A stretch of DNA of 64,000 bases, from the NCBI RefSeq assembly GCF_041381155.1, contig NC_091147.1, forward strand, positions 30,911,349-30,975,348. The letters are read 5' to 3'. Of this stretch, positions 1-64,000 are shown one piece after another. Each line of letters begins with the position of its first letter. The stretch's first letter is position 1. Below the pieces are notes generated by a model. That model searched no databases. It was not told the DNA's origin and saw only the letters and a program-made list of their open reading frames with translations. This DNA is from Argopecten irradians (Eukaryota; Mollusca; Bivalvia; Pectinida; Pectinidae). The translations under genes were made by a program, and so were the position numbers.

Positions 1-548
1 TTTCTAGTATGCCTTTCTTCTCATACTTACTCCGTATTTGCAAAGTACTTAGTTTTCTGCACGACGTCAATTTAGTTCAAAAATAATTATATCACAATGG
101 ATACCTACCCGCAAGTGGTAACTCTCGAATACGGTTAAAATTCATAAGCAATAATGAAAAAATATTATTTGATATTTGAATACTTAATTTTCATTTGTTT
201 TCATAGTAAATCCGACTTTCTGATTGGCAGATACTTTTCCTTCATGTACTATAAAGAAAAAAATCCGAGAATGGCGCGAAAACCCGACGTTATCATGACG
301 TCACAATAGAGACGTCAATGTTACTTATTGTTTTAGAAAAATAATTCATTGGAAAGTCAATGGAATAGTACGTTTAAAGGTGTTTTATGTTATCAAGTAG
401 TCTGAAAAATTAATTTTAAGTATAAATGTAACTATTTTTTAACTTCATAGGGTTATGAAATAAATTTTGTTTGCAAATTTTTGTGAGAATACTTGTCTCG
501 ACCACGAACAAGTTTGTTTACAGTACGTCACGTGGTTATGTTGTGTAG
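1..548. other. Intron of the M13 peptidase gene, no gene seen
   Basis: This AT-rich stretch lies upstream of the first recognisable exon. I see no coding segment or RNA gene. About 85 bp at 240-325 matches, in inverted orientation, a stretch at 14490-14565 (shared core ATCCRAGAATGGCGCGAAAAC, then GACGTTATC and a TGACGTCAC-like motif), so part of it is a dispersed repeat. Confidence 0.6.
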
Positions 549-754
549 GTAGCATCGAAACTCTGGGACTAGATGTCATCAGGCCTCTAGCAGAGGACAT
601 TGGCGGATGGCCTATCCTGGACCCTAACTGGAGCAGTCGCCATTATCAGCTGGAGACCATGCTGGCTGCAGCTAGGAAATACAATGTCGACACGCCTATA
701 ATTAGCCTGAGTGTCGAGTCAGATCCCAGCCTCCCCGAGAAACACATCATACAT
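549..754 (+). CDS. M13 peptidase exon (first in window)
   Basis: It encodes about 68 residues: SIETLGLDVIRPLAEDIGGWP, then ILDPNW and, at the end, PEKHIIH. IGGWP is the typical M13 motif near the start of the ectodomain. The donor at 755 is GTATGT and the exon ends in phase 0, which fits the next exon exactly. The acceptor is less certain: AG at 547-548 gives a start at 549, while AG at 551-552 would give 553. The upstream pyrimidine tract is poor. Confidence 0.88.
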
Positions 755-3700
755 GTATGTATAGCTTAAAGATGCTCCGCCGCCGACAAATGGTATTGTT
801 TCACTATCAAAAACAGGAGCAGACGATTTAGTATTTTTCTTCAGTTACAAAAGTTACTTACTTTACACTATTACCACCATTGAAAAGTTTGAGCTTCTAA
901 TTTTACTTAAAGTTAAATATACGAAAAATAATTAATTGCATCCCGAAAAAATTCCGTGGCACTATATCTTATATGGAATGAAGTAATGATTGCGCATGCA
1001 CCAAAGGCGAAATAAATTATTTTATGTTATTTTTTGTGTTAATTAGACATATAGATACACGATTAAACACCAATTATTGTTCAAGTGATGAATATCATTT
1101 ATCAGGTCAGAGAAATCACTATATTTGGAAATAAACACGCAATCACGTGATCACTAGTTACCCATAATACAACTTCATATTTCGGCCAATGGCATGAATG
1201 AGGTATAAGCACGTGACTCGTTTTACTACGTTTTTACTACAAAAACCCACGTGTTTTGTACCATTTGGGGGAATATCCCCCGCGGATCGTGGTTTCATTT
1301 CCAAAGTTGGGAAACAGATTGAATTTCATAAAGATATATTTGCATTTATCTTTTCACCGAAGCGTTTTGTATATTAAGACATAACGAATTTTTCATTACG
1401 GTTTTAATGGCCGTGTACTATTAATATTGGTTCAATCTTTGGGTTAAAATCCTCCCGGAACGTGATTATATCTCGAAAGTCGGGAACCACATTGAATTTC
1501 ATAAATATGTATTTGCATCTATCTTTTCACCGAGGCGTTTTTTATGCAATGGCCTAACGAATTTGTAATTACGGCTTTCATGTATTATGTACATATACCA
1601 AAATGTACATGCATATAAATAACAGTTCAAAGTGCACGTGTTCAACAATCAAGTTTGATAGTTCAACATATAGAGTGAAAATCCCCCCAGGAAGTGATTT
1701 TACCTCCGAAATCGAGACCAGATTGACTAAGATTTCTGTGGGTACACATCCATTTTTTAGCATGGATTTTGTATAAATAGCAATCAACGGAGTAAATTAT
1801 TTCTTTGAAGGATATCAGAATTGCTTTGATTTTGCATTAACAAAAGAATCAACATATATATATGTACCTTCATTTATTGCCTTTTTATTTAGAATCATCA
1901 AATTTTGATACATTTACATGTAAATGTACATGCACATGTATACTCGCGTACCTCGGCAAGAAAGAACAAGAGTAGTGGTGTCGTTGCCTTCCTTACATTC
2001 TCTCTTTTCATTCTGTAAATCCACTCACCTTTCTCACGTAGGTTTGGTGCGCGTGCGACGTAAGATATCGTGAGACCTCGATTTTCATGTTTTAACGTGA
2101 CTTCTGATTATGTACACGTGTTATAACGTAATCCAGGAACATGTGTACGTGTTCATTTGTCAACACATGTGCAGTAAAAGTTGAATTATTAGGGATACAT
2201 ATCGTGAATATAATTTAAAATTGTATAAAAACATTTAGTATCGACAATATCAGTTATGAAAGTTATATCATCCACATGTTACGTGCCAATTTTTTTAAAG
2301 TCTTACTTTTTAAACAGTCATAATAGATAATTACAAAATCCATATGAATAAATATGGTAATATATAGTTTTGTTACAGTTTCAGAACAAAAACTATCGAG
2401 GGTAGTTTTCTCAAACTTGATTAACACGTGTAACTGTTATTCATATACATGTACATGTATGTGTATACATGAAAGCTTCGGTGAAAAGATAAATGCAAAT
2501 ATATATTTCTGAAATTCAATGTGGTTCCCGACTTTGGAGGTAAAACCACGTCCCGGGAGGATTTTCATCCTAAAGATTGAACCAATATTAATAGTACACG
2601 GCCATTTAAACCGTAATGAAAAATTCGTTATGCCTTTATATACAAAACGCTTCGGTGAAAAGATAAATGCAAATATATATTTATGAAATTCAATCTGTTT
2701 CCCAACTTTGGAAATGAAACCACGATCCGCGGGGGATATTCCCCCAAATGGTACAAAACACGTGGTTTTTTGTTGTAAAAACGTAGTAAAACGAGTCACG
2801 TGCTTATACCTCATTCATGCCATTGGTCGAAATATGAAGTTGTATTATGGGTAACTAGTGATCACGTGATTGCGTGTTTATTTCCAAATATAGTGATTTC
2901 TGTGACCTTTTTATGCTCTGTCGGCGGTGGAGCATCTTTAAATAAATCTTCTGAGTGTCAAAATGTACGTATAACTTTAATAAAATCTCCCTGAGTGTCG
3001 AGTCGGATCCCAGTCTCCCTACAATTCAGCCTTAGAGTGCATAAAAGTTGGAGCCATCAAGCACAATTCTCCATAGTTTTATTAACCCTTGCCAGTGGCG
3101 TAGGAAGATGAAACGTCATGGGGGGGCAAAGGTCCTCAATATTTTGTAACACCCCCCCCCCCCCCCCCCCCCCGCCACACCTACAGGAGGAGATTAATTC
3201 AACTCCCAACCATATAATATATGCTTTATGTTCATTTTTCATATATCACTAAATTTAATCCTTGTACACATTTATAGACAGTGGGGTCGCTAAAAGGAAA
3301 TTAACGAATACGCAAATTGGCCGAATTAGTGTGTGAGCGTCGAAGGCGGTGACCCTTTTGGTGTTTTATTAGGGTCTGACGGTGACCCCCCGGGATTAGT
3401 TTTATGTATTTTGATGATTTTGCGATAGCCCGACAGCGCAAGATTTTGGTGTTTGGGGGGTCCGGGGGTCTCCCCCGGGAAAAAATTACGATTTAGAATG
3501 GCTTAGATGATTTTTACGATGCATTTTGATGAATTTGCGAGCGCCCAAAGGCGTGAGAATTTGGTGTTAGGGGGGTCCGGGGGTCTCCCCCGGGAAAAAA
3601 ATACGATTTAGAATGGCTGAGATGAGTTTTACGATGCATTTTGATGAATTTGCGAGCGCCCAAAGGCGCGAGAATTTGGTGTTAGTGGGGTCCGGGGGTC

Positions 3701-4183
3701 TCCCCCGGGGAAAAAAATACGATTTAGAATGGCTGAGATGAGTTTTACGATAAAGTTTAATGATTATAAAGCGATCTTAACATGGTAATTTTTCGATTTA
3801 AAGCTACCTGCATTTAGAAATGATAATTGTGTCGTCATAACATTATGCAACCCTACTCGATCTGAATATAACGGCTTCACACCATCGGCACATTGTTGTG
3901 TAACATAAAAAAAATGAATTAATTGTCCCGCTAAGACATATGAACAAATTGATCTTTTAAGAGACATTTTTTTTAATAGCACATAGAATCCCTTGATGGA
4001 CATTTTTAGTCTAGTTTGTGTGTATTGAATTTTCACTATTTAAGGTTTGACATTATGTGCTTGAACGTTTTAGGAAATGCGCCGCGCAGCGGATAATTTT
4101 CTAGAATGAAGTACGAAAAATGTGTAGGAGGACCCTTTTTTCTTTCAAATAAGCATTTTTAGAAAATTTCAGTCGGCGAAAAT

Positions 4184-4229
<46 letters not shown>

Positions 4230-7200
4230 AAAAGACATGTTTGCCCCCCTGTCCTGGGGAACGGGGGGGCAGTTGCCCCCCCCCCCTTCCTACGCCCCTG
4301 CTTGCTTAATTAAAGTTACTAAATCATTAGATTTACATAGATTTCTTAGGGTGTTTGAGTACCTACAAACGTTCTTATACCTGAAATTAGAAAGTTTTCA
4401 AAATTACAACCTTTAATTTGAACTATTGGCAATGTTTATCAACGTTAAAATATCGCCAAACACAACAAGAAACTGTATCTGTCGACATTGACTGTTTACT
4501 ACGGAAAGAACCGGGTGCATCTTTGAGTTCGAAATCGGGGTCGCTGAAAATCTCATCCGGCTAATGGATATAGATGTAATAACACCACTAAGAGGCAACT
4601 TATATTTTATCGGTTACATTGGACTGATTAAGCGTAATAGCCGATACATTTACAGCGTAGCTCAGTGGCGTAGGAAGATGAAACGTAATTGGGGGCGAGG
4701 GGGGGGGGCAAATGTTATCAATATTTGGACCCCCCCTCGCCCCGAACCCACAGGAGGAGAATAATTTTTAATTCAACACACAACTATACTTTATAAACTT
4801 TTTTCATATATCGTTAAGTAGAATCCTAGTGCACATTTATAGACAGTGGCGTCGATAAAAGGAAACTAATGAATACGCAAATTGCCATGCGAGCGCCGAA
4901 GGTGCGATATTTTGGTGTTTGGGGGGCCGAGAATCTCCTACGAGAAAAAATATTACGATTTAGAATGGCTAAGATGAGTATAACGATGCATTTTAATGAA
5001 TTTTTGAGCGCCGAAGACGCGAGAATTTGATGTTTGAGGGGTCCGGGGGTCTCCCCCCGGGAAAACTATTACGATTTAGAATTTTACGATGCATTTTGAT
5101 GAATGTGGGAGCGCCTGAAGGCGCGAGATTTGGGTGTTTGATGGGGTCCGAGGGTCTCCCCGGGTAAAAATATTACGATTTAGAATGGCTGTGATGAGTT
5201 TTACGATGTATTTTAATTATTTTAAAGGGTTCTTAACATGATTTTTTTTTATTTAAAGTTACCTTCATTTAGAAATGATAATTGTGAATGCCGTCATATC
5301 ATTATGCAACTCTGCTCGATCTGAACATGCCGGCTTCACACCATCGGCACATTGTTGTTTAACACAAAATAATAATTAATTAATTGTCTTGCTAAGTCAT
5401 ATAAACAAATAAATCTTTTAAGAGGCATTTTTTAAAATAGTACGTAGAATCCCTTGATTGACATTTTTAGTCTAGTTCACGAAAATGTGCAGGAGGACCC
5501 TTTTTTCTTTCAAATGTGCAATTATAAAACATGGGAAGGGGGCAAAAGACATGTTTGCCCCCGTCCTGGGAAACGGGGAGGCAAAAGTACACATAAAATT
5601 TAAATATATAGTTAGGCTGATTTTTTAAGTAAATCAGATGGAAAAAGTTATATAACTAGTGACATTTAGGGGAATGTCCATTAGACGGATAGAGACTATA
5701 ACTAGGTATATATAGCGAATGTCCATTAGACGGATAGACACTATAACTAAGGATATATAGGAAATTTCCATTAGACGGATATATATTATAGCTAGGGCTA
5801 TATGAGGAATGTCCATTAGACGGATAGAGACTATAACTAGAGATATATAGAGAATGTCCATTAGACGGATAGACATTATAACTAAGGATATACAATGTAT
5901 AGGGAATGTCAAATATTGATATAATGATATAAAAAATACTCGTACTTACTTAGTCTGCTAAACATGCCTATATTATAAGTTTTTTTCCCATTTTTCCCTT
6001 ATTACAAAGTCTATATATTAGGCCAATCATTTTAAAAGCCTAATAATATTGGCAGGTTTAGCGGAATAATACCTAATATCATGACAAATGAAAATAAAAT
6101 AATGGTAAAAGAAAGCATAAAACCATATAATATAATGAAAAATCTTCTTTATGGCTGCAAAAACCTGTACAGTATAGGATTATTTACACTTAGAAACTCT
6201 TCACAAAACTTCTGCATACGTTTCAACGTTTATTAGATTAACACAGTAAACAGGAACCTGTAGTCGATAAATTTGTGTTTTCAGTCGATAGCAGATATGT
6301 CCATTAGACAGATTTCCTTCGATCGAATGTTTTGAATGTTTACGCGTCGCGCATGCACATAGGGGTTGTTTACACTCGCCGAAAGATAATAATATGAAAT
6401 AGTGACTAGGTCGTTTCTATTTATTTTCCGTTTTTCTTCATTCTGAACAAAATCGTTATACAAACTTTTAAATTTTGTTATTAACACAAAGTACACAACT
6501 TTTACAATTATTTTTAGTTTTATAATTATTTTCATCTTTTATCACATGAATCTTTAACAATTTAGTCCCTTTAATTGTATAGATATACTATTTAGAATGT
6601 TAACAATATCGCAAAATTTGTCATAAGGTTTTGTAGAACAATAGTTTGATGCCATGTTTTGCTTCGTAGTTACGAAACAACTAAATTTGTGTCCATGTAA
6701 CATAAGGTAAAAGCACGAAACTCAATCTACTCAAATTAAATTTTTAACGTTGTTCTCAATAGATTTGCGTTTATGAAATCATACACAATATACGGACGGA
6801 CATTCTTTTTAGACGCTTCGTATTTATGCAGACTGTCTTTTCATTTTTTGTCTGTGACTTCCTCAACCAAAAAAAAAATTTGCTTAAACATTTTTCCAGA
6901 TAGAACAGCCTCACTTAGGACTACCTGACCGGAACCTTTTCCTCACCGAGAACAAGGCATACGCCGCCTATGTGACTTACATGCTCGAGGTCTTCAAGGC
7001 GTTTGGGGCGAATCAATCAACAGTATCAAATGACGTCAAGGACATGGTCGTGTTTGAGACACAACTGGCGAAGGTATGGACAATGGAATAACTGTCTCTA
7101 TAACGTTTTGTGACGTCATTTTAGGATTCAATTATAAAAGATCATGATGTCATTAATGACATCACTAAAACAATGATATACTGGCTTTACGAAGATACAT

Positions 7201-10200
7201 TCGATCACAAAGATTTACATTATTGTGGTAGTTAATAAATATCTTATTTCAACGACGAAACTGCTTCAGAGGTGAACTTTGAGAAGGTAAATGTACCTAA
7301 ATGTTACACAGAACGTGTTTTTTTACATCAATATTACAGTTAGAATCTTTTGCAATGAAAACTTCAGGAATGAAGGAGACATTCATGCAAATGATTGACT
7401 AATGTCTATATGACTTTAATCATAATAATGACGTCATTTCCGAAAATTTTTGAAAGTACAGAAGTTTGTTATATGTGTCATTTGAACTGCATGCGATAAA
7501 CTGCATCTATAGATACATACCAATCAAATTGTATTGATGTATATGACCGAATTATTTACAATTGATATCTTGACCTTTATGGGTTTTATGAAGTCGGGAC
7601 ATGTTTTCTGTATGTAAGTTGTATGTTGATAGTTAACACAAAACGTGGAGGAGCACCATGACCACAGCCAGGACCAACGACTGACCATTGACCAACTACA
7701 GCACATGTTCCCCGGGGTAGGTACTATGTATACTGGCCATTGACCAACTACAGCACATGTTCCCCGGGGTAGGTACTATGTATACTGACCATTGACCAAC
7801 TACAGCACATGTTCCCCGGGGTAGGTACTATGTATACTGATCATTGACCAACTACAGCACATGTTCCCCGGGGTAGGTACTATGTATACTGAGTATTGAC
7901 CAACTACAGCACATGTTCCCCGGGGTAGGTACTTTGTATACTGAACATTGACCAACTACAGCACATGTTCCCCGGGGAAGGTACTATGTATACTGACCAT
8001 TGACCAACTACAGCACATGTTCCCCGGGGTAGGTACTATGTATACTGACCATTGACCAACTACAGCACATGATCCCGGGGTAGGTACTTTGTATACTGAC
8101 CATTGACCAACTACAGCACATGTTCCCCGGGGTAGGTACTATGTATACTGACCATTGACCAACTACAGCACATGTTCCCCGGGGTAGGTACTTTGTATAC
8201 TGACCATTGACCAACTACAGCACATGTTCCCCGGAGTAGGTACTTTGTATACTGACCATTGACCAACTACAGCACATGTTCCCCGGGGTAGGTACTTTGT
8301 ATACTGACCATTGACCAACTACAGCACATGATCCCGGGGTAGGTACTATGTATACTGACCATTGACCAACTACATGTTCCACGGGGTAGGTACTTTGTAT
8401 ACTGACCATTGACCAACTACAGCACATGTTCCCCGGGGTATGTTCTATGTATACTGGCCATTGACCAACTACAGCACATGTTCCACGGGGTAGGTACTTT
8501 GTATACTGACCATTGACCAACTACAGCACATGTTCCCCGGGGTTGGTACTTTGTATACTGACCATTGACCAATTACAGCACATGTTCCCGGGGTAGGTAC
8601 TTTGTATACTGACCATTGACCAACTACAGCACATGTTCCCCGGGGTAGGTACTATGTATCAGTAAAACTTTGACGCTATATAGAGTGTCATACAATGGTT
8701 TCATCAATTTTTTTTTATATAACTTTGTTATCACATTCTGTAACTGACTTCATGTTTCTGTGTTTATTTAAAGCTGGACTGGAAGCAGTATATCTACAAT
8801 ATCTTCAATATGGATCAAGTGAGAATTACCATTCACTCCAATGATGTTGTCCTCCTGAGCAATGCTGAGTACTTCCGGAACGTCTTCAGTCTTCTACAAA
8901 ACACATCGGCACGGTTCGTTAACATCAAATCATTATTTACAATTAACATTATCACAGCGTTTATTAGTATTTAATACTTAAATAACAACGATTGCTTTTT
9001 AACTACCGAGTTTACTCCTAATTTGTTTCTACTACGGAGTTTATTCCTAAATCATTTCTATTAAGGAGTTTGCTCTTAATTCATTTTTTTTCGACGATGA
9101 AGTAAGGGATATAAACACTTTATTATCCTACAGTTTTAGTGTTGTCGGAATGCACCTGCCACGAATATTTTTGCTGCATTGGGCACTGACAAAAAAAACT
9201 GTATTTTAGAATTTCAACAATAAGTCATAACAGTGTATTCAGATAAAATAAGGTGAAGAAATAATTGTTATTTTTGTTGTTCACTGGAGTATGAACGCCT
9301 TTTTGACGAATTATTTCAAATGACGCCCAACCGGTTTTTGATAACTGTACCTTTAACAATTAGATTGTTAATTGTTTGACGCTGTACGCAAGGTTTGAAC
9401 ATGTCTGGAACTGACTGAATAATGTAAGAGTCGATCCCTATTTTACAGGGAATTGTTTTACAATGACGGCGTCTTTTTATCCGGTGCCTATCAGATATTT
9501 CAAACATGAGTTAATTTTCAAGAGTTCAAATTAAGATGCAAAAGATGTATAATTATTTGCCGAATCAGTGCCTTGATCTCATTCAACGTCAATGTATTTG
9601 TACGCGTCAAAGTGTGGTTCATTTAAGTATTAAACGTTTGTCAGTTGGCATTCATAGCCAAAATGAATGCCAACGGGACAGAGGCAAATTTCATGAAGCG
9701 CGCTAGTAAGCTTACATAGTGGGACTGCAGTGAAAATGTAAATATACAAAAATGAACCCCGAATTCGTTGGTAACGTTATATTGCAAAGACACAATGGAA
9801 ATGTATACTACTGTTTATTGAGATAAATGTATGCTTTATTCAAATATGTTAGTCTGTAGTTTTTATACACAGTAAATATTACGATTTGCCTGTATTATTG
9901 TGAGATACTGTTTTTACTTGTAGGGCGGAAGCTAATTATATCAACTGGATGTTATTACAAGATTTGATAATGACGTTACCAGCGAAAATCAGACAACTTC
10001 ACCAGACTTTTACGCAGGTATAGAACTCAAAATAGCAGTTATGATATTTAAAGATTAAAATGTATTTCAAAGAAATGAAAATTATTAAATGTTACGTTTG
10101 CTATAGTAATAAACTAGGTATTTTTTAGGTTCATCCCTATTGATGATCTTTATAATGTTGCATTTCGTTCTAATTAATTTCATAAAAGGGAGAGCCAATT

Positions 10201-13200
10201 TCGTACGGCATGGTATCTATCTACGTTCGATCACCATCGTCATTTCAAATTCTGTATTCGGCACATGATGTATGTATTTGTAGATTTGTCTGAAAAAAAT
10301 CTGTTGCAAAATTATGTTTTATTACAGCTATATTTATTTTACTTAGACTCAAAACTCAGTTTATGACTGTCTACTTTTTTGGAGAAATATAATGTACTTT
10401 ACCTTTTGTATTTTGTATGCAAAAAAAAGTGTTTTATCCATTGTATTTTGTATCGAAACAAAGTATTTTCTGTAGGCATTACCAGACGCTACTCCTGAAA
10501 GTCCCCGATGGCAGCAGTGTGTTGATGAGACTAACAAGGCTTTCAGTTTGGCTGTGGCCCGCCTGTTTGTAGACCAGCATTTCGACACAGCATCCAAACT
10601 AGAGGTTAGTTTTATTGTTATAGGAAAGAGAGGCCGAAAATACGGCAAACCCTTTAAATAGCTAAAACTTCTGAGAAAATTACAAGCTGAATATGGCTGA
10701 TATCAAGCAACTACTTAAAATATACCAAGTAGCATATTTAAATTGTGGAATAAATACATTTTACAGCTCTACTCCGTAGAAAAGCAAAACTACAAATATT
10801 GCAAATGTTATACATGTAAGAAGTTTCGCTTTTCATAGTAGGTGGAAGAAATCTTTTGCGCTTCAGACATGTTAATCTGCCTTAACTTTGTCAGGTATCA
10901 AACTAAGACTACACAAAGACTACATTTTAATGTGTCAAACAGAAAACTATTTTCGTGATTAGATCCGTACCCGCATGTAATACCCGCTGTGAGACGATGG
11001 ATTTTGTATTTAATACATTTTATAATAAAACATTAAATTTAATTCTCCAAAATAAAGTGGTATTATACATGTTTTATTCAGGTTCAAGACATGTTTGCCA
11101 AAACGAAGTCGTCAATGCGGAACATTCTTCAACGAGAAACCTGGATGGACTTAGCAACAAGAACATTTGCCTTAGAAAAGGTATGAGGTCTACAGAGGAA
11201 TAAAATACAGCTGAAGAAGCAAGAAATGTAGAGTAAACACCGTTATACCTGCTGTTATTCGTGGGACATCATTTCCGCGCACATAAATATCCCCAAAACA
11301 ATGAAAACGATAACTGTATCAATGAGGAGATATAGTATTCCTTTTTCTTTCATACCTACACGTGTAATACTGGCTGGTCTAGGGCAATACACTCATGTCG
11401 CCTGAGGCTGTATTGCATGGCTACCCATGCAATAAAGCCTCGTGACGTCACGGCGTCAACAAAATCTCTATTCCTCGGTAAAATTTTAACATTTTTTTCA
11501 CAAAATTGACTGGTTTTACTATAAAAGATGCAAGCAACGGAATTTGTGTTGAAAATATCACGTAATTTTTCATGTATGGAAATTGACTTCCAGTCGTGGA
11601 TTTCTTCGAATTTATTTCAAAATGGCGGGATATTATAGTTGTAAAATTGCAGTAAAACGTCGCGGTATGAAAGAAAAATACTCGGGATCACAAAATGTTG
11701 CAAAACCCTCGGCAAGCCTCGGGTTTTACTACATTTTGTGACCCTCGGGTATAATATCCCTATCCTTCATATCCACATATGAAAGAGTCTTATAGGAATT
11801 AGTATCAATAAAGAGATATTGAATTCCCCGCGAATTAGTATCCATGAGAAGATATCGAATTCCCCGCAAATTCCCCACGAATTAGTATCCATGAGGAGAA
11901 ATCGAATTATCCGCGATTTAGTATCAATGAGAAGATATGGAATTATCCGCGAATTAGTATCCATGAGGAGATATCGAATTCCCCGCGAATTAGTATCTAT
12001 GAGGAGATATCGAATTCCCCGAGAATTAGTATCAATGAGGCAAGATCCAATTCCACGGGAATGAGTATCAATGAGGAAATATCGGATTCCCCGGAAATTA
12101 GTATCAATGATGAGATATGGAATTATCCGCGAATTAGTATCAATGATGAGATATGGAATTCCCCGGAAATTAGTATCAATGATGAGATATGGAAATCCCC
12201 GGAAATTAGTATCAATGATGAGATATGGAATTTCCCGGAAATTAGTATCAATGATGAGATATGGAATTCCGCGCGAATTAGTATCAATGATGAGATATGG
12301 AATTCCCCTGAAATTAGTATCAATGATGAGATATGGAAATCCCCGGAAATTAGTATCAATGATGAGATATGGAATTCCCCGGAAATTAGTATCAATGATG
12401 ATATATGGAATTTTCCGCGAATTAGTATCAATGATGAGATATGGAATTCCCCGGAAATTAGTATCAATGATGAGATATGGAATTCCGCGCGAATTAGTAT
12501 CAATGATCAGATATGGAATTCCCCGGAAATTAGTATCAATGATGAAATATGGAATTATCCGCGAATTAGTATCAATGATGAGATATGGAATTCCCCGGAA
12601 ATTAGTATCAATGATGAGATATGGAATTCCGCGCGAATTAGTATCAATGATGAGATATGGAATTCCCCGGAAATTAGTATCAATGATGAGATATGGAAAT
12701 CCCCGGAAATTAGTATCAATGATGAGATATGGAATTCCCCGGAAATTAGTATCAATGATGATATATGGAATTCTCCGCGAATTAGTATCAATGATGAGAT
12801 ATGGAATTCCCCGGAAATTAGTATCAATGATGAGATATGGAATTCCGCGCGAATTAGTATCAATGATGAGATATGGAATTCCCCGGAAATTAGTATCAAT
12901 GATGATATATGGAATTCCCCGGAAATTAGTATCAATGATGATATATGGAATTCTCCGCGAATTAGTATCAATGATGAGATATGGAATTTCCCGGAAATTA
13001 GTATCAATGATGAGATATGGAATTCCGCGCGAATTAGTATCAATGATGAGATATGGAATTACCCGGAAATTAGTATCAATGATGAGATATGGAATTCCGC
13101 GCGAATTAGTATCAATGATGAGATATGGAATTCCCCTGAAATTAGTATCAATGATGAGATATGGAATTCCGCGCGAATTAGTATCAATGATGAGATATGG

Positions 13201-14692
13201 AATTCCCCTGAAATTAGTATCAATGATGAGATATGGAATTCCGCACGAATTAGTATCAATGATGAGATATGGAATTCCCCGGAAATTAGTATCAATGCTG
13301 AGATATGGAATTCCCCGCGAATTAGTATCAATGATGAGATATGGAATTCCGCGCGAATTAGTATCAATAATGAGATATCGATGTTTCTCGTCGTGAAATT
13401 CAACTGTAGAGTAACTTACTTTAATATGTTACCATCATTAGTACAAATATGTAGCGAATTTGACAGATTTAATATTTCAGAATTTCCAATGAGTGTAAGA
13501 TGATACAATGTATTTAAAATAAAATGTCGCCTTGATAATTACATTCCAGTTGAACTCACTACAAGCCAGGGTAGGTTACCCAGAGGAGATAAAGAACAAC
13601 ACATACCTAAACAACAGATACCACAGTGTGAGTTCAACCATTTACACTCAGTATCAATAACAAATCATCTGTACATTAAAAGATTGTTTTCTCTCTCTGC
13701 CTTCCGAGTTTACAGAAAGAACCTCAGTGTATGTGACTGTCAAAAATATTAAAGATGCTTCACCGCCGACAAATGTTAATTTTCTCTATCAAAAACAGGA
13801 GCAGACGATTTAGAATTTTTCGTCAGTTACAAAAGTTACTAACTTTACACCGTTACCACCAAGTCTGAGCTTCAAGATAAAAATATTAAAAATAATAAAT
13901 TGAATCCCGAACAAATTCCGTGTCGCTATGTCCTACATGTGCAGTACTGATTGCGCATGCACGGAAAGCAAAAAAAAATAATTAGTGATTGTGTTTGTTA
14001 GACATATACATACACGATTAAACACCAATTATTGTTCATTTGATGGGTATTATTTATGCTCTGTCGGCGGTGGAGCATATTTAACTTTTACTGCATATCA
14101 ATTTGAGTTCAGAGTTCAACTCGATAATTTTAAAAACACATTATATAACTTTATGAAAACATTGCTTTGAAAATAATTATAATCGACGATACAATATAAA
14201 TATTTTATTTATTGGATAACAAACTCATTATAATGTGTATCCACGTACTTATTCTCAATGGTTTCGTTCCAGTACATTATGGATCAAAATATGTATTTCC
14301 AAAATACATTAAATTCTGTGAAAGCTGAGGCAGCCTCTACCCTCCGGGACCTTGTAACGCCAAGCAATGAGTTAGAGTAAGTCAACGTTCTGTCACTGGA
14401 ACATTAGCAAGTCAAGTTTTAGGTTGTCAATCCAAGATTTAAGTTAATGGCTTTTAATATCACATTTTAATCATGCAGAAAATAATAAATAAAAATGTCT
14501 CTATGGTGACATCACGATAACGTCAAGTTGTTTTCGCGCCATTCTTGGATTTTATTGTCAATATGAAAATAAATGACATTGATATAATCAGATTATTACT
14601 TCTAATTATGTTGTTTTATTGTATTTATAGATGGGAAACACCAGCGCCCACTGCAGGAGACGTGTTCTATGATCTAGATCACAACGTGATAG
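549..14692 (+). CDS. M13-family metallopeptidase (neprilysin/ECE-like), partial gene, ten exons
   Basis: The gene is inferred from ten exons: 549-754, 6900-7073, 7633-7716, 8774-8913, 9924-10017, 10476-10604, 11082-11180, 13550-13627, 14273-14376 and 14631-14692. Their joined phases agree throughout and give about 390 residues. M13 enzymes are usually type II membrane ectopeptidases of about 700-780 residues that cleave small extracellular peptides. Family landmarks seen in order are IGGWP, HIIH/IEQPHLGLPDR, FETQLA, LTIDQLQHMFPG, LDWKQYI, RWQQCVDE, TWMDLATR, ARVGYPEE and DVFYDLDHNVI. These match the N-terminal and middle parts of the ectodomain. The membrane anchor lies upstream of the window. 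The HExxH/ExxxD zinc region should come soon after the last exon but is not found on either strand of the window. Intact splice sites and phases favour a live gene. Which M13 paralogue it is cannot be told. Confidence 0.9.
766..2941. mobile_element. TTAA-flanked MITE copy 1, interrupted by a foldback element
   Basis: TTAA at 766-769 and 2938-2941 flanks an element that begins AGATGCTCCGCCGCCGACA and ends TGTCGGCGGTGGAGCATCT, an almost perfect terminal inverted repeat. The MITE body is 770-1103 plus 2909-2937. It is closely related to the uninterrupted copy at 13753-14080. There is no transposase frame, so it is non-autonomous. TTAA target duplication is used by piggyBac and Kolobok elements, among others; I do not assign the superfamily. 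Confidence 0.85.
1104..2908. mobile_element. Foldback-type element nested in MITE copy 1
   Basis: Two long inverted arms, about 1104-1546 and 2464-2908, share a start AGGTCASAGAAATCAC and stay highly similar for about 440 bp. Within each arm a subunit of roughly 175-230 bp recurs, recognisable by a GAATTTCATAAA core and a CTTTTCACCGA core. The centre (about 1547-2463) is AT-rich with no coding signal. Comparison with the uninterrupted MITE at 13753-14080 puts the insertion at a TTTAT stretch, with a possible TTTAT duplication at 1098-1102 and 2910-2914. A transcript through it would form a very long hairpin. Confidence 0.8.
2990..3021 (+). pseudogene. Exon fragment copy from the M13 gene
   Basis: About 30 bp match 706-735, inside the first exon, with only two differences in the aligned core (both read CCTGAGTGTCGAGTC, then GATCCCAG, then CTCCC). 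It lies about 50 bp beyond the end of MITE copy 1 and has no splice sites of its own. It looks like a small captured or duplicated exon piece and not a functional exon. Confidence 0.7.
3093..4300. mobile_element. GC-rich non-autonomous DNA element with hAT-like ends, copy 1
   Basis: The ends CAGTGGCGTAGGAAG and CTTCCTACGCCCCTG are inverted repeats with one mismatch. CTTGC occurs directly outside both ends (3088-3092 and 4301-4305), a possible 5-bp target duplication. The CAGNGGCG terminus resembles hAT elements, whose duplication is usually 8 bp, so the class is tentative. Inside are at least three units of about 115 bp (cores at 3461, 3578 and 3691) containing GTCCGGGGGTCTCCCCCGGG. No transposase is present. 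It also has a 22-C run (3152-3173) and a 44-G run (4184-4227). Confidence 0.75.
4184..4227 (+). repeat. 44-base G homopolymer
   Basis: This is an uninterrupted run of G inside the GC-rich element. A run this long can fold as G-quadruplex, and its exact length is doubtful in any assembly. A 22-C run sits about 1 kb upstream in the same element. Confidence 0.9.
4673..5585. mobile_element. GC-rich non-autonomous DNA element, copy 2 (3' end missing)
   Basis: It starts with the same CAGTGGCGTAGGAAGATGAA terminus as the element at 3093 and runs parallel to it, including the roughly 115-bp internal units, an ATTGTTGT-containing AT-rich segment and the GACATGTTTGCCCCC stretch. It stops at about 5585, before the terminal inverted repeat. 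It lies in the same orientation only 370 bp after copy 1, so this intron holds a tandem pair. Confidence 0.7.
5672..5910. repeat. 46-bp tandem repeat, about five units
   Basis: Five units begin near 5672, 5718, 5764, 5809 and 5855 and share AATGTCCATTAGACGGATAG, then TATAACTA and an AT-rich end. Two overlapping minus-strand frames across it are by-products of the repetition. A lone echo, TGTCCATTAGACAGATT, lies at about 6299-6315. Confidence 0.85.
5911..6899. other. Intron, no gene seen
   Basis: This AT-rich intron sequence leads up to the exon at 6900. A polypyrimidine-like tract ending TTTTTCCAG sits directly before that exon. I see no other feature apart from the echo of the 46-bp repeat at about 6299. 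Confidence 0.6.
6900..7073 (+). CDS. M13 peptidase exon 2 of window
   Basis: 174 bp, phase 0 at both ends, acceptor TTCCAG and donor GTATGG. It encodes 58 residues beginning IEQPHLGLPDRNLFL and ending MVVFETQLAK. The segment resembles the family's HIDQPxLGLPxRDYY motif and the following helix ending in FExxIA. Its first codon continues directly from HIIH of the previous exon. Confidence 0.95.
7074..7632. other. Intron, no gene seen
   Basis: AT-rich intron with TGACGTCAT-like motifs near 7110 and 7430 but no coding content. It ends in the short acceptor GTTGATAG at 7625-7632. Confidence 0.6.
7633..7716 (+). CDS. M13 peptidase exon 3 of window, source of the 52-bp minisatellite
   Basis: 84 bp, 28 residues, phase 0 at both ends. 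It reads LTQNVEEHHDHSQDQ, then RLTIDQLQHMFPG, and fills the gap between FETQLAK and LDWKQYIYNIF as the family alignment requires (compare the YNKMTLAQIQ region of neprilysin). The donor is GTAGGT at 7717. The last 36 bases of the exon plus the donor and about 16 intronic bases form the unit that is amplified downstream. Confidence 0.92.
7681..8660 (+). repeat. Exon- and splice-donor-derived minisatellite, 52-bp unit, about 19 copies
   Basis: The first unit is the 3' end of the exon ending at 7716 together with its donor. Each unit holds CTGACCATTGACCAACTACA, GCACATGTTCCCCGGG and GTAGGTACTATGTATA, with occasional changes such as TTTGTATA, GATCCCGGG or one shortened unit near 8365. Nearly every unit keeps the GG/GTAGGT donor. 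The unit has no acceptor. Because 52 is not a multiple of three, using any downstream donor shifts the frame and meets TGA in the second unit (CAT TGA), so only the first donor preserves the protein. Confidence 0.95.
8774..8913 (+). CDS. M13 peptidase exon 4 of window
   Basis: 140 bp, starting in phase 0 and ending after two bases of a codon. It encodes LDWKQYIYNIFNMDQV, then VVLLSNAEYFRNVFSLLQ and NTSA, matching the family's FSWLNFxN ... VxVYAPEYL region. The acceptor is TTTAAAG and the donor is the weak GTTCGT. Confidence 0.93.
8914..9923. other. Intron with a perfect 12-bp hairpin, no gene seen
   Basis: The only structure noticed is a perfect inverted repeat, GTTGGCATTCAT / ATGAATGCCAAC, at 9644-9674 with a 7-base loop. 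The rest is AT-rich intron ending in a pyrimidine-rich TTTTTACTTGTAG acceptor. Confidence 0.6.
9924..10017 (+). CDS. M13 peptidase exon 5 of window
   Basis: 94 bp. Its first base completes an arginine codon begun in the previous exon, followed by AEANYINWMLLQDLIMTLP, then AKIRQLHQTFTQ. This is the conserved LMSWRFIMDLVSSL-like helix of M13 enzymes. The donor is GTATAG. Confidence 0.93.
10018..10475. other. Intron, no gene seen
   Basis: AT-rich intron. Nothing beyond the splice signals is recognised. Confidence 0.6.
10476..10604 (+). CDS. M13 peptidase exon 6 of window
   Basis: 129 bp, 43 residues, phase 0. It contains SPRWQQCVDETNKAFSLAVA, then RLFVDQHF, equivalent to the family's TWRRCxxYVNxNMxxAVGRLYV motif, including the conserved Trp and Cys. 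The donor is GTTAGT. Confidence 0.95.
10605..11081. other. Intron, no gene seen
   Basis: AT-rich intron without recognisable features other than the acceptor TTTTATTCAG. Confidence 0.6.
11082..11180 (+). CDS. M13 peptidase exon 7 of window
   Basis: 99 bp, 33 residues, phase 0. It reads VQDMFAKTKSSMRNILQRE, then TWMDLATRTFALEK, matching the family's region around TWMDxxTKxxAxxKA. The donor is GTATGA. Confidence 0.95.
11181..11792. mobile_element. Intron with remnants of a palindromic DNA element
   Basis: About 11385-11470 holds a short palindromic stretch (GGCTGTATTGCATGG / CCATGCAATAAAGCC) and a CGTGACGTCACG motif. About 11675-11792 holds an imperfect palindrome (CTCGGGATCACAAAATGT ... CATTTTGTGACCCTCGGG), then CATATGAAAGAGTCTTA. 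The same ending occurs in the palindrome at 14997-15152, so this is probably a related non-autonomous element. Its left border is not certain. Confidence 0.5.
11793..13385. repeat. 36-bp minisatellite, about 44 units
   Basis: The unit is GAATTAGTATCAATGATGAG plus ATATGGAATTCCCCG. Units up to about 12060 are more diverged (ATCCATGAGGAGATATCG variants); the rest are very uniform. Two unit types, ending CCCCGGAAATT or CCGCGCGAATT, alternate irregularly, giving a partial 72-bp higher order. Since 36 is divisible by three, long frames open on both strands, including a 480-codon frame at 12061-13503 repeating ISINDEIWNSPE. The array lies wholly inside an intron and shows no codon-level constraint, so I do not call a gene. 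Confidence 0.93.
13550..13627 (+). CDS. M13 peptidase exon 8 of window
   Basis: 78 bp, 26 residues, phase 0. It reads LNSLQARVGYPEEIKNNTYL, then NNRYHS, and matches the family's ERIGYPDxIxxxxxLxxxY motif. The acceptor is ACATTCCAG and the donor is the good GTGAGT. It begins about 165 bp after the 36-bp array. Confidence 0.95.
13749..14084. mobile_element. TTAA-flanked MITE, copy 2 (uninterrupted)
   Basis: TTAA at 13749-13752 and 14081-14084 flanks a 328-bp element beginning AGATGCTTCACCGCCGACA and ending TGTCGGCGGTGGAGCATAT. The body aligns along its length with the two parts of the copy at 770-1103 and 2909-2937, including CAAAAACAGGAGCAGACGAT and GATTGCGCATGCAC. It has no coding capacity. 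It serves as the empty site that defines the foldback insertion. Confidence 0.88.
14273..14376 (+). CDS. M13 peptidase exon 9 of window
   Basis: 104 bp, phase 0 start, ending after two bases of a Glu codon. It encodes YIMDQNMYFQNTLNSVKAEA, then ASTLRDLVTPSNELE, the helical stretch that precedes the family's W-x(5-8)-VNAFY motif. The donor is GTAAGT, the best among this gene's donors. Confidence 0.93.
14377..14630. repeat. Short intron carrying an inverted dispersed repeat
   Basis: Positions 14490-14565 are the reverse complement of a sequence at about 240-325, with GAYGTCAC, GATAACGTC and TTTTCGCGCCATTCTTGGAT shared. It is probably a remnant of another small dispersed element. Confidence 0.6.
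14631..14692 (+). CDS. M13 peptidase exon 10 of window (last one found)
   Basis: 62 bp. The first base completes Glu, followed by WETPAPTAGDVFYDLDHNVI and one base of the next codon, which begins with G. It corresponds to the WxxxxxxVNAFYxxxxNxIxFPAG block of the family. The donor GTATGC follows at 14693. The next exon should encode the FPAGILQ-like motif and then the HExxH zinc site; neither is found downstream in this window. Confidence 0.92.
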
Positions 14693-14900
14693 GTATGCTC
14701 AGAATCACTAACACAGTCATTTGGTGGGTAGAAAACGGGAATGGATCATTTTGTGTTAATGTTTACATACCGGTATTTCCTTCCAAGGGAAATAGCTTTT
14801 ATGAGTCTGTAGGAATATATTATATATGACATTTGTAGTGGCTTAAAGTACCTTATTTTTATCTGAAATAATGGTCATTGTTTAAGTGAAAACAGTAAAA

Positions 14901-14993
14901 ATTAATCTGGTATCTTACAATGCTTGGTAAGTGTCTAAAACAAATCAATCTGTTATCTTACAATGCTTGGTAAGTGTTTACAAACAAATTAAT
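14901..14993 (+). repeat. 44-bp tandem repeat, segment 1
   Basis: Two units of ATTAATCTGGTATCTTACAA / TGCTTGGTAAGTGTTTACAAACAA. Each carries TTG/GTAAGT, a full match to the intronic part of the 5' splice-site consensus. The array resumes at 16341 after an inserted element. Confidence 0.85.
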
Positions 14994-16340
14994 ATAAGAC
15001 TCTTTCATATCTACACATGGAGGATAGGGGTATTCCACCCGAGGGGTCAGAAAATGTGGTAAAACCCGAGGCTTGCCGATGGTTTTACCACATTTTCTGA
15101 CCCCGAGGGTGGAATATCCCCTATCCTCTATGTGTACATATGAAAGAGTCTTTTTCTCTCATATCGTTACCAAATTTCCGTTAAAATACCTGCCGGTCCA
15201 TCATTTTACTTCATTTTTTCCGATTTTTTATTACATAATTTTATGCTAAAACAATAAGATATCCTTGAAAAGCATACCCGTTTTTGGCAAACTGAAAGTT
15301 TGCGGACAAAATAAGATCCTTTTGTTGTATCTTATCTGGGTGAATGTATAATTCTCTGAAAAATATTTCGTGGCCTGACCGACTTTTTTCCTGTACCCGA
15401 TCACATGGTACACGTTTGCGTACATCCGCGAAATATATAGCGCCAATGTACAAAACAAAAAAACAATCAAAGAGAAAAGATTGATTTTGTGTGGCACATG
15501 TATTTCAGTTCTAACTACAACATTGTTGTCATTTTGAAGAAACGTAGCGGTAATTTTCACTGTTTTGTCACTTCAGTCAAAGCACTGCGTCATACGTGAC
15601 GTCACGACTTTCGTCGGAATTCCATTCATATATTGGCGGTCAAGGCTACTCCTAGTCGCTCTCGATCACCATGATCAGAAGATGTTTTGATTTTGGAGCT
15701 TGTTTTGTTGTATCAACATTTTTTACAGTTGTTCATATGGGATCCAGCGAACATGATTTCGATACGAGTGTCCGACCTTTGTTGTGATACAGGATTGTAC
15801 GTATTTAAACGTGATTCTTGTTTAGAAGCGAAGCGGAGGACTGTTCTCGCTCAGATGGTAGGCTAATCGTACGTTAACTATAGTATGGGGTTTTCATGTT
15901 CGACAGCAAGTTTGAAATCATAAATTTGTGTCTATCATTCAGAGTTCTATAATCATTTAGCGATTGTGTGTGTTGTCAGTAAGTTAACAGAAACATGCAT
16001 GCTACAGTAAGGGACATGATAGTCGGTCATTTTTGGACTTAGGCCTAACCGGATGACGTGACACAGGGGCACGCAACATATTCATTAATGATTACGCGTA
16101 GTAGATATGCATGTACGTCATATTCTAATAGGATACGATGCACGCATGATCAAAATATTATATATATTAACAGCATTTACGTGCCCCTGTGCAACAGGTA
16201 GGCCTAGATGGCATATTTCAACAGTTGTCTCCATGTAACACAAATTAATCCGCGCGCGTGAAATGCCATGTAAGATAGATTTATCTTACATAGCTATCTT
16301 ACATGGGCAAACTCTATATAACATAGCCTGATATGAGAGA
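14994..16340. mobile_element. 1.35-kb element inserted in the 44-bp array, with a 155-bp palindromic left end
   Basis: The 44-bp array breaks at about 14993 and resumes in register at about 16341, which defines the insertion. The duplicated target is AT or AAT at most. The left end is a near-perfect palindrome at 14997-15152: AAGACTCTTTCATAT ... ATATGAAAGAGTCTT, with arms containing CCCGAGGGGTCAGAAAATGT. The right end, GATATGAGAGA, is weakly inverted relative to the left. A second hairpin, CCATGTAAGATAG / CTATCTTACATGG, lies at 16266-16306. There is no coding frame of note, so it is non-autonomous; the class is not assigned. Confidence 0.65.
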
Positions 16341-16482
16341 ATCTGGTATCTTACAATGCTTGGTAAGTGTTTACAAACAAATTAATCTGGTATCTTACAA
16401 TGCTTGGTAAGTGTTTACAAACAAATTAATCTGGTATCTTACAATGCTTGGTTATTATGTACAAACAAATTAATCTGGTATC
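16341..16482 (+). repeat. 44-bp tandem repeat, segment 2
   Basis: Just over three units in register with segment 1. Two keep GGTAAGTG; one has GGTTATTATG at that position. The last unit is broken after TATC by the LTR element and resumes with TATC at 22069. Confidence 0.9.
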
Positions 16483-17298
16483 TGTCATAGAGAAATTTGA
16501 GATGTTCTTTGTTGTTATATAATTGTATATTTTACCTATAGATGTGTTGACAAGTTTAAAATCTACCCTAAGGCATTGTGGTCTTATTTTTGTGGAGTGA
16601 CCGACAATTACATATAGTATTCACATGTCAAAGTGTTTATAACCTTCCTTGAGGCAATGGTGTCATTGATAAGCTTAAGTAGATATATTTCATATCAAAC
16701 TGCCGATATATTTTCAAGTCGTTTAATTGTGATAATATCTTTATGCTATTGATCTTGATTACATCCGGGTTTACCTATCGGACAATGGTCATTTTATTAT
16801 AAAAACCCATGCCTGATTTATGAACATCAGTTGGATTTCCAACCTTCAAGGCGGTCACTACGGATATTTCTTGGATTACCAGATAGTGAACTGTGTGTGA
16901 ACATTATTCAAATTCGGAACTTTTATAAGGTGGATCGCCATCTACGGACAACTTATTCGGTGTCTACATATTGGATTACCAATACGAGTGAACTTTCATT
17001 TTATTTCTATGTAATGTGCCACATATGTTTGATATATGAGAAAGAAATACAATACAAGAGAAAAGCAAATTCCACTTGAATTCTTCGTTTTGTGTCCTGC
17101 AATTTATATAATTACCAACGGTCCGAACTGAACTTGAAAACAACACACATTTTCTTTATTAAAATTGGTGAGAGAATTCGGAGTAACTTGCCACAGGTAA
17201 GCCAAGTTACGCACAAGATCCCCGGGAACCTCAGCGAGACCCCAACCTTGGAGCACCAAGACAAGTACTGTTGCCACAAATCTGCTCCGCATTCAACA

Positions 17299-18267
17299 AT
17301 GGATACCACATACCGAAACGAAATGTCGTACCAAAGAGCATTCCCCACAACGACACGAACAACGTTTCTACCAAATCTACCTTTCAACCGAAGATGGACA
17401 CGTTCTACTGACGAAGCCTGTCAAACAACGGCTACAAGGCACCAGGGACCCCCTATGTCATCTAACAGCCCAACATCGTCGCCTCGGAATCAGTGTTTTA
17501 GATGTGGTAAGTGGGTATTCCATTGTTTTCAAGAGCACGTTAATATCTCTTGTCAGGCAAAATCAGCCCAATGTTTCAAATGTGGCAAATTAGGACATTT
17601 TTCACGGGCTTGTTTTTCAAAGCGCCCAATTTCGGACCAATCAAACCAAAATCATAAATCAAAAAGTAAATTTCACAAAAGCAGGGACGCAAAACGCATG
17701 TCAGAGTTCATCTTACGAAAATCAATCGTATATGCATTTCCATTTTCGGACCTTTCTGACTCAGAGTTCACCAAAATAAACAAAAGAAATCAAATTCAAG
17801 TGCAAATTTTAACACCGATCAAAAGCAACAATGGCACAAATGAAAACGAGCTGGAAATTAAAGAGCTCAAAATCACCAATGAAAATCTTGAAGCGGAAAA
17901 TGAACGCTTAAAATCAGAGCTGAACGAGAATCAAACTTATACCAATGAGCTAAGAGTCAGCTTTGCAGAAACTTTTAATTTGTACCAGAGTGAACATGAG
18001 CGTTTAAAACGGGAGAATGCATTTTTTTTAAAAAGAAACGACGATAAATCTGGTCAAATAGTTCGTCTTGAAAAAGACATCACAAAATACAAGGAAACAA
18101 TCGCTAATCTTGAAAGCAAGATTCAGAATTTTGAAAGAGAAACTTCGCTTGTAAATTCTCAAACCTCTCGACAAAATTGTCAAAATTACGCACCTCCCAA
18201 TCATAACCAACCATTTCGGCCAAATCGAAGACGAGGAAATTTTGGAAATCAATTCGGCTATTCTTAA
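17299..18267 (+). CDS. Gag-like protein of the LTR element
   Basis: An open frame of 322 codons from the ATG at 17299, which is in a good initiation context (ACAATGG). The same frame is also open upstream into the LTR. A CCHC zinc knuckle (C-x2-C-x4-H-x4-C) lies at 17572-17613 within CFKCGKLGHFSRAC, preceded by another cysteine-rich stretch from 17494. Residues about 180-285 are rich in Glu, Lys, Asn and Leu in heptad-like order (NENLEAENERLKSELNENQ), which suggests a coiled coil. The C-terminus is Asn/Arg/Pro-rich. Zinc knuckles in Gag nucleocapsid domains bind element RNA. I infer a structural, RNA-binding role that would need a partner element's enzymes. Confidence 0.7.
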   Translation: MDTTYRNEMSYQRAFPTTTRTTFLPNLPFNRRWTRSTDEACQTTATRHQGPPMSSNSPTSSPRNQCFRCGKWVFHCFQEHVNISCQAKSAQCFKCGKLGHFSRACFSKRPISDQSNQNHKSKSKFHKSRDAKRMSEFILRKSIVYAFPFSDLSDSEFTKINKRNQIQVQILTPIKSNNGTNENELEIKELKITNENLEAENERLKSELNENQTYTNELRVSFAETFNLYQSEHERLKRENAFFLKRNDDKSGQIVRLEKDITKYKETIANLESKIQNFERETSLVNSQTSRQNCQNYAPPNHNQPFRPNRRRGNFGNQFGYS

Positions 18268-18716
18268 ATTTTTAGCGGTTTTTCTTAACCCATGCTTAAG
18301 CTAATTTTACTTCTAGATTTGAAGAAGTTAATGAAATTCAATGACAGTCTCTTGAAAACAACAGTATCCACTTTTATTATATGTGTGTTAATTTGATGGA
18401 CAATCTACTGAATGAACGTTATAAAGTTGTGAAAAGCCTCTAGGTGTATTTAGATTATCAACACTGACTTGTTTAACAAATAATTTAGACTCTGGGACAG
18501 AGTCTTCCTGAGCGAGAAGGAAGTTGTCATAGAGAAATTTGAGATGTTCTTTGTTGTTATATAATTGTATATTTTACCTATAGATGTGTTGACAAGTTTA
18601 AAATCTACCCTAAGGCATTGTGGTCTTATTTTTGTGGAGTGACCGACAATTACATATAGTATTCACATGTCAAAGTGTTTATAACCTTCCTTGAGGCAAT
18701 GGTGTCATTGATAAGC

Positions 18717-21580
18717 TTAAGGATGTATTCTGCTGAGGGGTCAAAAATTTCTTGTAAATACATTTTTTTTTCTTATGACTTTTTTGAAAGAGGGGTTATT
18801 GACAAACAAAAAAATGCAATAAAAAATATATGTTGGTGTGCTTCTTTTTTCTCTATAGCTTCTTGAAAATGCCTACTTATTTAAACTTTTTTCATCAATT
18901 TTCCATGAAAAATTCAATTATGAACAATAATTATTAAAATAAACAAAATATAAGTATCAGGTTAATTTTCTTCTTCTTCAAATTGATTCATGACTATGTC
19001 ATTGACAAAGTTTGAGCAAAAAATTGTAAATGAAAACACATGTGTTGCCACTTGTTTCTTATTTTCATCCGGGTATGATTGATTATGTATGGCATGATTT
19101 AAATACATTTTTTAGCATTTAAACTAAAATTTATCCAAATTGTTGTAAATACATCTTCTCCAATTTTTTTCATATGATAAAAGAGACCTAAACGAACAAA
19201 TATTTGAAAAAAAAATAATAGGTTAGTGTTGAAACTTTAGAAATAATGATGAAAAAAAGAGAAAACCAAAAAATTACAGAGTTATCTCCCCTGGCCCGAT
19301 TTACCAAATACATTGCTATTCATTTGGGGTGCATCCAATTTAATGCAAACATTGCAACAAACATTTTTTATTCTTCCAAAATAGTAATAGTATATAGTTA
19401 ATTATTTTTTTTCAAAATTTATATTGTTTTTCAGATACAAATAGAGGACATCGAGAATCATATATAATAATAAATTTTGCCACTTTTAACATGACTGACA
19501 GAACCACAAAGTACAGGTCTTAGTTATAATATTCATATTTATTTTACATACCTACAATTATGTAAGTATGTTGAATAAATTAATTTAATAAAAAATGTCT
19601 TTTTTTTTTAATTTCACCTATATGTATTTAACATTTTATTGTTTTCACAAGAAGAATGAATGGTGTAATGCCATAACTATGTAAATGTCGGAAAAGAAAT
19701 ATCCATTTTAGATATGATGTGAATAGTGAATATAAGTTGTAAAAAAATTATAAATCATTAGAATTCCATTTCACATCTGCTTCAGACTTCTGTATCCAGT
19801 TCATTAGTATGCATAAATAATTAATCAATGCATGTTTAATTTACTCCGCCTTACAGCTAACAAGTATATGCCAGGTATATATAAAGAGCCATCAATCATG
19901 ACACAACAAAAGTGCTAGCAAGAAATGTTGTTGTTGTTATTTTTATATATATATATATAATATATAAATTTATATATGTACATTGTATGTGAAAGGTACT
20001 ATATATTAGAGATTTTGCACCAGAAATTGCCTTCATTGGCATGAATAAGAAATTTAATCTAGACTATTCCTATACATGTGTAATATGGTTCTGGATCAGT
20101 ATTAGGTACAGTAGTTTATCTGTAAATTTGAGATCCAAGATTGGAACACTTGTCTTGTCATGTATTTGTCTGCTCCTCTTATATTACACATGTACAGTTC
20201 ATGTCTATATATCCAACATGAAAGAAGCTAACACAATACTGCATTATTGATTTATTTATTTCACATAATAGAATTTCACCCGATAACATACACCAGGTAT
20301 ATATGCCTCTTTCACATTATGTGTATGACACATGTCCAAGAAAATTTTACACCATTATGATAAATTAATTGTCAGAGTACCAAAACTGAAAATGTTTTTT
20401 GGTCACAGAATTTTCATTTCCTCTTGTACACACATGTTGAACACAAATTTGCTCCTGGAGTGGTTCCTAGTCGAATAATACTGTGATGTGCCTGCAGCCA
20501 TTCTGTAACAAAAATATGAGAACATCCATGTACAGATGTATATCATTAGGCCTTTCATGTGTCAAAGAAATATGATTTGTTACTTTCATAAATTTTACAA
20601 CAATGTCAGTTCAGAAAAAAACAGAGATGAACAAGTTTTCATTCTTTTCTAATACCCTAACCTAGTATCATTTATAAATCATAGACATGAAATCTGATAA
20701 ATGAATATTAATGTGTGCACATTGTACATGTGTGGAGGGGCTGATGGGAATATTACCTGAGTGCAATGTACAACATTTTAGCTATAGAATAAGTGTTTTA
20801 CACATTGTTAATATATTGCATTTGATAATTGCGTTTATAATTAATGTAATAAAAATGTAAATGTACTTACATTTAGAATGTACCTTATTTACTGCCGTCA
20901 GTTGGAAGATCTTGCCACTTTGAATAACTTGTTAGCCTAAGACTGTAAGATATTCTGAACAGTGTCAGTCAGTATTACGTACTAGTACTTAGAGGCAGTT
21001 ACGTGAAATCGATGTAAGACAGGGCTCATTTTCCGCAACTGTATCACCAAACACACTGTCGTAAATTATCAGCATGATCATTCTTTCAACATTCCAGGGC
21101 AGCTGTCAAGTTTATAATCTTGAGCTCGACTGCCCAACTGCAAGTTGGTCTGTCCGTCTAGTCACCAGTCAGTTTGCTATTAAGTATTAATTAGGCCTAA
21201 AGTTCCACGATAAACTAAATCTTGGTGTTTCATGTTTATCTTTCTTCTAGTGTCACATTACAAGTGCACTGACTCTATATTATTCTCCTAATGACGGTTG
21301 AAAGACGTCACTCTCACCACACACATGAAAACTCGACCGACATTGTTTACATTTCCAGCCATTGCGCCGATATACGATATGTCGTAAAATGATACTATTC
21401 TTCACTAAAACTATAAATAAACACTCGTGACTTCATGGAAACATCATATTTAGTTTCTTTTTAATAGTAAACACCTTAATAACCAAAAATATTTTAAAAA
21501 TTGGTTTACGTCATAGAAATGTTACTAAAGAGTTACGTCCCTTTGTTCACGTCAAAATCCTCACCAGAAAACTACCTTAA
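18717..21580. mobile_element. 2.86-kb TTAA-flanked DNA element inside the 3' LTR
   Basis: TTAA at 18717-18720 and 21577-21580 flanks 18721-21576. The 5' LTR has a single uninterrupted TTAA at the matching place (16675-16678), so it is the empty site. The ends GGATGTATTCTGCTGAGG and, on the reverse strand, GGTAGTTTTCTGGTGAGG form an imperfect inverted repeat. TTAA duplication plus GG ends would suit Kolobok-like elements, but no transposase is present and the longest frames are about 60-70 codons. The interior is very AT-rich, with a TA microsatellite near 19945-19975. Confidence 0.8.
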
Positions 21581-22072
21581 GTAGATATATTTCATATCAA
21601 ACTGCCGATATATTATCAAGTCGTTTAATTGTGATAATATCTTTATGCTATTGATCTTGATTACATCCGGGTTTACCTATCGGACAATGGTCATTTTATT
21701 ATAAAAACCCATGCCTGATTTATGAACATCAGTTGGATTTCCAACCTTCAAGGCGGTCACTACGGATATTTCTTGGATTACCAGATAGTGAACTGTGTGT
21801 GAATATTATTCAAATTCAGAACTTTATAAGGTGGATCGCCATCTACGGACAACTTATTCGGTGTCTACATATTGGATTACCAATACGAGTGAACTTTCAT
21901 TTTATTTCTATGTAATGTGCCACATATGTTTGATATAATTATGAGAAAGAAATACAATACAAGAGAAAAACAAATTCCACATGAATTCTTCGTTTTGTGT
22001 CCTGCAATTTATATAATTACCAACGGTCCGAACTGAACTTGAAAACAACACACATTTTCTTTATTAAATATC

Positions 22073-25000
22073 TTACAATGCTTGGTTATTATGTACAAAC
22101 AAATCAATCTGATATCTTACAATACAATGTATACAATAACAAATCGTACCAAAGAGCATTATAAACAATGCTTACCAAATTATTATGTACTTATAAACGT
22201 TTATCTGATATTCATAAACAACGGCTACAATGGTTATGTCATGTTAAACAAACAAATCTGTGTATCTTATAATGCTTAGCAGTGTGTATTCCATTGTTTT
22301 AAGACTGTTTAACTCATTTCGTTTCTAACATTGTATAATGTTTTGTATAAAATCGACACCATCAATTTGCCAACCAATCAAACCAAAATCATTCAAAAAT
22401 AAATCAAAAAGCAGGGACGCAAAAGCATTGTTCATTTACGACAAATGAATTTTATAAATTTCATTTTCGGACCTAAAGACATTAAACAAAAGAAATCAAT
22501 CAAGTGCAAATTTTACCATTCGATCAAAAGCAACAATGCACAAATCTTTGAAAACAAGAAATTAATGCTCAAAAGTCAATGAAAATCTTGAAGCGGAAAA
22601 TCTTAAAATCAATAACGAGAATTAATTTTTGTCAATGAGTTAAGAGTCAGCTTTTGCAATAAACTTTTAATTTATAAGAGTGAACATAGCGTTAAAATGT
22701 AAAAATTAAAAACTAAACGAGATAAATAGGTCAAGTATATTCGTCTTGAAAAAGACATCGTACAATTACAATTTCAATCGCTAATCTTGAAAGCCATTTC
22801 AGAATTTTGAATCTTTCTTAAATATAAATTCATCAAACCTTCGACAATATGTCAAAATTACGCACCTCCTTTCATAACCAAACCATTTGGCCAAATCGAA
22901 GAAAGAAAATTTTGGAAATAAAATTGATACAATTTAAATTATTAGCGGTTTTCTTAACCCATGCTTAAGCTAATTGTTATTTCTAGATTTGATGAGAATT
23001 AAAAATTCAATACATTCGATCTCTTACATTACATTTTATCTGGATATGTGTGTTAATTTGATGGACAATATATGAACGTTTATAAATTGATTCATAGTGT
23101 ATTTAACAATCAACACATCTTGTTTAACAAATAATTTAATGATTAACCATTTGATATTTTAAACAATAACATTTCATGAGAAATTTAATGTTATTTTGTT
23201 ATATAATTTATATTTTTAGATTTTATCGGTAAGTTTAAAATCTACCCTAAGGCATTGTGTCTTATTTTTGTGGTAAGTGACCGAAGACAATAAACATTTA
23301 TTCACATGTAAGTGTTTATAACCTTCCTTGAGGCAATGGTGTCATTGCTGATATCGGTAAATAAGGATGTACTGAGGGGTCAAAAATTTAATAAATATTT
23401 TTTTTTCTTATGACTTTTTTTGAAAGATATTGACAAACAAATAAATTCAATAAAAAATATATGTTGGTGTGCATTCATGATATAGCTTCTTGAAAATAAA
23501 CTACTTATTTCGTATGATTTCATAAACAATTTTCCATGAAAAATTATATAACAATAATTAAAAAAATAAATCAGGTTAATTTCCATTCAAATTGATATCG
23601 GTAATGTCATTGAACAAAGTTTGAGCAAAAAAATTGTAATCTTTCGGTATGAAAACAATGTTTGCCACTTTTTCTTATTTATCGGTAAGTATGAATTATG
23701 TATGGCATGATTTAATACATTCGATTAGATATTTAAGTAAAAATTTATCCAAATTGTTGTAAATAAACATCTTCTCCAATTTTTTTTCATATGATAAAAG
23801 AGACAATAAAATAAACGAACATTTATTTGAAAAAAAAATAATAGGTTATTTGTTGAAACTTTAAAAATAATGATGTAAAAAAAGAGACCAAAAAATACAG
23901 AGTTATTCCCATACGATTTACCAAATACATTGCTATTCAATTTTGGGGTATCCAATTTAATGATAAAATTGCAACAAAACATTTTTCATTTCACCATTCG
24001 AAGATATCAGTAAGTAAATAGTTAAACATCAAAATTTTATATAAAACGTTTTTCAGATACAAATAGAGGACATCGAGAATCATATGATAATCGGTAAGTA
24101 AATTTTGCCACTTTTAACATGACTGATAGTTAACCACAAAGTTCTTAGTTATAAAGTAAACAATAAATATCAATACCATTCGATGATAAGTAAGTAAAAA
24201 TAATATGTCTTTTTTTTTAACATATATGTATTTAACATTTATTGATATCGGAATAAGTAAACAATAGTACATGTCATACCATTTTCGATGATATCGGTAA
24301 TTGTAAAAAAAGTTTATAATCATTAGAATTCCATTTCACATCTGCTTCAGACTTCGATCCATCATTATTATAGTTAAATAATCAATTCATGTTTAATTTA
24401 CTCCGCCTTACAGCTAACAAGATATCGGATATATATAAAGCCATCAATCATGACATCAAAAGTGCTAGCCATTGTTGTTATTTTTTATATATATATATAA
24501 TAAAACAATAAATTTATATACCATGTACATTGTATGTGAAAGGTAAACTATATATTAGACCATTTTGCACCAGAAATCGGTCATTGGCAAACAATAAACA
24601 TCTAGACTATTCCTATACATGTGTAATATGTTCTGGATCAGTATTAAGTACAGTAGTTTAACTGTAAATAAACTTGAGATCCAAGATTGGAACCTTTCTT
24701 GATGTATTTGTCTGCTCCTCTTATATTACACATTGTACAGTTCATGTCTATATAACATAACATGAAAGAAGCTAACACAATCATTATTGATTTATTTATT
24801 TCACATAAAGAATTTTCACCCGATAACATACACCAGGTATATATGCCTCTTTCACATTCGTATGATACGGTAAGAAAATTTTAAACAATAAATTAATTGT
24901 CAGTAAGTACAAAACTCAGAACCATTCGATGATATCAGAATTTTCATTTAATTGTACATTCATGTATTGAACACATTTGCTCCTGGATATCTAGTCGAAT

Positions 25001-26590
25001 AATACTGTGATGTGCCTGCAGCCATTATGTAAGTAAAAAAATATGAGAACATACATTACAGATGTATATCATTAGGCCTTTCATGTGTAAAAAATATTTG
25101 TTACTTTCATACCATTTTCAATGATATCAGTTCAGAAAAAAACAGAAAACAAGTTTTCATTCTTTTCTAATACCCTAACCTAGTATCGATTGATATCGGT
25201 AATGTAAACAATAAATGAATCATTAAGTGATATGTAAGTAAACATTGTACATGTGTGGAGGGGCTGATGGGGAATATCGGTAATGTAAACATTTTAAACT
25301 ATAGAATAAGTGATTTTAACACATTGTTAATATATTGCATTTGATAATTCGATTTATAATTAAGTAAAACAATAAATGTACTTACATTTAGAATGTACCT
25401 TATTTACTGCCATTCGATGAATATCTTGGTAAGAATAACTTGTTAATAAGACTGTAAGATATTCTGAACCAGTGTCGATGATATCGGTAAGTAAACAATA
25501 GAGGTTTTAGTGAAATTCGATGATAAGACAGGGTCATTTTAAAACTGTATCACAAAAATTCATGACTGTCGTAAATTATCAGCATGATCATTCTTTAACG
25601 TTCCAGGGCAGCTGTCAAGTTTATAATCTTGAGCTCACTGCCCAACTGCAAGTTGGTCTGTCCGTCTATTCACCAGTCAGTTTGCTATTAAGTATTAATT
25701 AGGCCTAAAGTTCCACGATAAACTAAATCTTGGTGTTTCATGTTTATCTTTCTTCTAGTGTCACATTACAAGTGCACTGACTCTATATTATTCTCCTAAT
25801 GACGGTTGAAAGACGTCACTCTCACCACACACATGAAAACTCGACCGACATTGTTTACATTTAGCCATTGCATTCGCCGATATACGATATGTCGTAAAAT
25901 GATACTATTCTTCACTAAAACTATAAATAAACACTCGTGACTTCATGGAAACATCATATTTAGTTTCTTTTTAATCGGTAAAACCTTAATAACCAAAAAT
26001 ATTTTAAAAATTGGTTTACGTACCATAGAAATGTTACTAAAGAGTTAACGTCCCTTTGTTCACGTCAAAATCCTCACCAGAAAACTACCTTAAGTAGATG
26101 ATATTTCATATCAAACTGCCGATATATTATCAAGTCGTTTAATTGTGATAATATCTTTATGCTATTGATCTTGATTACATCGGGTTTACCTATCGGACAA
26201 TGTCATTTCATTTTATTATAAAAACCCATGCCTGATTTATGAACATCAGTTGGATTTCCAACCTTCAAAGGCGGTCACTACGGATATTTCTTGGATTACC
26301 AGATAGTGAACTGTGTGTGAATATTATTCAAATTCAGAACTTTATAAGGTGGATCGCCATCTACGGACAACTTATTCGGTGTCTACATATTGGATTACCA
26401 ATACGAGTGAACTTTCATTTTATTTCTATGTAATGTGCCACATATGTTTGATATAATTATGAGAAAGAAATACAATACAAGAGAAAAACAAATTCCACAT
26501 GAATTCTTCGTTTTGTGTCCTGCAATTTATATAATTACCAACGGTCCGAACTGAACTTGAAAACAACACACATTTTCTTTATTAAATATC
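22073..26590 (+). mobile_element. Second, scrambled copy of the LTR-element block
   Basis: In order and orientation, this region follows 17310-22068: the internal part of the LTR element (about 22130-22990), LTR sequence (about 23160-23364), the same TTAA-flanked DNA element (23365-26089) and the remaining LTR part (26090-26590). The last kilobase or so is nearly identical to the first copy. The rest is patchily altered, with short words typical of the adjacent 40-bp satellite (GATATCGGTAAGTAAACAAT, TACCATTCGATGATATC) replacing or interrupting the original. It is degraded, with many breaks. A consensus blend made during assembly is more likely than ordinary decay. Confidence 0.7.
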
Positions 26591-26714
26591 TTACAATGCT
26601 TGGTTATTATGTACAAACAAATCAATCTGATATCTTACAATGCTTGGTAAGTGTTTACAAACAAATTAATCTGGTATCTTACAATGCTTGGTTATTATGT
26701 ACAAACAAATCAAT
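26590..26714 (+). repeat. 44-bp tandem repeat, segment 3
   Basis: About three units follow the LTR end as at 22069, again with alternating GGTAAGTG and GGTTATTATG forms. They pass into the 40-bp satellite through a mixed zone that extends to about 27110. Confidence 0.8.
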
Positions 26715-29700
26715 CTGATATGATATCGGTAAGTAAACAATAGGTTTCAGTACCATTCTTACAATGCTTGGTAAGTGTTTACAATAAACAAATTTATCTG
26801 GTATCTTATAATGATATCAGGTGTGTATTGATAATGACTGTAGACATACCATTCGTTGATATCGGTAATTGTATAATCATTTGATATCGACACCATCATG
26901 CCAACCATTCGCATTTGATGATATCGGTAAGTCATTTTCATTTCAAAATAATTTTATTAAATCATTCGATTATATTGGTAAGCAGGCAAACTATATAAGC
27001 CCTCTCTCAACCATTCGATGATATCGGTAAGTATTAAACACCATAGTTTTGTTCAGATCTAATTAACTGATCATTAGATAATTACACGGTAAGTAAACAA
27101 TGGTTAATATATCGATATATATTTCGTTACCTGCTTAAACAATAAACCATCAGTACCATTCGATGATATCGGTAAGTAAACAATAAGGTTTAGTACCATT
27201 CGATGATATCGGTAAGTAAACAATAAACATCAGAACCATTCGATGATATCGGTAAGTAAGTTTAAACAATAAACGGTAATCTTTAGACATTCCTACCATT
27301 CGAGATGATATCGGTAAGTAAACAATAAACATCAGAACCATTCGATGATATCGGTAAGTAAACAATAAGGTTTCAGTACCATTCGATGATATCGGTAAGT
27401 AAACAATAAACATCAGTACCATTCGATGATATCGGTAAGTAAACAATAAGGTTTAGTACCATTCGATGATATCGGTAAGTAAACAATAAGGTTTAGTACC
27501 ATTCGATGATATCGGTAAGTAAACAATAAACATCAGTACCATTCGATGATATCGGTAAGTAAACAATAAACATCAGAACCATTCGATGATATCGGTAAGT
27601 AAACAATAAACATCAGTACCATTCGATGATATCGGTAAGTAAACAATAAACATCAGTACCATTCGATGATATCGGTAAGTAAACAATAAACATCAGTACC
27701 ATTCGATGATATCGGTAAGTAAACAATAAGGTTTAGTACCATTCGATGATATCGGTAAGTAAACAATAAACATCAGAACCATTCGATGATATCAGTAAGT
27801 AAACAATAAACATTAGTACCATTCGATGATATCGGTTAGTAAACAATAAACTTTTAGTACCATTCGATGATATCGGTAAGTAAACACTAATAAACATTCG
27901 GCAAATAAACCATTCATTGATATCGGTAAGTAAACAATAACATTAGTAAATGACGGTAAGTCAGTACCATTCGATGATATCGGTAAGTACTAAACAATAA
28001 GGTTTAGTACACATTCGATGATATCGGTAAGTAAACAATAAACATCAGAACCATTCGATGATATCGGTAAGTAAACAATAAGGTTTAGTACCATTCGATG
28101 ATATCGGTAAGTAAACAATAAGGACATCAGAACCATTCGATGATATCGGTAAGTAAACAATAAGGTTTAGTACCATTCGATGATATCGGTAAGTAAACAA
28201 TAAACATCAGTACCATTCGATGATATCGGTAAGTAAACAATAAACTTTTAGTACCATTCGATGATATCGGTAAGTAAACAATAAACATCAGAACCATTCG
28301 ATGATATCGGTAAGTAAACAATAAACATCAGTACCATTCGATGATATCGGTAAGTAAACAATAAACATCAGTACCATTCGATGATATCGGTAAGTAAACA
28401 ATAAACTTTTAGTAACCATTCAGTAAGTAAACACAATAACATCAGATAATAATGGCAAGTAAAACATTCGATGATATCGGTAAGTAAACAATAAAACATC
28501 GTACCAATTCGATGATATCGGTAAGTAAACAATAAACATTAGTACCATTCGATGATATCGGTAAGTAAACAATAAGGTTTAGTACCATTCATTGATATCG
28601 GTAAGTAAACAATAAACTTTAGTACCATTCGAATTCGATGATATCGGTAAGTAAACAATAAGGTTTAGTACCATTCGATGATATCGGTAAGTAAACAATA
28701 AACATCAGAACCATTCGATGATATCGGTAAGTAAACAATAAGGTTTAGTACCATTCGATGATATCGGTAAGTAAACAATAAACATCAGAACCATTCGATG
28801 ATATCGGTAAGTAATAAACAATAGACATCAGTAACCTATTCGATATTCTGATGATATCGGTAAGTTTACCATTCGATGATATCGGTAAGTAAACAATAAG
28901 GTTTTAGTTTACCATTCGATGATATCGGTAAGTAAACAATAGACATTCAGATAAACATCGATGATATCGGTAAGAACCATCAGTACCCCATTCGATGATA
29001 TCGGTAAGTAAACAATAAACATCAGAACCATTCGATGATATCGGTAAGTAAACAATAAACATTAGTACCATTCGATGATATCGGTAAGTAAACAATAAAC
29101 ATCAGTACCATTCGATGATATCGGTAAGTAAACAATAAACATCAGTACCATTCGATGATATCGGTAAGTAAACAATAAGGTTTAGTACCATTCGATGTAT
29201 ATCGGTAAGTAAAACAATAGGTTTCAGAACCATTCGATGATATCGGTAAGTAAACAATAAACATCAGTACCATTCGATAAGTTAAGTAAACAATAGACAC
29301 CAGAACCATCGGTAAGTAGCGATAACGGTAAGTAAACAATAAACATTCAGATACCATTCGATGATATCGGTAAGTAAACAATAAACATCAGAACCATTCG
29401 ATGATATCGGTAAGTAAACAATAAGGTTTAGTACCATTCGATGATATCGGTAAGTAAACAATAGACATCAGAACCATTCGATGATATCGGTAAGTAAACA
29501 ATAAACATTAGTACCATTCGATGATATCGGTAAGTAAACAATAAACATCAGTACCATTCGATGATATCGGTAAGTAAACAATAAACATCAGAACCATTCG
29601 ATGATATCGGTAAGTAAACAATAGACATCAGAGCCATTCGATGATATCGGTAAGTAAACAATAAGGTTTAGTACCATTCGATGATATCGGTAAGTAAACA

Positions 29701-32700
29701 ATAAGGTTTAGTACCATTCGATGATATCGGTAAGTAAACAATAGACATCAGAACCATTCGATGATATCGGTAAGTAACAATAAACAATAAGATAACATTA
29801 AGTACCATTCGATGATATCGGTAAGTAAACAATAAACAATAAACATCAGACAACAACCATTCGATGATATCAGTTAAGTAAACAATAAACATTAGTACCA
29901 TTCGATGATATCGGTAAGTAAACCATTCGATGATATAAGTTAAAACATAAACAAGTAACCATTCGATGATATCGGTAAGTAAACAATAAACATCAGAACC
30001 ATTCGATGATATCAGTACCATTCGAGTATCAGTAAGTATACAATAAACATTAGTACCATTCGATGATATCGGTAAGTAAACAATAAACATCAATACCATT
30101 CGATGATATCGGTAAGTAAACAATAAGGTTTAGTACCATTCGATGATATCGGTAAGTAAACAATAAACATCAGAACCATTCGATGATATCGGTAAGTAAA
30201 CAATAAACATTAGTACCATTCGATGATATCGGTAAGTAAACAATAAACATCAGAACCATTCGATGATATCGGTAAGTAAACAATAAACATTAGTACCATT
30301 CGATGATATCGGTAAGTAAACAATAAACATCAGTACCATTCGATGATATCGGTAAATTAAACAACAATAAGGTTTAGTACCATTCGATGATATCGGTAAG
30401 TAAGTAAACAATAAAACATCAGGATACCATTCCATTCGATGATATCAGTAAGTAAACAATAAAAATCAATGCAATTCGAACCACGGTAAGTTAAGGTTTA
30501 GTACCATTCGATGATATCGGTAAGTAAACAATAAACATCAGAACCATTCGATGATATCGGTAAGTAAACAATAAACATTAGTACCATTCGATGATATCGG
30601 TAAGTAAACAATAAACATCAGAACCATTCGATGATATCGGTAAGTAAACAATAAGGTTTAGTACCATTCGATGATATCGGTAAGTAAACAATAAACATCA
30701 GTACCATTCGATGATATCGGTAAGTAAACAATAAGGTTTAGTACCATTCGATGATATCGGTAAGTAAACAATAAACATCAGTACCATTCGATGATATCGG
30801 TAAGTAAACAATAAACATTAGTACCATTCGATGATATCGGTAAGTAAACAATAAACATCAGAACCATTCGATGATATCGGTAAGTAAACAATAAGGTTTA
30901 GTACCATTCGATGATATCGGTAAGTAAACAATAAACATCAGAACCATTCGATGATATCGGTAAGTAAACAATAAGGTTTAGTACCATTCGATGATATCGG
31001 TAAGTAAACAATAAACATCAGAACCATTCGATGATATCGGTAAGTAAACAATAAGGTTTCGTACCATTCGATGATATCGGTAAGTAAACAATAAACATCA
31101 GTACCATTCGATGATATCGGTAAGTAAACAATAACGGTTTAGTACCATTCGATGATATCGGTAAGTAAAACAATAGTACCATTCGATGATAGTAAGTAAC
31201 CAATTCGATGATGATATCGGTAAGTAAACAATATAAGGTTTAGTACCATTCGATGATATCGGTAAAGTAAACAATAAACTTTTTACAATTACCATTCGAT
31301 GATATCGGTAAGTAAACAATAAGGTTTAGTACCATTCGATGATATCGGTAAGTAAACAATAAACATCAGTACCATTTCGATGATATCGGTAAGTAAACAA
31401 TACAATCAGTAACCATTCATGATATCAGTAAACAATAAACATACCATTCGATGATATCGGTAAGTAAGTAACAATAAACATCATGGATAACAATTCGATG
31501 ATAGTAAACAATAAACATGTTTCGGTAAGTACCAGAACCATTCGATGATATCGGTAAGTAAACAATATAACATCAGTACCATTCGATGATATCGGTAAGT
31601 ATAAAAATAAAACATTCAGTGATACCATTCGATGATATCGGTAAGTAAACAATAAAATAATTCGTTGATATCAGTAAGTACCATACCATTCGATGATATC
31701 GGTAAGTAAACAATAAACATCAGTACCATTCGATGATATCGGTAAGTAAACAATAAACATCAGAACCAGATGAATAACCATTCGATGATATCGGTAAGTA
31801 AACAATAAACATCAGTACCATTCGATGATATCGGTAAAGTAAACAATAAGGTTTTAGTACCATTCGATGATATCGGTAAGTAAACAATAAACATTCAGAA
31901 CCATTCGATGATATCGGTAAGTAAACAATAAGGTTTTCGTACCATTCGATGATATTCGGTAAGTAAACAATAAACATTCATGAACCATTCGATGATATCG
32001 GTAAGTAAACAATAAGGATTTCGTGTACCATTCGATGATATCGGTAAGTAAAAAAATAATCAATAATACGGTAATCAGTACCATTCGATGATATCGGTAA
32101 GTAAACAATAAATTTTAGTACCATTCGATGATATCGGTAAGTAAACAATAAACCATCAATAAACATCAGAACCATTCATTGATATCGGTAAGTAAACAAT
32201 AATATCGGAAAGTAAACATTAGTACCATTCGATGATATCGGTAAGTAAAGTAAACAATAAACTTCAGAACCAGAACCATTCGATATCGGTAAGTAAAACA
32301 ATAGACATCAGTACCATTCGATGATATCGGTAAGTAAACAATAAACATTAAGTATCCATTCGATTCGATATATCGTAAGTAAACAATAAAAGTTTAGTAC
32401 CATTCGATGATATCGGTAAGTAAAACAATAAACATCAGAACCACCATTCGATGATATCGGTAAGTAAACAATATACAATTTAGTTATACATAGAACCATT
32501 TCGATGATATCGGTAAGTAAACACATAACCAAAAACACATATGATACCATTAAGTAAACAATAAGGTTTCAGTACCATTCGATGATATCGGTAAGTAAAC
32601 AATAAACACAGAACCATTCGATGATATCGTAAGTAAACAATAATGATAGTACCATTCGGTTATCGTGTAAGTACCATTCGATGATATCGGTAAGTAAACA

Positions 32701-34924
32701 ATAAACAATCCAGAACGTGGTAAGTAAAACATTCGATGATATCGGTAAGTAAACAAAGTAAACAATATAACATCAGTACCATTCGATGATGATATCGGTA
32801 AGTAAACAATAAGGTTTAGTACCATTCGATGATATCGGTAAGTAAACAATAAACATCAGAACCATTCGATGATATCGGTAAGTAAACAATAAACATCAGT
32901 ACCATTCGATGATATCGGTAAGTAAACAATAAACATCAGTACCATTCGATGATATCGGTAAGTAAACAATAAACATTAGTACCATTCGATGATATCGGTA
33001 AAGTAAACACATACAAAAACATCAGAACCATTCGATTCGATGATATCGGTAAGTAAACAATAAACATCAGTACCATTCGATGATATCGGTAAGTAAACAA
33101 TAAGGTTTAGTACCATTCGATGATATCGGTAAGTAAACAATAAACATCAGAACCATTCGATGATATCGGTAAGTAAACAATAAACATTAGTACCATTCGA
33201 TGATATCGGTAAGTAAACAATAAACCTTTTAGTACCATTCGATGATATCGGTAAGTAAAACAATAAACTTTTCAGAACCATTCGATGATATCAGTAAGTT
33301 AAACAATAAACATCAAGTACCATTCGATGATATCGGTAAGTAAACAATAAACAATCAGTACCATTCGATGATATCGAGTAAAGTTTCAGTTAACAATGAT
33401 CTCGGTAAATAGAACAATAAACATCAGTACCATTCGATTAATATCGGTAAGTAAACAATAACATTAGTACCATTCGATGATATCGGTAAGTAAACAATAA
33501 ACATTCAGTACCATTCGATGATATCGGTAAGTAAACAATAATAACAATCAATACCATTCGATGATAGATCGTAAGTAAACAATAAGTCAGTTTTCCCCAG
33601 TACAAACCATTCGATGATATCGGTTAAGTAAACAATAAGCGTTTCAGTACCATTCGATGATATCGGTAAGTAAACAATAAGGATCAAGTACCATTCGATG
33701 ATATCGGTAAGTAAACAATAAACCAAAAGAACCATTCGATGATATCGGTAAGTAAACAAGTAAAACAATAGAACCATTCGATGATATCGGTAAGTAAACA
33801 ATAAACATCAATACCGATTCGATGATATCGAGTAAGTAAACAATAAACTATTAGTACCATTCGATGATATCGGGAAAGTAAACAATAGACATCAGAACCA
33901 TTCGATGATATCGGTAAGTAAACATATAAACATTTAGTACCATTCGATGATATCGGTAAGTAAACAATAAAAACGTTAATAAACAATCAATACCATTTCG
34001 ATGATATCGGTAAGTAAACAATAAACATCAGTACCTATTTCGATGATATCGTCGAGTATAAGTAAACAATAAACATCAGTACCATTCGATGATATCGGTA
34101 AGTAAACAATAAACATTAGTACCATTCGATGTATATCGTAGTAAAGTAAACAATAAACATCAGCGAACCATTCGATGATATCGGTAAATAAACCAATACA
34201 TCGTGTTTAGAAAAACAATAAACATTCAATGCAATTCGAGATCGAAATATCGTAACGTTATACAAAAAACAATGTAAACAATAAATATCGATGATTAATA
34301 CCATTCGATGATATCGGTATTAAACAATAAGGTTTAGTAAGTAAACAATAAACAAAGGTTTTAGTAACCATTCGATGATATCGGTAAGTAAGTAAACAAT
34401 AAACATCAGATATACAATAAAATCATTCGATGATATCGGTAAGTAAACAATAAACATCAATACCATTCGATGATAATCGGTAAGATAAACAATAAATGTC
34501 ACCAATACCATTCGATGATATCGAGGATAAGATTAAAACAATAAACATCATACCGATTCGATGAGTATCGTTAAGTAAACAATAAACTTGTACCATTCGA
34601 TGATATCGAGTAAGAAAACAAGTAACCATTACCAATCGATGATCCCGGTAAGTAACACCATAAACAATAAACATCAGAATACCAATTCGGATTTGATGAT
34701 ATCGGTAAGTTAAACAATCAGAATATCTGTAAGTAAACAATAAACACAATGCAATTTCGATAAATATCAGGTAAGTAAACAATAAAAAAACAATACCAAT
34801 CGTGATAGTCGGTAAGTAAACAGATAAACACCAGGTACCATTCGATGATAACGGTAAAGTAAACACAAAAGACTTTAGTACCATTGCGATAATATCGTAA
34901 GTAAACAATAAACATCCAATATAA
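26715..34924 (+). repeat. 40-bp satellite with a splice-donor motif in each unit, about 200 copies
   Basis: The unit is ACCATTCGATGATATCGGTA / AGTAAACAATAAACATCAGT. A second form ends AAGGTTTAGT, and the two often alternate, giving an 80-bp higher order. TCG/GTAAGT occurs in nearly every unit. The array is very regular at about 27140-31090 and becomes increasingly irregular from about 31100 to 34924, with many small insertions and deletions. Minus-strand frames of 60-150 codons rich in YRYHRMV and PISSNG are by-products. No gene is present. Confidence 0.95.
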
Positions 34925-37900
34925 TTACGGTGACAGAGCGCTGTATTGACATGGTGGTACATGTTATTACTGTGGGCAGAGCGCTGTATCGACATGGTGG
35001 TACATGTTAGTATGGTGGCAGAGCGCTGTATCGACATGGTGGTACATGTTATTATAGTGGCAGAGCGCTGTATCGACATGGTGGTACATGTTATTACGGT
35101 GACAGAGCGCTATATTGACATGGCGGTACATGTTATTACGGTAGCATAGCGCTGTATCGACATGGTGATACATGTTATTATGGTGACAGAGCACTGTATC
35201 GACTTGGGGGTACATGATAATACGGTAGCAGAACGCTGTATCGACATGGGGGTACATTTTATTACGGTGGCAGAGCGCTGTACCGACATAATGGTACATG
35301 TTATTACAGTGGCAGAGCGCTGTATCGACATGGTGGTATATGTTATTACGGTGGCAGAGCACTATATCGACATGGTGGTAAATGTTATTACGGTGGCACA
35401 TCTCTGTATCGACATGGTGGTACATGTTATTACGGTGGCAGAGCGCTGTATCGACACGGGGGTACAAGTTATTACTGTGGCAGAGCACTGTATCGACATG
35501 GTGGTAACTGTTATTACAGCGGCAGAGCTCTGTATCGACATGGTGATACATGTTATTATGGTGACAGAGCGCTGTGTCGACATGGGGGGGTTACATATTA
35601 TTACGATGGCAGAGCGCTGTATCGACATGGCGGTACATGTTATTACGGTGACAGAGCGCTGTATCGACATGGTGGTACATGTTATTACGGTGGCAGAGCG
35701 CTGTATCGACTTGAGAGTACATATTATTATGGTGGCAGAAAGCTGTATCGACATGGGGTTACATGTTATTACGGTGGTAGAGCGCTGTATCGACATGGTG
35801 GTACATGTTATTACGGTGACAGAGCGCTGTATCGACAAGGGGTTACATGTTATTAAGGTGGCAGAGCGCTGTATCGACATGGTGGTACATGTTATTACAA
35901 TGGCAGATCGCTGTATCGACATGATGGTACATGTTATTACGATGGCAGAGCGCTGTTTCGACATGATGGTACATGTTAGTACGGTGACAGAGCGCTGTAT
36001 CGACATTGGGTTACATGTTATTACGGTGGCATAGCGCTGTATCGACATGGTGGTATATGTTATTACTGTGGCAGAGCGCTGTACCGACATGGTGGTACAT
36101 GTTATTATGGTGACAGAGCGATGTATCGACATGGTGGTACATGTTATTACGGTGGCAGAGCGCTGTACCGACATGGTGGTACATGTTATTATGGTGACAG
36201 AGCGATGTATCGACATGGTGGTACATGTTATTACGGTGGCATAGCGCTGTATCGACATGGTGGTATATGTTATTACTGTGGCAGAGCGCTGTACCGACAT
36301 GGTGGTACATGTTATTACGGTGGCAGAGCGCTGTATCGACATGGTGGTACATGTTATTACGGTGGCAGAGCGCTGTATCGACATGGTGGTATATGTTATT
36401 ACGGTGGCAGAGCACTATATCGACATGGTGGTAAATGTTATTACGCGGGCACATCTTTGTATCGACATGGTGGTACATGTTATTACGGTGGCAGAGCGCT
36501 GTATCGACACGGGGGTACATGTTATTACTGTGGCAGAGCGCTGTACCGACATGGTGGTACATGTTATTACGGTGGCAGAGCGCTGTATCGACACGGGGGT
36601 ACGTGTTATTACTGTGGCAGAGCACTGTATCGACATGGTGGTAAATGTTATTACGGCGACAGAGCTCTGTATCGACATGGTGATACATGTTATTACGGTG
36701 GCAGAGTGCTGTGTCGACATGGCGGTACATGTTATTACGGTGACAGAGCGCTGTATCGACATGGTGGTACATGTTATTACGGTGGCAGAGCGCTGTATCG
36801 ACATGGGAGTACATATTATTATGGTGGCAGAACGCTGTATCGACATGGGGTTACATGTTATTACGGTGGCAGAGCGCTGTATCGACATGGTGGTACATGT
36901 TATTACGGTGACAGAGCGCTGTATCGACATGGGGTTACATGTTATTAAGGTGGCAGAGCGCTGTATCGACATGGTGGTACATGTTATTACAATGGCAGAT
37001 CGCTGTATCGACATGATGGTACATGTTATTACGATGGCAGAGCGCTGTTTCGACATGATGGTACATGTTAGTACGGTGACAGAGCGCTGTATCGACATTG
37101 GGTTACATGTTATTACGGTGGCAGAGCGCTGTATCGACATGGTGGTACATGTTATTACGGTGATAGAGCGCTGTATCGACATGGTGATACATTTTATAAC
37201 TGTGGCAGAGCGCTGTATCGACATGGTGGTACATGTTAGTATGGTGCCAGAGCGCTGTATATCGACATGGTGGTACATGTTATTATAGTGGCAGAGCGCG
37301 GTATCGACATGGTGGTACATGTTATTACGGTGACAGAGCGCTGTATTGACATGGCAGTACATGTTATTACGGTAGCATAGCGCTGTATCGACATGGTGGT
37401 ACATGTTATTATGGTGGCAGAGCACTGTATCGACATGGTGGTACATGTTATTACGGTGGCAGAGCGCTGTATCGACATGGTGATGCATGTTATTATGGTG
37501 GCAGAGCACTGTATCGACTTGGTGGAACATGTTATTACGGTGGCATAGCGCTGTATCGATATGGTGGTACATGTTATTATAGTGGCAGAGCGCTGTATCG
37601 ACATGGGGTTTCATGTTATTACGGTGGCAGAGCGCTGTATCGACATGAGGTTACATGGTATTACGATGGCAGAGTGCTGTATCGACATTGGGGTACATGT
37701 TAATACGGTAGCAGAACGCTGTATCGACATGGGGGTACATTTTATTACGGTGGCAGAGCGCTGTATCGACATAATGGTACATGTTATTACAGTGGCATAG
37801 CGCTGTATCGACATGGTGGTATATGTTATTACGGTGGCAGAGCACTATATCGACATGGTGGTAAATGTTATTACGGTGGCACATCTCTGTATCGACAAGG

Positions 37901-40900
37901 TGGTACATGTAATTACCTTGGCAGAGCGCTGTATCGACACGGAGGTTCATGTTATTACTGTGGCAGAGCGCTGTACCGACATGGTGGTACATGTTATTAC
38001 GGTGGCAGAGCGCTGTATCGACACGGGGGTACGTGTTATTACTGTGGCAGAGCACTGTATCGACATGGTGGTAAATGTTATTACGGCGACAGAGCTCTGT
38101 ATCGACATGGTGATACATGTTATTATGGTGACAGAGCGCTGTGTTGACATGGGGGGTTACATGTTATTACGGTGGCAGAGCGCTGTATCGACATGGCGGT
38201 ACATGTTATTACGGTGGCAGCGGGTGTATCGACATGGGAGTACATATTTTTATGATGGCAGAACGCTATATCGATATGGGGTTACATGTTATTAAGGTGG
38301 CAGAGCGCTGTATCGACATGGTGGTACATGTTATTACTGTGGCAGAGCGCTGTATCGACATGGTGGTACATGTTAGTATGGTGGCAGAGCGCTGTATCGA
38401 CATGGTGGTACATGTTATTATAGTGGCAGAGCGCGGTATCGACATGGTGGTACGTGTTATTACGGTGACAGAGCGCTGTATTGACATGGCAGTACATGTT
38501 ATTACGGTAGCATAGCGCTGTATTGACATGGTAGTACATGTTATTATGTTGGCAGAGCACTGTATCGACATGGTGGTACATGTTATTATAGTGGCAGAGC
38601 GCTGTATCGACATAGGGTTTCATGTTATTACGGTGGCAGAGCGCTATATCGACATGGGGTTACATGGTATTACGGTGGCAGAGTGCTGTATCGACATTGG
38701 GGTACATGTTAATACGGTAGCAGAACGCTGTATCGACATGGGGGTACATGTTATTACGGTGACAGAGCGCTGTATCGACATAATGGTACATGTTATTACA
38801 GTGGGAGAGCGCCGTGTCGACATGGGGGGTTACATGCTATTACGATGGCAGAGCGCTGTATTGACATGGCGGTACATGTTATTACGGTGACAGAGCGCTG
38901 TATCGACATGGTGGTACATGTTATTACGGTGGCAGAGCGCTGTATCGATTTGGGAGTACATATTATTATGGTGGCAGAACGCTATATCGACATGGGGTTA
39001 CATGTTATTACGGTGGTAGAGCGCTGTATCGACTTGGTGGTACATGTTATTATGGTGGCCTAGCGCTGTATCGACATGGTGGTACATATTATTATAGTGG
39101 CAGAGCGCTGTACCGACATGGGGTTTCATGTTATTACGGTGGCAGAGCGCTGTATCGACATGGGGTTACATGTTATTACGGTGGTAGAGCGCTGTATCGA
39201 CTTGGTGGTACATGTTATTATGGTGGCCTAGCGCTGTATCGACATGGTGGTACATATTATTATAGTGGCAGAGCGCTGTACCGACATGGGGTTTCATGTT
39301 ATTACGGTGGCAGAGCGCTGTATCGACATGGGGTTACATGGTATTACGGTGGCAGAGTGCTGTATCGACATTGGGGTACATGTTAATACGGTAGCAGAAC
39401 GCTGTATCGACATGGGGGTACATTTTATTACGGTGGCAGAGCGCTGTATCGACATAATGGTACATGTTATTACAGTGGCAGAGCGCCGTGTCGACATGGG
39501 GGTTACATGCTATTACGATGGCAGAGCGCTGTATCGACATGGCGGTACATGTTATTACGGTGACAGAGCGCTGTATCGACATGGTGGTACATGTTATTAC
39601 GGTGGCAGAGCGCTGTATCGATTTGGGAGTACATATTATTATGGTGGCAGAACGCTGTATCGACATAGGGTTACATGTTATTACGGTGGTAGAGCGCTGT
39701 ATCGACATGGTGGTACATGTTATTACGATGACAGAGCGATGTATCGACATGGGTTTACATGTTATAAAGGTGACAGAGCGCTGTATCGACATGGTGGTAC
39801 ATGTTATTACAATGGCAGATCGCTGTATCGACATGATGGTACATGTTATTTCGATGGCAGAGCGCTGTTTCGACATGATGGTACATGTTAGTACGGTGAC
39901 AGAGCGCTGTATCGACATGGTGGTACATGTTATTACAGTGGGAGAGCGCCGTGTCGACATGGGGGGTTACATGCTATTACGATGGCAGAGCGCTGTATTG
40001 ACATGGCGGTACATGTTATTACGGTGACAGAGCGCTGTATCGACATGGTGGTACATGTTATTACAGTGGCAGAGCGCTGTATTGATTTGGGAGTACATAT
40101 TATTATGGTGGCAGAACGCTGTATCGACATGGGGTTACATGTTATTACGGTGGTAGAGCGCTGTATCGACTTGGTGGTACATGTTATTACTGTGGCATAG
40201 CGCTGTATCGACATGGTGGTACATGTTATTATAGTGGCAGAGCGCTGTACCGACATGGGGTTTCATGTTATTACGGTGGCAGAGCGCTGTATCGACATGG
40301 GGTTACATGGTATTACGGTGGCAGAGTGCTGTATCGACATTGGGGTACATGTTAATACGGTAGCAGAACGCTGTATCGATATGGGGGTACATTTTATTAC
40401 GGTGGCAGAGCGCTGTATCGACATAATGGTACATGTTATTACAGTGGCAGAGCGCCGTGTCGACATGGGGGGTTACATGCTATTACGATGGCAGAGCGCT
40501 GTATCGACATGGCGGTACATGTTATTACGGTGACAGAGCGCTGTATCGACATGGTGGTACATGTTATTACGGTGGCAGAGCGCTGTATCGATTTGGGAGT
40601 ACATATTATTATGGTGGCAGAACGCTGTATCGACATGGGGTTACATGTTATTACGGTGGTAGAGCGCTGTATCGACATGGTGGTACATGTTATTACGATG
40701 ACAGAGCGATGTATCGACATGGGGTTACATGTTATAAAGGTGACAGAGCGCTGTATCGACATGGTGGTACATGTTATTACAATGGCAGATCGCTGTATCG
40801 ACATGATGGTACATCTTATTTCGATGGCAGAGCGCTGTTTCGACATGATGGTACATGTTAGTACGGTGACAGAGCGCTGTATCGACATGGTAGTACATGT

Positions 40901-43900
40901 TAATACGGTGGCAAAGCGCTGTATCGACATGGTGGTACACGTTATTACGGTGGCAAAGCGCTGTATCGACATGGAGATACATGTTATTATGGTGAAAGAG
41001 CGCCGTGTCGACATGGGGGTTACATGTTATTACGATGGCAAAGCGCTGTATCGACATGGCAGTACATGTTATTACGGTGGCAGAGCGCCGTATCGAATTG
41101 GTGTTACATGTTATTACGGTGGCAGAGCGCTGTATCGACTTGGGAGTACATATTATTATGGTGGCAGAACGCTGTATCGACATTGGGTTACATGTTATAA
41201 CGGTGGTAGAGCGCTGTATCGACATGGTGTTACATGTTATTACAATGACAGAGCGCTGTATCGACTTGGGAGTACATATTATTATGGTGGCAGAACGCTG
41301 TATCGACATTGGGTTACATATTATAACGGTGGTAGAGCGCTGTATCGACATGGTGGTACATGTTATTACAATGACAGAGCGCTGTATCGACATGGGGTTA
41401 CATGTTATTACGGTGGCAGAGCGCTGTATCGGCATGGTGGTACATGTTATTACGGTGGCAAAGCGCTGTATCGACATTGGGTTACATGTTATAACGGTGG
41501 TAGAGCGCTGTATCGACATGGTGGTACATGTTATTACAATGACAGAGCGCTGTATCGACATGGGGTTACATGTTATTACGGTGGCAGAGCGCTGTATCGA
41601 CATGGTGGTACATGTTATTACGGTGGCAAAGCGCTGTATCGACATGGTGGTACATGTTATTACGGTGGCAAAGCGCTGTATCGACATGGTGGTACATGTT
41701 ATTACGGTGGCATAGCGCTGTAACGACATGGTGGTACATGTTATTATGGTGACAGAGCGCTGTACCGACTTGGTGGTACATGTTATTATGGTGACAGAGC
41801 GATGTATCGACATGGTGGTACATGTAATTACGGTGGCATAGCGTTGTATCGACATGGTGGTACATGTTATAATGGCGGCATAGCGCTGTAACGACATGGT
41901 GGTACATGTTGTTATGGTGACAGAGCGCTGTACCGACATGGTGATACATCTTATTATGGTGACAGAGCGATGTATCGACATGGTGGTATATGTTATTATG
42001 GTGCAGAACACTATATCGACATGGTGGTAAATGTTATTACGGTGGCACATCTCTATCGACATGGTGGTATATGTTATTACTGTTTCAGAGCGCTGTACCG
42101 ACTTCGTGGTACATGTTATTACGGTGGCAGAGCGCTGTATCGACATGGTGGTACATGTTATTACAGTGGCAGAGCGCTGTATCGACATGGTGGTATATGT
42201 TATTACGGTGGCACATCTCTATCGACATGGTGGTACATGTTATTACGGTTTCAGAGCGCTGTATCGACACGGGGGTTCATGTTATTACTGTGGCAGAGCG
42301 CTGTACCGACATGGTCGTACATGTTATTACGGTGGCAGAGCGCTGTATCGGCACGGGGGTACGTGTTATTACTGTGGCAGAGCACTGAATCGACATGGTG
42401 GTAAATATTATTACGGTGACAGAGCTCTGTATTGACATGGTGATACATGTTATTATGGTGGCAGAGCACTGTATCGACATGGGGTTACATGTTATTACGG
42501 TGGCAGAGCGCTGTATCTACATGGTGGTACATGTTATTAAGGTGGCAGATAGCTGTATCAACATGATGGTACATGTTATTACGATGGCAGAGCGCTGTTT
42601 CGACATGATGGTACATGTTAGTACGATGACAAAGCGCTGTATCGACATTGGGTTACATGTTATTACGGTGGCAGAGCGCTGTATCGACATGGTGGTACAT
42701 GTTATTACGGTGGCAAAGCGCTGTATCTACATGATTGTAAATGTTATTACGGTGACAGAGCGCTGTACCTACATGGTGGTACATGTTCTTATGGTGACAG
42801 AGCGCTGTACCAACTTGGTGGTACATGTTATTATGGTGACAGAGCGCTGTATCGACATGGTGGTACATGTTATTACGGTGACAGAGCGCTGTACCGACAT
42901 GGTGGTACATGTTATTACGGTGACAGAGCGCTGTACCGACATAATGGTACATGTTATTATGGTGATAGAGCGCTGTACCGACTTGGTGGTACATGTTATT
43001 ATGGTGACAGAGCGCTGTACCGACATGGTGGTACATGTTATAATGGTGATAGAGCGATGTACCGACTTGGTGGTACATGTTATTATGGTGACAGAGCGCT
43101 GTATCGACATGGTGGTACATGTTATTATGGTGATAGAGCGCTGTACCGACATGGTGGTACATATAATTATGGTGACAGAGCGATGTATCGACATAATGGT
43201 ACATGTTATTACAGTGGGAGAGCGCCGTGTCGACATGGGGGGTTACATGCTATTACGATGGCAGAGCGCTGTATCGACATGGCGGTACATGTTATTACGG
43301 TGACAGAGCGCTGTATCGACATGGTGGTACATGTTATTACGGTGGCAGAGCGCTGTATCGACATGGGAGTACATATTATTATGGTGGCAGAACGCTGTAT
43401 CGACATGGGGTTACATGTTATTACGGTGGCAGAGCGCTGTATCGACATGGTGGTACATGTTATTACGGTGACAGAGCGCTGTATCGACATGGGGTACATG
43501 TTATTAAGGTGACAGAGCGCTGTATCGACATGGTGGTACATGTTATTACAATGGCAGATCGCTGTATCGACATGATGGTACATGTTACGATTACAGTGGC
43601 AGAGCGCTGTTTCGACATGATGGTACATGTTAGTACGGTGACAGAGCGCTGTATCGACATGGTGGTACATGTTATTATGGTGACAGAGCGCTGTGTCGAC
43701 ATGGGGGGTTACATGCTATTACGGTGGCAGAGCGCTGTATCGACATGGTGGTACATGTTATTACGGTGACAGAGCGCTGTATCGACATGGTGGTACATGT
43801 TATTACGGTGGCAGAGCGCTGTATCGACATGGGAGTACATATTATTATGGTGTCAGAACGCTGTATCGACATGGGGTTACATGTTATTACGGTGGCAGAG

Positions 43901-46900
43901 CGCTGTATCGACATGGTGGTACATGTTATTACGGTGGCAGAGCGCTGTATCGACATGGTGGTACATGTTATTATGGTGGCAGAGCGCTGTACCGACATGG
44001 GGTTACATGTTATTACGGTGGCAGAGCGCTGTATCGACATGGGGTTACATGGTATTACGGTGGCAGAGCGCTGTATCGACATGGGGGTACATGTTATTAC
44101 GGTGGCAGAGCGCTGTATCGACATGGTGGTACATGTTATTACGGTGGCAGAGCGCTGTATCGACATAATGGTACATGTTATTATGGTGACAGAGCGCTGT
44201 GTCGACATGGGGGGTTACATGTTATTACGGTGGCAGAGCGCTGTATCGACATGGTGGTACATGTTATTACGGTGACAGAGCGCTGTATCGACATGGTGGT
44301 ACATGTTATTACAATGGCAGAGCGCTGTATCGACATGATGGTACATGTTATTATGGTGGCAGAGCGCTGTATCGACATGGGGTTACATGTTATTACGGTG
44401 GCAGAGCGCTGTACCGACATGGTGGTACATGTTATTATGGTGACAGAGCGATGTATCGACATGGGGTTACATGTTATTACGGTGACAGAGCGCTGTATCG
44501 ACATGGGAGTACATGTTATTACAATGGCAGATCGCTGTATCGACATGATGGAACATGTTATTATGATGGCAGAGCGCTGTTTCGACATGATGGTACATGT
44601 TAGTACGGTGACAGAGCGCTGTATCGACATGGTGGTACATGTTATTACGGTGGCAAAGCGGTGTATCGACATGGTGGTACATGTTATTACGGCGGCAGAG
44701 TTCTGTATCGACATGGTGATACATGTTATTATGGTGATAGAGCGCTGTGTCGACATGGGGGTTACATGTTATTACGATGGCATAGCGCTGTATCGACATG
44801 GCGGTACATGTTATTACGGTGCCAAGCGCTGTATCGACATAGTGGTACATGTTATTACGGTGGCAGAGCGCTGTATCGACATGGGAGTACATCTTATTAT
44901 GGTGTCAGAACGCTGTATCGACATGGGGTTACATGTTATTACGGTGGCAGAGCGCTGTATCGACATGGTGATACATGTTATTACGGTGGCAGAGCGCTGT
45001 ATCGACATGGGAGTACATATTATTATGGTGGCAGAACGCTGTATCGACATGGTGTTACATGTTATTACGGTGGCAGAGCGCTGTATCGACATGGTGGTAC
45101 ATGTTATTACGGTGACAGAGCGCTGTATCGACATGGGGTACATGTTATTACGGTGGCAGAGCGCTGTATCGACATGGTGGTACATGTTATTACGGTGGCA
45201 GAGCGCTGTATCGACATTGGGTTACATGTTATTACGGTGGCAGAGCGCTGTATCGACATGGTGGTACATGTTATTACGGTGGCAAAGCGCTGTATCGACA
45301 TGGTGGTACATGTTATTACGGTGACAGAGCGCTGTACCGACATGGTGGTACATGTTATTATGGTGACAGAGCGCTGTATCGACATGGTGGTACATGTTAT
45401 TATGGTGACAGAGCGCTGTATCGACATGGTGGTACATGTTATTATGGTGACAGAGCGCTGTATCGACATGGTGGTACATGTTATTACGATGGCAGAGCGC
45501 TGTTTCGACATGATGGTACATGTTAGTACGATGACAAAGCGCTGTATCGACATGGTGGTACATGTTATTATGGTGGCAGAGCGCTGTATCGACATGGTGG
45601 TACATGTTATTACGGTGGCAAAGCGCTGTATCTACATGATTGTACATGTTATTACGGTGACAGAGCGCTGTACCGACATGGTGGTACATGTTATTATGGT
45701 GACAGAGCGCTGTATCGACATGGTGGTACATGTTATTATGGTGACAGAGCGCTGTATCGACATGGTGGTACATGTTATTACGGTGACAGAGCGCTGTACC
45801 GACATGGTGGTACATGTTATTATGGTGACAGAGCGCTGTATCGACATGATGGTACATGTTATTATGGTGGCAGAGCGCTGTACCGACTTGGTGGTACATG
45901 TTATTATGGTGACAGAGCGCTGTACCGACATGGTGGTACATGTTATTATGGTGACAGAGCGCTGTACCGACATGGTGGTACATGTTATTATGGTGACAGA
46001 GCGCTGTATCGACATGGTGGTACATGTTATTATGGTGGCAGAGCGCTGTACCGACATGGTGGTACATGTTATTATGGTGACAGAGCGATGTATCGACATG
46101 GTGGTACATGTTATTACGGTGGCAGAGCGCTGTATCGACATGGTGGTACATGTTATTACGGTGGCAGAGCGCTGTATCGACATGGTGGTACATGTTATTA
46201 CGGTGGCAGAGCGCTGTATCGACATGGTGGTACATGTTATTACGGTGGCAGAGCGCTGTATCGACATGGTGGTACATGTTATTATGGTGGCAGAGCGCTG
46301 TATCGACATGGGGTTACATGTTATTACGGTGGCATAGCGCTGTATCGACATGGTGGTACATGTTATTACGATGACAGAGCGATGTATCGACATGGGTTTA
46401 CATGTTATAAAGGTGACAGAGCGCTGTATCGACATGGTGGTACATGTTATTATGGTGACAGAGCGCTGTACCGACTTGGTGGTACATGTTATTTCAATGG
46501 CATAGCGCTGTATCGACATGATGGTACATGTTTTTACGGTGAAAGAGCGCTGTACCGACATGGTGGTACATGTTATTATGGTGACAGAGCGATGTATCGA
46601 CATGGGGGTTACATGTTATTACGATGGCAGAGCGCTGTATCGACATGGTGGTACATGTTATTACGGTGACAGAGCGCTGTATCGACATGGTGGTACATGT
46701 TATTACGGTGGCAGAGCGCTGTATCGACATGGTGGTACATGTTATTATGGTGTCAGAACGCTGTATCGACATGGGGTTACATGTTATTACGGTGGCAGAG
46801 CGCTGTATCGACATGGTGGTACATGTTATTACGGTGGCAGAGCGCTGTATCGACATGGTGGTACATGTTATTACGGTGGCAGAGCGCTGTATCGACATGG

Positions 46901-49900
46901 TGGTACATGTTATTATGGTGACAGAGCGATGTATCGACATGGGGTTACATGTTATTACGGTGGCAGAGCGCTGTATCGACATGGTGGTACATGTTATTAC
47001 TGTGGCAGAGCGCTGTATCGACATGGTGGTACATTTTTAGGATGGTGACAGAGCGCTGTATCGACATGATGGTACATGTCATTACAGTGGTGACAGAGCG
47101 CTGTGTTGACATGGGGGGTTACATGTTATTACGGTGGCAGAGCGCTGTATCGACATGGTGGTACATGTTATTACGGTGACAGAGTGCTGTATCGACATGG
47201 GAGTACATGTTATTACAATGGCAGATCGCTGTATCGACATGATGGTACATGTTATTATGGTGGCAGAGCGCTGTATCGACATGGTGGTACATGTTATTAC
47301 GGTGACAGAGCGCTGTATCGACATGGTGGTACATGTTATTACGGTGACAGAGCGATGTACCGACATGGTGGTACATGTTATTACGGTGACAGAGCGCTGT
47401 ATCGACATGGTGGTACATGTTATTACAATGGCAGATCGCTGTATCGACATGATGGTACATGTTATTACGATGGCAGAGCGCTGTTTCGACATGATGGTAC
47501 ATGTTAGTACGGTGACAGAGCGCTGTATCGACATGGTGGTACATGTTATTACGGTGGCAGAGCGCTGTATCGACATGGTGGTACATGTTATTACGGTGGC
47601 AAAGCGCTGTATCGACATGGTGATACATGTTATTATGGTGACAGAGCGCTGTGTCGACATGGGGGGTTACATGTTATTACGATGGCAGAGCGCTGTATCG
47701 ACATGGCGGTACATGTTATTACGGTGGCAGAGCGCTGTATCGACATGGTGGTACATGTTATTACGGTGGCAGAGCGCTGTATCGACATGGTGGTACATGT
47801 TATTATGGTGGCAGAGCGCTGTATCGACATGGGGTTACATGTTATTACGGTGGCAGAGCGCTGTATCGACATGGTGGTACATGTTATTACGGTGACAGAG
47901 CGCTGTATCGACATGGTGGTACATGTTATTATGGTGGCAGAGCGCTGTATCGACATTGGGTTACATGTTTATTACGGTGACAGAGCGCTGTATCGACATG
48001 GTGGTACATGTTATTATGGTGACAGAGCGATGTATCGACATGGGGTTACATGTTATTACGGTGGCAGAGCGCTGTATCGACATGGTGGTACATGTTATTA
48101 CGGTGGCAGAGCGCTGTATCGACATGGTGGTACATGTTATTACGGTGGCAGAGCGCTGTATCGACATGGTGGTACATGTTATTACGGTGACAGAGCGCTG
48201 TATCGACATGGGGGTACATGTTATTACGGTGGCAGAGCGCTGTATCGACATGGTGGTACATGTTATTACGGTGGCAGAGCGCTGTATCGACATGGTGGTA
48301 CATGTTATTACGGTGGCAAAGCGCTGTATCGACATGGTGGTACATGTTATTACGGTGGCAGAGCGCTGTAACGACATGGTGGTACATGTTATTATGGTGA
48401 CAGAGCGCTGTACCGACATGGTGGTACATGTTATTATGGTGACAGAGCGATGTATCGACATGGGGTTACATGTTATTACGGTGGCATAGCGCTGTATCGA
48501 CATGGTGGTACATGTTATTATGGTGGCAGAGCGCTGTATCGACATGGTGGTACATGTTATTATGGTGACAGAGCGCTGTATCGACATGGTGGTACATGTT
48601 ATTATGGTGACAGAGCGCTGTATCGACATGGTGGTATATGTTATTATGGTGCAGAGCACTATATCGACATGGTGGTAAATGTTATTACGGTGGCAGAGCG
48701 CTGTATCGACATGGTGGTACATGTTATTACGGTGGCAGAGCGCTGTATCGACATGGTGGTACATGTTATTACGGTGGCAGAGCGCTGTATCGACATGGTG
48801 GTACATGTTATTATGGTGGCAGAGCGCTGTATCGACATGGTGGTACATGTTATTACGGTGGCACATCTCTATCGACATGGTGGTACATGTTATTACGGTT
48901 TCAGAGCGCTGTATCGACACGGGGGTTCATGTTATTACTGTGGCAGAGCGCTGTACCGACATGGTCGTACATGTTATTACGGTGGCAGAGCGCTGTATCG
49001 GCACGGGGGTACGTGTTATTACTGTGGCAGAGCGCTGTATCGACATGGTGGTAAATGTTATTACGGCGACAGAGCTCTGTATCGACATGGTGATACATGT
49101 TATTATGGTGGCAGAGCACTGTATCGACATGGGGTTACATGTTATTACGGTGGCAGAGCGCTGTATCTACATGGTGGTACATGTTATTAAGGTGGCAGAG
49201 CGCTGTATCGACATGGTGGTACATGTTATTACGGTGGCAGAGCGCTGTATCGACATGATGGTACATGTTATTACGGTGACAGAGCGCTGTATCGACATTG
49301 GGTTACATGTTATTACGGTGGCAGAGCGCTGTATCGACATGGTGGTACATGTTATTACGGTGGCAAAGCGCTGTATCGACATGGTGGTACATGTTATTAC
49401 GGTGACAGAGCGCTGTACCGACATGGTGGTACATGTTATTATGGTGACAGAGCGCTGTACCGACATGGTGGTACATGTTATTATGGTGACAGAGCGCTGT
49501 ATCGACATGGTGGTACATGTTATTACGGTGGCAGAGCGCTGTATCGACATGGTGGTACATGTTATTACGGTGACAGAGCGCTGTACCGACATGGTGGTAC
49601 ATGTTATTATGGTGACAGAGCGCTGTATCGACATGGTGGTACATGTTATTATGGTGACAGAGCGCTGTATCGACATGGTGGTACATGTTATTATGGTGAC
49701 AGAGCGCTGTATCGACATGGTGGTACATGTTATTATGGTGACAGAGCGCTGTATCGACATGGTGGTACATGTTATTATGGTGACAGAGCGCTGTACCGAC
49801 ATGGTGGTACATGTTATTATGGTGACAGAGCGATGTATCGACATGGTGGTACATGTTATTATGGTGGCAGAGCGCTGTGTACCGACATGGTGGTACATGT

Positions 49901-52900
49901 TATTATGGTGGCAGAGCGCTGTATCGACATGGTGGTACATGTTATTACGGTGACAGAGCGCTGTATCGACATGGTGGTACATGTTATTACGGTGGCAGAG
50001 CGCTGTATCGACATGGTGGTACATGTTATTATGGTGACAGAGCGCTGTATCGACATGGTGGTACATGTTATTACGGTGGCAGAGCGCTGTATCGACATGG
50101 TGGTACATGTTATTATGGTGGCAGAGCGCTGTATCGACATGGTGGTACATGTTATTATGGTGGCAGAGCGCTGTATCGACATGGTGGTACATGTTATTAC
50201 GGTGGCAGAGCGCTGTATCGACATGGTGGTACATGTTATTACGGTGGCAGAGCGCTGTATCGACATGGTGGTACATGTTATTACGGTAGCAGAACGCTGT
50301 ATCGACATGGGGGTACATTTTATTACGGTGGCAGAGCGCTGTATCGACATAATGGTACATGTTATTACAGTGGTAGAGCGCCGTGTCGACATGGGGGTTA
50401 CATGCTATTACGATGGCAGAGCGCTGTATCGACATGGCGGTACATGTTATTACGGTGACAGAGCGCTGTATCGACATGGTGGTACATGTTATTACGGTGG
50501 CAGAGCGCTGTATCGACATGGGAGTACATATTATTATGGTGTCAGAACGCTGTATCGACATGGGGTTACATGTTATTACGGTGGCAGAGCGCTGTATCGA
50601 CATGGTGGTACATGTTATTACGGTGACAGAGCGCTGTATCGACATGGTGGTACATGTTATTACAATGGCAGAGCGCTGTATCGACATGGTGGTACATGTT
50701 ATTACGGTGGCAGAGCGCTGTATCGACATGATGGTACATGTTATTACTTCGGCAGAGCGCTGTATCGACATGATGGTACATGTTATTACGGTGACAGAGC
50801 GCTGTATCGACATGGTGGTACATGTTATTATGGTGGCAGAGCGCTGTATCGACATGGGGTTACATGTTATTACGATGGCAGAGCGCTGTATCGACATGGT
50901 GGTACATGTTATTACGGTGACAGAGCGCTGTATCGACATGGTGGTACATGTTATTATGGTGGCAGAGCGCTGTATCGACATGGTGGTACATGTTATTACG
51001 GTGGCAGAGCGATGTATCGACATGGGGTTACATGTTATTACGGTGGCAGAGCGCTGTATCGACATGGTGGTACATGTTATTACGGTGGCAGAGCGCTGTA
51101 CCGACATGGTGGTACATGTTATTATGGTGACAGAGCGATGTATCGACATGGGGTTACATGTTATTACGGTGGCAGAGCGCTGTATCGACATGGTGGTACA
51201 TGTTATTACGGTGGCAGAGCGCTGTATCGACATGGTGGTACATGTTATTACGGTGGCAGAGCGCTGTATCGACATGGTGGTACATGTTATTACGGTGGCA
51301 GAGCGCTGTATCGACATGGTGGTACATGTTATTATGGTGGCAGAGCGCTGTATCGACATGGGGGGTTACATGTTATTACGGTGGCAGAGCGCTGTATCGA
51401 CATGGCGGTACATGTTATTACGGTGACAGAGCGCTGTATCGACATGGTGGTACATGTTATTACGGTGGCAGAGCGCTGTATCGATTTGGGAGTGCATATT
51501 ATTATGGTGGCAGAACGCTGTATCGACATGGGGTTACATGTTATTACGGTGGTAGAGCGCTGTATCGACATGGTGGTACATGTTATTATGGTGACAGAGC
51601 GCTGTATCGACATGGGGTTACATGTTATTACGGTGGCAGAGCGCTGTATCGACATGGTGGTACATGTTAGTATGGTGGCAGAGCGCTGTATCGACATGAT
51701 GGTACATGTTATTACGGTGGCAGAGCACTGTATCGACATGGTGGTACATGTTATTACGGTGACAGAGCGCTGTATCGACATGGTGGTACATGTTATTACG
51801 GTGGCAAAGCGCTGTATCGACATGGTGGTACATGTTATTACGGTGGCAGAGCGCTGTATCGACATGGTGGTACATGTTATTATGGTGACAGAGCGCTGTA
51901 TCGACATGGGGTTACATGTTATTACGGTGGCAGAGCGCTGTATCGACATGGTGGTACATGTTATTACGGTGGCAGAGCGCTGTATCGACATGGTGGTACA
52001 TGTTATTACGGTGGCAGAGCGCTGTATCGACATGGTGGTACATGTTATTATGGTGGCAGAGCGCTGTATCGACATGGTGTTACATGTTATTACGGTGGCA
52101 GAGCGCTGTATCGACATGGTGGTACATGTTATTACGGTGACAGAGCGCTGTACCGACATGGTGGTACATGTTATTATGGTGACAGAGCGATGTATCGACA
52201 TGGGGTTACATGTTATTACGGTGGCAGAGCGCTGTATCGACATGGTGGTACATGTTATTATGGTGACAGAGCGCTGTATCGACATGGTGGTACATGTTAT
52301 TACGGTGGCAGAGCGCTGTATCGACATGGTGGTACATGTTATTACGGTGGCAAAGCGCTGTATCGACATGGTGGTACATGTTATTACGGTGGCAGAGCGC
52401 TGTATCGACATGGTGGTACATGTTATTATGGTGACAGAGCGCTGTGTCGACATGGGGGGTTACATGTTATTACGGTGGCAGAGCGCTGTATCGACATGGT
52501 GGTACATGTTATTACGGTGGCAGAGCGCTGTATCGACATGGTGGTACATGTTATTACGGTGGCAGAGCGCTGTATCGACATGGTGGTACATGTTATTACT
52601 GTGGCAGAGCGCTGTATCGACATGGTGGTACATGTTATTATGGTGACAGAGCGCTGTATCGACATGGGTGGTACATGTTATTATGGTGACAGAGCGCTGT
52701 GTTGACATGGGGGGTTACATGTTATTACGGTGGCAGAGCGCTGTATCGACATGGTGATACATGTTATTACGGTGGCATAGCGCTGTAACGACATGGTGGT
52801 ACATGTTATTATGGTGACAGAGCGCTGTATCGACTTGGTGGTACATGTTATTATGGTGACAGAGCGATGTATCGACATAGGGTTCTATGTTATTACGGTG

Positions 52901-55900
52901 GCATATGTATGTTACGGAGCGCTGTATCGACATGGTGGTATATGTTATTACTGTGGCAGAGCGCTGTACCGACATGGTGGTACATGTTATTATGGTGACA
53001 GAGCGCTGTATCGACATGGTGGTACATGTTATTACGGTGGCAGAGCGCTGTATCGACATGGTGGTACATGTTATTACGGTGGCACAGCGCTGTATCGACA
53101 TGGTGGTACATGTTATTACGGTGGCAGAGCGCTGTATCGACATGGTGGTACATGTTATTACGGGGGCACAGCTTTGTATCGACATGGTGGTACATGTTAT
53201 TACGGTGGCAGAGCGCTGTATCGACACGGGGGTACATGTTATTACTGTGGCAGAGCGCTGTACCGACATGGTGGTAAATGTTATTACGGCGACAGAGCTC
53301 TGTATCGACATGGTGATACATGTTATTATGGTGACAGAGCGCTGTGTTGACATGGGGGTTACATGTTATTACGGTGGCAGAGCGCTGTATCGACATGGTG
53401 GTACATGTTATTACGGTGACAGAGCGCTGTATCGACATGGTGGTACATGTTATTACGGTGGCAGAGCGCTGTATCGACATGGTGGTACATGTTATTATGG
53501 TGACAGAGCGCTGTATCGACATGGGGGTTACATGTTATTACGGTGGCAGAGCGCTGTATCGACATGGTGGTACATGTTATTACGGTGGCAGAGCGCTGTA
53601 TCGACATGGTGGTACATGTTATTATGGTGGCAGAGCGCTGTATCGACATGGTGGTACATGTTATTATGAGGTGGCAGAGCGCTGTATCGACATGGTGGTA
53701 CATGTTATTATGGTGACAGAGCGCTGTATCGACATGGTGGTACATGTTATTACGGTGACAGAGCGCTGTATCGACATGGTGGTACATGTTATTACGGTGG
53801 CAGAGCGCTGTATCGACATGGTGGTACATGTTATTACGGTGGCAGAGCGCTGTATCGACATGGTGGTACATGTTATTACGGTGACAGAGCGCTGTACCGA
53901 CATGGTGGTACATGTTATTATGGTGACAGAGCACTGTATCGACATGGTGGTACATGTTATTACTATGGCAGAGCGCTGTATCGACATGGTGGTACATGTT
54001 ATTACGGTGACAGAGCGCTGTATCGACATGGTGGTACATGTTATTATGGTGACAGAGCGCTGTATCGACATGGGGGTACATGTTATTACGGTGGCAGAGC
54101 GCTGTATCGACATGGTGGTACATGTTATTACGGTGGCAGAGCGCTGTATCGACATGGTGGTACATGTTATTATGGTGGCAGAGCGCTGTATCGACATGGT
54201 GGTACATGTTATTACGGTGGCAGAGCGCTGTATCGACATGGTGGTACATGTTATTACGGTGGCAGAGCGCTGTATCGACATGGTGGTACATGTTATTACG
54301 GTGGCAGAGCGCTGTATCGACATGGTGGTACATGTTATTATGGTGACAGAGCGATGTATCGACATGGGGTTACATGTTATTACGGTGGCAGAGCGCTGTA
54401 TCGACATGGTGGTACATGTTATTACGGTGACAGAGCGCTGTATCGACATGGTGGTACATGTTATTATGGTGACAGAGCGCTGTATCGACATGGGGGTTAC
54501 ATGTTATTACGGTGGCAGAGCGCTGTATCGACATGGTGGTACATGTTATTACGGTGACAGAGCGCTGTATCGACATGGTGGTACATGTTATTACGGTGGC
54601 AGAGCGCTGTATCGACATGGTGGTACATGTTATTACGGTGGCAGAGCGCTGTATCGACATGGTGGTACATGTTATTACGGTGACAGAGCGCTGTATCGAC
54701 ATGGTGGTACATGTTATTACGGTGGCAGAGCGCTGTATCGACATGGTGGTACATGTTATTATGGTGGCAGAGCGCTGTATCGACATGGGGTACATGTTAT
54801 TACGGTGGCAGAGCGCTGTATCGACATGGTGGTACATGTTATTACGGTGGCAGAGCGCTGTATCGACATGGTGGTACATGTTATTACGGTGGCAGAGCGC
54901 TGTATCGACATGGTGGTACATGTTATTACGGTGACAGAGCGCTGTACCGACATGGTGGTACATGTTATTATGGTGACAGAGCGCTGTATCGACATGGTGG
55001 TACATGTTATTACGGTGGCAGAGCGCTGTATCGACATGGTGGTACATGTTATTATGGTGGCAGAGCGCTGTATCGACATGGTGGTACATGTTATTACGGT
55101 GGCAGAGCGCTGTATCGACATGGTGGTACATGTTATTATGGTGACAGAGCACTGTATCGACATGGTGGTACATGTTATTACGGTGGCAGAGCGCTGTATC
55201 GACATGGTGGTACATGTTATTACGGTGGCAGAGCGCTGTATCGACATGGTGGTACATGTTATTATGGTGGCAGAGCGCTGTATCGACATGGTGGTTACAT
55301 GTTATTACGGTGGCAGAGCGCTGTATCGACATGGTGGTACATGTTATTATGGTGGCAGAGCGCTGTATCGACATGGTGGTACATGTTATTACGGTGGCAG
55401 AGCGCTGTATCGACATGGTGGTACATGTTATTACGGTGGCAGAGCGCTGTATCGACATGGTGGTACATGTTATTATGGTGGCAGAGCGCTGTATCGACAT
55501 GGTGGTACATGTTATTACGGTGGCAGAGCGCTGTATCGACTTGGTGGTACATGTTATTACTGTGGTGACAGAGCGCTGTATCGACATGGTGGTACATGTT
55601 ATTACGGTGACAGAGCTCTGTATCGACATGGGTATACATGTTATTATGGTGACAGAGCGCTGTATCGACATGGTGGTACATGTTATTACGGTGACAGAGC
55701 GCTGTATCGACATGGTGGTACATGTTATTATGGTGACAGAGCGCTGTATCGACATGGTGGTACATGTTATTACGGTGGCAGAGCGCTGTATCGACATGGT
55801 GGTACATGTTATTACGGTGTGACAGAGCGCTGTATCGACATGGGGTTACATGTTATTACGGTGGCAGAGCGCTGTATCGACATGGTGGTACATGTTATTA

Positions 55901-58900
55901 CGGTGGCAGAGCGCTGTATCGACATGGTGGTACATGTTATTATGGTGACAGAGCGCTGTATCGACATGGGGGTACATGTTATTACGGTGGCAGAGCGCTG
56001 TATCGACATGGTGGTACATGTTATTATGGTTACAGAGCGATGTATCGACATGGTGTTACATGTTATTACGGTGGCAGAGCGCTGTATCGACATGGTGGTA
56101 CATGTTATTACGGTGGCAGAGCGCTGTACCGACATGGTGGTACATGTTATTATGGTGGCAGAGCGCTGTATCGACATGGTGGTACATGTTATTACGGTGG
56201 CAGAGCGCTGTATCGACATGGTGGTACATGTTATTATGGTGACAGAGCGCTGTACCGACATGGTGGTACATGTTATTATGGTGACAGAGCGCTGTATCGA
56301 CATGGTGGTACATGTTATTATGGTGGCAGAGCGCTGTATCGACATGGTGGTACATGTTATTACGGTGACAGAGCGCTGTATCGACATGGTGGTACATGTT
56401 ATTACGGTGGCAGAGCGCTGTATCGACATGGTGGTACATGTTATTACGGTGGCAGAGCGCTGTATCGACATGGTGGTACATGTTATTACGGTGGCAGAGC
56501 GCTGTATCGACATGGTGGTACATGTTATTACGGTGGCAGAGCGCTGTATCGACATGGTGGTACATGTTATTACGGTGGCAGAGCGCTGTATCGACATGGT
56601 GTTACATGTTATTACGGTGGCAGAGCGCTGTATCGACATGGTGGTACATGTTATTACTGTGGCAGAGCGCTGTATCGACATGGGGGTACATGTTATTACG
56701 GTGGCAGAGCGCTGTATCGACATGGGGTACATGTTATTACGGTGGCAGAGCGCTGTATCGACATGGTGGTACATGTTATTACGGTGACAGAGCGCTGTAT
56801 CGACATGGTGGTACATGTTATTACGGTGACAGAGCGCTGTATCGACATGGTGGTACATGTTATTATGGTGGCAGAGCGCTGTATCGACATGGTGGTACAT
56901 GTTATTATGGTGGACAGAGCGCTGTATCGACATGGTGGTACATGTTATTACGGTGGCAGAGCGCTGTATCGACATGGTGGTACATGTTATTATGGTGACA
57001 GAGCGCTGTATCGACATGGTGGTACATGTTATTACGGTGGCAGAGCGCTGTATCGACATGGTGGTACATGTTATTATGGTGACAGAGCGCTGTATCGACA
57101 TGGTGGTACATGTTATTATGGTGGCAGAGCGCTGTATCGACATGGTGGTACATGTTATTACGGTGGCAGAGCGCTGTATCGACATGGTGGTACATGTTAT
57201 TATGGTGGCAGAGCGCTGTATCGACATGGTGGTACATGTTATTACGGTGACAGAGCGCTGTATCGACATGGTGGTACATGTTATTATGGTGGACAGAGCG
57301 CTGTATCGACATGGTGGTACATGTTATTACGGTGGCAGAGCGCTGTATCGACATGGTGGTACATGTTATTACGGTGACAGAGCGCTGTACCGACATGGTG
57401 GTACATGTTATTATGGTGGCAGAGCGCTGTATCGACATGGTGGTACATGTTATTACGGTGGCAGAGCGCTGTATCGACATGGTGGTACATGTTATTACGG
57501 TGGCAGAGCGCTGTACCGACATGCTGGTACATGTTATTATGGTGGCAGAGCGCTGTACCGACATGGTGGTACATGTTATTATGGTGGCAGAGCGCTGTAT
57601 CGACATGGTGGTACATGTTATTACGGTGGCAGAGCGCTGTATCGACATGGTGGTACATGTTATTACGGTGGCAGAGCGCTGTACCGACATGGTGGTACAT
57701 GTTATTATGGTGACAGAGCGATGTATCGACATGGGGTTACATGTTATTACGGTGGCAGAGCGCTGTATCGACATGGTGGTACATGTTATTACGGTGACAG
57801 AGCGCTGTATCGACATGGTGGTACATGTTATTATGGTGGCAGAGCGCTGTATCGACATGGTGGTACATGTTATTACGGTGGCAGAGCGCTGTATCGACAT
57901 GGTGGTACATGTTATTATGGTGGCAGAGCGCTGTATCGACATGGTGGTACATGTTATTACGGTGGCAGAGCGCTGTATCGACATGGTGGTACATGTTATT
58001 ACGGTGGCAGAGCGCTGTATCGACATGGTGGTACATGTTATTACGGTGGCACAAAGCGCTGTATCGACATGGTGGTACATGTTATTACGGTTGCAGAGCG
58101 ATGTATCGACATGGGGGGTTACATGTTATTACGGTGGCAGAGCGCTGTATCGACATGGTGGTACATGTTATTACGGTGGCAGAGCGCTGTATCGACATGG
58201 TGGTACATGTTATTACGGTGACAGAGCGCTGTATCGACATGGTGGTACATGTTATTACGGTGGCAGAGCGCTGTATCGACATGGTGGTACATGTTATTAT
58301 GGTGGCAGAGCGCTGTATCGACATGGTGGTACATGTTATTACGGTGACAGAGCGCTGTACCGACATGGTGGTACATGTTATTATGGTGACAGAGCGATGT
58401 ATCGACATGGGGTTACATGTTATTACGGTGGCAGAGCGCTGTATCGACATGGTGGTACATGTTATTATGGTGGCAGAGCGCTGTATCGACATGGTGGTAC
58501 ATGTTATTATGGTTACAGAGCGCTGTATCGACATGGTGGTACATGTTATTACGGTGAACAGAGCGCTGTACCGACATGGTGGTACATGTTATTATGGTGG
58601 CAGAGCGCTGTATCGACATGGTGGTACATGTTATTATGGTGGCAGAGCGCTGTATCGACATGGTGGTACATGTTATTATGGTGACAGAGCGATGTATCGA
58701 CATGGTGGTTACATGTTATTACGGTGGCAGAGCGCTGTATCGACATGGTGGTACATGTTATTGGTGACAGAGCGCTGTATCGACATGGTGGTACATGTTA
58801 TTACGGTGGCAGAGCGCTGTATCGACATGGTGGTACATGTTATTACGGTGGCAGAGCGCTGTATCGACATGGTGGTACATGTTATTACGGTGGCAGAGCG

Positions 58901-61900
58901 CTGTATCGACATGGTGGTACATGTTATTATGGTGGCAGAGCGCTGTATCGACATGGTGGTACATGTTATTACGGTGGCAGAGCGCTGTATCGACATGGTG
59001 GTACATGTTATTATGGTGACAGAGCGCTGTATCGACATGGTGGTACATGTTATTATGGTGGCAGAGCGCTGTATCGACATGGTGGTACATGTTATTACGG
59101 TGGCAGAGCGCTGTATCGACATGGTGATACATGTTATTACGGTGACAGAGCGCTGTATCGACATGGTGGTACATGTTATTACGGTGGCAGAGCGCTGTAT
59201 CGACATGGTGGTACATGTTATTACGGTGGCAGAGCGCTGTATCGACATGGTGGTACATGTTATTATGGTGACAGAGCGCTGTATCGACATGGTGGTACAT
59301 GTTATTACGGTGGCAGAGCGCTGTATCGACATGGTGGTACATGTTATTACGGTGACAGAGCGCTGTATCGACATGGTGGTACATGTTATTACGGTGGCAG
59401 AGCGCTGTATCGACATGGTGGTACATGTTATTACGGTGGCAGAGCGCTGTATCGACATGGTGGTACATGTTATTACGGTGGCAGAGCGCTGTATCGACAT
59501 GGTGGTACATGTTATTATGGTGGCAGAGCGCTGTATCGACATGGTGTTACATGTTATTACGGTGACAGAGCACTGTATCGACATGGTGGTACATGTTATT
59601 ACTGTGGCAGAGCGCTGTATCGACATTGTGGTACATGTTAGTAAGGTGACAGAGCGCTGTATCGACATGGTGGTACATGTTATTACGGTGACAGAGCGCT
59701 GTATCGACATGGTGGTACATGTTATTACGGTGGCAAGAGCGCTGTATCGACATGGTGGTACATGTTATTACGGTGACAGAGCACTGTATCGACATGGTGG
59801 TACATGTTATTATGGTGGCAGAGCGCTGTATCGACATGGTGGTACATGTTATTAGGTGGCAGAGCGCTGTATCGACATGGTGGTACATGTTATTACGGTG
59901 GCAGAGCGCTGTATCGACATGGTGGTACATGTTATTATAGTGGCAGAGCGCTGTATCGACATGGTGGTACATGTTATTACGGTGGCAGAGCGCTGTATCG
60001 ACATGGTGGTACATGTTATTACGGTGGCAGAGCTCTGTATCGACATGGTGGTACATGTTATTATGGTGACAGAGCGCTGTATCGACATGGGGGTTACATG
60101 TTATTACGGTGGCATAGCGCTGTATCGACATGGTGGTACATGTTATTACGGTGGCAGAGCGCTGTATCGACATGGTGGTACATGTTATTACGGTGGCAGA
60201 GCGCTGTATCGACATGGTGGTACATGTTATTACGGTGACAGAGCGCTGTATCGACATGGGGTTACATGTTATTACGGTGGCAGAGCGCTGTATCGACATG
60301 GTGGTACATGTTATTACGGTGACAGAGCGCTGTACCGACATGGTGGTACATGTTATTATGGTTACAGAGCGATGTATCGACATGGGGTTACATGTTATTA
60401 CGGTGGCAGAGCGCTGTACCGACATGGTGGTACATGTTATTATGGTTACAGAGCGATGTATCGACATGGTGTTACATGTTATTACGGTGGCAAAGCGCTG
60501 TATCGACATGGTGGTACATGTTATTACGGTGGCAGAGCGCTGTATCGACATGTGGTACATGTTATTATGGTGGCAAGCGCTGTATCGACATGGTGGTACA
60601 TGTTATTACGGTGGCAGAGCGCTGTAACGACATGGTGGTACATGTTATTATGGTGACAGAGCGCTGTACGACATGGTGGTACATGTTATTATGGTGACAG
60701 AGCGCTGTATCGACATGGTGGTACATGTTATTACGGTGGCAGAGCGCTGTATCGACATGGTGGTACATGTTATTACGGTGGCAGAGCGCTGTATCGACAT
60801 GGTGGTACATGTTATTACGGTGGCAGAGCGCTGTATCGACATGGGGTTACATGTTATTACGGTGACAGAGCGCTGTACCGACATGGTGGTACATGTTATT
60901 ATGGTGGCAGAGCGCTGTATCGACATGGTGGTACATGTTATTATGGTGGCAGAGCGCTGTATCGACATGGTGGTACATGTTATTATGGTGACAGAGCGCT
61001 GTATCGACATGGTGGTACATGTTATTACGGTGGCAGAGCGCAGTATCGACATGGGGTTACATGTTATTACGGTGACAGAGCGCTGTATCGACATGGTGGT
61101 ACATGTTATTACGGTGGCAGAGCGCTGTATCGACATGGTGGTACATGTTATTATGGTGACAGAGCGCTGTATCGACATGGTGGTACATGTTATTACGGTG
61201 GCAGAGCGCTGTATCGACATGGTGGTACATGTTATTATGGTGACAGAGCGCTGTATCGACATGGTGGTACATGTTATTACGGTGGCAGAGCGCTGTATCG
61301 ACATGGTGGTACATGTTATTATGGTGACAGAGCGCTGTATCGACATGGTGGTACATGTTATTATGGTGGCAGAGCGCTGTATCGACATGGTGGTACATGT
61401 TATTACTGTGGCAGAGCGCTGTACCGACATGGTGGTACATGTTATTACGGTGGCAGAGCGCTGTATCGACATGGTGGTACATGTTATTACGGTGGCAGAG
61501 CGCTGTATCGACATGGTGGTACATGTTATTACGGTGGCAGAGCGCTGTATCGACATGGTGGTACATGTTATTATGGTGGCAGAGCGCTGTATCGACATGG
61601 GGTTACATGTTATTACGGTGGCAGAGCGCTGTATCGACATGGTGGTACATGTTATTATGGTGGCAGAGCGCTGTATCGACATGGTGGTACATGTTATTAT
61701 GGTGGCAGAGCGCTGTATCGACATGGTGGTACATGTTATTATGGTGGCAGAGCGCTGTATCGACATGGTGGTACATGTTATTATGGTGGCAGAGCGCTGT
61801 ATCGACATGGAGGTACATGTTATTTCGGTGGCAGAGCGCTGTACCGACATGGTGGTACATGTTATTATGGTGACAGAGCGATGTATCGACATGGTGGTAC

Positions 61901-62543
61901 ATGTTATTACGGTGGCAGAGCGCTGTAACGACATGGTGGTACATGTTATTATGGTGACAGAGCGCTTATACCGACATGGTGGTACATGTTATTATGGTGA
62001 CAGAGCGATGTATCGACATGGGTGGTACATGTTTAATTACGGTGGCAGAGCGCTGTATCGACATGGTGGTACATGTTATTACGGTGGCAGAGCGCTGTAT
62101 CGACATGGTGTACATGTTATTACGGTGGACAGAGCGCTGTATCTACATGATTGTACATGTTATTACGGTGGCAGAGCACTGTATCGACATGGTGGTACAT
62201 GTTATTATGGTGGCAAAGAGCGCTGTATCGACATGGTGGTACATGTTATTACGGTGACAGAGCGCTGTATCGACATGGGAGTACATGTTTATTATTATGG
62301 TGGCAGAGCGCTGTATCGACATGGGTTTACATGTTATTACGGTGGCAAGAGCGCTGTATCGACATGGTGGTACATGTTATTACGGTGGCAGAGCGCTGTA
62401 TCGACATGGTGGTACATGTTATTATGGTGGCAGAGCGCTGTATCGACATGGTGGTACATGTTATTACGGTGGCAGAGCGCTGTATCGACATGGTGGTACA
62501 TGTTATTATGGTGGCAGAGCGCTGTTACGACATGGTGGTACAT
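34925..62543. repeat. 42-bp satellite, about 650 copies (27.6 kb)
   Basis: The unit is TGTTATTACGGTGGCAGAGC / GCTGTATCGACATGGTGGTACA. It is about 50% GC with three CpGs, in contrast to the AT-rich surroundings. As 42 is divisible by three and the consensus has no stop in five of six frames, frames of up to 1147 codons occur in several registers at once (for instance ITVAERCIDMVVHV, CYYGGRALYRHGGT, MLLRWQSAVSTWWY, and on the minus strand MSIQRSATVITCTT). Such multi-frame openness argues against coding. Common variants are GGTGACAG, GCGATG, TACCGACA and GGGGTTACA. The first 8-9 kb is more diverged, with higher-order blocks; the last 15 kb is nearly uniform. Confidence 0.97.
38800..40960. repeat. 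Higher-order repeat blocks within the 42-bp satellite
   Basis: The marker variant GCCGTGTCGACATGGGGGGT, followed by TACATGCTATTACGATGGC, recurs at about 38811, 39484, 39948 and 40454, and again near 43229 and 50388. Between the four close markers, the neighbouring variant units recur in much the same order (for example GATTTGGGAGTACATATTAT). Spacing is about 460-670 bp, that is 11, 12 and 16 units of 42 bp. Confidence 0.75.
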
Positions 62544-64000
62544 GAAGACAATAGACATTAACACAATGAAGACAATAGAAATTAACTCAATGAAGACAAT
62601 AGAAATTAACACAATGAAGACAATAAAAATTAACTGAATGAAGACAATAGAAATTAACACAATGAGACAATAAAATTAACACAATGAAGACAATAGAAAT
62701 TAACACAATGAAGACAATAGAAATTAACACAATGAAGACAATAGAAATTAACACAATGGACAATGAAATTAACACAATGAAGACAATAGAAGAACATTAA
62801 CACAATGAGAAATAGACATAACACAATGAAGACAATAGACATTAACACAATGGAGACAATGGAAATTAACTCAATGAAGACAATAGAAATTAACACAATG
62901 AAGACAACAGAAAAGAAAACAATGAAAACAATAGATATTAACACAATGGAGACAATAGATATTAACACAATGAAGACAATAGAAATTAACACAATGAAGA
63001 CAATAGAAATTAACACATGAAGACAATAGATATTAACACAATGGAGACAATAGATATTAACACAACGAAGACAATAGACATTAACACAATGAAGACAATA
63101 GACATAAACTGAATGAAGATAATAGACATTAACACAATGAAAACAATAGACATAAACTGAATAAAGACAATAGACATTAACTGAATGAAGACAATAGAAA
63201 TTAACACTATCAAGACAATAGAATTTAACACAATAAAAACAATAGAAATTAACAAAATGGAGACAATAGATATTAAAACAATGAAGACAATAGAAATTAA
63301 CACAATGAAGACAATAGAAATTAACACATGAAGACAATAGATATTAACACAATGGAGACAATAGATATTAACACAACGAGGACAATAGACATTAACACAA
63401 TGAAGACAATAGACATAAACTGAATGAAGATTATAGACATTAACACAATGAAGACAATAGACATAAACTGAATAAAGACAATAGACATTAACTGAATGAA
63501 GACAATAGAAATTAACACAAGGAAGAAAACAGAAATTAACACTATCAAGACAATAGAATTTAACACAATAAAGACAATAGAAAAATTAAAAAAATGGAGA
63601 CAATAGAAATTAACACAATGAAGACAATAGAAATTAACGAAATGGAGACAATCAAAATTAACAAAATGGAGACAATAGAAATTAACACAATGAAGACAAT
63701 AGAAATTAACACAATGAAGACATTAGAAATTAACACAATAAAGACAATAGAAATTAACAAAATGGAGACAATATAAATTAACACAATAAAGACAATAGAT
63801 ATTAACAAAATGGAGACAATAGAAATTAACACAATGAAGACAATAGAAATTAACACAATGAAGACATTAGAAATTAACACAATAAAGACAATAGAATTAA
63901 CACAATGAAGACAATAAAAATAAACACAATGAAGACAATGGAAATTAACTCAATGAAGACAATAGAAATTAACACAACGAAGACAATAGAATTAACACAA
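62544..64000. repeat. 24-bp satellite, about 60 units, continuing past the window
   Basis: The unit is ATTAACACAATGAAGACAATAGAA, with variants ATGGAGACA, GACATTAAC, GATATTAAC and AACTGAATG. A block beginning TAACACATGAAGACAATAGA at about 63011 recurs at about 63322, so there is a higher order of about 311 bp (13 units). Open frames such as NTMKTIEI on the plus strand and VFIVLISI on the minus strand follow from the 3-divisible unit and are not genes. Confidence 0.93.

Follow-up and report, generated by a model that had tools for sequence, protein, structure and literature searches.

A 52-bp minisatellite across an exon/intron border of a neprilysin-like gene in the bay scallop, Argopecten irradians

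A minisatellite of 52-bp units, arranged head-to-tail over 980 bp, crosses the 3' border of a short coding exon in the window, i.e. the whole 64-kb stretch of DNA that was analysed. The sequence places this array almost certainly in a bay scallop gene that encodes a neprilysin-like enzyme. The array is probably a neutral minisatellite that began at the exon/intron border, with the first splice donor mainly used and the other donors at most leaky. The structure of the gene and of the array, the reading frame after each donor, and published systems of comparable layout are described below, together with four alternative explanations.

The neprilysin-like gene and its 52-bp array

Ten exons, designated A to J, were joined into a model of 389 stop-free codons. 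The model matched PF05649 (M13 N-terminal domain) with 250.6 bits and an E value of 4.4e-74, and solved neprilysin chains matched at E 1.3e-42, with residues 3-386 of the model aligned. An annotated A. irradians protein, 'neprilysin-4-like', was identical to the model in 276 of 276 aligned residues, a match that spans the C/D junction formed with donor 1; this protein comes from a database model, and frame alone would lead a gene caller to donor 1. The 'neprilysin-1-like' protein of Pecten maximus showed 70% identity over 201 residues, and in it FPG is followed directly by LDWKQ, as in the exon C/D model.

All exons considered here are on the + strand. Exon B (7633 being the start of the next exon) occupies 6900..7073 and is separated from exon C by an intron of 559 nt. 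Exon C (7633..7716) has 84 nt and phase 0 at both ends; it reads LTQNVEEHHDHSQDQRLTIDQLQHMFPG and is followed by GTAGGT. Exon D (8774..8913) follows the acceptor ttatttaaag and begins with LDWKQYIYNIF.

TRF delimited the array at 7680-8659 on the + strand (period 52, 19.0 copies, 94% matches), and splitting it by an anchor gave 19 units, 15 of them of 52 nt, three of 51 nt and one of 47 nt. The units are 97% identical to the consensus, with one gap of 5 nt and three gaps of 1 nt, and the 19-copy array is plainly non-random. Each unit comprises 37 nt of exon end and 15 nt of intron start; it includes the donor, and the array begins inside the exon. Unit 1 (7680..7731, + strand), which contains the exon end 7680-7716 and the donor GT at 7717-7718, and unit 19 (8608..8659, + strand), both equal the consensus. 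Since unit 1 matches the other units from 7680 onwards and the array ends at 8659, the founding segment is 7680-7731. Pairwise identity between units averages 94%, with means of 0.94-0.95 at lags 1-9, flat with distance. GT is present in 18 of the 19 units, the exception being unit 6 (GA); GTAGGT occurs in 16/19 and GGG/GTAGGT in 15/19, figures that describe letters and not use.

The original prediction had described about 19 copies of a 52-bp unit that crosses an exon/intron border, seeded from an M13 peptidase exon, with the donor nearly always retained and the first donor GT at 7717. TRF and the unit split agree with the first part, the retention and the position of the donor were found as claimed, and the exon end is the same in the P. 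maximus protein. The origin of the unit in the exon end also stood; the start 36 bases within the exon did not, as the exonic part measures 37 nt. The FPG-LDWKQ join shared with P. maximus indicates that the exon predates the array and that the array grew from it.

The catalytic half of the enzyme was searched for in the 64-kb window. The motif H-E-[ILVMF]-[TS]-H had no match in the + frames, and a profile of five M13 sequences gave no catalytic-half match in the six frames. Its hits were exons B, D, F, G, and H plus one stretch at chance level (2219-2320, E 6.9). It is a weak profile: exons A, C, E, I, and J escaped it at E 10, and the lack of a catalytic-half match therefore counts for little. 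If the gene continues, the intron after exon J would be longer than 49 kb; it contains very large satellites. The gene may extend past the window, or it may be partial. Additionally, the P. maximus protein terminates precisely where exon D ends (NTSAR; 8913), and both annotated relatives, from A. irradians and P. maximus, end short of the catalytic half.

These observations bear on the idea that this copy of the gene is degenerating or incomplete, its splicing immaterial and the array a bystander in a gene being lost, which we consider quite unlikely. The annotated A. irradians protein (306 aa) would agree with decay, as it runs past the end of exon F (10604) into the following intron and ends there; so would the two negative searches and the size and satellite content that the intron after exon J would have. 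Against it, the ten exons are stop-free throughout and align with neprilysin over nearly their whole length (residues 3-386), while the profile is weak and the remainder of the gene may lie past the window. If the gene is partial, any argument about enzyme dose is pointless.

Other repeats in the window

The stretch 22363-26641 is a second transposon-like copy of 17627-22123, about 77% identical over the alignment, and is interlaced with fragments of the 40-bp satellite next to it. It contains 236 satellite 7-mers, versus 24 in the sister copy; 100 randomly altered copies had a mean of 21 and a maximum of 35, so the stretch holds about ten times the expectation. It is probably a blended consensus, i.e. 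an assembly fault, although the interlacing may come from real recombination. A blended stretch is a warning against trusting the repeat numbers of this assembly unreservedly, and this is what speaks for the copy number of the 52-bp array being itself an assembly artefact. That explanation is nevertheless very improbable for an array as short (980 bp) and clean (97% to consensus) as this one.

The heptamer GGTAAGT was counted 165 times in the window: 149 times in 27136-34923, 16 times in 14801-27135, and 0 times in 1-14800 and 34924-64000. The consensus units of 40-bp and 44-bp arrays bear this donor-like motif in 27136-34923 and also in 14899-14993, 16340-16483, and 26586-26813. If the intron after exon J crosses these arrays, it has far more donor look-alikes there than are present in the 52-bp array.

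Several other repeats were recorded. In a 27.6-kb satellite (34924-62544), a 42-bp unit is repeated about 656 times (TRF: 90% matches, 0% indels); its stop-free frames reach 1151 codons, perhaps only since 42 is divisible by 3. Stop-free frames of 551 (+) and 553 (-) codons are found in a 36-bp array of about 44 copies (11795-13378), which adjoins a repeat (11681-11803) that recurs at 14984-15152. An inverted repeat of 437 nt with 95% identity lies at 1104-1539 and 2472-2908, and a shorter sequence at 13.75 kb is related to its outer part (766-1102 and 13749-14057); judged by eye, the inverted repeat and the relative at 13.75 kb are a DNA transposon and its derivative. A direct repeat of 207 nt (16483-16689 and 18525-18729, 98.6%) flanks a 395-codon stop-to-stop frame (17080-18267), in which a zinc-knuckle-like stretch is seen by eye. 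Together these are perhaps a short LTR-type element.

The chance of overlap between a minisatellite and a splice donor was assessed by random placement of eight seeds with the sizes of the arrays in the first 15 kb; these were hand-picked from TRF, the poly-G run was excluded, and the exon-0 donor at 133 was used. At least one of the eight seeds crossed a donor in 28% of 20,000 trials; for exon borders of any kind the figure was 47%. With a donor-crossing seed this frequent and a window rich in minisatellites and satellites, the overlap with a donor is less remarkable.

Reading frame and choice among the donors

Donor 1 (7717) preserves the reading frame and defines an intron of 1057 nt. Past this donor, the exon would be extended by GTA GGT ACT ATG TAT ACT GGC CAT TGA, and the in-frame TGA (7741..7743, + strand) is reached by a transcript from any later donor: V-G-T-M-Y-T-G-H and then TGA is the reading at each of the 18 subsequent unit positions, of which 17 have GT. 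The original prediction, that the first donor alone is in frame and that the next one runs into TGA, was thus confirmed and applies to every later position. Use of the later donors extends exon C to 136-1012 nt and leaves introns of 1005 down to 129 nt, those left by donors 18 and 19 being of 181 and 129 nt. The TGA lies 25 nt upstream of the junction for donor 2 and 77-901 nt upstream for the others, and mRNA from the later donors is presumably degraded, as judged from other animals. Whatever the number of units, donor 1 yields an exon C of 84 nt and the last donor lies 129 nt from exon D.

In the mechanism that we propose, a 52-bp tandem duplication (37 exonic and 15 intronic nt) over the 3' border of exon C was amplified to 19 copies. 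The spliceosome would mainly pick donor 1 because this donor closes a short exon of 84 nt, and the other 18 copies would be intron for the cell and drift neutrally. Rare use of a later donor would give mRNA with an early TGA. The array would be tolerated because the first donor was left intact.

Published minigene experiments bear on this choice. According to the part of the study available, in exon-definition minigenes with two identical strong donors and flanking introns of 365 nt the upstream donor was exclusively used in all constructs tested, and with near-equal donors under exon definition the upstream one was preferred (PMC9225289). The introns concerned here, of 559 nt upstream and 1057 nt after donor 1, would fit this case, and exclusive upstream use would favour 7717 irrespective of unit number. 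Extracts of the same study also report a stronger preference for the downstream donor when a long upstream intron is combined with a short downstream one, and exon skipping with identical weak donors in larger exons (PMC9225289). With the introns shortened to 181 nt by donor 18 and 129 nt by donor 19, donor 19 could compete. In the CBS 844ins68 duplication, which concerns the opposite intron border, the more distal duplicated site was strongly favoured, according to an excerpt of the source (PMC2630376). The layout of the scallop array sets exon-proximal and intron-proximal donors in competition, and dominance of donor 1 is the likeliest outcome.

Two further possible selectors of donor 1 were considered and rejected. 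The donor of exon C has the strongest U1 pairing among the ten donors of the gene, A to J (-11.4 kcal/mol; others -3.6 to -7.2), and ranks sixth of ten, with 2.7 bits, by a consensus matrix; donor strength was discarded as the selector, the energy of -11.4 kcal/mol being common to 14 of the 18 later units. Masking of the inner donors by RNA structure was discarded because it was not robust to the folding setting. With window 200 and span 150, donor 1 was far more open than donors 2-18, a difference equalled by 2 of 150 shuffled-unit arrays; this contrast was gone at 80/40 and smaller at 120/80 and 400/300. As RNA, 196 of 200 shuffles folded as well as five real units or better, and as single-stranded DNA 197 of 200.

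The units could also be read as in-frame microexons, in which CACATGTTCCCCGGG, the 15 nt between AG and GT, would add HMFPG and keep the frame. This reading is extremely improbable. A GT and an AG, the sequence features looked for in relation to intron gain, occur in most units. CTACAG or TTACAG stands before CACATG in 18 of 19 units, and upstream of it the consensus carries a TACTGAC stretch, which we take to be a branch-like motif. The pyrimidine content before the AG of the units (0.50-0.56) is within the range of the ten acceptors of the gene (0.50-0.75), but the T content (0.25-0.31 in 18/18) is under that of all ten real acceptors (0.38-0.75). Moreover, only 37 nt separate a donor from the AG of the next unit, so that units would need to be skipped.

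Known systems of the same layout and meaning of the array

The layout is precedented in human genes (CBS and IFI6), and the scallop array adds a case to it. The 31-bp VNTR of human CBS, at exon 13/intron 13, is designated c.1444_1467+7(16_21) and has substitutions between units, according to the available part of the source (PMC2630376). We read the name as 24 exonic and 7 intronic nt in 16-21 copies. Extracts of later papers state that CBS activity is lower with more VNTR units (PMC5188458; table in PMC1395315); the original paper, Lievers 2001, is known through papers that cite it. The scallop array resembles what these sources tell of CBS in that the unit combines an exon end with an intron start and is present in many copies with substitutions between them. 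It differs in gene and sequence, which are unrelated, and in unit length (31 bp in CBS versus 52 bp). Copy-number polymorphism and an effect on activity are reported for CBS, whereas the scallop array is known from one sequence.

The minisatellite of IFI6 (6-16, G1P3) provides multiple splice donors (Turri et al. 1995, as cited in PMC4526556), and two downstream repeat units act as donors, which results in three mRNA species, as given in an extract of the citing paper (PMC4526556). Its minisatellite units thus carry splice donors like those of the scallop, where this refers to sequence alone; unlike in the scallop, where a later donor would bring a TGA, the downstream donors of IFI6 make protein isoforms, as far as that extract describes them.

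Tandem repeats at exon-intron boundaries of human segmental duplications alter splicing and can form novel introns, as stated in the accessible part of PMC2812944. These are likewise minisatellite expansions at an exon-intron boundary; they have units of 30 bp on average in 4 copies, in recent human paralogs and with transcript evidence, as against 52 bp and 19 copies in the scallop. A duplication in potato, according to a partial source, is also a tandem duplication over an exon/intron border that supplies splice sites, but it lies over the acceptor border and gave rise to a new intron, whereas the scallop array is at the donor border. The length of the intronic ABCA7 VNTR goes with exon skipping; from the available part of the paper, it apparently is no exon-border array (PMC5954066). 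A literature search for scallop, minisatellite, intron, and splicing together found no paper; among the matches listed, none had both Argopecten irradians and neprilysin, and no printed account of the scallop array was found, in a search outside of which most subscription papers fell.

The CBS effect makes a role of copy number a reasonable idea for the scallop gene. The later donors would then be used appreciably, each giving TGA-bearing mRNA, and more units would mean less functional enzyme. We consider this unlikely. It agrees with the TGA at 7741 being reached from all 18 later unit positions, with the full GGG/GTAGGT donor being common to 15 of 19 units, and, within the available parts of the sources, with the lower activity that accompanies more units in the human CBS VNTR of the same layout (PMC5188458) and with the donor function of downstream IFI6 units (PMC4526556). 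On the other hand, unit number alters neither the 84 nt of exon C nor the 129 nt from the last donor, the upstream donor was exclusive in the exon-definition minigenes of the study quoted in part above (PMC9225289), and the donors are unprotected in the copies. Among the units there are 16 distinct changes, of which four fall in the donor 9-mer (9 of 52 columns), where 2.8 were expected (P(4 or fewer) = 0.87; P(4 or more) = 0.30); one of the four abolishes GT. Each distinct change was counted once in this test and, with 16 changes, weak selection would escape it. The downstream donors are kept only as well as the remainder of the unit, with no sign of selection for the row of donors. We regard as rather improbable the stronger claim that a set of 18 nearly identical GT donors, in 19 units and variable in the germline, tunes unproductive TGA splicing of scallop neprilysin transcripts by unit number, and that the principle of CBS and IFI6 was reached independently in a mollusc.

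Were the later donors used, natural alleles differing in unit number would be a clean test of exon-proximal versus intron-proximal choice among identical donors, and also of whether a VNTR sets enzyme dose outside mammals. If tuning were true, they would form a natural series for the choice of the spliceosome among many equal donors after one acceptor. If donor 1 is mainly used, which we judge to be likelier, a minisatellite may arise in a coding exon harmlessly, given an intact first donor.
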